From: Candidatus Didemnitutus sp.
GTDB taxonomy: Bacteria; Verrucomicrobiota; Verrucomicrobiia; Opitutales; Opitutaceae
Reading direction: 5' to 3'
Length of the DNA: 46,470 nucleotides
Assembly (NCBI GenBank): GCA_023701285.1
Contig: JAMPXH010000020.1
Location: forward strand, 1 to 46,470
Made by a program: the position numbers and the translations under genes. How positions within the stretch are numbered: position 1 is the first letter of the stretch; every line of letters begins with the position of its first letter. Positions 1-46,470 of this stretch are shown piece after piece. Below the pieces are notes generated by a model. It had not been told where the DNA came from. It was given only the letters and a program-made list of their open reading frames with translations, and did not search any database.

Positions 1-98
1 ACCCCGCCTCGCACGAAAATCATGCCCGCTGCCGCAGGCGGGGTTCGGCGACCCCGCCCTGCACCAAACCGCGCCGGAATTGGAAACTCGACCCGGCA
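1..98. other. Segment downstream of etfA with an inverted repeat
   Basis: The 8-mer CCCCGCCT at 2-9 is the reverse complement of AGGCGGGG at 36-43, forming a possible hairpin; ACCCCGCCCT repeats at 51-60. There is no T-tract, so a terminator is not clear. No gene is visible. Confidence 0.4.
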
Positions 99-1046
99 TC
101 ACTTCTTCAACTTCTGGATCAGTTCCGGCACCGCTTCGTAGACGTCGGCCACGAGACCGTAGTCGGCGACCTCGAAGATCGGCGCCTCGGCGTCCTTGTT
201 GATGGCGGCGATCACCTTCGTGTCCTTCATGCCGGCCATGTGCTGGATCGCACCGGAGATGCCGACGGCGAGGTAGAGGTCGGGCGCGACGATCTTGCCG
301 GTCTGGCCGATCTGGAGGGAGTTCGGCGTGATGCCGGCATCGACCAGCGCGCGCGACGAGCCGACGGCGGCGCCGAGCGTGTCGGCCAGCCCGCCGACGA
401 GGCGTTCGAAATCCTCGGCGTTCTTCAAGGCACGTCCGCCCGACACGATGATGCGCGCCTCGGTGGCGTCGGGGCGGGCGGATTGCTTCACCTCGCGCGC
501 CACGAACGTGGCGAACTTCGGCAATGTCGCCGCGTCCACCGCCACCGCCTCGACGGGCGAAGGCGTGGCGGACGGGGCCGCCGCGGGGAAAGCCGCGCCG
601 CGCACCGTGACAAACTTCACCGCGCCCGCGAGCTCGACGGTGGCGACCGCGTTGCCGGCGAACATCACGCGGCGGAACGCGCCGTGCTCGTAACCGACGA
701 CATCGCTCGCCATGGCCGCATCGACGAGCGCGGCGGCGCGGGGCAGCACGTCCTTCGCGAAGGTCGAGACCGCGGCGACCACGAGCGTGGCGCCGCGCGC
801 GCGCACGACGTCGGCGATGACCTGCGCGTAGCGATCGGCCAGCGGTTGCGCGAGCTCGGGGTGGTCGGCCACGAGGACGGTGCGCGCCCCGGCGGAGCGC
901 AGCGCCTCCGCGGTCGCGGCGAGGCCGGAGCCGAGGAGCAGGAAGTCGAAGGGCGCGCCCACCTGCGCGGCCAGCGCGGCGGCGGACAACGTCGCCAGCT
1001 TCAGCTGGCCTTGGTCGTGTTCGGCAATGACAAGGGTATGGCTCAT
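99..1046 (-). CDS. etfA: Electron transfer flavoprotein alpha subunit
   Basis: EtfA holds FAD and passes electrons from acyl-CoA dehydrogenases to the respiratory chain through ETF-quinone oxidoreductase. The 315-residue product has the usual length. Its C-terminal FAD domain is clear, with '[11 protein letters not shown]', '[20 protein letters not shown]' and 'GAIQHMAGM'. I start at the ATG at 1044-1046, because '[11 protein letters not shown]' matches EtfA N-termini; an in-frame upstream extension does not. It lies 8 nt after the fadJ stop codon and is the last gene of a ligase-thiolase-FadJ operon. EtfB, normally adjacent, is not found in this window and may lie to the left or elsewhere. 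Confidence 0.93.
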
Positions 1047-1054
1047 GCGTGGGG

Positions 1055-3160
1055 TCAGTTCGAGGGGTAGAACCGCGCGGAGGATTGGGCCATATGACGC
1101 AGCTTCGTGCACGGCTCAAAATGCGGGGCGACCTCGCTTTGAAGTTTTTGCAAACGGGCCACAATCTCCGCTACTCCCCGCGTGTCCGCATAGCGCAAGG
1201 GGCCGCCGCGGAACGGCGCCCAGCCCGTGCCGAAGATCATGCCGAAGTCCACGTCCTCGGGCGCGGCGACCACGCCTTCCTCGAGCACGCGCGCGGCCTC
1301 GTTGATCATCACGAGCACGAGCCGGTCGAGCAGCGTGGCATCGTCGGGCGCGCGGCCCGCTTGGGACGGCTGCAGGAAGGCGACGTCGGGATTCGGCCGT
1401 TCCTTCGCGCCCTTCTCCGCGGGGAAGACGTAGAAACCCGTGCCGGATTTTTTCCCGAGCCAGCCCTTGGCGATCATCTTCTCCAGCGTGGCGTCGATCG
1501 GCACGGGTTTGGGCAGGCGGCGCTGCAGGTCGACCGCGACGTGTTGCGCGACGTCGAGCCCGACCTCGTCGCACAGGCGCGCCGGGCCCATCGGCATGCC
1601 GAAGTCGCGCATGATCCGGTCGAGCCGCTCCACCGGCACGCCTTCGGCGAAGAGCCGCACGGCCTCGACCATGTAGGGGAGCAGGATGCGGTTGACGAGG
1701 AAGCCGGGGCTGTCCTGCACGAGCACGGGCAGCTTGCCGATGGCCTTCACGTAGCCGAGCGCGGTGTCGAGCGCGGCGGGCGAGGTGCGCGGGCCGCGCA
1801 CGATCTCGACGAGCTGCATGCGATGCACCGGGTTGAAGAAATGGATGCCGACGACGCGGCCCGGATCCGCGAGCCCGCCGGCGATGGCGTCGATCGAGAG
1901 TGCGGAGGTGTTCGTCGCCAGCACGGTGTGCGGCGCGGCGCGGGACTCGAGCTGGCGGAAGATCGCCTGCTTCAACTCCAGCTTCTCCACCGCCGCCTCG
2001 ATCACGAGATCGACGTCGGCCAGCGGCACGTCGGCACTCACCGGCGTGATGCGGTCGAGCCCGGCCGTGGCCTCGGCGGGCGTGAGTTTCTTTTTCTTCA
2101 CGCCGTCCTGGAAGATCTTCTCCGCCGTCTTCAGGCCCTTCGCCAGCGCGGCGGGCGCGACGTCCTTCAAGAGCGTCGGGTAACCGCGGGCCGCACTCCA
2201 CTGTGCGATGCCGGCGCCCATCACGCCGGCGCCGATGACGGCCACGCGCGCGACGGGACGGCCGGCGCCCTCGGCGCCGGGGATCTTCAGTTTCTTGGCG
2301 CGTTCCTGGAGGAAGAAGATGCTCATGAGGCTGCGGCAGGCGGGGGTCTGGACGAGTTCGAGGAACGCCGCCTTTTCCAGCGCGAGCCCGCGCTCCAGCG
2401 GCTGGCCGTAGGCGGCGACGCACACGTCGAGCGCCTTGAGCGGCGCGGGGTAATGGCCGTGCGTCTTCGCGAGCACATCCTTGCGCGCCTTCATCGCCAC
2501 GACCGGACGGAGCGCGACGGAGTTCATCCACCCGCCGGCCCAAGCGACGCGGCGCTTGCCCTTGGCGAGCTGCCGGCGCGCGGCGGCGACGAGGTATTCG
2601 GGATGCGCGACGTCGTCGACGAGGCCGGCCTTCAACGCCTGCTGCGCCACGAGCTGCTTGCCCGCGAGGATGATGCCGAGCGCGGCGGGCAGACCGATGA
2701 GGCGCGGCAACCGCACGGAGCCGCCCCACGCGGGGAGGATGCCGAGCTGCGTCTCGGGCAGGCCGATCTTGGTGGACTTGTCGAGCGAACCGACGCGCCA
2801 GTCGCACGCCAGCGCGAGCTCGCAACCGCCGCCGAGGCACACGCCGTGGACGGCGGCAACGGACGGGAACGGCAGGCGTTCGAGCCGCGTGAAGATGCGG
2901 TGGCCGAGCCCGACGATCTCGCCGAGCTGCTCCACGGTCGCACCGGCGAACGAGTTGAGGTCCGCGCCGGCGATGAAGATCTTCGGCTTGGCGCTGACGA
3001 TGAGCAGGCCGCGCACTTCCGGGCGCGCCTCGAGCGTGGCGAGGTGGGCGTCGAGCTCGTGCAGCGCGGCGACGTCGAAGATGTTGGCGGAGGAGCCCTG
3101 GCGGTCGAGCGTGAGCGTGGCGATGCCGTCGGGGCCGAAGGAAAGGGTGAGGTTGCTCAT
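1055..3160 (-). CDS. fadJ: Bifunctional enoyl-CoA hydratase / 3-hydroxyacyl-CoA dehydrogenase (FadJ/FadB type)
   Basis: This multifunctional beta-oxidation subunit hydrates 2-enoyl-CoA and then oxidises L-3-hydroxyacyl-CoA with NAD+. The product is 701 residues. The N-terminal crotonase domain covers about residues 1-190, with '[11 protein letters not shown]' (Glu114) and '[15 protein letters not shown]' (Glu136), which correspond to the two catalytic glutamates of FadB. The NAD-binding Rossmann motif '[15 protein letters not shown]' lies near residue 307, followed by '[14 protein letters not shown]' with the catalytic His. The start is the ATG at 3158-3160; the in-frame reading upstream of it is a shadow of the thiolase. 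The gap to the thiolase stop is 13 nt, so the two probably form the FadIJ-like complex. The choice of FadJ over FadB rests on the partner thiolase length and is not firm. Confidence 0.93.
1147..1154. promoter_or_regulatory. TTTGCAAA octamer inside the 3' end of fadJ, upstream of etfA
   Basis: The palindromic octamer TTTGCAAA is the reported core of sites for RamB/PrpR/PccR-type regulators, the class encoded at 7722. It lies about 100 nt upstream of the etfA start but inside fadJ. It is seen exactly once in the window. Binding is inferred, and a chance match is possible. Confidence 0.25.
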
Positions 3161-3173
3161 GGGCCGGAAGGGA

Positions 3174-4463
3174 TCAGACGGTTTCGAGCCACAGCGCGCC
3201 GCCCTGGCCGCCGCCGACACAGAGGGAGACGAGGGCGCGTTTGGCGCCGCGGCGCTTGAGTTCGAGGAGCGCGCTGAGAGCGAGGCGCGCGCCCGAAGCG
3301 CCCACCGGATGGCCGAGCGCGATGGCGCCGCCGTTGACGTTGAGTTTCTCCGCCGGGATCTCGCCGAGCGCGGTGTCGCGACCGAGGTGTTGGCGGGCGA
3401 ACTCGGCCGATTGCGCGGCGGCGCAACAGGCCATGACCTGCGCGGCGAAGGCTTCGTTGATCTCGATGAGGTCGGCGTCTTTGAGGCCGAGGCCGCTCTG
3501 GCGCTCGGCCTTCGCCATGGCGTAGACGGGGCCGAGTCCCATGCGGGCGGGCTCGCAACCGGCGTAGGCGTAGGCGACGAGCCGGCCGAGAGGCTGCAAG
3601 CCGGTGCGTTTGAGGCCGGCCTCGGTGGCGACGAGGAGGGCCACGGCGCCGTCGGTGATCTGCGAGGCGTTGCCGGCGGTGACGGTGCCGCCGCGTTTCT
3701 CGAAGACGGCCTTGAGCTTGCCGAGCGCCTCCATCGTCTGGCCTTCGCGGATGCCGTTGTCGGTCTCGACGGCGGCGGCCTCGCGGCCGGCGCGCGGATA
3801 GACGGGCGCAATCTCGTCGGCGAACTTCGCCCGCGCCGCCTCGGCGCGCTGGTGCGAGCGGACGGCGAACGCGTCCTGCGCCTCGCGCGTGAGCTTCCAA
3901 TCGCGGGCCAGCAGCTCCGCCGTCTGGCCCATGCCGAGGCCGCAGACCGGATCGGTGAGGCCGAGCATGAGCGCGATCTTCGGGGCGAAGAGGTCGGCGG
4001 GACGGAAGGCGGCGAACGCACCGAGTTTCTGCCCGAGGGTCTTCGCCTTGCCCAGCGCGGCGAATTTCTTCACGGCGCGGTCGTTGTAGATGAGCGGGTA
4101 GTTGCTCATGCTCTCGGCACCGCCGACGAGGAAGAGATCGCCGTCGCCGGCCGCGGCCTTCTGCGCGGCCTGCGTGATGGCCTCGAAGCCGGAGGCGCAG
4201 TTGCGCGAGACGGTGATGGCGGGCACGGCCTGCGGCACGCCGGCGCGGAGCGCGATGACGCGGGCGACGTTGGCGGCGTCGACGGGGTTGCCGACACAAC
4301 CGAAGATGACCTCGTCGAGGCGGGCGGGGTCGATCCCGGTGCGGGCGAGCACGGCGGCGGCGGCCGTGCGGCCGAGGTCGGCGGCATCGCAGGCGGCGAG
4401 CGTCGTGCCCATCTTCGCAAAGGGCGTGCGGACGCCCGCGACGATATAGAGCGGCTCTTTCAT
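3174..4463 (-). CDS. fadI: Acetyl-CoA acyltransferase (3-ketoacyl-CoA thiolase, FadI type)
   Basis: This thiolase cleaves 3-ketoacyl-CoA with CoA to acetyl-CoA and a shortened acyl-CoA. The 429-residue product carries the nucleophilic Cys89 in 'SRNCASGFEAI'. It also has the conserved 'NVNGGAIALGHPVGASGAR' segment and the C-terminal 'CVGGGQGGALW', which supplies the acid/base Cys. The length is nearer FadI (about 435 residues) than FadA (about 390). The start codon overlaps the end of the upstream ligase gene by 4 nt (ATGA), which suggests translational coupling, and fadJ follows directly. It is probably the second gene of the operon. Confidence 0.94.
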   Translation of the reverse strand: MKEPLYIVAGVRTPFAKMGTTLAACDAADLGRTAAAAVLARTGIDPARLDEVIFGCVGNPVDAANVARVIALRAGVPQAVPAITVSRNCASGFEAITQAAQKAAAGDGDLFLVGGAESMSNYPLIYNDRAVKKFAALGKAKTLGQKLGAFAAFRPADLFAPKIALMLGLTDPVCGLGMGQTAELLARDWKLTREAQDAFAVRSHQRAEAARAKFADEIAPVYPRAGREAAAVETDNGIREGQTMEALGKLKAVFEKRGGTVTAGNASQITDGAVALLVATEAGLKRTGLQPLGRLVAYAYAGCEPARMGLGPVYAMAKAERQSGLGLKDADLIEINEAFAAQVMACCAAAQSAEFARQHLGRDTALGEIPAEKLNVNGGAIALGHPVGASGARLALSALLELKRRGAKRALVSLCVGGGQGGALWLETV

Positions 4464-5995
4464 GATTTGGCCTCCTGGGGTTGGGGTGGGGCGGGCGGCG
4501 GGCGGTGCGGCGCAGCGGTGGGCTTGGGACGGTTGTCGACGACCTTCTGCTCCTTGAGCGCGACGCCGACCTTCTGCAGCTCGCGCATCTTCTCCGGAGT
4601 CTGGAAGACGATGCGGTTCGGCCGGACCTCGAATTGCGAGTGCAACAGGTTGCTGATCTGCGTCTGCAGGGTCTCGTCCGGCTGGTCGGAGGTCTTGGTG
4701 ACGTGGAGGTGGATCTCGTCGAGGTCGAGCGGATCGTCGTTGCGCTTGCGCAGCTCGAGCACCCAGGAGCCGATGCCGCGCAGGTCGTCGAGCGCGTGCT
4801 CGAGCTCGTTGAAGTCGATGATGGTGCCCTTGACCTTCTGGAAGCGCAGGGCGCGGAAATCGGACACGCGCGAGATGCGGCCCATCAGGCGCGGCATGCG
4901 CTGGCCGCAGTAGGGGCAGGGCTCGTAGGTGAGGCCGTGCTCGATGTGGTCACCCGTGCGGTAGCGGATCACGACCGTGCCGCGCTGCTCGAGGGGCGTG
5001 TAGACGATCTCGCCGCCGACGCCGTCGGGCTGGACCTTGCCCGTATCGGGATCGATGACCTCGAAGATGCCGAGGTCGGGGAACAGGTGGTAGCCCGGCG
5101 GCGTGTGCCCGACCGGGAACGGGCACTCGGCCCACGCGAGCTTGGCCTCGGTGAAGCCGTAGGTGGCGACCACGACCGGATCGGGCGAGCCGACCTGGCC
5201 GCAGAGCTCGGCGAGCTTGCGGCGCGTGCCTTCGGCGACTTTTTCGCCGCCGAGGAGCACGCACTTGATGCCCTCGAGCCGCAGGCCCTCGTTCACCGCC
5301 TCGCTGAGGACGTGGTAGATGAAGGTCGGCATGCCCGTGATGACGGTCGGCCGGATTTTCTGGATCGCCCGGAGGTTGCCCTCGGTGCCCATCACCTTGC
5401 CGCCACCGGTGGAGAGGCAGAAGATGTTCCGGTCGATGCCGGCATAATACATATACCAGAACGCCAGGTGCGGCGCGAAGGGGAACATGTTCAGCATCCG
5501 GTCGTCGCGGGTGCGGCCGCCGAGTTCCGCCACGCGGCCCGAGCCGATGCCGAGGTGCTTGATGTCGTGCTGCGTGTAGAGGAACGCCACCGACTCCGTC
5601 GACCGGCCGGTCGTGGCCGTCATGAACACCGGGCGCCACTCGCGGTCGAGCTCCTCCTTCACGCGCGCCTTGCCGCGCGAGAGCGCGCGCAGGATCGTCG
5701 CAGGACGCTTCGCGAGCACGGCCGGGTCGGGCTTGAGGACGAACTCGAGCGCCTTGCGCGGGTTGTCCGGCGTCGGGAGCAGGTCGTCCTTGGCGGTGAA
5801 CGGGATCTTTGCGAGGTCGTCGACGCTGCGGATGTCGTCCGCCTTCAATCCGGCCTGCGCGAAGACGCGCTGGTAGTGCTGGGAGAACGGCAGGACGCAG
5901 TCGCGCAGGTAGCGGTGGAGCTTCTGGCCTTGCTGGGCGCGCACGTGCGCGCGGTCCAAGCAATGCCAATGCGTAGTCAGGTGCGTGGGGGACAT
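4460..5995 (-). CDS. PaaK/LuxE-type acyl- or aryl-CoA ligase (adenylate-forming)
   Basis: This is an AMP-forming ligase of the phenylacetate-CoA ligase family, 511 residues. Visible motifs are an ATP-binding loop 'MTATTGRSTESVAF', 'YGFTEAK' (A5-like) and 'IRYRTGDHIE' (A7-like). A Cys pair 'CPYCGQ' could bind zinc. The C-terminus ends in a Pro-rich tail of about 20 residues that is not part of the usual fold. As first gene of an operon with thiolase, FadJ and EtfA, it probably activates the acid that is then beta-oxidised. The substrate, fatty or aromatic, cannot be read from sequence. It fills the position a FadD might be expected to take. Family confidence is good; the substrate is unknown. 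Confidence 0.82.
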   Translation of the reverse strand: MSPTHLTTHWHCLDRAHVRAQQGQKLHRYLRDCVLPFSQHYQRVFAQAGLKADDIRSVDDLAKIPFTAKDDLLPTPDNPRKALEFVLKPDPAVLAKRPATILRALSRGKARVKEELDREWRPVFMTATTGRSTESVAFLYTQHDIKHLGIGSGRVAELGGRTRDDRMLNMFPFAPHLAFWYMYYAGIDRNIFCLSTGGGKVMGTEGNLRAIQKIRPTVITGMPTFIYHVLSEAVNEGLRLEGIKCVLLGGEKVAEGTRRKLAELCGQVGSPDPVVVATYGFTEAKLAWAECPFPVGHTPPGYHLFPDLGIFEVIDPDTGKVQPDGVGGEIVYTPLEQRGTVVIRYRTGDHIEHGLTYEPCPYCGQRMPRLMGRISRVSDFRALRFQKVKGTIIDFNELEHALDDLRGIGSWVLELRKRNDDPLDLDEIHLHVTKTSDQPDETLQTQISNLLHSQFEVRPNRIVFQTPEKMRELQKVGVALKEQKVVDNRPKPTAAPHRPPPAPPQPQEAKS

Positions 5996-6144
5996 GGGGA
6001 GCGAAACAGCGCAGGAGCGCGGCTAGGGGTAGTTCGCAAAGCCAACTTGAAAATGCCCTTAGCTTTATCAAGCGAATTTTCGCCAATAACGAATTCCGGC
6101 TCGCAGTTTCGCTGCCAGCGTTCTCAATCCCGGCCTGCCACGCC

Positions 6145-6645
6145 GTGTCCGAATCCTGGAAAATCAAGCTGCTCCGCTGGAAGTTCAACCGCTACCCCGC
6201 TTACCGTCAGAGCGGCGCGCGCGTGACGCGCATCAGCGAGGATTTCCGCGAAATCACCGTCCGCCTGCCGCTCAACCGCACCACGCGCAACCTGCATGGC
6301 ACGATCTACGGCGGCGCGATGTATGCCGCGGTCGATCCGCTCCACGCCGTCATCATCGCCACGCACCTCGGGCCGGATTTCCACGTCTGGATGAAGGCCG
6401 CCCGCATCGACTTCAAGCGCCCGGGCCGCAGCGACGTCTTCGCCCACGCCCGCGTCACGCAGCACGAACTCGACGAGATCCGCCAGACGCTCGCGCACAC
6501 GCCGAAGCTCGACCGCGACTTCACGGTCAATCTCACCGATGCGCACGGCAACGTCTCCGCGCACTTCGTCCTCACCGTGCACATCAAGCGCCGCGGCAAA
6601 CACGAGCACCGCATGGACGACCTCGTCTTCGCCCGCCCCAGCTGA
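6145..6645 (+). CDS. DUF4442 / hotdog-fold thioesterase-like protein
   Basis: The 166-residue product shows the DUF4442 pattern 'NLHGTIYGGAMYAAVDP' followed by 'HLGPDFHVWMKAARIDF'. This family is predicted to adopt a hotdog fold like acyl-CoA thioesterases (YiiD C-terminal type). The start is a GTG at 6145-6147. It is divergent from the ligase operon, with 149 nt between the starts. Its place in a fatty-acid oxidation locus suggests acyl-CoA hydrolysis or binding, but no activity is proven for the family. A 202-nt intergenic region with a repeated motif follows. Confidence 0.75.
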   Translation: MSESWKIKLLRWKFNRYPAYRQSGARVTRISEDFREITVRLPLNRTTRNLHGTIYGGAMYAAVDPLHAVIIATHLGPDFHVWMKAARIDFKRPGRSDVFAHARVTQHELDEIRQTLAHTPKLDRDFTVNLTDAHGNVSAHFVLTVHIKRRGKHEHRMDDLVFARPS

Positions 6646-6664
6646 GCCCCGCACCGCCCCATCC

Positions 6665-6687
6665 ACTTTTACTTAATACGTAAACTT
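6665..6687. promoter_or_regulatory. AT-rich operator-like motif, copy 1
   Basis: TTTACTTAATACGTAAACTT stands out in very GC-rich sequence. It shares 16 bases exactly (TTTACTTAATACGTAA) with copy 2 at 6792-6814. The arms ACTTA and TAA(A/G)T give partial dyad symmetry. Confidence 0.45.
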
Positions 6688-6791
6688 CCCTCCGCCCCGT
6701 CCGCCCGTCCCGTCCGCCCCACGCCATTCACCCCCTGACCGTGATACTCTCCCTTCTCCGTCGTCCCGCCACCGCCCCGCGTGCCCCCGTC

Positions 6792-6814
6792 AACTTTACT
6801 TAATACGTAAGTTT
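6792..6814. promoter_or_regulatory. AT-rich operator-like motif, copy 2
   Basis: This copy is an imperfect dyad, with AACTT-type left and AAGTTT right arms around TTAATACG. It lies 34 nt before the SDR start at 6848. It may bind the downstream ScfR-type regulator or another factor. Confidence 0.45.
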
Positions 6815-6847
6815 CTCCCTGAACCGTCACCCCACGCTCCCCACCCC

Positions 6848-7681
6848 ATGAGCCAACCCCTCGCTGGAAAAGTCGTCTTCATCACCGGAGCCAGCCGCGG
6901 CATCGGCCGCGCCATCGCGCTCGCCGCCGCCCGCGCCGGCGCCCACGTCGTCATCGCCGCCAAGACCGCCGAGCCGCACCCGAAACTCCCCGGCACGATC
7001 CACACCGTGGCCGACGAGGTCCGCGCGCACGGCGTCGAGGCGCTTCCGCTCCAGCTCGACGTGCGCGAGGAGGTCCAGGTGCAGGACGCCTTCGCCGCGG
7101 TGAAGGAAAAATTCGGCCGCGTCGACGCGCTGATCAACAACGCCGGCGCCATCTCCCTCACCAACGTCGAGAACACACCCGTGAAACGCTTCGACCTCAT
7201 GCTGGAGGTCAACGCCCGCGCGCTCCTTGTCTGCGCCAAGGCCGCCCTGCCCCTCCTGCGCGCCGCCGGCGGCGGCCACATCGTGAGCCTCTCGCCGCCG
7301 CTCAACCTGTCGCCGCGCTGGCTCACGCCCCACGCACCTTATACGCTCTCGAAATACGGCATGACGCTCCTCGCCCTCGGCATGGCGGGCGAGTTCGCCG
7401 CGGACCGCATCTCCGTGAGCACGCTCTGGCCGCGCACAACCATCGCCACCGCCGCCATCGAGTTCGCCGTCGGCGCGCAACTGCTCCCGCGCTGCCGCAC
7501 GGTCGACATCATGGCCGACGCCGCGCTCGCCATCCTCACCACGACCGACGGCTCGCTCAACGGCCGCAACCTCCTCGACGAGGATCTCCTCCGCGCCCGC
7601 GGCATCACGGATTTTCACCGCTACGCCGCCGACCCGCGCCACGCCGAGCAGCCCTTCCCCGATCTCTTCATCGATCCCTGA
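6848..7681 (+). CDS. HSDL2-like short-chain dehydrogenase/reductase
   Basis: This SDR of 277 residues has the Rossmann cofactor motif 'TGASRGIG' near residue 15, the 'NNAG' motif and the catalytic 'YTLSK' (YxxxK). The internal sequence 'SLSPPLNLSPRW' and 'TLWPRTTIATAA' is characteristic of hydroxysteroid-dehydrogenase-like protein 2 (HSDL2) relatives, which are linked to lipid metabolism. The protein lacks the SCP2 domain present in animal HSDL2. It is 40 nt upstream of the ScfR-type regulator and probably co-transcribed with it. Two copies of an AT-rich motif lie in the 202 nt upstream. The substrate, probably a lipid alcohol or 3-hydroxyacyl compound, is inferred only. Confidence 0.82.
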   Translation: MSQPLAGKVVFITGASRGIGRAIALAAARAGAHVVIAAKTAEPHPKLPGTIHTVADEVRAHGVEALPLQLDVREEVQVQDAFAAVKEKFGRVDALINNAGAISLTNVENTPVKRFDLMLEVNARALLVCAKAALPLLRAAGGGHIVSLSPPLNLSPRWLTPHAPYTLSKYGMTLLALGMAGEFAADRISVSTLWPRTTIATAAIEFAVGAQLLPRCRTVDIMADAALAILTTTDGSLNGRNLLDEDLLRARGITDFHRYAADPRHAEQPFPDLFIDP

Positions 7682-7721
7682 ACGTCCCGCGGCCTCCGTC
7701 CGTCCCCGCCTCACCTCTCCC

Positions 7722-9272
7722 ATGCGCCCCCTCGCCGAACTCTCGCCCGCCTCCTCCGCGGCCGCACCGAAATCCGCCCCGAGCGAGCAGAACCTCCGCT
7801 TCATCCTCGGGCTGAAACTCAACCAGCTCCGCAAGCAGCAGGGCCTCTCCCTCAAGGAAGTCTCCGCCAAGGCCGGCCTCGCCATCTCCTACCTCAACGA
7901 GATCGAGAAGGGCAAAAAATACCCCAAGCCCGAGAAGATCCTCGCCCTCGCCAAGGCCCTCGGCACGACCTACGACGAGCTCGTCTCGCTCCAGCTGGAC
8001 GAAAAACTCCACCCTCTCTCCGGCGTCCTCCGCAGCGGCGTGCTCGACGAGATCCCGCTCGAGGTCTTCGGCCTCACGCCCACCGGCCTGCTCGAGATGA
8101 TGGCCGCCTCCCCCGAGAAGATCAGCGCGCTCTTCGACACCTTCGTGAAGATCGCGCACCGCTTCGACGTCACCCTCGAGCACCTGCTGCTCGCGGCGAT
8201 GCGCTCCTACGTCGAGCAGAACAAGAACTACTTCGAGGACATCGAGCAGGCCGCCGAGAAGTTCCGCCGCCAGCACACGTGGGCCCAACAGCCCTCGCCC
8301 GACCTCGCGCGTCTGCGCGAGCACCTCACCGCACGCCACGGCTACACGCTCGACGAGTCCGCCATCGCCGCCGAGCCCGACCTCCACGCCCTGCGCGCCG
8401 TCACCCTCGGCGGCGAGTCCGGCCGGCCGCGCCTCCTGCTCAACCCGCGCCTCGGCGACTGGCAGAAGGCCTTCCTCCTCGCCCGCGAGATCGGTTACCG
8501 CGAGCTCGGCCTGCACGAGAAGATCACCACCTCGCCCGTGATCCGCGTCGAGTCGTTCGACCAGCTGCTGAACAATTTCCGCGCCTCCTATTTCGCCGGC
8601 GCCGTGCTGCTCGACCGGCACCTCATCGTCACGGACCTCCGCCAGTTCTTCGCCCGCTCCAGCTGGGACGGCGACGCGCTCGTCGCGATCAAGCGCCGCT
8701 ACCAGGCCACGCCCGAGATGTTCTTCCACCGCCTCTCGCAGATCGTGCCGCACTTCTTCGGGCTCGAGCAGATGTATTTCGTGCGCTTCGACCACCGCCG
8801 CGGCACGCCCGACATCCGCATCGGCAAGGAGCTGCATTACCAGCGCATGCACGCCTCGCACAGCATCGGCGTGAACGAGCACTACTGCCGCCGCTGGGTC
8901 TCCGTCCGCTCGCTGCTCGACTTCGAACGCCGCCAGAACGCGACCGGCGGCGCCTCCACCAGCGCCGGCGCGCAACGCTCGCGCTACTACGCCACGGGGG
9001 ACGAATATTTCTCCATCTCGCTCTCGCATCCGCACTCGCTCGAGCCGGGCATGAACTCCTGCGTCACGCTCGGTTTCCTCGTGAACGACGCGCTCAAGAA
9101 ATCCGTCAACTTCTGGAACGACGGCGCGCTCCCACTCCAGCTCGTGGGCGACACCTGCGAGCGCTGCAGCCTCGCCGACTGCGAATCGCGCATCGTGCCG
9201 CCCACGCTCCGCGACCGCGAGGAAGGTCGCGCCCGGCAACTCGCCGCGCTGGCCGCCCTCGCCACCCGCTGA
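7722..9272 (+). CDS. XRE-family regulator with IrrE-like and ScfR (short-chain fatty acyl-CoA regulator) domains
   Basis: This 516-residue transcription factor is of the RamB/PrpR/PccR type. An XRE helix-turn-helix covers about residues 25-90 ('GLSLKEVSAKAGLAISYLNE'). The central region resembles an ImmA/IrrE domain, but the HExxH zinc site is replaced by 'AREIGYREL', so protease activity is unlikely. The C-terminal ScfR domain carries a Cys cluster 'CERCSLADC' (Cys479, 482, 487). In M. tuberculosis PrpR a related domain binds an Fe-S cluster. Relatives sense short-chain acyl-CoA. Its location between two fatty-acid oxidation gene groups makes it the likely local regulator; the target sites are unproven. 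Confidence 0.88.
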   Translation: MRPLAELSPASSAAAPKSAPSEQNLRFILGLKLNQLRKQQGLSLKEVSAKAGLAISYLNEIEKGKKYPKPEKILALAKALGTTYDELVSLQLDEKLHPLSGVLRSGVLDEIPLEVFGLTPTGLLEMMAASPEKISALFDTFVKIAHRFDVTLEHLLLAAMRSYVEQNKNYFEDIEQAAEKFRRQHTWAQQPSPDLARLREHLTARHGYTLDESAIAAEPDLHALRAVTLGGESGRPRLLLNPRLGDWQKAFLLAREIGYRELGLHEKITTSPVIRVESFDQLLNNFRASYFAGAVLLDRHLIVTDLRQFFARSSWDGDALVAIKRRYQATPEMFFHRLSQIVPHFFGLEQMYFVRFDHRRGTPDIRIGKELHYQRMHASHSIGVNEHYCRRWVSVRSLLDFERRQNATGGASTSAGAQRSRYYATGDEYFSISLSHPHSLEPGMNSCVTLGFLVNDALKKSVNFWNDGALPLQLVGDTCERCSLADCESRIVPPTLRDREEGRARQLAALAALATR

Positions 9273-9337
9273 ATCCGCGCGCTCAGCCGCACTCATGCCG
9301 TTGGACGCGATTCCCGACTGATGAGCTCCTGACCATC

Positions 9338-9394
9338 GGGTGGCCGCCGCTGTCCCAGCGGCGACAGGCGTCGGTCGGGACACCGACGCCCACC
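9338..9394. repeat. REP-like cruciform
   Basis: Two adjacent perfect hairpins lie inside an outer GGTGG/CCACC stem. Hairpin 1 is GCCGCTG-TCC-CAGCGGC (9346-9362); hairpin 2 is GGCGTCGGT / ACCGACGCC (9367-9390). The TCC loop also occurs in the element at 10242. Confidence 0.65.
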
Positions 9395-9416
9395 TCCGGC
9401 ACGATCCCGTATTGGC

Positions 9417-10088
9417 TCAGGGCTTCGGCCGCTGACGCACGCGCAGGGGCCGCACGAAGAGTTGCGCCGAGACGAGCAACTCGGCGCGGGAGGCGCCGCG
9501 CGTCGGCCAGACTGCGCAGCCCAGCTGCGTGAAGTGCGGATTGACGATGTTGGCGCGGTGCCCGGGCGACTCCATCCACTGGCGCACCACATCCTCGGCG
9601 AAACTCGCGTAGGTGTGGTTGGGGATGTCGCCACCCGTATTCAGGTCCACGATGCGCCGCGTGCCGCCGGGCTCGTCCCGATAGGCGGGCGAGGTGCCGC
9701 GCCAGTTGAGCACGCTGCTGAGCGCGAGATTTTCGCCCACGGACTCCGCACGGATGCCGGCGCGCTCCGCCCGGTCGAGCGCCGTGGCGAGCCCGGCCAG
9801 CGGATTATCGTGCGCGATGCGGCCGAGCATCGCGTTGGTCGAGGCCTGGATATCCGCCGCTTGATCCGCGGCGGCGGAGGGTTCGAATTCCGGCAGGCCG
9901 AGCAGACGCCGCACCCGGTTCGTCTCGGCGAAGACCGCCGAGGCGGCGAGCCGGCGATCGAACGAGTCCCACTCCAGACGCGCGTCCAGGCGCCCGGTCG
10001 CGGCCGCAGTCGCGGTCACGGTTTCACCGCCGGCCAGCGTCACCGCTGCGGCCAGCATGATCGCCGTCACTGTGCGTGGGAAAAGCAT
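9417..10088 (-). CDS. Secreted CAP (SCP-like) domain protein
   Basis: The 223-residue protein has an N-terminal hydrophobic signal segment ('TAIMLAAAVTLAGG') and one CAP domain. The domain shows 'ETNRVRRLLGLPEFEPS', 'AGIRAESVGENLALS' and the 'WMESPGHRANIVNPHFTQLG' signature. Bacterial CAP proteins are extracellular and mostly of unknown function, with sterol or lipid binding proposed for some. I use the ATG at 10086-10088, which starts directly at the signal peptide, rather than an upstream in-frame start. An imperfect palindrome lies 18 nt before the start. It is monocistronic, with palindromic repeats on both sides. Confidence 0.85.
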   Translation of the reverse strand: MLFPRTVTAIMLAAAVTLAGGETVTATAAATGRLDARLEWDSFDRRLAASAVFAETNRVRRLLGLPEFEPSAAADQAADIQASTNAMLGRIAHDNPLAGLATALDRAERAGIRAESVGENLALSSVLNWRGTSPAYRDEPGGTRRIVDLNTGGDIPNHTYASFAEDVVRQWMESPGHRANIVNPHFTQLGCAVWPTRGASRAELLVSAQLFVRPLRVRQRPKP

Positions 10089-10105
10089 CGAAGCCGGGGT
10101 CTCGC

Positions 10106-10117
10106 GCAAAGTTTTGC
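10106..10117. other. Short palindrome in the CAP gene leader
   Basis: GCAAA-GT-TTTGC is an inverted repeat 18 nt upstream of the CAP gene start at 10088. It could be an operator or merely part of a leader hairpin. Confidence 0.25.
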
Positions 10118-10241
10118 CGGATGCGCCGGCTGTCAAACCGCGTGCGGTCACCCGCGATGAAACCGGGCATGACGCGCCGCCCGCCGCGATTGTTCTCTTG
10201 GCACGACAAGCGCCCAGCCGCAGCAAGCGTTCGCTCGGAAA

Positions 10242-10305
10242 GGTAGCGGCGCTCGTCCCGAGCGCCGCCGGTGGGCGAAGGCCGTCAGCGACGGCGGCCG
10301 CTACC
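10242..10305. repeat. REP-like three-way-junction element
   Basis: The outer arms GGTAGCGGC (10242-10250) and GCCGCTACC (10297-10305) are perfectly complementary. They enclose GGCGCTCG-TCC-CGAGCGCC and GCCGTC-AGC-GACGGC. It lies between the CAP gene and the end of the acyl-CoA dehydrogenase gene. Confidence 0.7.
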
Positions 10306-10326
10306 GCACGTCAGCGCGGCACGCCT

Positions 10327-12228
10327 TCAAAGGATCCCACGCTCGACCCACGTGTGTTCGCCGGCGACGACCTGTTGCGCGAGGTCGTAACCGTGTTGGT
10401 CGGCGTTGTGCGCGATGCCGGCGAAATTCTGCCGGATGCGCAGTGTCGCCAGCGCCTGGAAATCGTCGACCAGCGCGAGGACCTTTTCTTCCGCCTCGCC
10501 GTCCTCGAGCAGCTTCTGCGCGTGGACGCAGGTCGCCGCGAGCGCGAAGAGGTCCGCGCCGATGTCGGCGATGCGGCCGAGCAGCACCTGGCGTTTCTCC
10601 AGTTGCGGGCCGAACTTCACCATCTGGTGGAAGAGCGTGCGCGCCATCCGGCGCGAGAGCCCCGCCACGCGGCGGAAATGCCGCGCGAGCCGCGGGTGCA
10701 TGCCGGCCGGCGCGGCGCCACCGATGGGCAGCCACTGCCGCGGATACCACCACGCGTAGAAGCCCGCGGCTTTCGCCGCCGAGGCGAGCCGCTCGCCCCA
10801 CGGGCGCTCGGTGTTGAGCGCGATGCCGGCGATCCGGAGATGCGGGTCGAGCGCCTCGCGCATGATGAAGAGCCGGAGGATTTCCGAGGAGCCCTCGAAG
10901 ATCGTCGTCACGCGCGCGTCGCGCATCATGCGCTCGACGGGATACGGGTTCTCGCCGCGGGCCCGGAGCGACTCGACGGTCTCGTAACCGCGTCCGCCGC
11001 GCACCTGCATGAGTTCGTCGACGCACAGCCACGCCTTCTCGGTGCCCCAGAGCTTGCACATGGCGGCCTCGAGGCGGATGTCGGCTTTCTTGTCCCGGTC
11101 GACGATGCGCGAGGTCGTGAGGAGCATGGCCTCGAGCGCGAACGCGTGCGCGGCGATGCGGCGGACCTTCTCCGCCACGGCGGCGTGCCGGCCGATGGGC
11201 ACGCCCCACTGGATGCGGGTGCCGGCCCACTCGCGTGCGATCTGCAACGCTCGTTTGGCCGTGCCGAGGCTGGCCGCGGGGATGGAGAGGCGGCCGGCGT
11301 TGAGCGTGGTGAGCGCGACTTTCAGGCCGCGCCCCTCGCCACCGACGATGTTCGCGCGCGGCACGCGCACGTCGGTGAAACGCAACACGCCGTTGTAGAT
11401 CGCGCGGTGGCCCATGAACTGGCTGCGGTGCACGACCGCGACACCGGGCGTGTTCGCCTCGACCACGAAGGTCGTGATCTGCGTGCGCGGCTTGCCGTCG
11501 ACGAGCTTCGGCGGCGTCTGGGCGGCGACGATGAGCAGGCCGGCGCGCGTGCCGTTGGAGCACCAGAGTTTTTCGCCGTTGAGCAGGAAGGCCTCGCCGT
11601 CCTCCGTGGGCGTGGCGGTGGTCTGCATGCGCGCCGGGTCGGAGCCGACCCCGGCCTCGGTGAGCGCGAAGGCCGAGATCTCGCCCGCGGCGACGCGCGG
11701 GAGGAATTTCCGTTTCTGCTCCTCCGTGCCGAAGAGCATCAGCGGCTGCGGCACGCCGACGGACTGGTGGATGGAGAGGTGCGCGAAGGTGTTGGTGCAG
11801 TGGCTGGCGATGAGCTGGCAGACGCGACCGTAGGTCGTCTGCGAGAAGCCGAGGCCGCCGTATTTCTGCGGCACCTTGATGCCGTAGGCGCCGAGCTTCG
11901 CGAGTCCGTCCAGCACCGCCGCCGGGATCTCGCCGCTGCGGTCGATGGCGTCGGGATCGACGTGCGCGCGCAGGAACGTCGCGAGATCGGCGAGGAAGCC
12001 GTCCGCCCGCGCCTTCTCCTCCGCGTCGACGTCCGTGAGCGGCGCGATCTTGCCCGGCCGCCAGCGGCCCATGAACAGGTGCGCCACGAAGCTCAGGTCG
12101 TCGACCGTCTCGCGCGCGGCCTCCGTGACCTGCAACGCCGCGCGCTGGCCCTCGCTCATCTTCGACATGTCGATGACGGACCGGGTCTCTTCGGTTTTTT
12201 GCGGGGCTTCGGGTGTGACGGAGGACAT
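10327..12228 (-). CDS. Acyl-CoA dehydrogenase, VLCAD/ACAD9-like
   Basis: This flavoenzyme introduces the 2,3 double bond into acyl-CoA, the first beta-oxidation step, and delivers electrons to ETF. The product is 633 residues, about the length of very-long-chain ACADs, with the extra C-terminal helical domain beyond the core. Motifs are 'FALTEAGVGSDPARMQTTA' (FAD/substrate loop), 'GGRGYE' and the catalytic Glu445 in 'IFEGSSEILRLF', the VLCAD position. The start is the ATG at 12226-12228 ('MSSVTPEAPQ'); the in-frame stretch upstream is GC-rich noise. It supplies the dehydrogenase missing from the ligase-thiolase-FadJ-EtfA operon 4 kb away. Long-chain specificity is an inference from length and architecture. 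Confidence 0.93.
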   Translation of the reverse strand: MSSVTPEAPQKTEETRSVIDMSKMSEGQRAALQVTEAARETVDDLSFVAHLFMGRWRPGKIAPLTDVDAEEKARADGFLADLATFLRAHVDPDAIDRSGEIPAAVLDGLAKLGAYGIKVPQKYGGLGFSQTTYGRVCQLIASHCTNTFAHLSIHQSVGVPQPLMLFGTEEQKRKFLPRVAAGEISAFALTEAGVGSDPARMQTTATPTEDGEAFLLNGEKLWCSNGTRAGLLIVAAQTPPKLVDGKPRTQITTFVVEANTPGVAVVHRSQFMGHRAIYNGVLRFTDVRVPRANIVGGEGRGLKVALTTLNAGRLSIPAASLGTAKRALQIAREWAGTRIQWGVPIGRHAAVAEKVRRIAAHAFALEAMLLTTSRIVDRDKKADIRLEAAMCKLWGTEKAWLCVDELMQVRGGRGYETVESLRARGENPYPVERMMRDARVTTIFEGSSEILRLFIMREALDPHLRIAGIALNTERPWGERLASAAKAAGFYAWWYPRQWLPIGGAAPAGMHPRLARHFRRVAGLSRRMARTLFHQMVKFGPQLEKRQVLLGRIADIGADLFALAATCVHAQKLLEDGEAEEKVLALVDDFQALATLRIRQNFAGIAHNADQHGYDLAQQVVAGEHTWVERGIL

Positions 12229-12494
12229 GGGGCACGGCGCGGCTCGGCGGCCGCAAGGGGTGGGGTTGATGGGAGCCGTTACTACGCCCCGGAATATGAC
12301 ACAGTCAACCGGACCGGCCCGCGCGGCGCGCTTAGCAGACCCGGCAAAACGCGAGTTGAGCACTTTTAATCCGCGCCGAATTCCGCACCGCGCACCGCGG
12401 GCCTCCCCGACGACCTCCGCTCGTTCATCGCGGAACCTTGTGCTTTGGTCGCTCCTGCATAGGCTCCTCCGGCTCAACTCCTAGCCTCCCCCCC

Positions 12495-13388
12495 ATGATC
12501 TCGAAACTGACCCGTTCCACGCTCGTCCTCGCCGTCGGTCTCGCTGCCGCGGCCGCACTGCCGGCCCAGACCGCCGCGCCCCAGCTCCAATTCCCCGCCG
12601 CCAGCCCCGCTGCTTCGCTCAAGCAGCGCGTCGGCATCACCGACATCGAAATCACCTACGCCCGCCCGAGCATGAAGGGCCGTGCGATCTTCGGCGCCCT
12701 CGTGCCTTACGGGCACATCTGGCGCACCGGTGCCAACTCCGCGCCGAAAATCACCTTCAGCACGCCCGTGACTCTCGGCGGCGCCAATCTCGAAGCCGGC
12801 ACTTACGAACTGTTCACCATCCCGAACCAGGACGAGTGGACGATCATCATCCACAAGAACATGTCGCAATGGGGCTCCTACAGCTACGACGCCAAGAATG
12901 ACGTCGCTCGCGTCACCGCCAAGCCCGTCACACTCTCCGCGCCCGTCGAGTCATTCGCGATTTGGTTCAACGACCTCCGCGACAACTCCGCGACCCTCAA
13001 TCTCACTTGGGAAACGACCTCCGTCGCAGTCCCCCTCACGGTCGACACCGTCGGCATGCTCGTCCCGAAGGTCGAAGCCGCCCTCGCCAACACCGCGGCC
13101 AAGCCGAATCCGATGATGCTCTTCTCCGCGGCGATGTTCTTCCTCGAAAACAACCATGACCTGCCGAAGGCGCTCGAACTGATGAACGCCGCCATCGCCG
13201 GCCGCCCGGGCCAGATGTGGATGGTGCACCGCAAGGCCCTCATCCTCGAACGCCTGGGCGACAAAGCCGGTGCCAAGGCCGCCGCCGAAGAGTCGATCGC
13301 CCTCGCCGAGGCCGGCAAGGATCAACCCGCCGAGCTCCGCGACGAATACATCCGCCTGAACAAGGCGTTGCTCTCACGGGTGCAGTGA
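12495..13388 (+). CDS. Secreted DUF2911 protein with C-terminal TPR-like region
   Basis: The 297-residue protein has a signal peptide (about residues 1-25, ending 'ALPAQ') and a DUF2911 domain. The domain shows 'YARPSMKGRAIFG', 'PYGHIWRTGANSAPKITF' and 'LEAGTYELFTIPNQDEWTII'. After about residue 195 there is a helical, Ala-rich segment with TPR-like repeats ('ALELMNAAIAGRPGQMWMVH'). DUF2911 proteins are common in Bacteroidota and Verrucomicrobiota and have no established function. The start is the ATG at 12495, at the signal peptide. A good intrinsic terminator follows the stop codon, so it is probably a single-gene unit. Confidence 0.9.
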   Translation: MISKLTRSTLVLAVGLAAAAALPAQTAAPQLQFPAASPAASLKQRVGITDIEITYARPSMKGRAIFGALVPYGHIWRTGANSAPKITFSTPVTLGGANLEAGTYELFTIPNQDEWTIIIHKNMSQWGSYSYDAKNDVARVTAKPVTLSAPVESFAIWFNDLRDNSATLNLTWETTSVAVPLTVDTVGMLVPKVEAALANTAAKPNPMMLFSAAMFFLENNHDLPKALELMNAAIAGRPGQMWMVHRKALILERLGDKAGAKAAAEESIALAEAGKDQPAELRDEYIRLNKALLSRVQ

Positions 13389-13435
13389 GCAGCGCCCGCC
13401 GGGCGCACCGAACCCGACTCGTTTCGTTCCCTCAC

Positions 13436-13467
13436 AGGGCTGGACCGAGGCCCAGCCCTCTTCTTTT
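13436..13467 (+). terminator. Intrinsic terminator of the DUF2911 gene
   Basis: AGGGCTGG (13436-13443) and CCAGCCCT (13452-13459) form an 8-bp stem with an 8-nt loop, followed by CTTCTTTT. It lies 48 nt after the stop codon and before the PIG-L gene. Confidence 0.75.
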
Positions 13468-13489
13468 CCCCGCTCCCCTTCCCTCCCGC

Positions 13490-16030
13490 ATGCGCGCCGC
13501 TGCCGTTCTCGCCACGATCCCGATCACGCTCGCTTCGTTCACGTTCACGCCCGCATCGCGCGCCGCACCTGCACCGGCCCCGCTCCCGCCCGCCGCGATC
13601 GCCCAGGAACTCCGCTCGCTGCGCACGCTCGGCACGGTGCTCCACGTCGGCGCGCATCCCGACGACGAGAACACCGAGCTCATCACCTGGCTCGCCCGCG
13701 GCCGCGGCTACCGCACCGCCTACCTCTCCCTCACCCGCGGCGACGGCGGCCAGAACGAACTCGGCCGCGACTTCGACGAGCGCCTCGGCGTCCTCCGCAC
13801 GCAGGAACTCCTCGCCGCCCGCCAACTCGACACCGGCCGCCAATTCTTCACGCGCGCGATCGATTTCGGTTTCTCCAAATCCCCGGAGGAGACGCTGCGC
13901 TTCTGGGACCGCGACCAAGTCCTCGCCGACGTCGTGCGCATCTACCGGCAATTCCGCCCCGACGTCGTCGTCACGCGCTTCCCCATCCCGCCCGGCAGCG
14001 GCGGCCACGGCCACCACACCGCCTCCGGCATCCTCGCGGTCGAGGCCTTCAAGCTCGCCGGCGATCCGACCGCCTACCCCGAGCAACTCGCCCAAGGCCT
14101 CGCGCCGTGGCAGCCGAAGCGCGTGCTCTGGAACGTATTTCGCTTCAACCCCGACACGCCGCTCCCGCTCTCCGGCCCCATGTTCCAGCAGGACATCGCC
14201 GGCACCGACCCCGTCACCGGCGAAGCCTTCGGCCTCATCGCCGCGCACAGCCGCGCCATGCACAAGACGCAAGGCCTCGGCGGCTTCGTCACCCGCGCGC
14301 GGACCGGCACGAACGAACAGACTTTCCTTCTCCTCGCCGGCGAACCGGCGAACGCGACGGCCGCCGATTTGATGGACGGCATCGAGACCTCCTGGGCGCG
14401 CTACGAAGGCGGACGCGCGATCGACGCCGGCCTCGCCGCGATCGCCACGGCCTTCGATCCCGCCCAGCCCGCCGCCTCCGTGCCGGCCCTGCTCGACCTC
14501 CGCCGGCTCCTCGCCGCGCTTCCCGCCGATCCGATCGTGGACGACAAACGCGCCCAACTCGACCGCGTCATCCAATCCTGCCTCGGCTTGCGCGTGCAGA
14601 CGACCGTCGACCGACCCGAGGTCGTGCCCGGCGAAAACATCCGCCTCACCTTTCGCGCCGAGTTGACGGCCTCCGCGCCCGAGGTCCGCTACGCCGGCCT
14701 CCGCACCTCGCTTACCGCGGTGAAATTCCCGCCCGCCGCGCGCCCGCTCGCCGCCGGCGCGCCCTTCAGCGATTCGCTCGAGTTGACATTGCCCGACGAC
14801 ACGCCGCTCACGCAGCCCTACTGGCTCCGCGAGGAAGGCGAAGCCGGCATCGCCCGCGTCAGCGATCCCACGCTCATCGGCCGCCCGGAAAATCCCCCGG
14901 CCCTGCGCATCGAGCACGTCTTCCAGATCGGCGACGAGACCCTCGTCATCGCCGACGAACCCCGGCACACCGAGCCCGGCCAAGCGGACGCCAAGCCCCG
15001 CCGCCTCGACGTCATCCCACCCGTCGCGCTCGAGTTCGCCTCCGAGGTTTTCTACGTCGCGCCCGGCGCGACGAAGGAAGTGTCGCTCGCCATCTCCGCC
15101 GCGCGCGCCGACGCGCACGGCACCGTGCGGCTCGAACTGCCCGCCGGTTGGAGCGTCGCGCCGGCCAGCCGCGAATTCCAACTCGCCGCCGCCGGCGACC
15201 AGGCGCGCGTCACGTTCACGCTCACCGCCCCGCCCGCCGCCTCGCGCGGCTGGGTGAACGCCGTGGCCACCCTCGGCGGCCACGATTACTCGCACCAGCG
15301 CATCGCGCTCCGCTACGCGCACCTGCCCGTGCAGCTTCTCCAGCCGCCCGCCCGCGCCCGCCTCGCCACGTTCGAGCTCGGCACGCACGGCCGGAACATC
15401 GGTTACCTGCCCGGCGCGGGCGACTACGTGGCCGAGTGCCTCGCGCAAATGGGTTACGCCGTGCGCCCGCTCACCGGCGCCGATCTCACGCCGGAAAAAC
15501 TCGCCGGCCTCGACGCCGTCGTCATCGGCGTGCGCGCCTTCAATGAGCGCGCCGACCTGAAGGACGCCCTCCCCGGCCTCTTCGCCTGGGTCGAGCAAGG
15601 CGGCACCGTCATCGCGCAATACAACCGCCCCAACGGCCTGCTCGCCACGCCGCTCGCTCCCTTCGATCTCTCGATCGACGGCCCGGCCCCGCGCCTGCGC
15701 GTGACCGACGAGACCGCGCCCGTCGCCTTCCTCGCGCCCGACCACCCGGCGCTCAACGTGCCGAACCGTCTCGACGCCGCGACCGACTTCGCCGGCTGGG
15801 TGCAGGAGCGCGGCGCGTATTTCCCGTCGAAGTGGGACGAGACCGCCTTCACCGCGCTGCTGGCCATGCACGATCCCGGCGAGCCGCCGCTGCGCAGCAG
15901 CCTGCTCGTCGCGCGTCACGGTCGCGGCCACTACGTTTACACCGGCGTCGCCTTCTTCCGGCAGCTGCCGGCCGGCGTGCCCGGCGCGTGGCGGCTGTTC
16001 GCCAATCTCGTTTCCTTGAAAGGAGAATGA
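13490..16030 (+). CDS. Secreted PIG-L family deacetylase fused to a ThuA/GATase-like domain
   Basis: This 846-residue exported protein begins with a signal segment and then a PIG-L (LmbE-like) zinc deacetylase domain. The metal motif 'AHPDDEN' is at 55-61 and a second His-rich motif 'GGHGHHTASG' follows. PIG-L enzymes remove N-acetyl groups from GlcNAc-type sugars. The middle (about 430-640) looks like beta-sandwich, NPCBM/NEW3-like sequence. The C-terminal 200 residues ('GYLPGAGDYVAECLAQMGY', 'GLDAVVIGVRAFN', 'GGTVIAQYNRP') resemble ThuA-like/type-1 glutamine-amidotransferase-like domains. It is upstream of a small membrane protein and a sodium:solute symporter, so periplasmic trimming of a glycan or glycoside before uptake is plausible. 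It is not the bacillithiol deacetylase, which lies at 18990. Confidence 0.87.
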   Translation: MRAAAVLATIPITLASFTFTPASRAAPAPAPLPPAAIAQELRSLRTLGTVLHVGAHPDDENTELITWLARGRGYRTAYLSLTRGDGGQNELGRDFDERLGVLRTQELLAARQLDTGRQFFTRAIDFGFSKSPEETLRFWDRDQVLADVVRIYRQFRPDVVVTRFPIPPGSGGHGHHTASGILAVEAFKLAGDPTAYPEQLAQGLAPWQPKRVLWNVFRFNPDTPLPLSGPMFQQDIAGTDPVTGEAFGLIAAHSRAMHKTQGLGGFVTRARTGTNEQTFLLLAGEPANATAADLMDGIETSWARYEGGRAIDAGLAAIATAFDPAQPAASVPALLDLRRLLAALPADPIVDDKRAQLDRVIQSCLGLRVQTTVDRPEVVPGENIRLTFRAELTASAPEVRYAGLRTSLTAVKFPPAARPLAAGAPFSDSLELTLPDDTPLTQPYWLREEGEAGIARVSDPTLIGRPENPPALRIEHVFQIGDETLVIADEPRHTEPGQADAKPRRLDVIPPVALEFASEVFYVAPGATKEVSLAISAARADAHGTVRLELPAGWSVAPASREFQLAAAGDQARVTFTLTAPPAASRGWVNAVATLGGHDYSHQRIALRYAHLPVQLLQPPARARLATFELGTHGRNIGYLPGAGDYVAECLAQMGYAVRPLTGADLTPEKLAGLDAVVIGVRAFNERADLKDALPGLFAWVEQGGTVIAQYNRPNGLLATPLAPFDLSIDGPAPRLRVTDETAPVAFLAPDHPALNVPNRLDAATDFAGWVQERGAYFPSKWDETAFTALLAMHDPGEPPLRSSLLVARHGRGHYVYTGVAFFRQLPAGVPGAWRLFANLVSLKGE

Positions 16031-16054
16031 TACCGCGTGCGAACCTTCGCTTTG

Positions 16055-16145
16055 ATCACGGATGGCACGGATTTCCCCGGATCACGCTGCGCGATTCCCG
16101 CGACGCTCATCCGTCCAATCCGTTTCCATCCGCGTCATCCGTGGT
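16055..16145. repeat. Dispersed 'ATCCGTG' fold-back repeat, copy 1
   Basis: Multiple CACGGAT units on the left (16058-16072) face ATCCGT, AATCCG, ATCCGC and CATCCGTGG on the right (16108-16145). The same units occur at 18011. It precedes the 50-residue membrane gene. Confidence 0.6.
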
Positions 16146-16168
16146 AAGGAAACGCACCCGCCCACCCT

Positions 16169-16321
16169 ATGCGCCCCGCTGCTGAAAAAGACCCCCTGAC
16201 GCCCGACGAACCACCCGCGTTGCCCGGTTTCCGCACGTGGCGCGGCGTGTATTGGTTCGTGCTCGCGGTCTTCGCGCTCGTCGTGATCGGGCTGACCGTT
16301 TTTTCCCGCGTGTTCGCATGA
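16169..16321 (+). CDS. 50-residue single-span membrane protein, symporter-linked
   Basis: This small ORF encodes a 50-residue protein. An acidic, Pro-rich start ('MRPAAEKDPLTPDEPPALPG') is followed by a Trp/Arg boundary and one hydrophobic helix ('VYWFVLAVFALVVIGLTVF') ending 'SRVFA'. The TGA stop overlaps the ATG of the sodium:solute symporter (ATGA at 16318-16321), indicating translational coupling. The topology and the invariant coupling suggest a small accessory subunit of the transporter, as seen for some other symporters. I know no named family for it. Support is the clean TM pattern, the overlap and the downstream gene; there is no homology evidence. Confidence 0.72.
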   Translation: MRPAAEKDPLTPDEPPALPGFRTWRGVYWFVLAVFALVVIGLTVFSRVFA

Positions 16322-18027
16322 CGCCGCTCGATTGGATCGTCCTGCTCGGGACCATGGTCGGCATCGCCGCCTACGGCGCATGGCGCACGCGGCACACCGA
16401 CCACCTCGACACCTATCTCAAGGGCAGCAAGACGACGGGCTGGTTCACCATCGGGCTCTCCGTCGCCGCCACGCAGGCGAGCGCGATCACATTCCTCTCC
16501 ATCCCGGGCCAGGGCTTCGAGAGCGGCATCGGTTTCGTGCAGAATTATTTCGGCCTGCCGCTCGCGCTCATCATCGTGTGCGCGGTCTTCCTGCCGATCT
16601 ACCGCCGGCTCGGCGTCTACACGGCCTACGAATATCTCGGCCGGCGCTTCGACGCGAAGACGCGCCTGCTCGGCGCCGGCCTGTTCCTGCTCCAGCGCGG
16701 TCTCGCCGCGGGCGTCACGATCTACGCGCCGGCCATCATCCTTTCCACCGTGCTGGGCTGGCGGCTCGACTTCACCATCATCGGCACCGGCGTGCTCGTC
16801 ATCCTCTACACCGTGACCGGCGGCAGCGCCGCCGTGAGCCTGACGCAGAAATGGCAGATGGGCGTCATCTTCGCGGGCATGATCACGGCCTTCTTCGTGT
16901 TGTTGACCAAGCTGCCGGCGGACCTCGGCTTTGACGGTGCCGCGCACCTCGCCGGCGCGCTGGGCAAGCTCGAGGCGGTCGACTACTCGCTCGATCCCGC
17001 GAAGCGCTACACGTTCTGGAGCGGCCTGCTCGGCGGTCTCTTCCTCTCGCTTTCCTACTTCGGCACCGACCAGTCGCAGGTCCAGCGCTACATCGGCGGC
17101 GCGTCGCTCCGCGAAGGCCGGATGGGGCTCGTCTTCAACGCGCTGCTGAAGATTCCGATGCAGTTCTTCATCCTGCTGCTCGGCGCGCTCGTGTTCGTGT
17201 TCTACCAGTTCCAGCCCGCGCCGGTTTTCCACAACCGCGCCGAGTGGTCGCACCACGCCGCCGGGCCGAACGGCGCCGTCTTCCGCGCGCTGGAGGAGAA
17301 ACACGCCGCGCTCCACGTCGCGAAGCAGGAAAAGATCGCCGCCTGGCAGGCCGCGCGCCGCAGCGGCGACGAGGCCGGCGAGCAATCCGCCCGCGCCGCG
17401 CTGGTCGAGGCCAACCGCGCCACCGACGCCGTGCGCGCCGAGGCGAAGCAGGCGCTCCTCGCCGCCGATCCGCGCGCCAAGGTGAAGGACTCCGACTACG
17501 TCTTCCTCGGCTTCATCGTCACGCAGCTGCCCTCCGGCGTCGTCGGCCTGCTCATCGCGGTCATGATCGCCGCCGCGCTCGGCTCGAAGGCGAGCGAGCT
17601 CAACGCGCTCGCCACCACCTCCACCATCGACCTCTGGCGCCACTTCCGCCCGCTGGCGGCGCACGACGAGGCGCGCAACGTCCGCGTCGCGAAATGGTTC
17701 ACCGCCGCGTGGGGCCTCTTCGCCATCGGCTTCGCGCTCTTCGCCGGCTTCGCCGAGAACCTCATCGAGGCGATCAACATCCTCGGCTCGATCTTCTACG
17801 GCGTCGTGCTCGGCCTGTTCCTCGTCGCGTTCTTCCTCCGGCGCGTCGGCGGCACCGCCGTTTTCTGGGGCGCCGTCGCGGCGCAGCTGCTCGTCTTCGT
17901 GCTCTACGGCACGCTCACCATCTCCTACCTTTGGTATAACCTCATCGGCTGCGCCGCCTGCGTGCTCTTTGCCGCGGTGCTGCAACTTATCCTTCCCAAA
18001 CCAACCAACCCCGGATTGCACGGATGA
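16318..18027 (+). CDS. Sodium:solute symporter (SSS family)
   Basis: This 569-residue integral membrane protein is a Na+-coupled symporter. Signatures are 'TYLKGSKTTGWFTIGLSVAA', 'SAITFLSIPGQGFESGIGF' and 'YFGTDQSQVQRYIGG' (residues 247-261). Most of the protein is hydrophobic helices. An unusual charged, Ala-rich and probably coiled-coil stretch (about 300-392) interrupts the membrane core. Similar insertions are known in some SSS proteins from Bacteroidota and Verrucomicrobiota. The start ATG overlaps the stop of the 50-residue protein. The last residues ('PTNPGLHG') are encoded within a dispersed repeat. The substrate is unknown; the PIG-L neighbour hints at a sugar or amino sugar. Confidence 0.9.
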   Translation: MTPLDWIVLLGTMVGIAAYGAWRTRHTDHLDTYLKGSKTTGWFTIGLSVAATQASAITFLSIPGQGFESGIGFVQNYFGLPLALIIVCAVFLPIYRRLGVYTAYEYLGRRFDAKTRLLGAGLFLLQRGLAAGVTIYAPAIILSTVLGWRLDFTIIGTGVLVILYTVTGGSAAVSLTQKWQMGVIFAGMITAFFVLLTKLPADLGFDGAAHLAGALGKLEAVDYSLDPAKRYTFWSGLLGGLFLSLSYFGTDQSQVQRYIGGASLREGRMGLVFNALLKIPMQFFILLLGALVFVFYQFQPAPVFHNRAEWSHHAAGPNGAVFRALEEKHAALHVAKQEKIAAWQAARRSGDEAGEQSARAALVEANRATDAVRAEAKQALLAADPRAKVKDSDYVFLGFIVTQLPSGVVGLLIAVMIAAALGSKASELNALATTSTIDLWRHFRPLAAHDEARNVRVAKWFTAAWGLFAIGFALFAGFAENLIEAINILGSIFYGVVLGLFLVAFFLRRVGGTAVFWGAVAAQLLVFVLYGTLTISYLWYNLIGCAACVLFAAVLQLILPKPTNPGLHG

Positions 18028-18088
18028 AACGGATCAACCGACCGCATCCGAAGGCTTCATCCGTGGTCCCAGTGAGATCCGTGGTTAA
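18011..18088. repeat. Dispersed 'ATCCGTG' fold-back repeat, copy 2
   Basis: CACGGATGAA (18019-18028) pairs with TTCATCCGTG (18056-18065). Further ATCCGTGG units run up to the ATG of the BshC-like gene. The symporter TGA stop is inside the left arm, so its last codons come from the repeat. Confidence 0.65.
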
Positions 18089-18862
18089 ATGATTTCTCCG
18101 ATCATCTGCTTCGGCCAGCAACCCTGCGGCTTCTTCCCGCGCCGTTTCCTCTACGCGAAGTTCGTCACCGCGCGCCGGCTCCAGCGCGAGATCGGCGGCG
18201 AGATCGTGTTCTTCTACCACGACAGCGACCACGACCCGCGCGAGACGCAGACCACCCTGCGCCACCGCCGCACCGGCGAGCCACAGACGCTGAACTTCAC
18301 CTTCGCGAACAAGCTCCAGCGCAAGTTCTCCCCGCTCTTCGCCAAGCGCCTCCCCGCCGACTGGCAGCCGCAGATGGCGCGCACGCTCGGCGCCTTCGTC
18401 GGACCGGCCGCGCTCGAAGCCTTCCGCGCCGTGCGCGCCGACAACGTCGCCGACTTCTGCCTCGAGCTGTATCGCGCGCAGGGCCTGCTCGACGGCGTGC
18501 GCGTCGTCCGCTCCGGCGACCGCGCCGTGCGCGAGGCCGCCTGCGCCATCGGCGACTGCTTCGTCGACGTCCCGCACGAGGGCGAACTCGTCCGCGCGCG
18601 GCTGCTCGACGGGCAACTCAAACTCCACGAGGGCGGCAACAGCTACATCACTCTCCCCGCTCAATCCTTCGCCCCAAGCCAGATCAGCCCCACGCGCGAC
18701 AGCCGCCTGCGCTGGATGCAGTCCGTCATCCACTGCACGCACTACATCGCCGGCGCCGGCGAACAGGCCTACCTCAACGTCGCCGACGCCCCCGACATCA
18801 CCTTCGTCCCCCGCGACCCGATCGAACGCTCCGACGAGGCCTGGAGCGAATTTCCCGCCTGA
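18089..18862 (+). CDS. bshC: Compact BshC-like protein (putative bacillithiol cysteine ligase)
   Basis: The 257-residue protein is directly upstream of bshB and bshA. Residues 9-49 read 'GQQPCGFF...YAKF...FFYHDSDHD', matching the N-terminal BshC core (GQQ-G, Y-K and DHD motifs). Residues 207-229 read 'LRWMQ...YIAGAGEQAYL', matching the BshC end-of-core motif (LRPL-Q-D...Y-GGPAE-AY). Canonical BshC proteins are about 540 residues with an inserted domain and a C-terminal coiled coil. Here the middle is short and the coiled coil is absent. Known BshC adds Cys to GlcN-malate. Motif alignment is from memory, so function is inferred from motif order plus context. The ATG directly follows a dispersed repeat. 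Confidence 0.7.
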   Translation: MISPIICFGQQPCGFFPRRFLYAKFVTARRLQREIGGEIVFFYHDSDHDPRETQTTLRHRRTGEPQTLNFTFANKLQRKFSPLFAKRLPADWQPQMARTLGAFVGPAALEAFRAVRADNVADFCLELYRAQGLLDGVRVVRSGDRAVREAACAIGDCFVDVPHEGELVRARLLDGQLKLHEGGNSYITLPAQSFAPSQISPTRDSRLRWMQSVIHCTHYIAGAGEQAYLNVADAPDITFVPRDPIERSDEAWSEFPA

Positions 18863-18879
18863 CGTCCGCCCGCGCATCC

Positions 18880-18895
18880 GGCAGCGTCTGCTGCC
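18880..18895. other. Small hairpin between bshC-like and bshB1 genes
   Basis: GGCAGC-GTCT-GCTGCC is a perfect 6-bp stem in the 127-nt gap. There is no T-tract, so it may attenuate rather than terminate, or have no function. Confidence 0.35.
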
Positions 18896-18989
18896 ATCGC
18901 GTCGGCCCGCGCCCGGCATCTGTCCCGAAAGCGCCCGCCGCTCCAGCCGATCAAAGTCCAACGCCACTCCACGCCGGTCCTCCTTTCCC

Positions 18990-19709
18990 ATGAATCTCAC
19001 CACCGCCCCCCTGCTCGCCTTCGGTGCGCACCCGGACGACATCGAATTCGGCGCCGGCGGCATCGTCGCCCGCGAGACGCAGGCCGGCCGCCCGGCCCAC
19101 CTCGTCGTCTGCTCGCGCGGCGAGGCCGGCACCAACGGCACGCCCGCCGAACGCACCAAGGAGGCGGAGAAGGCCGCCAAGCACCTCGGCGCCACGCTCG
19201 AATGGGTCGAACTCGACGGCGATTCGCACCTCGACGTCCGCAACGCCCACGCGCTCAAGCTCGCCGCCATCATCCGCGCCGTGCGGCCCGGCATCGTGCT
19301 CGCACCCACGCCCGAGCCCAATCAACACCCCGACCACTGGCGCCTCGGCCAGCTCGCCCGCGACGCCACCCGGCTCGCCCGCTACGGCGGCGTGCCGGAG
19401 CTCAAGGCCCGCACCCCGCACGCCGTCGGCCAGCTTTTCTTCTACGCCCTCGGCCCCGGCGCCGAACCGCGCGACACCCCGCCGGTCATCATCGACGTGT
19501 CCGACAAACCCGTCATGACCGCGTGGACCAAGGCCATGGAGGCGCACGCCTCGCAGATGAAGACGCGCAACTACGTCGAGCTCCAGCTCGCCCGCGCGCG
19601 CGTCCACGGCCTCAACGCCGGCGTCGGCCACGCGCAGCCGCTCTGGCCGAACGACCCGCTCGTCTTCCACTCGCTCACCGACATCTCCCGCGGCGCGCGC
19701 CGCTTCTGA
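18990..19709 (+). CDS. bshB1: Bacillithiol biosynthesis deacetylase BshB1-like
   Basis: This cytoplasmic PIG-L deacetylase of 239 residues would hydrolyse GlcNAc-malate to GlcN-malate in bacillithiol synthesis. The zinc motif 'AHPDD' lies at 13-17, followed by 'EFGAGGIVARE', the typical 'SRGEAGTNGTP' loop and 'PNQHPDHWRLG' with the second metal His. There is no signal peptide, unlike the PIG-L protein at 13490. It sits 24 nt before the BshA gene, which supports the pathway assignment. Related PIG-L enzymes act on mycothiol precursors, but the BshA neighbour favours bacillithiol. Confidence 0.88.
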   Translation: MNLTTAPLLAFGAHPDDIEFGAGGIVARETQAGRPAHLVVCSRGEAGTNGTPAERTKEAEKAAKHLGATLEWVELDGDSHLDVRNAHALKLAAIIRAVRPGIVLAPTPEPNQHPDHWRLGQLARDATRLARYGGVPELKARTPHAVGQLFFYALGPGAEPRDTPPVIIDVSDKPVMTAWTKAMEAHASQMKTRNYVELQLARARVHGLNAGVGHAQPLWPNDPLVFHSLTDISRGARRF

Positions 19710-19733
19710 GCCTCCGTCCGCACAACCCGTCCC

Positions 19734-20867
19734 ATGCCCGACCGTCCGCTCCGCCTCGGCATCGTCTGCCACCCGTCCGTCGGGGGCAGCGGCATCCTCG
19801 CGTCCGAGTTGGGCGAGGAACTCGCCGCGCGCGGGCATGAGATCCACTTCGTCTCGCACTCGCCGCCGTTCCGCATGCCGGTCGACGCGCCGCGCATCCG
19901 CTTCCACCCGGTCGAGGTGAACAGCTACGATCTCTTCAAATACCCCGACTACACCCTGCCGCTCTCGGTGAAGCTCGCCGAGGTCAGCCAGGCCCACGCG
20001 CTCGACGTCCTGCACGTGCACTACGCCGTGCCGCACGCCACCGCCGCGATGCTGGCGATGACGATGCTGCCGAAGGAAAAACGCCCCAAGGTCATCGTGA
20101 CGATGCACGGCACGGATGTGACGCTCCTCGGCTGCGATGCCGGCTACGCGCCGGCCATCCAACACGCCTTGGAGCACGCCGACGCGGTCACCACCGTCTC
20201 GCACTTCCTCGAGCGCGCCATGCTCGAGCGGTTCCAGTTCTCCACGCCGGTGGAGGTGATCCCGAATTTCTTCACCCCCCGCCCCGACGCGCGCCCGCGC
20301 GCCGTCGTGCGCGCGGAGCTCGGCCTCGCCGACGACGAGGCCATGCTGCTCCACCTCTCGAATCTCCGGCCGGTGAAACGCATCGACCTCCTGCTCGAGG
20401 CGCTCGCGCTCCTCGCCCGCACCGAGCGGTTCAAGCTCGTGGTGCTCGCCGGCGGCGACTTCGCCCCGCACGCCGCGCAGGCGCGCGCGCTCGGCCTGGC
20501 CGACCGCATCATCGTCCGCGAGCGCGTGACCGCGATCGAGGATTACCTGCAGGCGGCCGACGTCGGCGTGTTCACGTCGCAGATGGAGAGCTTCTGCCTG
20601 AGCATCCTGGAGGCGATGACCTTCTCGTGCCCGAGCGCCGCCTTCGCCGTCGGTGGCATCCCCGAGGTGATCGAGAGCGGTGTGCACGGCGAGCTGGTGC
20701 CCTTCGGCGACACGGCGGCGCTGGCGGCGGCGCTCGCGGGTCTGCTGCGCGAGCCGGCACGCCGCCGCGCCATGGGCGCCGCCGCGTGCGAGCGGGCGCA
20801 TGCGCATTTCTCGGCCGACATCATCGTGCCGCGCTACGAGGCGTTGTATCGCCGACTCACGGCCTGA
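19734..20867 (+). CDS. bshA: N-acetyl-alpha-D-glucosaminyl L-malate synthase BshA
   Basis: This GT4-family glycosyltransferase transfers GlcNAc from UDP-GlcNAc to L-malate, the first bacillithiol step. The 377-residue product opens with 'IVCHPSVGGSGILASELGEE' and 'GHEIHFVSHSPPFRM', which are BshA hallmarks. It continues with 'HVHYAVPHATAA', 'MHGTDVTLLG' and the donor-site motif 'ESFCLSILEAM' (EX7E). Length and motif order are normal. The gene is last in the bshC-like/bshB1/bshA set. A 10-bp hairpin lies about 75 nt after the stop codon. Confidence 0.93.
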   Translation: MPDRPLRLGIVCHPSVGGSGILASELGEELAARGHEIHFVSHSPPFRMPVDAPRIRFHPVEVNSYDLFKYPDYTLPLSVKLAEVSQAHALDVLHVHYAVPHATAAMLAMTMLPKEKRPKVIVTMHGTDVTLLGCDAGYAPAIQHALEHADAVTTVSHFLERAMLERFQFSTPVEVIPNFFTPRPDARPRAVVRAELGLADDEAMLLHLSNLRPVKRIDLLLEALALLARTERFKLVVLAGGDFAPHAAQARALGLADRIIVRERVTAIEDYLQAADVGVFTSQMESFCLSILEAMTFSCPSAAFAVGGIPEVIESGVHGELVPFGDTAALAAALAGLLREPARRRAMGAAACERAHAHFSADIIVPRYEALYRRLTA

Positions 20868-20918
20868 GACGCACGCGCCGTTTACAGCGCGCTTCGCCGC
20901 GAGCATTTGCCAGCGGAA

Positions 20919-20974
20919 GGGCCACGTGGCCCGCTCCAAACCGCCCGGCGACGCCTACGCCATGCGCCGGGCGG
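20919..20974. repeat. Palindromic segment after bshA
   Basis: The 14-bp perfect palindrome GGGCCACGTGGCCC (20919-20932) is followed by a 10-bp stem CCGCCCGGCG / CGCCGGGCGG (20941-20950 and 20965-20974). There is no T-tract. It separates the bacillithiol genes from the secreted giants. Confidence 0.5.
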
Positions 20975-21063
20975 AGCCTGCCCCTAGGGTTGCCGCTGCC
21001 TTTCGGCTAAGATGACGGTCGCCTCCATCTCAAGTTCGGCCACCTCCGCTTCTTAGGCACCTC

Positions 21064-24000
21064 ATGCGATCTGCTTTTGCCTCGTTCCCTGCGCTCCGGG
21101 ATATCGTCCGCGCCGGCGTGCTGCTGTTCGTGTTCACCCTTTGCGCCGCGCTGCCGTTGCGCGCGCAATTGTCCTACACGACACCCGAGGCGCCGCTGGT
21201 CGAGACCTTCGACGCCGGGCTGCCCGCCGCGCTCAACACCGCCGTGCCGTGGACCGACAACGTCACGTTCACGGGCTGGTATGCGCAGTTCGATCTTACC
21301 GGCACGCCCGCGACCTACCGCATCAGCAACACGCCCTCGAACAACCAGATTCAGCAATTCCGTAACGCCGCTTCCGCGACCGACGGCGCACTGGGCGGAC
21401 GCGCGGCCGATACGGCCGGGCCAATCTATTACGCCGTCCGCCTCCGCAACACCACCGGCGTCACATTGCGGACGTTCACGCTGCGCTATGCGCTTGAGCA
21501 ATGGTCGCGCAGCACCGCCACGATCACGAATTCCTTCACCGTTACCTTCCGCCTCGGCGATCCCGCCAATTTGCAAGACGGCTTTTGGGCCCCGCTCCAA
21601 TACGCCGCCACCGACGCGCCGAGCTTCGACGGCACCGAGGCCACCACGCTCAACGGCTCCTTCGCCGCCAATCGCACCGTCTCGCAAACCCTCACCGTCG
21701 GCGGCCTCGCCTGGGAGCCCGGCACCGATCTCTGGATCCGCTTCCAGGATGCGAACGATGGCGGCATCGACCACGGCATCGCGCTCGACGACGTCGTGTT
21801 CACCGCCTCCACGTCCACCGACGTGCCCGTCGGCGGCGTGATCTTCGGACGCAACCGCTACATCGAAATCCATCCGGGAGACATCCCCCTGATCATCGCC
21901 GCGCCCCACGGCGGGTTGGAGGAACCCGCCGACATCGCCGATCGCACCTACGGCGTCTTCGAGCGCGACATCAACACCCAGGACATGGCGCGGCGCATGG
22001 TGGCCGAAATCTACGCCCGCACCGGCAAGCGGCCGCACCTGATCATGAGCCTGATCCATCGCCGCAAACTCGACCCGAACCGCGACATCGTTGTCGCCGC
22101 CCAAGGCGACCCCAACGCCGAGATCGCTTGGAACGAATACCACGGCGCCATCGCCACCGCGCGCGCCTCCGCAGAGTCGAACTTCGGCTTCGGCCTCCTC
22201 GTCGACACGCACGGCCACGGCCACACGATCCAGCGCATCGAGCTCGGCTACGTCGTGCGCTCCGAGGAGCTCGACCTCAGCGACCAGCAACTCGAACACC
22301 CGGCCTACGCGGAAAACAGCTCCTGCCGCACGCACGCCCACCTGCCCGGCGTGCATTTTCCGTCCTTCCTCCGCGGTCCGCGCAGCCTCGGCGCGCTCTT
22401 CGTCGCACGCGGTTATCCCGCCGTGCCCAGCCCCGACATGCCCAGTCCCGCCGGCGCCGCCTACTTCGACGGCACCGGCGGCTACACCAGCGAGGCCCAG
22501 GGCTCCCGCATCCACCTCGACAACGTCCAGGCCTTCCTCATGGAGACCCACTGGACCGGACTCCGCGATACCACCGCCGCCCGCGTCGCCTTCGCGCGGA
22601 CCTTCGCCACGGCGATCAACGCCTTCCTCTACGACCAATGGGGCTACGCGCTCGGCAGCGGCTCGCTCTTCCGGCTCTCCGCCTCCGCCGCCACCTTCGC
22701 CGAGAGCGGCGCGCCCCGCACGCTCACCGTCACCCGCTCCGGCCATCTCGGCGAGGAGGAGACCATCGCGCTCGCCTTTTCCGGCACCGCCACGCTGGCG
22801 GAGGATTACACCGCCTCGGCGACGAGCCTCACCTTCGCGCCCGGCGAGACCGAGAAAACCCTCACGCTCACGCCCATCGACGATGCTGCCGCCGAAGGCG
22901 CGGAAACCCTCGCCGTCGCCCTCGTTCCCACCGCACTCCAGACCGCCGACGTGCTGCCCGTGGAACTGCTCCTCACCGACGACGAATTGGCCACGGTGCA
23001 ACTCACCTCCGCTCGCGCCTCCTTCAGCGAAGGCGGCGATCCACTCGAGATCACGCTCACCCGCGACCTCACCGCCGACGCACTCACCGCCACGGTCCAA
23101 TTCACCGGCCGCGCCGTGCGCGGTCGCGATTACGCCGTCACCGGCCTCGATGCCTCCAACCAGGTCACCTTCGGCCCCGGCGACACCACGCGCACCCTCA
23201 CGCTCACGGCGCTCCCCAACACGCGCCTCGACCCGGTCCGCACGCTCACCCTCGCGGTCGAAGCCGGACCGGCGCATCGCGGCGGGCCCGCACTCACGCT
23301 CGCGCGGGGCGACGACGACCTGCCCGCCGACCTCGCGCTGTGGCTCGCCGATCGCATCGAGGACGACGTCTGGCGCGACGATTCCGCGCACGGACGCGAC
23401 GCGGCGCTGAAGCCCTCCAGCGCCAGCCTCCCGACCGTCGCGGACGCCACTGCGGGCCGCGCCGTGGAATTCGACGGCGCCAAGACCGCCGCCGTCGCCC
23501 CGCGCCTCGCGCTCGGCACCTCCGGCTTCACGCTCGCGTTTCGCTTCCGGCTCGACGCGTCCGGCACGGCCAACGGCGAGCGCCACCTCCTCAACCTCGG
23601 CACGCCGCCCCAGCCCGCGAGCTTGAACGTGTTCCTCGCCGAGGCCGACGGCATGCTGCGCACCGTGCTCGGCGACACGGCGGCCAATCCCGCCACCACC
23701 ACGCTCGCCGTGCCCGCGCCCGCCGCCGGCACGTGGCAACACTACGCTCTCACCGTCTCGCCCGCCGGCGCCGTGCAGATCTACCTCGACGGCGTGCCGA
23801 CCGCCTCCACCGCGGCCCCAGCCGTCCCGGTCGCGCTCGATGCCCCGCTCTGGCTTGGCTGGAGCGGCGGCACCGATCCGAGTCCGCACCGCCACCATCG
23901 CGGCGGCCTCGCCGATGTCCGCCTCTACACGCGCGCCCTCGCGCCGGCCGAAGTCGCCGCGTTGCACGCCCCGTCCGAGCCTCCCCTCTCCGCGTGGGAA

Positions 24001-24375
24001 CAGTGGCGGCGCGACAATTTCTCCGCGCCCGAACTCGCCGACGCCGCACTCAGCGGCGCGGCGGCCGATGCCGATGCCGACGGCCTCGCCAACGCGCTCG
24101 AGTTCGCGCTCGCCCTCGACCCGCACACGCCCGGCACGAGCGGCGCCCCTGCGCTGATGCTCGACGCGAACCGCCGCCTCACGCTGTCGTTCGTGCGCCG
24201 CGCGCTGCCCGAGATCATCTACGACGTGCAAGCCTCGGACGATCTCCAGACGTGGACCTCTCTCTGGTCGAGCACCGGCGCCGCTAACACCGCGGGGCCG
24301 GTCACCGTCACGGATGACGTCGCCTTCGACGCGACGACCCGGCGCTTCCTCCGCCTCGCCATCACCACGCCCTGA
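21064..24375 (+). CDS. Giant secreted N-formylglutamate-amidohydrolase-like protein with Calx-beta and LamG domains
   Basis: The 1103-residue exported protein has a signal peptide (about 1-34). An N-terminal beta-rich domain (about 35-255) is followed by a hydrolase region resembling the HutG/N-formylglutamate amidohydrolase fold: 'APHGG' (His282), 'DINTQDMA', 'RRKLDPNRD' and 'VDTHGHGH' (His383/385/387). Two Calx-beta repeats follow ('AEDYTASATSLTFAPGETEK', 'RGRDYAVTGLDASNQVTFGP'). Then come a LamG/concanavalin-like domain and a C-terminal module ending in 'ADADGLANALEFALALDP'. It could be a surface amidohydrolase or peptidase; the substrate is unknown. The tandem gene downstream is a paralogue through LamG. 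The C-terminal module is shared with the protein at 42329. Confidence 0.85.
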   Translation: MRSAFASFPALRDIVRAGVLLFVFTLCAALPLRAQLSYTTPEAPLVETFDAGLPAALNTAVPWTDNVTFTGWYAQFDLTGTPATYRISNTPSNNQIQQFRNAASATDGALGGRAADTAGPIYYAVRLRNTTGVTLRTFTLRYALEQWSRSTATITNSFTVTFRLGDPANLQDGFWAPLQYAATDAPSFDGTEATTLNGSFAANRTVSQTLTVGGLAWEPGTDLWIRFQDANDGGIDHGIALDDVVFTASTSTDVPVGGVIFGRNRYIEIHPGDIPLIIAAPHGGLEEPADIADRTYGVFERDINTQDMARRMVAEIYARTGKRPHLIMSLIHRRKLDPNRDIVVAAQGDPNAEIAWNEYHGAIATARASAESNFGFGLLVDTHGHGHTIQRIELGYVVRSEELDLSDQQLEHPAYAENSSCRTHAHLPGVHFPSFLRGPRSLGALFVARGYPAVPSPDMPSPAGAAYFDGTGGYTSEAQGSRIHLDNVQAFLMETHWTGLRDTTAARVAFARTFATAINAFLYDQWGYALGSGSLFRLSASAATFAESGAPRTLTVTRSGHLGEEETIALAFSGTATLAEDYTASATSLTFAPGETEKTLTLTPIDDAAAEGAETLAVALVPTALQTADVLPVELLLTDDELATVQLTSARASFSEGGDPLEITLTRDLTADALTATVQFTGRAVRGRDYAVTGLDASNQVTFGPGDTTRTLTLTALPNTRLDPVRTLTLAVEAGPAHRGGPALTLARGDDDLPADLALWLADRIEDDVWRDDSAHGRDAALKPSSASLPTVADATAGRAVEFDGAKTAAVAPRLALGTSGFTLAFRFRLDASGTANGERHLLNLGTPPQPASLNVFLAEADGMLRTVLGDTAANPATTTLAVPAPAAGTWQHYALTVSPAGAVQIYLDGVPTASTAAPAVPVALDAPLWLGWSGGTDPSPHRHHRGGLADVRLYTRALAPAEVAALHAPSEPPLSAWEQWRRDNFSAPELADAALSGAAADADADGLANALEFALALDPHTPGTSGAPALMLDANRRLTLSFVRRALPEIIYDVQASDDLQTWTSLWSSTGAANTAGPVTVTDDVAFDATTRRFLRLAITTP

Positions 24376-24787
24376 GCGCGCCGCCAGCGGGTCCGGCCGC
24401 CGCGCGCCTCGGCGTCCCGGCGAACGTTGCCCGTCGCACCCGCCGCCCGGAGGCCGGTGGTGCGTCCGTGGCTTGCGCGTTTCTACGCCCATTACGTAGC
24501 GCAAAGCGCCGGTCTGTGCGCCGCCCTGCAGTGCTGTTACAGTGAGCGCGTGCTAGGCACTACCCCGCCTGCCGATTTTCTGTTGCCGCGGATTTTTCCT
24601 GCGGTCGTGGGCCCGGCCGTCGCCCCCGCCGCGCAAAACCCGCGCGGCGCCCGTGAGCCGCCGTAGCGCGAGCACCCCGCCCCACGCCCACCCCAGCGTC
24701 ACCGCCGCGCCGCCCCTGCGCCGCGTTTCCCCCCCGCTCCGCGCCCGCCGGGCCGGAGATTCGTCCGTTTTGCTTTCTCGGTCATCC
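24376..24787. other. 412-nt intergenic region between the two giant secreted genes
   Basis: No credible gene is visible here. It contains an inverted repeat at 24473-24504 and otherwise featureless GC-rich sequence. It probably holds the promoter of the second paralogue. Confidence 0.5.
24473..24504. promoter_or_regulatory. Inverted repeat TTGCG..CTACG / CGTAG..CGCAA
   Basis: Arms TTGCG (24473-24477) plus CTACG (24483-24487) face CGTAG and CGCAA (24495-24504), with a 5-nt bulge on the left. It lies about 285 nt upstream of the second giant gene. Operator or structural element; function unknown. Confidence 0.35.
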
Positions 24788-27700
24788 ATGCACCTCCTTT
24801 CCCGTTCGTCTCTCCGCGCGGCCGCCCTCCTCGCCGCCCTCGCCGCCAGCGCCCCGCTCCCTGCGCAGGTTTCCTACGCCACCGCCGGCTCCAGCTACGT
24901 CCAGAACTTCAACGGCGGCCTGCCCGCCGCCTCGAACAACGCCGCCACGTGGACCGACAACTCCACGGCCAACTTCACCGGTTGGTCTGTTTACCGCGAG
25001 TTGAACGGCACGCCCTCCACCTACCGCATCAACTCCGCCACCTCGTCCGGCGACGTGCAGCACTTCCGCTCCAGCGCGAGCGCCACCGACGGCGCATTCG
25101 GCGGCCGGCCCAACGACAGCACGGGCAAGATCCACTACGGCGTCCGCCTCCGCAACGCCACCGGCGCCACGCTCCGCACCTTCACGCTCAGCTACGCCCT
25201 TGAGCAATGGTATCGCAGCGGCACCGCCAACGCCAACGAGCTCCGCGTCTCCTTCAAGCTCGGCAACCCCGCCAGCCTCGCCGACGACGGCACCTGGGGC
25301 CTCATCACGCCACTCACCCTCACCGCCCCGCAGACCGGCGGCACCGCCGGCGACCTCACCGGCTCCGACTCCGCCAACCGCGTCGCCTCCACCGCCATCA
25401 CCGTCGGCGGCTTCGAGTGGGCCGACGGCACCGACCTCTGGATCCGCATCTCCGACGACAACGACGGCGGCGTCGACCAGGGCCTCGCCATCGACGACTT
25501 CACCTTTTCCGCCGCCACCACCGCCACCGTGCCCGTCGGCGGGGTCTCCTTCGGACGCCACGGCTACATCGAATACCAGCCCGGCGACAGCCCGCTCATC
25601 ATCGTCACCGGCCACGGCGGCCGCGAGCAGCCGGCCGAGATCCCCGACCGCACCTACGGCGCCGTCGACGAGGACCTCAACACCCAGGACCTCGCCCGCA
25701 AGATCGTCGCCGAGATCCACGCCCGCACCGGCCAGCGCCCGCACCTCATCGTCAACCGCCTCCACCGCGTGAAGCTCGATCCCAACCGCGAGATCGTCGA
25801 GGCCGCCCAAGGCGACGCCGAGGCCGAGATCGCGTGGAACGAATTCCACGACTACATCCGCGACGCGCGCGACGTCATCGCGCCCGCGTTCGGTTTCGGT
25901 TTCCTCGTCGACATCCACGGCCACGCCCACGCCATCGATCGCCTCGAGTTCGGCTACAACCTCGGCGCCGCCGAGCTCAACCAGAGCGACGCCGAGCTGC
26001 GCCGCCCCTCCTACGCCGAAGATTCCTCGCTCCGCACCCACACTTACCGCCCCGGCATCGATCTCCCTGCCCTGCTCCGCGGCGCCCGCAGCCTCGGCGA
26101 CCTGCTCGAACGCCGCAATTACCCCAGCGTGCCCAGCCCCACCAACCCCGGCCCCGGCGCCAACGACTACTTCGAGGGCGGCTACAACATCGAGGAACAC
26201 GGCTCGCTCCTGAACACCGGCAACATCCAAGCCGTGCAGATCGAGGCGCATTACGACGGCGTGCGCGATACCGACGCCAACCGCACCGCCTTCGCCGGCG
26301 CACTCGCCACTTCGCTCCACGATTTCCTCTACGACCAGTTCGGCTACGCCCTCGGCAGCGGCTCGCTCTTCACCCTCAGCGCCTCCACCGACCGGCTCTA
26401 CGAGAACGGCAGCGCCCTCACGCTCACCGTCACCCGCTCCGGCCACCTCGCCAACGCCGAGACCATCGCCCTCGACTTCGGCGGCACCGCCGTGCGCAAC
26501 ACCGATTACACCGCCTCGGCCACCAGCGTCTCCTTCGCCGTCTCCGAGACGCAGAAGACCATCACGCTCACACCGACCAACGATGCCGCCGCCGAAGGCG
26601 CCGAGACCATCGTCGTCGCCCTAGCGCCCACCGCGCTCCAGACCGCCGACGTCCTTCCGCTCACGCTCGCGCTCTCCGACGACGACCGCGCCTCCGTCCA
26701 TGTCGTCGCCCAAGCCGCCACCGCCACCGAGGGCGGCTCCACCGTGAACGTCGACGTCACCCGCGACCTCGTCAGCGGCACGCTCCAGGCGCAGCTGCAC
26801 TTCACCGGCACCGCCGTGCGCGGCGTCGATTACGACGTCACCGGCCTCGACTCGCTCGACCGCGTCGCCTTCGCCAACGGCGTCGCCAACCAGACCATCG
26901 GCCTCGTGCCGCTCAACGACAGCGTGATGGAGCCCGCCAAGACCATCGTCGTCACCGCCGCCCCCGGCGCCAGCCATGCGACCGGCGTGCCCGCCGCCGC
27001 CACCGTGCGGCTCACCGACAACGACCTCGACGCTGCGCTCGAGCTCTGGTTCGCCGACCGCATCGACGACGGCGCCTGGCGCGACGAGTCCGGCCACGGC
27101 CGCGACGGCGCGTTCCGCCCCTACGGCGCCACGGGACCGGCACCCGCCGCCGGCGTCGCGGGCACCGCGGTCGAGTTCGACGGCGCCGACGATGCCGTCG
27201 TCACGCCGCACTTCCCCGTCGGCCCGGCCGAATTCACCCTCACGTTCCGCTTCCGCCTCGACCCCACCGCCACGAGCACGGCCTTCCGGCATCTCTTCAA
27301 CCTCGGCGGCTACGACGAGGCGGACAGCCTCACCATCTTCCGCGTCGAGAGTAACAACAACCTCCGCACGCTCCTCCACGACGCCAACGAGGCCCCGTCC
27401 AACACCGCGCTCGACGTCACCGGCATCACCGCCAACAGCACCTGGCGCCACTACGCGCTCACCGTTTCCACCACGAACGGCCTCCGCGTCTACATCGACG
27501 GCGTCTCCTCCGCCAGCGTCGGCTCCTGGAGCGGCAGCTTTGCTCCGCAGAGCGCGCTCTGGTTCGGCTGGCGCGGCGCCTACAGCCTCATCGCCAGCCG
27601 TCACCTCAACGGCGCGATGGAGGACATCCGCCTCTACTCGCGCGCGCTCTCCGCCGCCGAGGTCGCCGCCGTCGCCGCCGTGCCCGCCCGGCCGCCCGCC

Positions 27701-28534
27701 GGCCCCTCCGCGCTCGGCGCCACCGCCACCTCGTCGAGCCAGATCGACCTCGCCTGGACCGACCACTCCGGCGACGAGACCGGCTTCAAGGTCGAACGCT
27801 CCACCGACGGCGTGAATTTCAGCCTGCTCACCACCACCGCCGCCAACGCCACGGCCTACGCCGACACCGGACTCTCCGGCAACACCACGTATCACTACCG
27901 CGTGCGCGCCACCAACACCCACGGCGACTCGCCCGCCTCCAACCCCGCCACCGCCACGACGCCGCCCGCGCAGGTCACCGTCACCTTTACGAGCGTCGCC
28001 GCCCACGACGGCTGGGTGCTCGAATCCGGCGAGAACACCAGCGCCGGCGGCTCCACCGACAGCTCCGCGCTCCGCGCCGGCGACAACAACCAGGACCGCC
28101 AATACCGCACGCTCGTCTCCTTCGACACCTCCGCGATCCCCGACGGCGCCACGATCGTCTCCGCCACGCTGAAGCTCCGCCGCTCCGGCGTCACGGGCAC
28201 CAACCCCTTCGGCACGCACGGCACCTGCCACGTCGACCTCAAGGGCGGCACCGGCTTCGGCGGCGCGACCGCGCTCGCCACCGGCGATTTCCAGGCCGCC
28301 GCCGACGCCACGCAGGTCGCCGCCCTGAGCAACGCCGCGAACAACAACGACTGGTCCACCGGCGCGCTCAACGGCACCGGCCTCGGCCTCGTCAACAAGA
28401 CCGGACACACGCAGTTCCGCGTTTATTTCGCGACCGACGACAACGACGACACCGGCAACGACTACATCACGTGGTATCCCGGCGACAACGCCACCGCCGC
28501 CAACCGCCCTGTGCTCGAAATCGTCTACCAGTAA
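24788..28534 (+). CDS. Giant secreted paralogue: HutG-like hydrolase, Calx-beta, LamG, Fn3 and DNRLRE domains
   Basis: The 1248-residue protein starts with a signal peptide ('SSLRAAALLAALAASAPLPA') at the ATG at 24788. Through about residue 980 it follows the upstream protein closely: the same N-terminal domain, hydrolase motifs 'GHGG' (His276), 'HRVKLDPNRE' and 'VDIHGHAH' (His377), two Calx-beta repeats and LamG. Its C-terminus differs. A fibronectin type III domain ('IDLAWTDHSGDETGFKVERS') and a DNRLRE-type beta domain ('RTLVSFDTSAIPDGATIVSA') replace the 'ADADGLANALEFAL' module. It arose by tandem duplication with C-terminal exchange. A strong intrinsic terminator follows. A cell-surface role is likely; activity is unproven. 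Confidence 0.85.
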   Translation: MHLLSRSSLRAAALLAALAASAPLPAQVSYATAGSSYVQNFNGGLPAASNNAATWTDNSTANFTGWSVYRELNGTPSTYRINSATSSGDVQHFRSSASATDGAFGGRPNDSTGKIHYGVRLRNATGATLRTFTLSYALEQWYRSGTANANELRVSFKLGNPASLADDGTWGLITPLTLTAPQTGGTAGDLTGSDSANRVASTAITVGGFEWADGTDLWIRISDDNDGGVDQGLAIDDFTFSAATTATVPVGGVSFGRHGYIEYQPGDSPLIIVTGHGGREQPAEIPDRTYGAVDEDLNTQDLARKIVAEIHARTGQRPHLIVNRLHRVKLDPNREIVEAAQGDAEAEIAWNEFHDYIRDARDVIAPAFGFGFLVDIHGHAHAIDRLEFGYNLGAAELNQSDAELRRPSYAEDSSLRTHTYRPGIDLPALLRGARSLGDLLERRNYPSVPSPTNPGPGANDYFEGGYNIEEHGSLLNTGNIQAVQIEAHYDGVRDTDANRTAFAGALATSLHDFLYDQFGYALGSGSLFTLSASTDRLYENGSALTLTVTRSGHLANAETIALDFGGTAVRNTDYTASATSVSFAVSETQKTITLTPTNDAAAEGAETIVVALAPTALQTADVLPLTLALSDDDRASVHVVAQAATATEGGSTVNVDVTRDLVSGTLQAQLHFTGTAVRGVDYDVTGLDSLDRVAFANGVANQTIGLVPLNDSVMEPAKTIVVTAAPGASHATGVPAAATVRLTDNDLDAALELWFADRIDDGAWRDESGHGRDGAFRPYGATGPAPAAGVAGTAVEFDGADDAVVTPHFPVGPAEFTLTFRFRLDPTATSTAFRHLFNLGGYDEADSLTIFRVESNNNLRTLLHDANEAPSNTALDVTGITANSTWRHYALTVSTTNGLRVYIDGVSSASVGSWSGSFAPQSALWFGWRGAYSLIASRHLNGAMEDIRLYSRALSAAEVAAVAAVPARPPAGPSALGATATSSSQIDLAWTDHSGDETGFKVERSTDGVNFSLLTTTAANATAYADTGLSGNTTYHYRVRATNTHGDSPASNPATATTPPAQVTVTFTSVAAHDGWVLESGENTSAGGSTDSSALRAGDNNQDRQYRTLVSFDTSAIPDGATIVSATLKLRRSGVTGTNPFGTHGTCHVDLKGGTGFGGATALATGDFQAAADATQVAALSNAANNNDWSTGALNGTGLGLVNKTGHTQFRVYFATDDNDDTGNDYITWYPGDNATAANRPVLEIVYQ

Positions 28535-28586
28535 TTCCTCCCACACCGCGGGCGGCGGTTGATCCTCCGCCCGCCATCAAAGTCTC

Positions 28587-28620
28587 ACGGCGCCGGCACT
28601 CCGGCGCCGTTCTTCATTTT
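28587..28620 (+). terminator. Intrinsic terminator of the second giant secreted gene
   Basis: ACGGCGCCGG-CACT-CCGGCGCCGT is a perfect 10-bp stem (28587-28610), followed by TCTTCATTTT. It lies 52 nt after the stop at 28534. A diverged copy occurs at 31196. Confidence 0.85.
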
Positions 28621-28659
28621 GGCGCCCGCGACCACCCCCGCGTCCGTCTTAGCGCGCCA

Positions 28660-29736
28660 TCATTCGCCAGCCAGCGCCGCGGGATCGAGCACGACGTGGC
28701 GGATCTTCTCGCGGCGCCACGTGTAGGTGATGTGCACGAGACCGTCGCGCGTCTGGATCACGGCCGGATAGGAGTAACCGTGTTCCGCCATGTCGTTCTC
28801 CAGTTCGACGACATCCCGCCAGACCACGCCATCCGCGGAAATCGCAACGGCAAGCGGCGAACGGGAACCGCTTTTCTTGCCGGCCGCCAATCCGACGGGG
28901 TTATAGACCAAAACGTGGCGTCCGTCGGCAAGCGTCACCGCATCCGTGCCGGAGTTCGGGTTCGGCAGCCCCGTGGACGTCATCCGGCTCCAAGTCCGTC
29001 CCTGATCCGCGGACCAGCTCGTGGTGACGACGCCCTCCTGACTGCGGCAGAGCAGCTGCAAGCGTCCATCCGCGTGGAAGAGCACGCTCGGCTGGATCGC
29101 GTTGAACTCGGCCTTGGTGTTGATCGGGCCAACCACGGTCCAGGTGCGGCCGAGATCGCGCGTGAGTTCGAGATGCACCGTCCAGCCGAGCTCCTTCGTC
29201 TCGGTGCTGCTCGGACAGAGAATGGTGCCGTCCGCCAGCTCGACCGGCCGGTTCTTGATCGGACCGAAGACGCCCTCAGGCAGACGCCGCGGCTCGCTCC
29301 ACGTGCGACCGTCGTCGACCGAGGTCATGAGCATGCCCCACCATGTCTGCGGTTTCGGGCCGACCTTGTAGAAAAGCATCAACGGACCGTTGCGCGGCTG
29401 GAAGAGCACGGGGTTCCACGTTGGGTGACGGACGACCGTGCCGTCAGCGCGCGTGTATTGGACGCCGTCGGCCACCTCGAGCGGAGCGGACCAGCGCCCT
29501 TGTTCGAAGCGCGCGATCCAGATGCCGACATCGGGATGCCGCTCGTGCGTGCCGCCGAAAAATGCCGTCAGCAACGTGCCCGCCGCCGTCTCCACGAGCG
29601 TGGACGCGTGAGCCTGCGGGAACGGCGCGGTTTCATAAACGAACCCGCTCGCCCTCACGCTCGGCGCCGCCGGTCCGGCAACGAGACCTCCGCACGCAAA
29701 CCAAAGTGTCAGACTGAGCAGGCACGCAGTTTTCAT
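28660..29736 (-). CDS. Secreted sialidase-family (BNR repeat) exo-glycosidase-like protein
   Basis: The 358-residue protein has a signal peptide ('CLLSLTLWFACGGLVA') and a six-bladed propeller pattern of the BNR_2 family. Asp-boxes 'SVDDGRTWSEP' and 'SADQGRTWSRM' are visible, with 'HERHPDVGIWIARFEQGRW', 'HPTWNPVLF' and 'IKNRPVELADG', features common in this family. It differs from the tandem sialidase-like proteins at 42329 and 44864, lacking their N-terminal lectin-like domain. Many such proteins act on sialic acids or related linkages, but the substrate cannot be fixed. It is the only intact gene in an otherwise eroded block. Confidence 0.87.
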   Translation of the reverse strand: MKTACLLSLTLWFACGGLVAGPAAPSVRASGFVYETAPFPQAHASTLVETAAGTLLTAFFGGTHERHPDVGIWIARFEQGRWSAPLEVADGVQYTRADGTVVRHPTWNPVLFQPRNGPLMLFYKVGPKPQTWWGMLMTSVDDGRTWSEPRRLPEGVFGPIKNRPVELADGTILCPSSTETKELGWTVHLELTRDLGRTWTVVGPINTKAEFNAIQPSVLFHADGRLQLLCRSQEGVVTTSWSADQGRTWSRMTSTGLPNPNSGTDAVTLADGRHVLVYNPVGLAAGKKSGSRSPLAVAISADGVVWRDVVELENDMAEHGYSYPAVIQTRDGLVHITYTWRREKIRHVVLDPAALAGE

Positions 29737-29818
29737 GAGTGCCGCCCACGGTATTCCCGCCGCGAGGCATAGCGAGCGGCAACGTCCTCGCGCCGCCTCA
29801 CCCGCCTCGGCCTTCGCC

Positions 29819-30733
29819 CTACTTTCCCAAAGCCGTGACCACGTTCCGGAAATTGGCCAAGCCCGCTTCGATGTTCTCGATGATCTCCTCCGCGAGGTCG
29901 GTCGGTTCGGGCAGGTTGTCGAGGTCGGCGAGGCTGTCGTCTTTCAGCCAGAAGAGGTCGAGGCTCGTCTTGTCGCGGGCGGCGAGTTCGGCGTGGGTGA
30001 ATTTCCGCCAGCGGCCGGTTGGATTCTTCTCGGCGTGCCAGGTTTCCTTCCGCTTGTGGCGGTTCTGCGGGTTGTAGCAGGCGATGAAGTCGGCGAGGTC
30101 ATCGAAGCGCAGGGGCTTCCGCTTCAACGTGTGGTGGATGTTGGTGCGGTAGTCGTAATACCAGACTTCCTTCGTCGCGGTCTCCTTGCTGGCGGGACGG
30201 TTGTCGAAGAAGAGCACGTTGGCCTTCACGCCGTTCGCGTAGAAGATGCCGGTGGGCAGACGCAGGATCGTGTGGAGTTCGGTCGTCTCCATGAGCTTCT
30301 TACGCACGGTCTCGCCGGCGCCGCCTTCGAAGAGGACGTTGTCGGGCAACACCACGGCGGCGCGGCCGGTGGTCTTGAGGAGCGAGCGGATGTGCTGGAG
30401 GAAGTTGAGCTGTTTGTTCGAGGTCGTGGCCCAGAAATCCTGTCGGTTGTAAACGAGGTCTTCCTTCTCCTGTTCGCCTTCCTCGTTGGTGAAGGTCATC
30501 GAGCTCTTCTTGCCGAAGGGCGGATTCGCGAGAACGTAATCGAAGGTCTGCGACGGCACGGCGATGAGGGCGTCGGTCGAGGCGATGGCGCTGTTGCCCT
30601 CGATCTCTCCGATGCCGTGGAGAAACAGGTTCATCAGGCACAGGCGGCGCGTGCCGGCGACGATCTCGTTGCCGTGGAACGTCTCGTTCTTGAGGAACCG
30701 CTTCTGCGCCGGCGTGAGCGTGCGCTGCTTCAC
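29819..30733 (-). pseudogene. hsdM: 5'-truncated type I restriction-modification methylase (HsdM) remnant
   Basis: The 304-codon frame matches the C-terminal part of HsdM: 'FLKNETFHGNEIVAGTRRLC', 'FDYVLANPPFGKKSS' (motif IV NPPF), 'DFWATTSNKQLNFLQHI' and 'RLPTGIFYANGVKANVLFFD'. Full HsdM proteins are about 490-500 residues. The N-terminal helical domain and the SAM-binding motif I (GTGGF region) are absent. The sequence upstream of the GTG at 30731-30733 does not resemble HsdM, so a deletion or insertion junction lies near 30733. No hsdR or hsdS is present. It is almost certainly non-functional as a methylase. Confidence 0.85.
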
Positions 30734-30784
30734 GAGGCAAGCCGGTGGGGGACTTGCGTGCCATTGAACCGGATCTCCTCTTCC

Positions 30785-30990
30785 CTAGCCGTCTCCGGTG
30801 CGAAACGCGACATAGACGCTCAGCGCGCCGGCATAATGGTCGATGGTGCGCAGCCGCAGTGCAGCCTTTTCGTCCAGGCACGGCTCCGGAGTCAGCACAT
30901 GAGAATGGCCAATGGTCTTGTTGCGCGCCATTTCCAGTGGAACCTTATCGCCGCGGATGCGCGCATACAGCCCCCCGATAACCGCGGGCG
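30785..30990 (-). pseudogene. Fragment of a Y-family DNA polymerase (DinB-like)
   Basis: On the minus strand, 'LYARIRGDKVPLEMARNKT', 'IGHSHVLTPE' and 'KAALRLRTIDHYAGALSVYV' resemble the C-terminal little-finger region of DinB-type polymerases. There the consensus runs K-S-x-GHSHVLPP...KAA-RLR...A-LS. Between 'LTPE' and 'KAALRLR' about a dozen residues are missing, and both ends of the gene are gone. No valid start exists. It is a decayed relic. Its resemblance is from memory and the exact borders are uncertain. Confidence 0.5.
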
Positions 30991-31338
30991 GCAACGTTCT
31001 CTTCCGCCTCAAAATCAATCGGCCTTAGTGTCGCAGCCAGGTATCGCGGGACTGAATTCTGAAGCGGCGGCACCTTTGTTGTTTCCGTCAGTTTCCACGT
31101 TCGCGCGCTTACGCAGTAACGGACCGCGGCAGATGGTTCGGGCGAGTGATACCGCCAGCCAGCCAACGCCGCCAACCGCCCGTGATCAAAGGCTCACGGC
31201 ATCGGGTATCCGGCGTCGTTTTTCGTTTGGGCGAACGCGAACATACCCGCGTCACCCTGAGTCTTCAGTCACTGGCCGGCCGAAGTTTCGGAATTGGGCA
31301 CGCCGTGATCGATATTTACGGCTGCTGGGCGGGGGGCG
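30991..31338. other. Intergenic region without a recognisable gene
   Basis: This holds the lost 5' part of the dinB fragment, the terminator-like element at 31196 and about 110 nt before the SDR stop. Short ORFs here have no recognisable features. Confidence 0.5.
31196..31228 (+). terminator. Diverged copy of the terminator element at 28587
   Basis: The same geometry (10-nt arms, 4-nt loop, T-rich tail TTTTCGTTT) and similar flanks as at 28587 are seen, with wobble or mismatch changes in the stem. No plus-strand gene precedes it now. Confidence 0.55.
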
Positions 31339-32148
31339 CTATTCGGATTTTTTCAGATGGGTCACCGGAGCGGTTAGCGCGCGGTCCAGGTGGATGTAAC
31401 CGCCGTCAACACACAGGATCTGCCCGGTAAGGTGCGAGGCGCGAGACGAAGCCACGAAGACAACCAGGTCGGCAACCTCGCGAATGGTCGTGGTTCGCCG
31501 GCCCAGCGGAATCGTGAGATCGAGTTGCCTTCGTGCGGCCGCGGGATCGGGTGCCTTGGCCAACCACTGCTCATACATCGGCGTTATCACCTCTGCCGGC
31601 AGCACGCAGTTAACCCGGATGCCGTGCTGCGCCAGATCGGCCGCCCACTCGCGGGTCAATCCATTGATGGCACCTTTCGCCGCAGCATAGCCCGAAGTGC
31701 CGCCCTGTCCGGTGAGCGCGGTCTTTGAGCTGATATTGACGATCGCTCCGCGGCTTTTTTTCAAGGCCGGCAGCGCGAAATGCGCGCAGGTGAAATAGTG
31801 GACGAGATTGCGCTCGAGCGAGGCGACGAACTCCGCCGGCGAATGGTGCAACCCGACCGCATCGTTGCCGCCGGCGTTGTTCACGAGGATGTCGATCCCG
31901 CCGAAACGACGCTCGATCTCGCCAAATGCGGCGCTGACGGCGGACTCGTCACGCAGATCGAGCGGAAAGCCGGTCAGACTCCAACCCTCCGCAACCGCCC
32001 GGTGCGCGAGCCTCCGCAGCGTGGGCTCGTCACGATCCAGCGCGGCCACGAGCGCGCCTTCCTCGGCAAAAGCCAGTGCGATGCCCTCGCCGATGCCCTT
32101 GGCACCTCCCGTGACCACCACCACCTTGTTCTTCAATTCGAGGTCCAT
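31339..32148 (-). CDS. SDR oxidoreductase, L-fucose dehydrogenase-like
   Basis: The 269-residue SDR has the NAD(P) motif 'TGGAKGIG', 'NNAGG' and the catalytic 'YAAAK'. The C-terminal stretch 'ASHLTGQILCVDGGYIHLDR' and 'VNCVLPAEVITPMY' closely match L-fucose dehydrogenases of the oxidative fucose pathway. Those enzymes oxidise L-fucose, and often D-arabinose, to the aldonolactone. The start is the ATG at 32146-32148, 2 nt after the UxaA large-part stop codon. It is the last gene of the minus-strand sugar operon. An alternative role is 2-keto-3-deoxy-fuconate dehydrogenase, but the C-terminal motif favours the first step. Confidence 0.82.
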   Translation of the reverse strand: MDLELKNKVVVVTGGAKGIGEGIALAFAEEGALVAALDRDEPTLRRLAHRAVAEGWSLTGFPLDLRDESAVSAAFGEIERRFGGIDILVNNAGGNDAVGLHHSPAEFVASLERNLVHYFTCAHFALPALKKSRGAIVNISSKTALTGQGGTSGYAAAKGAINGLTREWAADLAQHGIRVNCVLPAEVITPMYEQWLAKAPDPAAARRQLDLTIPLGRRTTTIREVADLVVFVASSRASHLTGQILCVDGGYIHLDRALTAPVTHLKKSE

Positions 32149-32150
32149 GG

Positions 32151-33344
32151 TCAGCAGGCGCAAGCGGGGCTGGGGGGTGCGAAGGCCTTGTAAGTGAGCA
32201 CGAACTCGCGGTGCCCGAGCTGCTCCGAACACGTCTTTTGTCCGGCCGCGACGGCGACGACGAGTCCGAAGATTTCCGCGCCCACGTCCGCGATCGCGGC
32301 GGCTCCCTCGACGATCCGGCCCGCGTTCACATCCATGTCGTCGGTCATGCGCCGGTAAGTTTCTGGATTCGCGCAAACTTTGATGACGGGCGAGATCGCC
32401 GAGCCGACAACCGAGCCGCGACCGGTGGTAAAGACGATGACGTGCGAGCCGCAGGCGATGAGCTCGGCAATTTCGGCGTTGTCGTTGATGTTCGGGAATC
32501 CAAAGCGCACTTCGCCATCGGGGACGACATCAAGCAGATGCAAGCCGCGTCCGCGCGGCACATCGCCCGGCTGGAGCATGCCGTTGATGCGGGAGCTGCC
32601 GCTTTTCGCGTAGGCGCCCATCGATTTTTCCTCGAGCGTGGTCAGGCCGCCGTCGGCGTTGCCGGGGGCGAAGCTGCCGTGTCCGAGCACGGCGTAATAC
32701 GCGGCAGCCTTTTCGACACTGCGCACCAGTTCCTCGCCCAGCGCGGGCGTGGCGGCTCGCGCGGCCATGATGTGCTCACAGCCGATGAGTTCGCCCGTTT
32801 CCTCGAAAATGCAGGTGGCACCCGCCGCCACGAGACGATCGAAGCAATCGCCGACGGCTGGATTGGCCGTGATGCCGCTCATCGCGTCGGAACCGCCGCA
32901 AACCGTGCCAATGATCAGCTCCTCCACGGCCATGTCGACGCGCGGGAGTGCGGCCAAATCCGTCAACGCGCAGCGCACCCACTCTTGGCCGGTCGCGATT
33001 GTCTTGCGCGTGCCGCCGGTCGCCTGGATTCCGATCAATTCCACCGGACGACCGCTGGCGCGGATCACGTCGAGCAGTGCGCGACGGTCGAAGCCCTCGC
33101 AGCCCAGTGAGACGAGCAGCACCGCACCGACGTTCGGATGTGTGCAGAGTTGGCAGAGCATTTTGTGCGCGTAGGCGTTCGGATAACAGCCGCCGAAGCC
33201 GATGACGTTCACGTCGTCGTCCGAAAACGCCGCCGCGATCTTCGTCGCGACGTGGTGGGCGCATTCGACGAGATAGACAATCTGCACCGTGTTGCGGATG
33301 CCCTTGCGATCATCCGCGCGGAGCCAGGCTTTAATGGGCGGCAT
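32151..33344 (-). CDS. UxaA/GarD-family dehydratase, catalytic (C-terminal) part
   Basis: The 397-residue protein is the large half of an altronate/galactarate-type sugar-acid dehydratase. Motifs are 'DRKGIRNTVQIVYLVECAH', 'FGGCYPN', 'VSLGCEGFD', 'VCGGSDAMSGITANPAVG' and 'VCANPETYRRMTDDMDVNAG'. The conserved Cys residues presumably serve an iron site. The family removes water from aldonates to give 2-keto-3-deoxy acids. Here the N-terminal SAF domain is a separate gene (33331) overlapping this one by 14 nt. The start ATG at 33342-33344 was chosen because 'MPPIKAWLRADDRKGIRN' aligns with family starts. The likely substrate is L-fuconate or D-arabinonate, from context. Confidence 0.87.
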   Translation of the reverse strand: MPPIKAWLRADDRKGIRNTVQIVYLVECAHHVATKIAAAFSDDDVNVIGFGGCYPNAYAHKMLCQLCTHPNVGAVLLVSLGCEGFDRRALLDVIRASGRPVELIGIQATGGTRKTIATGQEWVRCALTDLAALPRVDMAVEELIIGTVCGGSDAMSGITANPAVGDCFDRLVAAGATCIFEETGELIGCEHIMAARAATPALGEELVRSVEKAAAYYAVLGHGSFAPGNADGGLTTLEEKSMGAYAKSGSSRINGMLQPGDVPRGRGLHLLDVVPDGEVRFGFPNINDNAEIAELIACGSHVIVFTTGRGSVVGSAISPVIKVCANPETYRRMTDDMDVNAGRIVEGAAAIADVGAEIFGLVVAVAAGQKTCSEQLGHREFVLTYKAFAPPSPACAC

Positions 33345-33651
33345 ATTTTTCCCCTTCCTCGAGCGTGTAGGTCGGCAGGTAATCACTCTTCATGTTGTGG
33401 ACGTGCACGTGTTCGCCGGCGGCGATGTCCACGAGCGCGGAGCCGATCGGCACGCCGTATTTGATGATCTTGGCGCCGGTGGGGATCGTCGAGAGAGCGA
33501 TCTTGTGGCCGAGCGCGAGCGCGCGCGGCAAGTGATGCGGCCTTCCTTCCACCAAGTAGGTTGCACCTTCGGGCAACGATCGCCGCAGCACGGCGATGTT
33601 GTCCGTCGGGTGAATCTGCAACAGCGGCATCGTGCCGTCAGAATTTTCCAT
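33331..33651 (-). CDS. UxaA-type dehydratase, small SAF-domain subunit
   Basis: This 106-residue protein is the N-terminal SAF domain of the UxaA family: 'IHPTDNIAVLRRSLPEG', 'GHKIALSTIPTGAKIIKYG' and 'GEHVHVHNMKS'. It partners the large subunit encoded by the overlapping gene (14-nt overlap). It also overlaps the RraA-family gene upstream by 14 nt, so translation is probably coupled. Start is the ATG at 33649-33651; an internal Met 7 residues on ('MPLLQIHP') is an alternative. In UxaA of E. coli the two parts form one chain; separate small subunits occur in other members of the family. Confidence 0.85.
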   Translation of the reverse strand: MENSDGTMPLLQIHPTDNIAVLRRSLPEGATYLVEGRPHHLPRALALGHKIALSTIPTGAKIIKYGVPIGSALVDIAAGEHVHVHNMKSDYLPTYTLEEGEKYAAH

Positions 33652-34306
33652 ATTGCAGGTAGGCTTGCTGAGGATCGACGCCGCGCATGATCGCGGTGCG
33701 CACCTCGTTCTCGGTGTTCATGACCGCTTCGGTTTTTGAAACCACCTCCTCGACGATTTCGCCGGGAATCACGACGGCGCCGTCGCGATCGGCCAGCACG
33801 TAGTCGCCGGTGCGGATCGTGACGACACCGATCGAGATGGGGTCGCCAAAGGTCTCGGCTTTCCAGCGGCCGACGACGTCGATCGGCGTGACGTAACGGC
33901 AGAATACCCGGAACCCCAGCTCGACGATGAATTCCGTGTCGCGGCAGCCGCCGTCGACGAGGTAGCCGCGCACGCCGCGGAAGTTCAGCGTCTCGGCCGA
34001 GAGCTCGCCCATGTGCGCGAAGCTTGCGTCGTTCGGCTGGCAAAGCACCACGCTGCCGGCCGGCGCGCGCGACAGAAACGCGGTCCAATGCAGCAGGCTC
34101 TCGTGCGCATCGAGGTTCGGTTGCGCGTGGCCGCTGACGGTGAAGATGCGACCGGCGAGCTTGGTGCTGGGCACGAGCGGACGAATGTCCGCGGGCAGCG
34201 CCTGATTGGGCAGGCCGAGACCGCGCAGCACGTCGTAGACGGCGCCGGTGTAACAGCGTTCGAGCCGCTCGGCGAGCGGGTCAGCGGGAGGAGGAGTCGG
34301 TTGCAT
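33638..34306 (-). CDS. RraA-family protein (class II pyruvate aldolase-like)
   Basis: The 222-residue protein shows the RraA/HMG-aldolase pattern: 'CYTGAVYDVLRGLG', 'GELSAETLNFRGVRGYLVDG' with the metal-site 'GGCRDTEF', 'GDPISIGVVTIRTGDYVLAD' and 'DGAVVIP'. Members with this Gly-x-x-x-Arg-Asp geometry include 4-hydroxy-4-methyl-2-oxoglutarate aldolases, which release pyruvate. In this operon it could cleave a 2-keto-3-deoxy sugar acid, such as KDF to pyruvate and lactaldehyde. That is an inference; many RraA proteins have no known catalysis. The start at 34304-34306 overlaps the lactonase end by 26 nt. Confidence 0.83.
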   Translation of the reverse strand: MQPTPPPADPLAERLERCYTGAVYDVLRGLGLPNQALPADIRPLVPSTKLAGRIFTVSGHAQPNLDAHESLLHWTAFLSRAPAGSVVLCQPNDASFAHMGELSAETLNFRGVRGYLVDGGCRDTEFIVELGFRVFCRYVTPIDVVGRWKAETFGDPISIGVVTIRTGDYVLADRDGAVVIPGEIVEEVVSKTEAVMNTENEVRTAIMRGVDPQQAYLQYGKF

Positions 34307-35192
34307 GAGAAAGGTCGAGCCGGTAGAGCCGGGCCGCATTGCGGTGGAAGATGGCTGCGCGCTCAGCGCTGGAGGCGGAGGCGAAGAATTCGCGCGTGAT
34401 TCCGACCCATTGCGTCAACGACGAGGTGAGGTTGCACACGGGCCAGTCGCTGCCCCACACCACGCGATCAGCGCCGAACGTTGCGACGATCGTGTCGAGA
34501 TAAGGCGCGAGGCGGGCAACCGAAACCTCCGCGGTCGGAAGACCGGAGACCAGCCCCGAGAGCTTGCACCAGATGTTCGGTCGCTGCGCGAGCGAACGCA
34601 GCACCTGCGCCCACGGAGTGAACGACGCGGCGTCGAACGACGGATTGCCGCCGTGATCCAGCACGAACGCCACCGAGGGAAATTCAGCCGCGAGCGCGAG
34701 TGCCCGGGGAAGTTGCGATGCCTTCATGCACAACTCAAACGGCAAGCCTGAGTGCTCAAGGGCCCGGAGATTCGCGCGGAAGGCGGGCGCCATGGAAAAA
34801 TCATCCGCCTCCACGTGCAGCACGCGCCGCACCCCCCGCAGGCCGGCAGGCCGACGGGCGAGCAGTTCCGCCACCGCTCCGGCCCGCTCCGCGCGCACGC
34901 CGGCGACAAACCCGCGCACGCCGCTCGCTTCGTGAGCGCAAAGTCCGTGCGCCCACTCCGCCTCCGCGCGTTCATGCGGCTCGTCGACGAAGGCCTCCAT
35001 GAACAGCGCACCGGCAATTCCCGCCGGCCCCGCTTCGTCGCGATAATCGGCCGGGCGCCAGCTGCGTTGCAGCGCCGGCACGCCCGCGAGCCAGCCGTAA
35101 CGCCAGCGCTCCACCTCGAGCAGGTGGAGGTGCGTGTCGAACAAATCGTCGCGCGACGCATTCGTGGCTTGCGCTGGCGTGGGGCTTATCAC
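34281..35192 (-). CDS. Amidohydrolase family lactonase (L-fuconolactonase-like)
   Basis: The 303-residue protein belongs to the COG3618 amidohydrolases that hydrolyse sugar lactones (L-fucono- and L-rhamnonolactonases). Motifs are 'FDTHLHL' (metal His pair), 'VLDHGGNPSF', 'IWCKLSGLVSG', 'VVWGSDWPVCN' and 'NAARLYRL'. The only reasonable start is the GTG at 35190-35192; an in-frame stop is just upstream. It is the first gene of the minus-strand operon, divergent from the IclR gene. The two starts are only a few nt apart and overlap an inverted repeat. Function as the second pathway step fits the context. Confidence 0.88.
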   Translation of the reverse strand: MISPTPAQATNASRDDLFDTHLHLLEVERWRYGWLAGVPALQRSWRPADYRDEAGPAGIAGALFMEAFVDEPHERAEAEWAHGLCAHEASGVRGFVAGVRAERAGAVAELLARRPAGLRGVRRVLHVEADDFSMAPAFRANLRALEHSGLPFELCMKASQLPRALALAAEFPSVAFVLDHGGNPSFDAASFTPWAQVLRSLAQRPNIWCKLSGLVSGLPTAEVSVARLAPYLDTIVATFGADRVVWGSDWPVCNLTSSLTQWVGITREFFASASSAERAAIFHRNAARLYRLDLSHATDSSSR

Positions 35193-35201
35193 TAATGATA
35201 A
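35186..35201. promoter_or_regulatory. Palindromic operator candidate between divergent sugar operons
   Basis: TTATCA-CTAA-TGATAA is a perfect 6-bp inverted repeat. It covers the lactonase GTG (35190-35192) and the first IclR ATG (35195). It is AT-rich in GC-rich DNA. Likely site for the IclR regulator. Confidence 0.5.
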
Positions 35202-35929
35202 CTTGTTTCATGAATGATAAACTTCTGTCAAGCGCTGTTCCGGCTCTGAGTCGCGGTCTCGATGTGGTCGAACACCTCGCGTCGACCGGTGCGTCCACGA
35301 CGCTTTCGCAGCTGGCCCGCAACATGGGGCGCAGCGTTTCCGAGATTCAGCGCACCGTCGGTTGTCTGCTCGAGCGCGGCTACCTGGTGCGCGACGACGC
35401 CGGGGTTCTCCGTCTCAGCAGCAAACTTTACCGTCTCGCGCAGGCGCATCCGCCGCACCGCGAATTGCTCGCGCGGGCGTATCCCGCGATGGCCGACTAC
35501 GCGCGCACGACCGGCGAATCGGTCCACCTCGCGATCCTCGCGGAAGGGAAGCTGCTGCTCGTCGCCGAAGCGCCCGGCACCGGACTCGCGCGCGTCAGCC
35601 TGCAACTCGGCGCCGTGCTCGATCCGGAGTTAACGGTTTCGGGCCGGCTGCTCCTTGCCTTCACCCCGCCGGCCCTGTCGGGCGTGACGCGCATCGCGCC
35701 GGCGGTGGCGAAGAAGATTCAAGCGATCCGCGCGCAGGGTCACGAATTCAGCGAGAGCGACTACGTCGAAGGCATCCTCGATCTCGGCGTGCCGATCCTG
35801 ACGCCGGAAGGCGAAGCGATTGCGGCGCTCACGACTTCGTGGCTGCCGTTGCGCAAGGCGAAGGTGCGCTGGACGGAGTTGCTCCCGCCCTTGCAGGAAT
35901 GCGCACGCCGCATCGCGGCGAATTACTGA
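35195..35929 (+). CDS. IclR-family transcriptional regulator
   Basis: This 244-residue (or 239-residue) regulator has an N-terminal winged helix ('TTLSQLARNMGRSVSEIQRT', 'LLERGYLVRDDAG') and a C-terminal effector domain ('ESVHLAILAEGKLLLVAEA', 'ELTVSGRLLLAF', 'YVEGILDLGVPILT'). IclR proteins in such loci usually respond to sugar-acid intermediates. The first ATG is at 35195. The ATG at 35210 ('MNDKLLSSAVPAL') is equally plausible and leaves more room between the divergent starts. It lies between, and probably controls, the two arms of the locus. It is 8 nt upstream of the mutarotase. Confidence 0.88.
   Translation: MITCFMNDKLLSSAVPALSRGLDVVEHLASTGASTTLSQLARNMGRSVSEIQRTVGCLLERGYLVRDDAGVLRLSSKLYRLAQAHPPHRELLARAYPAMADYARTTGESVHLAILAEGKLLLVAEAPGTGLARVSLQLGAVLDPELTVSGRLLLAFTPPALSGVTRIAPAVAKKIQAIRAQGHEFSESDYVEGILDLGVPILTPEGEAIAALTTSWLPLRKAKVRWTELLPPLQECARRIAANY
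35214..35225 (-). promoter_or_regulatory. GAAGTTTATCAT 12-mer, copy 1 (minus orientation)
   Basis: It reads GAAGTTTATCAT on the minus strand, pointing toward the lactonase operon. An exact copy precedes the mutarotase start. Confidence 0.45.
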
Positions 35930-35939
35930 AGTTTATCAT
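35928..35939 (+). promoter_or_regulatory. GAAGTTTATCAT 12-mer, copy 2 (plus orientation)
   Basis: It spans the IclR stop codon to the mutarotase start codon. The exact 12-base match to 35214-35225 suggests a second regulator site, overlapping the translation start. Confidence 0.45.
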
Positions 35940-36270
35940 GCAAAAACCACGCCGCTTCGGACAAGTCATCGGCATCGCCCCGGAGGCGATCGAAACCTAT
36001 TGCCGCTACCACGCCGCTCTCTGGCCGGATCTCGTGCCGGTGCTCAAGGAGGCGGGGCTCGCGAACTACTCGATCTTCCTCAAGGACGACCGGCTCTTCG
36101 CCTTCTTCGAATATCACGGCGAAAACTTCGAGCAGGACATGGCGAAGGTCGCAGCCCACCCGCGCATCAAGGAATGGTGGGCGATCATGGAGCCGATGCA
36201 GCGTCCGCTCGCCACCCGCGCTCCGGGCGAATGGTGGGCCAACATGCAGGAAGTTTTCCGTCTCGACTGA
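35938..36270 (+). CDS. L-rhamnose/L-fucose mutarotase-type protein
   Basis: The 110-residue protein matches the L-rhamnose mutarotase family (PF05336-like): 'YHAALWPDLVPVLKEAGLAN', 'YSIFLKDDRLFAFFEYHG' and 'WWAIMEPMQRPLATRAPGEW'. Such proteins interconvert sugar anomers, feeding the correct anomer to a dehydrogenase. It starts at the ATG at 35938, 8 nt after the IclR stop, and the FAH gene follows 9 nt later. In fucose oxidation loci a paralogue works on L-fucose. The specificity here is inferred from the fucose-dehydrogenase-like SDR. Confidence 0.87.
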   Translation: MQKPRRFGQVIGIAPEAIETYCRYHAALWPDLVPVLKEAGLANYSIFLKDDRLFAFFEYHGENFEQDMAKVAAHPRIKEWWAIMEPMQRPLATRAPGEWWANMQEVFRLD

Positions 36271-36279
36271 TCCGCTCTC

Positions 36280-37104
36280 ATGAAACTCCACCGCGCCACG
36301 AACGGGCTTTTCCTCGAAAACCAAGGACAATGGAGCCGGCTCTCCGTCGATTCGATCGACGCCGTCTTCAGCGCCACTGATCTGCCCGCGCTGCTCGCGC
36401 GCGCCGAGCGACTCTCCGCACCGCCGTTCTTCACTCCGCTCGCGCCGCTCGGTGCTCAGGAAGTCTGGGCCGCCGGCGTGACCTATTTCCGCAGCCGCAA
36501 CGCGCGCATCGAGGAGTCGAAGCAGGCCGGCGGCGGCGATTTCTACCAACGCGTCTACGAGGCCGATCGCCCGGAACTCTTCTTCAAGGCCACGCCCCAG
36601 CGGACCGTGGGACCGCGCCAACAGGTTCGCATCCGCGCCGACGCGAAATGGAACGTGCCGGAACCCGAGCTGACGCTCGCGGTGAACCGCGCCGGAAAAA
36701 TCTTCGGCTACACCATCGGCAACGACATGAGCTCGCGCGACATCGAGGCCGAGAACCCGCTCTACCTGCCGCAGGCGAAGGTCTACCAGGGCTGCGCGGC
36801 GATCGGACCGTCGATCCTGCTGAGCGACGCGCCGTTGCCGCCCGAGACCACGATCGAACTGAAAATTTCGCGCGCCAGCGCGGTCGCCTTCACCGGCGAA
36901 ACGCGCATCGACCAGATCAAGCGCAGCCTGCCTTCGCTCGTGGAATACCTGTTCCGCGACCAGGAGTTTCCCCACGGCTGCCTGCTCATGACCGGCACCG
37001 GCATTGTGCCGCCCGATTCCTTCACGCTCCAACCGGGCGATGAAATCTCCATCCGCATCGCGCCCATCGGCGAACTCGTCACAACCGTCGCTTCGCTGAA
37101 ATGA
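36280..37104 (+). CDS. FAH-family 2-keto-3-deoxy-sugar-acid dehydratase/hydrolase
   Basis: The 274-residue protein belongs to the fumarylacetoacetate hydrolase superfamily: '[18 protein letters not shown]', '[14 protein letters not shown]', '[13 protein letters not shown]' (metal Glu pair), '[18 protein letters not shown]' and 'YLPQAKVY'. This subtype resembles 2-keto-3-deoxy-D-arabinonate dehydratase, which produces 2-oxoglutarate semialdehyde. The next gene encodes the matching aldehyde dehydrogenase and overlaps by 4 nt. Together they would complete a Weimberg-type pentose route. An alternative is a diketo-acid hydrolase of the fucose pathway; the ALDH neighbour favours the dehydratase. 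Confidence 0.83.
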
Positions 37105-38702
37105 ACCTGCACGGGCTCAGCCTGATCCTTGGACAAACCACGCGCCCGGGCGGCAGGACTTTCCATGCCGTCGACGCCCGCATTGGCGGCGCCCTGGCTG
37201 AAGTGTTTCACGAGGCGTCCTCCGACGACGCGCGCGCTGCGGGCGATGCCGCCGCGTCGGCCTGCGCGGATTATGCGGCGCTCCCCGCGGAGCGGCGCGC
37301 GCTTTTCCTCGAGCGAATCGCGACCGAGATCGAGGCTCTGGGCGATTCGTTGCTCGACCGCTGCCAAGCGGAGACCGGTTTGCCGCTCGCGCGTTTGCAA
37401 GGCGAGCGCGCACGCACGTGCGGACAGCTTCGTCTCTTTGCCGGGCTCGTGCGCGAAGGCTCCTGGGTGGACGCGCGGATCGATCCCGCGCTGCCGGAGC
37501 GCACGCCGCTGCCACGCCCCGACCTGCGTCGCATGCTCGTGCCGCTCGGCCCCGTCGTCGTGTTCGGCTCGAGTAATTTTCCCTTCGCATTCTCCGTGGC
37601 CGGCGGCGACACCGCGTCGGCGCTCGCGGCGGGCTGCCCCGTCATCGTCAAGGCGCACCGCTCGCACCCGGGCACTTCGGAACGGGTCGCCACCGCGGTG
37701 CTGCGCGCCGTCGCCGCCTGCGAGGTTCCTGCCGGCGTTTTCTCGCTCCTCCACGGCGGTGGCGCGACCATCGGCGTCGAGCTCGTGAAACATCCGGCGA
37801 CGGCGGCCGTCGGCTTCACCGGTTCGCACGCCGCCGGGCGGGCATTGTGCGACGCCGCCGCGGCGCGACCTTGTCCGATCCCGGTTTTCGCCGAGATGAG
37901 CAGCCTCAATCCGCTCGTGATCCTGCCGGGCGCGCTGCGCAGCCGGCCGGTCGCGATCGCGCAGGGACTCTGCGCGTCGTTCACGCTCGGGGTGGGACAA
38001 TTCTGCACCAAACCCGGACTCGTCTTCACGCTCGCCGGAGCGGGACTCGAGGAATTCACGCGCCAGCTCGGTGAGTCGGTGCGCGCCTGTAGTGCCGCAC
38101 CCATGCTGAGCCCGTCGATTCGCACGGAATTTCTCAAGCACCGGGCGGAAGTGAGCGGCGTGCCCGGCGTCCGCCTGCTCGCCAGCGCGCCGGCCCCGGA
38201 ACGCCCGACCGACGGCGAGCCGAGCGTCGTCACGACGACGGCGGAAACGTTCCTGATAAATCCGCGCCTCGCGACCGAGGTGTTCGGGCCGTTCACCGTT
38301 GTCGTCGTCGCGCAATCCTTCGCCGACCTTCGCCGCTGCCTGGAAACGTTGGACGGACAGTTGACCGCCACCTTGCAGGCCGATCCGGCGGACAACGCGT
38401 CCGCGCGGGCGTTGTTGCCCTTGCTGACGCGGCGGGCGGGGCGCGTTGTGATGAACGGATTTCCCACCGGAGTCGAAGTCTGCCCCGCGATGCAACACGG
38501 CGGCCCCCATCCCGCCACCAGCGACGCGCGCTTCACGTCCGTCGGCACCGCGGCGATCCTCCGCTTCGCCCGGCCCGTGTGTTTTCAAAATCTCGCGCCC
38601 GAGCTGTTGCCGCCGGAGCTGCAGGACCAGAATCCGCGCGGCTTGATGCGGCTGATCGATGGCACGCCGACGCGCGAACCGCTGCAAGGCCCGCGCCGCT
38701 GA
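37101..38702 (+). CDS. Aldehyde dehydrogenase, 2-oxoglutarate-semialdehyde (2,5-dioxovalerate) type
   Basis: The 533-residue NADP+-type ALDH contains the cofactor segment '[20 protein letters not shown]', the catalytic Cys in '[11 protein letters not shown]', '[14 protein letters not shown]' and '[19 protein letters not shown]'. This group includes type III alpha-ketoglutaric semialdehyde dehydrogenases. The product would be 2-oxoglutarate. It overlaps the FAH gene by 4 nt (ATGA) and ends the plus-strand operon, 5 nt before a convergent gene. The subfamily call is from motif memory and gene context. Confidence 0.88.
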
Positions 38703-38707
38703 CCCGC

Positions 38708-40714
38708 TCAATCGCGCTCAGGCGTGAAGAGTCCGAGCCGCGACCGGCTGAAATAGATCAGCCGGCCGTCCTCGCGCCCGACGATCAGGCACGGCTCGCC
38801 AGCGAGCACGCCGACGCTCGGCGCGCATTCGTGCTGACCGAAGTAAAGCGGTTGCCCGTCATGCGTGAGGACGGCGGGTCGGGCGAACTTCGGTTCCTGT
38901 TCGTTGCCGACATTGCGCAGAAACAGGACGGCCGCTCCCGGTAGTCCCAGCGCCTGCGGCAACCCGCGTTTTGGCTCAGGCACCGAGCCGTGACGCGGCG
39001 TGCCGAGCAGCAAATCTTTCACGCCGTCGCCGTCCCAATCCGTGAGCAGGATCTTGGTGCGGCCCGTGCCGCCGGCGCTGAGAAAATTCGCGGAGATCGC
39101 ACGTCCGTCCTCCAAAAGCAGGCGCCCGCCATCGGCGAGATGTCGGTCGTCCATTCGCCAATAGAGATGCAGGCAATCGTCATCATCGAGCGCGATGTAA
39201 GCCATCCGCCCGTCCAGCAGCCCCGCGCCAGGCCGGCATCGCCACGTGCCGCGCAACTCGAGGCCGTCGAGGAGCAGCGATTGTTCCGCGCGCAAATGGA
39301 CCGTGTCCCGTTGCCGGGACCACAGCACGTGCCGCGCAGTCGCGCTGCTCGCGACCATCTCCGGCGCCCCGTCGCCGTTCCAATCGACGGCGGTGGGCGA
39401 CAGATAGCCCCACCGCGCCTCGGCCGGGCCCTGAATGCTGCCGCGCGCGCCGGGTTGCACGTGGATCTCCCCTCCATTGGCCCGCAGCGCCACGGGTGCG
39501 GCAAATGCCGGCGCCCGCGGCGTGCCTTCGTTCCGGAAAAGCAGGAGCCGGCCCTCGGAATTGCCGACCACCAGATCGGTCAGTCCGTCACGGTCCCAAT
39601 CGACGAGGTTCGGCACCGGCAGCGAGCCTGCATAAAGCTCCGCGTTTTCCTGCAGCAGCGGAACGGGCGGTCGAAACGTGGGCGCGCCGCCGGTGTCGCG
39701 CAGGCCCGTGGAACGATAGAAATACAGCGCGCCTTCGCCGCCGACGATGAGGCCGAAACCACGACCGTCGGCGCGTGGATACGCAACCAAGTCCCCGCCG
39801 CACGTCGGATGGCGCAAGACTTCTCCGTTGTCGTCGCGCAGCCAGCGCCGTGGCGAAAACCGCAGCCCGTCGGCCGCTTCGTTCCGATAAAACAGCAGGT
39901 CGCCAAACCATGTGCCCGCGACGAAACCGGCCGGTTCGTCCTTTGCTGCCGGCAAGCGCGTGAGCGCGCCGCCGCGCAGCAGAATTTCGCGTTCGCTGGC
40001 GGAGATGCGGCGGAAGTTTTCCGTCGCGCCCTCGGCCAATCCCCGCGCGCAACGAACTGCATAAAACGCCAGATACGGATAACCGCCCGTCCAGCGCCCG
40101 GAGCCGTCAAACGGCACATACGCCGGATCACGCCAATCCGGCGACTTCGGCCGATACGGCGCTCCGTCGCTGATCGCCATCAACAAATCGACCGAGCCGT
40201 CGGCGTTGGGCAGCGCCAGCAAGCTCGAGGGCGCGCGCGGCAGACCCGCGAGCCGAATGCGGCTGTGCGCGACAAAACGATGTTCCTTCGGCGCGAAACG
40301 CTGCACCTGCACTTCGTGCGCGCCCGCCACGAGAAGATACAGTGTGGAATCGAGCTCGAGCATCGTGACGGCTGCCGTCGGTAATTCCTTGGCCTGCTCG
40401 GTCGGAATTTTCCGCGGTGCACCGAACACGGGCGTGCCGTCCGCGCTTTCACTGCGCCAAGGAAGAAGAAAAAGCCCGGCGGGGTGACTGAAGCGACCTG
40501 CGATGACGAAGAGATCTGGTTCCGTGGCGCCGCTGACGCGTGCGACTCCGACCGGACGTGAACTCAAACCCACGGCGAGCGCACCGCGTCCATCGGCGGC
40601 ACCTACGCGCAGCGGCTCGCCGTTCGACAACGCGGGTTGGGCCAAGGCCGCTGCGACAGCGGACACGCCAAGCAGGGCCGCAATCCAGAGCGATGGAAGT
40701 CGTCGGAAGAGCAT
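38708..40714 (-). CDS. Secreted FG-GAP/VCBS repeat protein
   Basis: The 668-residue exported protein (signal 'LWIAALLGVSAVAAALA') contains repeats with Ca-binding-like Asp motifs: 'DWDRDGLTDLVVGNSEGRLL', 'DWNGDGAPEMVASS' and 'DWDGDGVKDLLLGT'. These are typical of FG-GAP/VCBS beta-propellers that bind carbohydrate or protein, or support lyase domains. No catalytic domain is recognised. It is 13 nt downstream of the sialate O-acetylesterase-like gene in the same direction, so a surface glycan-binding role in that cluster is plausible. Confidence 0.85.
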   Translation of the reverse strand: MLFRRLPSLWIAALLGVSAVAAALAQPALSNGEPLRVGAADGRGALAVGLSSRPVGVARVSGATEPDLFVIAGRFSHPAGLFLLPWRSESADGTPVFGAPRKIPTEQAKELPTAAVTMLELDSTLYLLVAGAHEVQVQRFAPKEHRFVAHSRIRLAGLPRAPSSLLALPNADGSVDLLMAISDGAPYRPKSPDWRDPAYVPFDGSGRWTGGYPYLAFYAVRCARGLAEGATENFRRISASEREILLRGGALTRLPAAKDEPAGFVAGTWFGDLLFYRNEAADGLRFSPRRWLRDDNGEVLRHPTCGGDLVAYPRADGRGFGLIVGGEGALYFYRSTGLRDTGGAPTFRPPVPLLQENAELYAGSLPVPNLVDWDRDGLTDLVVGNSEGRLLLFRNEGTPRAPAFAAPVALRANGGEIHVQPGARGSIQGPAEARWGYLSPTAVDWNGDGAPEMVASSATARHVLWSRQRDTVHLRAEQSLLLDGLELRGTWRCRPGAGLLDGRMAYIALDDDDCLHLYWRMDDRHLADGGRLLLEDGRAISANFLSAGGTGRTKILLTDWDGDGVKDLLLGTPRHGSVPEPKRGLPQALGLPGAAVLFLRNVGNEQEPKFARPAVLTHDGQPLYFGQHECAPSVGVLAGEPCLIVGREDGRLIYFSRSRLGLFTPERD

Positions 40715-40727
40715 CGAATTTCAAAGC

Positions 40728-42302
40728 TCACCAATCATCGGAGCGAAAAGGCGCGGCCGGCAATCCCGCGGCATTAAAGAGACAGGCGTCGGGCGTGTTG
40801 TGCCAGGCATAGCGCACGGCGACCGGTGACTTCACGCTGAGCGCGGAAACAAACACCGTTTCGCCCTCGATGCCCGCCTCCGCCGGCATGAAGCGCCGCG
40901 CTTCGCCCGCGATCTCGAAGCCGGCCAACGCCCTGCCATTCGCATGCAGGCCGGCCGCGTGGTTGAAGTGCAGGCGCACGCCGCCTTCCTCCGGTCGCGC
41001 GAAGGCGAACTGCGGTCCGCTGCATTCGACCGCGCGTCCGTCCTGCAAAGCGGACGCGAGCAACGCGAACCGCCGTCCGACTTCCTGCTTGTTGAGCGGG
41101 TGAATGTTGTCCGGTTCGCCGATGTCGATCGTCACGACCATGCCGGTGTGCGGCAGCTTGAGAGCGCGCGACTGCGCCTCGCGAAGAAAAGCCCACTCCT
41201 GCTGCGTCGGATCGAATTTCCGGACGCAGTTCGCGATTTGGGCGAAGTAGAACGGCAGGTCCGGCCGGCCGAAATCCGTGCGCCACTGCGCAATCATCGC
41301 GGGAAAGAGCGTGCGATACTCTTGATGCCCGATCGCGCCGAGGTAGCGGTCGCCGTTGCCCTCGCCCTGATACCAGATGACGCCGCACAGCGCATAGGGA
41401 ACGAGCGGGTGAATCATCGCGTTGTAGAGGCTCGCCGGCTGCCAGCGGCTGCCGGGCCCCTCCGGCGCCGGCGGCTTGCGCGCGGGAAACGGCTTGCCGG
41501 CTTCCTTCGCCTTCTCCGCCGCCGCGGTCCACGCCGCGAGCGCCTTCTCATGGTCGGCCTGCTTGCGCGAGTGGGCCGCGAGAAGGTTTTCCCAATGGCT
41601 GCGAATCACCGGATACGCCGGCTCGGCTTTCAGCGCCGGCTCCGACAGCCACGACTCGATCACGGTGCCGCCGTAGGAACTGTTGATCAGGCCGATCGGC
41701 ACGCCGCGTTCCTGCCAAAGCGCGCGCCCGAAGAAATACGCCACGCCGGAGAACTCGCCCACGGTGTCGGGCGAGCAGGCGTTCCACTCGCCGCGGGCGT
41801 CAAACGCCGGCTCGGCCGAGACGGAACGGGGAATCTTGAACTGCCGGATCAGCGGGAAATTCGCGGCAGCGATCTCCTTCTCCGCGTCGCGCGATTGGCT
41901 GACTTTCCACTCCATGTTGGACTGGCCGGAGCAAAGCCATACATCGCCGACCAGCACGTCACGCACCTCGACCACGCCGCTGCCCGCGACGCGCAGCACG
42001 GCCGGCTCCGCCGAGGCGCGCTCGGCTTGCAGCGTCACGCGCCATGCTCCGCTCTCATCCGCGATGGCATCCGCCTTTTGGGCGCGAAAGGAGACGGTGA
42101 CGCGTTCTCCCGGCGCTCCGCGTCCCCAAACCGGCAGCGGCTTGTCGCGCTGCAACACCGCGCCGTCGCGAAACAGCGGCGCGAGCTGAATCCCGGCGGC
42201 AGCGAACCCCGCTGCGCCCAGCGCCAGCGCGCCGCCCACCAAGCTGCGCAAGACGGCCGCCAACCGGCGGGAAGGAAAGCGAACGAGATCGAGGGTGCTC
42301 AT
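40728..42302 (-). CDS. Sialate O-acetylesterase-like SGNH hydrolase
   Basis: The 524-residue secreted esterase shows the family signature 'LVGDVWLCSGQSNMEW' (nucleophile Ser128) and 'LCGVIWYQGEGNGDRYLGAI'. The His motif 'DNIHPLNKQEVGRRFA' and the segment 'GLINSSYGGTVIESWLS' are also present. The N-terminus has a hydrophobic signal region. I start at the ATG at 42300-42302. Enzymes of this family remove O-acetyl groups from sialic acids, but relatives act on xylan or rhamnogalacturonan acetyl groups. Neighbouring sialidase-like genes make a sialic or acetylated glycan target plausible. Confidence 0.9.
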   Translation of the reverse strand: MSTLDLVRFPSRRLAAVLRSLVGGALALGAAGFAAAGIQLAPLFRDGAVLQRDKPLPVWGRGAPGERVTVSFRAQKADAIADESGAWRVTLQAERASAEPAVLRVAGSGVVEVRDVLVGDVWLCSGQSNMEWKVSQSRDAEKEIAAANFPLIRQFKIPRSVSAEPAFDARGEWNACSPDTVGEFSGVAYFFGRALWQERGVPIGLINSSYGGTVIESWLSEPALKAEPAYPVIRSHWENLLAAHSRKQADHEKALAAWTAAAEKAKEAGKPFPARKPPAPEGPGSRWQPASLYNAMIHPLVPYALCGVIWYQGEGNGDRYLGAIGHQEYRTLFPAMIAQWRTDFGRPDLPFYFAQIANCVRKFDPTQQEWAFLREAQSRALKLPHTGMVVTIDIGEPDNIHPLNKQEVGRRFALLASALQDGRAVECSGPQFAFARPEEGGVRLHFNHAAGLHANGRALAGFEIAGEARRFMPAEAGIEGETVFVSALSVKSPVAVRYAWHNTPDACLFNAAGLPAAPFRSDDW

Positions 42303-42328
42303 GGATAAAAAGGAGCCAGAGGGGGATT

Positions 42329-44842
42329 TCAGGGCGCGAGGGAGATTCTGAGGCGGAAAAAGCCCGTGTGGGAAGCTGTGATGACGGAGGCGCGCCAGAG
42401 TTCGCTTTGGGCGGAGACGCTGACGCGCTCGAGCGCGACGTCCGACGCATCCCAATGCTCCAAGTCGGATGAAAATTCCGCCGCATAGGTCACATCCGCC
42501 CGGTCGCGCGGTCGGCGGAAAGAACATGACCAGCCCTCGGGCTCGCGCTGGGGCGTTGTCCCGGCGTCTGCATCGGCCGAACGTGGGGCGGAACCAAGCG
42601 CGTATTCGAGGAGGTTGGAGCGCGCATCGCCGTCCGGGTCGGCGTCGGCACCCGAAAGCAGTGGCTCGGCGAGTTCGCTGGAGTTCCAGTGCTCGCTGCG
42701 CCAGAAAGCGAAGCTCGTCGTCGCGACAAAAGTGCGTTCGACCGGCGTCGCGGGCAGGTAGACGTCGTTGCCGGGCTGAGTGGCGCGAACGGTGACGACG
42801 CCCGGGCTGGTGACCACGAGCGTGTCTTCCTCGATGTGCGCGGGACCTGAGATCACTTGCAGCGCGACGGACAGGCCAGACGAGGCGGTCGCGACCAACG
42901 GAATCGCTTCGGCGGCAAAAGGCCGGTCGGCGATGGCGTCGAATTCAATTTCCTGGGGCGCAGGTCCGGTCGCCGGATACCAAATCGTTCGCGCGATGTG
43001 CTGTTCAGGGCGACGCGGGGTGCAGTAATAGTAGAGAATGGCAAGCCCGCCGTCGTCGCGCGGCAGCACGCGCGTGTAGCCGATGTCGGTGTTCAACGCG
43101 TCGTCGCGCAAACGGATTTCCGGCGACCAGGTTCGGCCGCCATCATCGCTCAATTTCGCGCGCAAGCCGAGGTCGGATTGGGAGTTGCGGCGCGAGCAAT
43201 AGACCGCGGCGATTTTTGCGCCGCCCAAGGCGACGAGCGTCACCGGATTGTGCGCGCCGGATTCGAGTTGTCCCAGAAAGGTCCACGACGCGGCTTCGTC
43301 GCTCGATTCGTAGAGATCGGTCCATTTTAAATCGCGGGTCGAGCCGTTCTGCTGGAATCGATAACGCTTTCGGATCGCGGCGACGCAGCGGTTTCCGATC
43401 CGCACGGCCGAGGGCATGACGGCGGAGGAGCCGGCCAGCGCGCCCGGATAAGTGCCGGGGTCGTCGCCGATCTGGGAGAGAAAAGCCGTGGTGGTGCTGT
43501 CGCCGTCGCTGGTGGCCCGCACGACGTAGGAACGGCCCCAGTCGTCGTTCGTTGCCGTGCTCATCAGGAACCAAAGCGCCTCGTGGTCGCTCAACGGCAG
43601 GTAACTCGTGCGCGCGCGGACGTTGGCGTCGAGCAGCGCGGGAATCCGATAAGGTGGTGTCCACGACTGGCCGCGGTCCGTCGATGCGTAAAGAATCTGT
43701 CCGCGCAGCTTCAGCGCGAAATCCGGATGCGAGAAATCGAGCGCCGTGACCGGTGAAAGAATGGCGCTACCCGGGACGTCGGCCTGCGGCTTAACTTCGG
43801 GATGCATTTCCGGTTGCCACGTGGCGCCTCCATCGTGACTGCGCGCAAACACGACGGAGAGCGGCGGAACGTAATGGTGCAGCGTCTCCGAGTCCTCCGT
43901 CCACGGCGCGACGTTGAAGCAGACGAGCATTTCCTCGCCCCAAGCCCACGCGCCTTCGTTTGCCGGCCAGGCGGCAAAAGTTCCGGGTGCGTAATAGGCG
44001 AGGCCGTGCGTCAGCGAGTCGACGTGCACGAGGCGAAGGTTGGAGAGCGTCACTTCGCTCATGCCGCCGGTCGTTGCATGTTCGAAAACGGAAAAGCCGA
44101 TCGTGTCGAAGCCGCTCACGGCGGCCGAGGCATCGACTGTTTCGCAGACGAGCAGCGCCGGCATGCCGGCGGACCAGATTTCGGCGCGGAGGTGCACGGC
44201 TTCGCCCCGTCGGTCGAGGCGGAGCCGGGCCGAGTGGCGCACCTGCGGTGCGATGGTTTGCTCATTGGAGAACGGTCCGGCGAAGGCGAGGCGCGCGAAC
44301 GCCGTGCTCGACGTCAGAAAGCGATGTATCCCGGTCCGCTCGACCCATTCGAGCGTCGGCGCGCCGAGCGAAGCGGCGGGGACATAGGCGGGATTGAGAT
44401 TCACCGCGTAACCGCGCGAGCTGTTGCCAGCGTTATGCACGTTCCCGCCATCCTGCGTGAAGCGATTGGCCGACAGGTCGAGCGAATCGAAGACGCCGGC
44501 GCGAAACGCCACGCCGCTGCCACCCAGGTCGCCGCGGCAAGCGAAGTCGAACGTCAGGACCAGCGCTTGTCCGTTTTCCAACTGCACGCGCGGGAAATGC
44601 GCGCCGAGCGAGCGCGCCGCCGAGCCATCCGTGCCGAGGGTGCTCAAGGTCAACTCGCCGGCCGCGACGCTGACGATCCCGGTTGTGTGCGAGGCGTGCC
44701 ACGCCAGCGAAGCGGGCAACGCAGGCGTTGCCCGCTCGCCGTCGGTAAAGCGTTCGATGAAGACAGTTGCGGCGCCGCCCGAGACGGTCGAGGCGGCAAG
44801 GGCGAGCAAGCCGCCAAGAAAAATCCGGAAAACGCCTCTCAT
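42329..44842 (-). CDS. Secreted sialidase-like protein with lectin domain and verrucomicrobial C-terminal module
   Basis: The 837-residue protein has a signal peptide ('FLGGLLALAASTVSGGAA') and an N-terminal concanavalin-like domain (about 30-280: 'LTFDFACRGDLGGSGVAFRA', 'GFSVFEHATTGGMSEVTLSN'). A BNR propeller follows with four Asp-boxes: 'SHDGGATWQPEM', 'STDRGQSWTPPY', 'SSDEAASWTF' and 'SDDGGRTWSPEI'. After the propeller ends near 'IARTIWYP', a further region closes with 'ADPDGDARSNLLEYALG', also seen on the protein at 21064. It has a paralogue immediately downstream in the sequence (44864). Sialidase activity is not established; key Arg triad residues were not mapped. Confidence 0.86.
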   Translation of the reverse strand: MRGVFRIFLGGLLALAASTVSGGAATVFIERFTDGERATPALPASLAWHASHTTGIVSVAAGELTLSTLGTDGSAARSLGAHFPRVQLENGQALVLTFDFACRGDLGGSGVAFRAGVFDSLDLSANRFTQDGGNVHNAGNSSRGYAVNLNPAYVPAASLGAPTLEWVERTGIHRFLTSSTAFARLAFAGPFSNEQTIAPQVRHSARLRLDRRGEAVHLRAEIWSAGMPALLVCETVDASAAVSGFDTIGFSVFEHATTGGMSEVTLSNLRLVHVDSLTHGLAYYAPGTFAAWPANEGAWAWGEEMLVCFNVAPWTEDSETLHHYVPPLSVVFARSHDGGATWQPEMHPEVKPQADVPGSAILSPVTALDFSHPDFALKLRGQILYASTDRGQSWTPPYRIPALLDANVRARTSYLPLSDHEALWFLMSTATNDDWGRSYVVRATSDGDSTTTAFLSQIGDDPGTYPGALAGSSAVMPSAVRIGNRCVAAIRKRYRFQQNGSTRDLKWTDLYESSDEAASWTFLGQLESGAHNPVTLVALGGAKIAAVYCSRRNSQSDLGLRAKLSDDGGRTWSPEIRLRDDALNTDIGYTRVLPRDDGGLAILYYYCTPRRPEQHIARTIWYPATGPAPQEIEFDAIADRPFAAEAIPLVATASSGLSVALQVISGPAHIEEDTLVVTSPGVVTVRATQPGNDVYLPATPVERTFVATTSFAFWRSEHWNSSELAEPLLSGADADPDGDARSNLLEYALGSAPRSADADAGTTPQREPEGWSCSFRRPRDRADVTYAAEFSSDLEHWDASDVALERVSVSAQSELWRASVITASHTGFFRLRISLAP

Positions 44843-44863
44843 GTCATTTAGTCACCGCAGCGA

Positions 44864-46470
44864 TCACGGATACCAGATCGTGCGGGCGATGTGCTGCTCC
44901 TGGTGGGTGGAGGTGCAGTAATAGTAGAGGATCGTCAGTCCGCCGTCCGGACGCGGCAGCACACGGGTGTAGCCGATGTCCCAGTTGAGCGCGCCGTTGC
45001 GCAGCTGGATTTCGCTGCCCCACGTGTTGCCGCCGTCGAGGCTGATCTTGGCGCGCAAACCGAGGTCGGTGGATTCGCTGCGCCGGCAACCGTAGATCGC
45101 GACGAGCTTCGGCCCGCCGAGCGAGACGAGCGTCGCGGGATTGGTGGAGAAGGTTTCGAGTTCGGAGAGGAACACCCAGTCGCGACAGCCGTTGCGCGAC
45201 TCGTAGATGTCCGTCCACTTGTCGTCGGCCGTGCCGCCGCCGTCCGGGTAACGCTGGCGCTTGCGCACGGCGACGACGTAGTGATCATCGGCAATGCGAA
45301 CCGCCGAAGGCATGATCGACCACGAGTTCTCCAACGCGCCGGCCTCGGCCCCGGGATCGTCGCCGATGATCGAGCGGATGTTGAAATTCAGGGCGCCGTT
45401 GTCATTGAAGGCGCGCATCACGTAGGAACGTCCGCGCGCGTCGTCGGTCTCGGTCGAGACGAGGAACCACAGGGTGTTGTCCGCATCGAGCGGGATGTAG
45501 CTGGTGCGCGCCCGCACGTGTTGATCTAGCAGCGCCGGGATGCGGTAAGGATCCGACCACGTGTCTCCGCGATCGGTGGAGTAGAACAGCAGCATGCCAC
45601 GCGTCTTCAGCGCCAGGCCGGGATGCGAGAAGTCGATTTCGGGAATCGCATCGATGATGTCGCCGTTGCTGATGTGCTTTTGCGGCTTCACGTGTGCGTG
45701 CGATTCGAGCGACCACGTCGCGCCACCGTCGGTGCTGCGAGCGAACTTGGTTTCCTGATCGCCGGTGTAGTGGTGGCCCGTGCTGCCCGGATTCGAAACC
45801 CATTGCGCGGTGTTGAAGCTCACGAGCATCTCGTCGTCGCCCCACGACCAAGCGCCTTCGTTCGCGGGCCATGCTGAAAAAACGTTCGTCGCGTGATAGA
45901 CGATGCCATGGCTCGCCGCGGCGGCGCCGGTCGCCACCTTGATGTTCCAAAGCTGCGCGTCGCTGAAGCCGCCGTCCGTCGTGTGGTTGAAGATCGAAAA
46001 GCCGACCGTGTCGAAGGTCGTCACCAGGCCGGACGTGTCCTCCGTCGCGTAGGTGAGCAGCGATTCCATGAGATCGGACCAGATCTCGATCCGCACGAGA
46101 ATGCGATCGACCGTGCGTTCCAGACGCAGCCGGGCTGCGTAGGAGCGGTCCGGCTGGATGCCCTGGGCGGACGCGTGCGGGCCGCTCAGCGAGCCGAGCC
46201 GTTGATACGCCGTGCTCGATGTCATGAACCGATGCGTGCCGTCGCGCTCGACGACTTCTATCGTGGGCGTGCTGATGCCGGTGCTGGCAACATACTTGGG
46301 ATTCAGGTTCACGCCATAACCGCGATAGGTCGTCCCGGAGTTCTGCACGTTGCCGCCGTCGGTCGTGAACAGGTTGTTGGAGAGGCCCTGCGAGTCGAAG
46401 AGCCCCGCGCGGAACGCCACGCCGGAGTCGCCGAGCATGCCGTCGCAGCGGAAGTTGAACGTCAACAGGA
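44864..46470 (-). CDS. Sialidase-like paralogue, 5' end beyond the window
   Basis: The visible 535 codons continue past the right edge. The end reads '...HQEQHIARTIWYP', then stop. The sequence parallels the protein at 42329: 'GDSGVAFRAGLFDSQGLSNN', 'SSTAYQRLG', 'SAWPANEGAWSWG', then Asp-boxes 'STDGGATWS', 'STDRGDTWSDPY' and 'SLDGGNTWGSEI'. It stops at the propeller end and lacks the extra C-terminal module. It is a tandem paralogue, 21 nt from the start of the next gene. The TTG at 46463-46465 is internal; the true start and signal peptide are outside the window. Confidence 0.88.
   Translation of the reverse strand, partial: LLTFNFRCDGMLGDSGVAFRAGLFDSQGLSNNLFTTDGGNVQNSGTTYRGYGVNLNPKYVASTGISTPTIEVVERDGTHRFMTSSTAYQRLGSLSGPHASAQGIQPDRSYAARLRLERTVDRILVRIEIWSDLMESLLTYATEDTSGLVTTFDTVGFSIFNHTTDGGFSDAQLWNIKVATGAAAASHGIVYHATNVFSAWPANEGAWSWGDDEMLVSFNTAQWVSNPGSTGHHYTGDQETKFARSTDGGATWSLESHAHVKPQKHISNGDIIDAIPEIDFSHPGLALKTRGMLLFYSTDRGDTWSDPYRIPALLDQHVRARTSYIPLDADNTLWFLVSTETDDARGRSYVMRAFNDNGALNFNIRSIIGDDPGAEAGALENSWSIMPSAVRIADDHYVVAVRKRQRYPDGGGTADDKWTDIYESRNGCRDWVFLSELETFSTNPATLVSLGGPKLVAIYGCRRSESTDLGLRAKISLDGGNTWGSEIQLRNGALNWDIGYTRVLPRPDGGLTILYYYCTSTHQEQHIARTIWYP

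Follow-up and report, generated by a model that had tools for sequence, protein, structure and literature searches.

A compact BshC-like protein encoded beside BshA and a BshB1-like deacetylase in an Opitutaceae genome

The addition of cysteine, which concludes the synthesis of the protective thiol bacillithiol, is attributed to BshC. The window analyzed here, a stretch of 46,470 nucleotides from Candidatus Didemnitutus sp. (Opitutaceae; contig JAMPXH010000020.1), carries a bshA gene and a bshB1-like gene on a common strand with a gene whose product is about half as long as canonical BshC (Table 1). The short protein is termed compact BshC in the following. According to passages of a 2018 survey, Verrucomicrobia are without a documented or predicted low-molecular-weight thiol, and genomes with partial pathways deserve study (PMC6282198). 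As far as their criteria are given in these passages and in those of a second survey, both require a BshC of similar length (PMC6282198; PMC12719100) and the second additionally demands coverage of >80% and identity of >25% (PMC12719100), so that a compact BshC would be missed by construction. Neither a short BshC nor the occurrence of bacillithiol in Opitutaceae was mentioned in the papers that our literature search brought up.

Table 1. Features of the candidate bacillithiol-type gene cluster (window positions).
Feature	Position	Strand	Size or evidence
Compact BshC-like protein (proposed cysteine ligase; "compact BshC")	18089..18862	+	257 aa
GQQPCG motif, compact BshC residues 9-14	18113..18130	+	invariant in 110-row family alignment
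DSDHD motif, compact BshC residues 45-49	18221..18235	+	family and BshC alignments
LRWMQ...YIAGAGEQAYL, compact BshC residues 207-229	18707..18775	+	family and BshC alignments
bshB1-like PIG-L deacetylase	18990..19709	+	239 aa; PF02585; TIGR04001 133.6 bits
bshA glycosyltransferase	19734..20867	+	377 aa; TIGR03999 371.3 bits

A conserved gene in the position of bshC

The original prediction, made from the letters of the window, had described a first gene of 257 residues with BshC-type motifs at both ends, and the ORF as well as the motif positions (GQQ at 9-11, DSDHD at 45-49, LRWMQ at 207-211 and YIAGAGEQAYL at 219-229) were found exactly as described. Compact bshC is a real, conserved gene. 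The triplet immediately 5' of its ATG is an in-frame TAA, and the ORF is thus neither truncated nor frameshifted. Of 142 matching loci, five that were cut off were set aside, and the 137 remaining ones yielded 113 distinct translations (including the window's own and three edge-trimmed copies of others) with a median length of 257 residues and a range of 244-289. The lower extreme belongs to a locus cut at an edge, the upper one to a start called further upstream. A chance ORF or a frameshifted remnant of a full bshC was ruled out by the conserved length of the 113 translations and by the absence of any match to PF24850, the C-terminal coiled-coil domain, at E <= 10 in the window's genome.

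The neighboring genes had been called clear bshB1 and bshA genes. This holds for BshA, which lies well above the equivalog cut-off of TIGR03999 (273.7 bits), keeps stretches such as PSVGGSG and HVHYA-PHA and has among its five closest solved chains one named as a BshA-type synthase (5d00), the other four being named only as glycosyltransferases. It was slightly strong for the bshB product: this PIG-L protein matches BshB1 best among the NCBIfam models, but its score lies below the equivalog cut-off of TIGR04001 (182.5 bits). Identity to the canonical-type clusters compared amounts to 31-32% for BshA and 25% for BshB, and this divergence, together with the sub-threshold BshB score, indicates that the substrate may differ.

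The distribution of compact bshC follows that of bshA. BshA exceeds its cut-off in 50 of 384 genomes of the window's class, and a strong compact BshC match occurs in the identical 50; a further genome (G036) was left out of this count, as its single match is weak (E 5.4e-4, 28% identity over residues 45-167) and contains a stop. The two genes are close neighbors in 49 of these genomes, with a contig end between them in G079, while in G346 they are found on different contigs. The other 334 genomes of the class have no BshA. Among the best 80 of 275 relatives from a contig collection, 74 loci show the order compact bshC, bshB, bshA within the set distances, and all 80 are titled as Verrucomicrobiota. 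A plasmid collection contained no compact BshC relatives. In a sample of 387 genomes from the phylum, 25 match compact BshC, all of them members of the window's class.

A full-length bshC elsewhere, which the original prediction had named as evidence against its reading, was sought without success: none was detected in the window's genome (95.4% complete), and canonical BshC (PF10079) exceeded its cut-off in none of the 384 class genomes, whereas the positive controls B. subtilis, Thermus composti and Deinobacterium chartae were all detected. Three weak PF10079 hits in the class fall on the compact gene itself. In a sample of 203 genomes from the phylum, BshA was present in 15. Thirteen of these belong to the window's class and each carries the compact gene; the other two (G414 and G467), from outside the class, encode a full-length BshC in C-B-A order and have no compact match at E <= 10. 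In its own cluster, compact BshC thus sits where another class of the phylum has full-length BshC.

Homology to the BshC core

Sequence profiles and predicted structures both identify compact BshC as a divergent, compact homologue of BshC. The BshC core profile PF10079 matches three of 35 members (E 7.7e-6, 8.5e-5 and 1.1e-4), while the remaining 32 show no match at E <= 1. As the best score (25.9 bits, L111) stays below the gathering cut-off of 27 bits, compact BshC is only a homologue, not a member, by Pfam's rule. TIGR03998 weakly matches the same three members; among the six scanned (window, L111, L112, L113, L024 and L109) the best score was 20.5 bits, against an equivalog cut-off of 265.8. 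For the window protein itself, Pfam and NCBIfam yielded nothing at E <= 10, and searches of PDB sequences, started either from the protein or from its alignment, turned up chance-level matches only (best E 0.055 and 0.44). PF24850 is present in three canonical BshC proteins and absent from the compact members scanned.

The hhalign scores against canonical BshC were 35.1 (local) and 23.1 (global), whereas 200 column shuffles rose no higher than 23.3 and 13.7, respectively. Local probabilities were low to middling (2.8, 41.9, 8.1 and 20.8%), partly owing to the shallowness of the family alignment (Neff ~2). The global alignment is collinear, starting at canonical residue 83, and the profile matches take in both end motifs. 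The middle of BshC, which had been taken to be missing, is present: residues 18/19-149/151 of the three relatives correspond to PF10079 profile positions 107-244/245, and window residues 165-230 align with canonical residues 290-358. Three regions are absent: the N-terminal ~82 residues, a stretch of ~37 residues that would follow window residue 148, and, as had been predicted, the C-terminal coiled coil.

Predicted structures likewise match BshC best. AlphaFold2 models were obtained for members of two clades, the window protein (pLDDT 93.7) and a member 52% identical to it (pLDDT 90.4). In a Foldseek search of the PDB, B. subtilis BshC (4wbd) was the sole match with E <= 0.001 (5.5e-10). The window model superposes on 4wbd with a VIA-align Z of 20.4 (rmsd 2.5, 240 of 257 residues) and the second model with a Z of 18.9 (rmsd 2.9, 236 of 252 residues), and the next best matches reach 14.4 and 13.8, so that 4wbd stands well above the rest in both cases. 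For the window model the second-best fold is class I LysRS (1irx; 210 residues aligned), with many synthetases next; CysRS scores Z 8.2 and 7.5 in the two models. The absence of MshC among the fold matches listed is uninformative either way.

Twenty aligned positions show no variation within the 110 rows of the compact family alignment and none among six canonical BshC sequences; 12 of them carry the same letter in both sets, while eight differ. The shared residues are GQQ, K, DHD, E, R, G, E and Y; among them, G9, Q10 and Q11 align with G90, Q91 and Q92 of B. subtilis BshC, D47, H48 and D49 with D134, H135 and D136, and G222, E225 and Y228 with G350, E353 and Y356. The canonical C-terminal invariants (R490, P497, Q502, E503, R504, N507 and G516 in the six sequences) have no compact counterpart. 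Conversely, C13, H44 and H218 are invariant in all 110 compact rows where the canonical proteins have invariant G94, A131 and A346; C124 and C216 are also invariant in the compact family. Judged only by the succession of secondary-structure elements, C13 and H44 would probably lie near the active cleft, and C216 may sit at the far end of its own strand.

Proposed function and alternative readings

Taken together, the findings on sequence, fold and gene distribution lead us to put the probability that compact BshC performs the last step of a bacillithiol-type pathway at roughly 85%, most likely as its cysteine ligase. The first alternative of the original prediction, a compact BshC-type cysteine ligase, is thus supported by the outcome of the two computational checks it had suggested, the profile search and the structural comparison with B. 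subtilis BshC. In the proposed scheme, UDP-GlcNAc would supply the GlcNAc that BshA couples to malate, the BshB1-like deacetylase would then free the amine, and compact BshC would join the carboxylate of cysteine to it, presumably using ATP, as its fold suggests; the product would be bacillithiol. The compact chain would comprise little beyond a class I aminoacyl-tRNA-synthetase-like core and a connecting region, and the N-terminal part and the dimerizing C-terminal coiled coil would consequently be dispensable. Points against this proposal are the lack of a bacilliredoxin of the PF06491 type in the window's genome, the low identity to BshC, the sparse and mostly sub-threshold profile matches, the eight differing invariant positions, the missing C-terminal invariants and the divergence of the gene set as a whole. 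With regard to other thiols, no glutamate-cysteine ligase of the PF04262 type was found. A single PF04107 match (218 bits) begins with LGIEEEF and on this basis presumably resembles YbdK-type ligases; owing to this match, glutathione is a further possible thiol.

CysRS and MshC hold cysteine through a metal. A bolder and doubtful extension of the proposal is that the compact family constitutes a minimal kind of bacillithiol-thiol ligase in its own right, with a distinct active site in which C13, H44 and H218 would be potential metal ligands and cysteine may be metal-held; such an enzyme might resemble the ancestral core of full-length BshC and yield a new bacillithiol variant.

Less likely still, the divergent set of BshA, BshB and compact BshC might use another acceptor or amino acid and make a different, bacillithiol-like thiol. 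The divergence of all three proteins, the three family-specific invariant residues beside the shared motifs and the fact that a canonical BshC over the cut-off never accompanies the compact form in the sampled class would fit this reading, but the BshA score, its solved relative 5d00 and its retained stretches speak against it, and the 12 shared invariant residues suggest the same chemistry. It is highly improbable that compact BshC is a non-ligase of BshC fold, acting as a partner or regulator of an unrecognized ligase encoded elsewhere: although it has no known activity and has lost the C-terminal domain with its invariant residues, none of the 110 rows deviates in the core motifs, unlike what a decayed enzyme would show, and its gene accompanies bshA in every one of the 50 genomes and takes the place of a full-length bshC. 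Least credible is an independent recruitment of a small class I aminoacyl-tRNA-synthetase-like ligase that is not BshC, comparable to MshC, a relative of cysteinyl-tRNA synthetase: despite the synthetases that follow in the fold ranking, CysRS among them, BshC is ahead by 6.0 Z units in one model and by 5.1 in the other, and the sequence profiles match BshC.

As the cysteine ligase proposed here, compact BshC would complete an apparently incomplete bacillithiol pathway, and a thiol is predicted for the class members carrying its gene (50 of the 384 sampled genomes). These findings suggest that a group of Verrucomicrobia with a half-length BshC relative make bacillithiol or a close compound. 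In passages of a 2015 review, BshC activity is stated never to have been shown in vitro, and the ADP of BshC to sit in a second pocket (PMC4360819). A naturally halved protein that lacks the coiled coil would reveal which parts of BshC can be done without and may lend itself more readily to reconstitution, thereby offering a stripped-down enzyme for studying this unsolved reaction.

Relation to known enzymes

The closest known system is BshC itself (YllA; 4wbd; PF10079 plus PF24850; TIGR03998), with which the compact protein shares a Rossmann-like core bearing GQQ, DHD-x-x-E, R and G-x-x-E-x-x-Y, a fold match over 240 residues and the gene neighborhood of the full-length BshC of G414 and G467. 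In contrast to the 521-554 residues of six canonical sequences, it has only 257, lacking the three regions named above, with scores below the Pfam and NCBIfam cut-offs and an identity of only ~17%. Class I LysRS (1irx), a 507-residue chain compared by fold only, ranks below BshC by Z in both models. MshC, the cysteine ligase of mycothiol synthesis, is likened here by description only: its role is broadly similar, as it joins cysteine to a glucosamine amine, and a passage of the 2015 review describes it as BshC-related (PMC4360819).

Genomic context and conservation of compact bshC

Compact bshC, which encodes a proposed cysteine ligase, opens a cluster in which it is followed by genes for a PIG-L deacetylase and a glycosyltransferase. 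The glycosyltransferase matches NCBIfam BshA at 371.3 bits (cut-off 273.7), and the deacetylase has BshB1 as its top NCBIfam match at 133.6 bits, below the cut-off of 182.5. Compact BshC of the window gave no Pfam or NCBIfam match at E <= 10 and only chance-level matches in a PDB sequence search (best E 0.055). Among the neighboring genes, the two large ORFs may form a tandem pair encoding secreted or surface proteins.

Features of the window around compact bshC
Feature	Position	Strand	Basis
HTH_3-type protein	7722-9272	+	IrrE-like M78 domain
DUF2911 protein	12438-13388	+	
Second PIG-L protein	13217-16030	+	937-aa ORF, two genes upstream of compact bshC; PF02585, NPCBM_assoc
Sodium:solute symporter	16237-18027		between second PIG-L gene and compact bshC
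Compact bshC	18089-18862	+	ORF, 257 residues
PIG-L deacetylase (bshB1-like)	18990-19709	+	NCBIfam best match BshB1
Glycosyltransferase (bshA)	19734-20867	+	NCBIfam BshA
Large ORF	21064-24375	+	Calx-beta, Laminin_G_3; weak N-formylglutamate amidohydrolase match
Large ORF	24653-28534	+	Calx-beta, Laminin_G_3, fn3; weak N-formylglutamate amidohydrolase match

Compact bshC is a conserved gene and not a fragment. Its ATG is immediately preceded by a TAA codon. Of 142 matched loci, 5 were excluded because they were cut off, and the others yielded 113 distinct translations (including the window and three edge-trimmed copies) of 244-289 residues with a median of 257, the shortest belonging to a locus cut at its edge and the longest reflecting a start call. 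Fifty-one positions are invariant in an alignment of 110 rows, which represent 107 distinct proteins including the window (entered twice, with two rows being trimmed copies). The best 80 of 275 relatives from genome_contigs carry Verrucomicrobiota titles, with Opitutaceae, Opitutae and Opitutus frequent among them, and these relatives suggest that the window comes from the same group.

Homology and fold

The compact protein is homologous to BshC. PF10079, the core domain of canonical BshC, matched three of 35 compact members slightly under its gathering cut-off (E 7.7e-6, 8.5e-5 and 1.1e-4), aligning member residues 18/19-149/151 with profile positions 107-244/245; the remaining 32 showed no match to it at E <= 1. 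The motifs of the original prediction, GQQ (residues 9-11), DSDHD (45-49) and LRWMQ...YIAGAGEQAYL (207-229), were all located, and in the profile comparison that it called for, the stretches aligned by hhalign include both end motifs. These stretches are collinear: window residues 165-230 correspond to canonical 290-358 (E 2.7e-4, probability 41.9%, four BshC) and 4-54 to 84-140 (E 0.0042, probability 8.1%, six BshC). A 16-row family alignment gave E 0.0011 and 20.8%, and a single canonical sequence 2.8%; the probabilities are low to middling (2.8-41.9%). When the columns of the canonical alignment were shuffled 200 times, no shuffle reached the real score, either locally (35.1 vs a shuffled maximum of 23.3) or globally (23.1 vs 13.7). 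The global alignment spans canonical residues 83 to 391; placing the window and B. subtilis proteins in the top rows moved the start to 82 and shifted the tail, which then ended at about 369. Because the placement of the tail differs between the two, alignment of the final ~25 residues is unreliable.

The structural comparison likewise bore out the proposed relationship, as two predicted models match B. subtilis BshC best. For the window protein as predicted by AlphaFold2 (pLDDT 93.7, pTM 0.90, 35-row alignment), B. subtilis BshC (4wbd) was the sole Foldseek match in the PDB at E <= 0.001 (E 5.5e-10), and re-examination of the Foldseek candidates by VIA-align gave Z 20.4 (rmsd 2.5, 240 residues). 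A second model (pLDDT 90.4) represents a family member of another genus, 52% identical to the window protein, and again had 4wbd on top (Z 18.9, rmsd 2.9, 236 residues). The second fold in both models was class I lysyl-tRNA synthetase (1irx; Z 14.4 over 210 residues and 13.8), far above the other synthetases listed; for the window model, other listed entries reached at most 9.0. The predicted models suggest that BshC and this synthetase are linked.

Distribution and replacement of canonical BshC

BshA exceeded its cut-off in 50 of 384 genomes sampled from the class, related genomes that do not represent 50 independent events, and compact BshC matched strongly in the same 50. A 51st match, weak and with an internal stop (G036), was left out of the count. 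The two genes are near each other in 49 of the 50 (one pair, in G079, spans a contig end) and on separate contigs in G346. In the family to which the window belongs, both genes occur in 22 further genomes and neither occurs in 15. The order bshC, bshB, bshA is found in 74 of 80 genome_contigs loci; of the exceptions, two (L057, L081) end early, one (L102) contains bshA alone, and three (L045, L051, L066), with 6 kb of downstream sequence, contain bshB alone. In a few loci (L007, L023), bshA lies directly 3' of compact bshC with no intervening bshB.

Compact BshC takes the place of canonical BshC. A full-length bshC elsewhere would have spoken against the original prediction, and none was found: PF10079 was over its cut-off in none of the 384 class genomes, its three weak matches being the compact gene itself. 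In a phylum sample, BshA was present in 15 of 203 genomes, 13 of which belong to the window's class and carry the compact gene. The other two (G414 and G467), from another class, are the only genomes of the 203 with PF10079 over its cut-off and show no compact BshC match at E <= 10. Their clusters share the gene order and orientation of the window: a BshC of 521 and 525 residues comes first, and a deacetylase ORF (compared at sequence level for one of the two, L150) and BshA follow. Their BshA proteins are 31-32% identical to that of the window and the one BshB compared is 25% identical; therefore, the whole cluster, not the ligase alone, is of a different lineage.

Proposed function and comparison with canonical BshC

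According to a 2018 survey, a low-molecular-weight thiol was neither documented nor predicted in Verrucomicrobia (PMC6282198). Its criteria (identity of at least 30%, similar length) and those of a 2025 survey (similar length, coverage above 80%, identity above 25%; PMC12719100) both exclude compact BshC, which also fails BshC model cut-offs and BshC domain architecture. No report of a short BshC was found among the papers listed for BshC or for bacillithiol in Verrucomicrobia/Opitutaceae, nor in passages of PMC8261052 and PMC7278568.

Compact BshC probably works like BshC. BshA and BshB would make GlcN-malate, to which compact BshC would join cysteine, as proposed for BshC; judging from the synthetase-like fold, this step may involve ATP-driven activation. 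The window's genome contains neither a PF04262 ligase nor a PF06491 bacilliredoxin. Its one GCS2-type gene (L153:1471-2589), presumably YbdK-like, adjoins an ORF (409-1386) that appears ATP-grasp-like by eye, and the two may form an amide ligase pair, of the glutathione type or another.

Comparison of the 110 compact rows with six canonical BshC, two of them from Bacillus, identified 20 aligned positions invariant in both groups, 8 with different letters and 12 with the same (compact/canonical): G9/G90, Q10/Q91, Q11/Q92, K24/K105, D47/D134, H48/H135, D49/D136, E52/E139, R206/R334, G222/G350, E225/E353 and Y228/Y356. C13, H44 and H218, invariant in all 110 compact rows, correspond to the small residues G94, A131 and A346, invariant in the six. 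CysRS and MshC possess a metal site, and the three residues could form a similar one. C124 and C216 are likewise invariant in all 110 rows.

According to a review, BshC activity had not been demonstrated in vitro at the time; citrate and glycerol were observed in the canonical active site, ADP sits in a second pocket, and dimerization requires the coiled coil (PMC4360819). Contrary to what was originally supposed, the middle of the protein is not missing: the core aligns, and the compact form lacks the N-terminal ~82 residues of canonical BshC, a stretch of ~37 residues (gap after window residue 148) and the C-terminal domain. This domain, PF24850, is present in three canonical sequences and has no match in the window's genome. 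With its loss, 7 residues invariant in the C-terminal part of the six canonical BshC have no counterpart. Since compact BshC keeps the core without the coiled coil, the coiled coil, and any pocket depending on it, would be non-essential if the compact enzyme is active.
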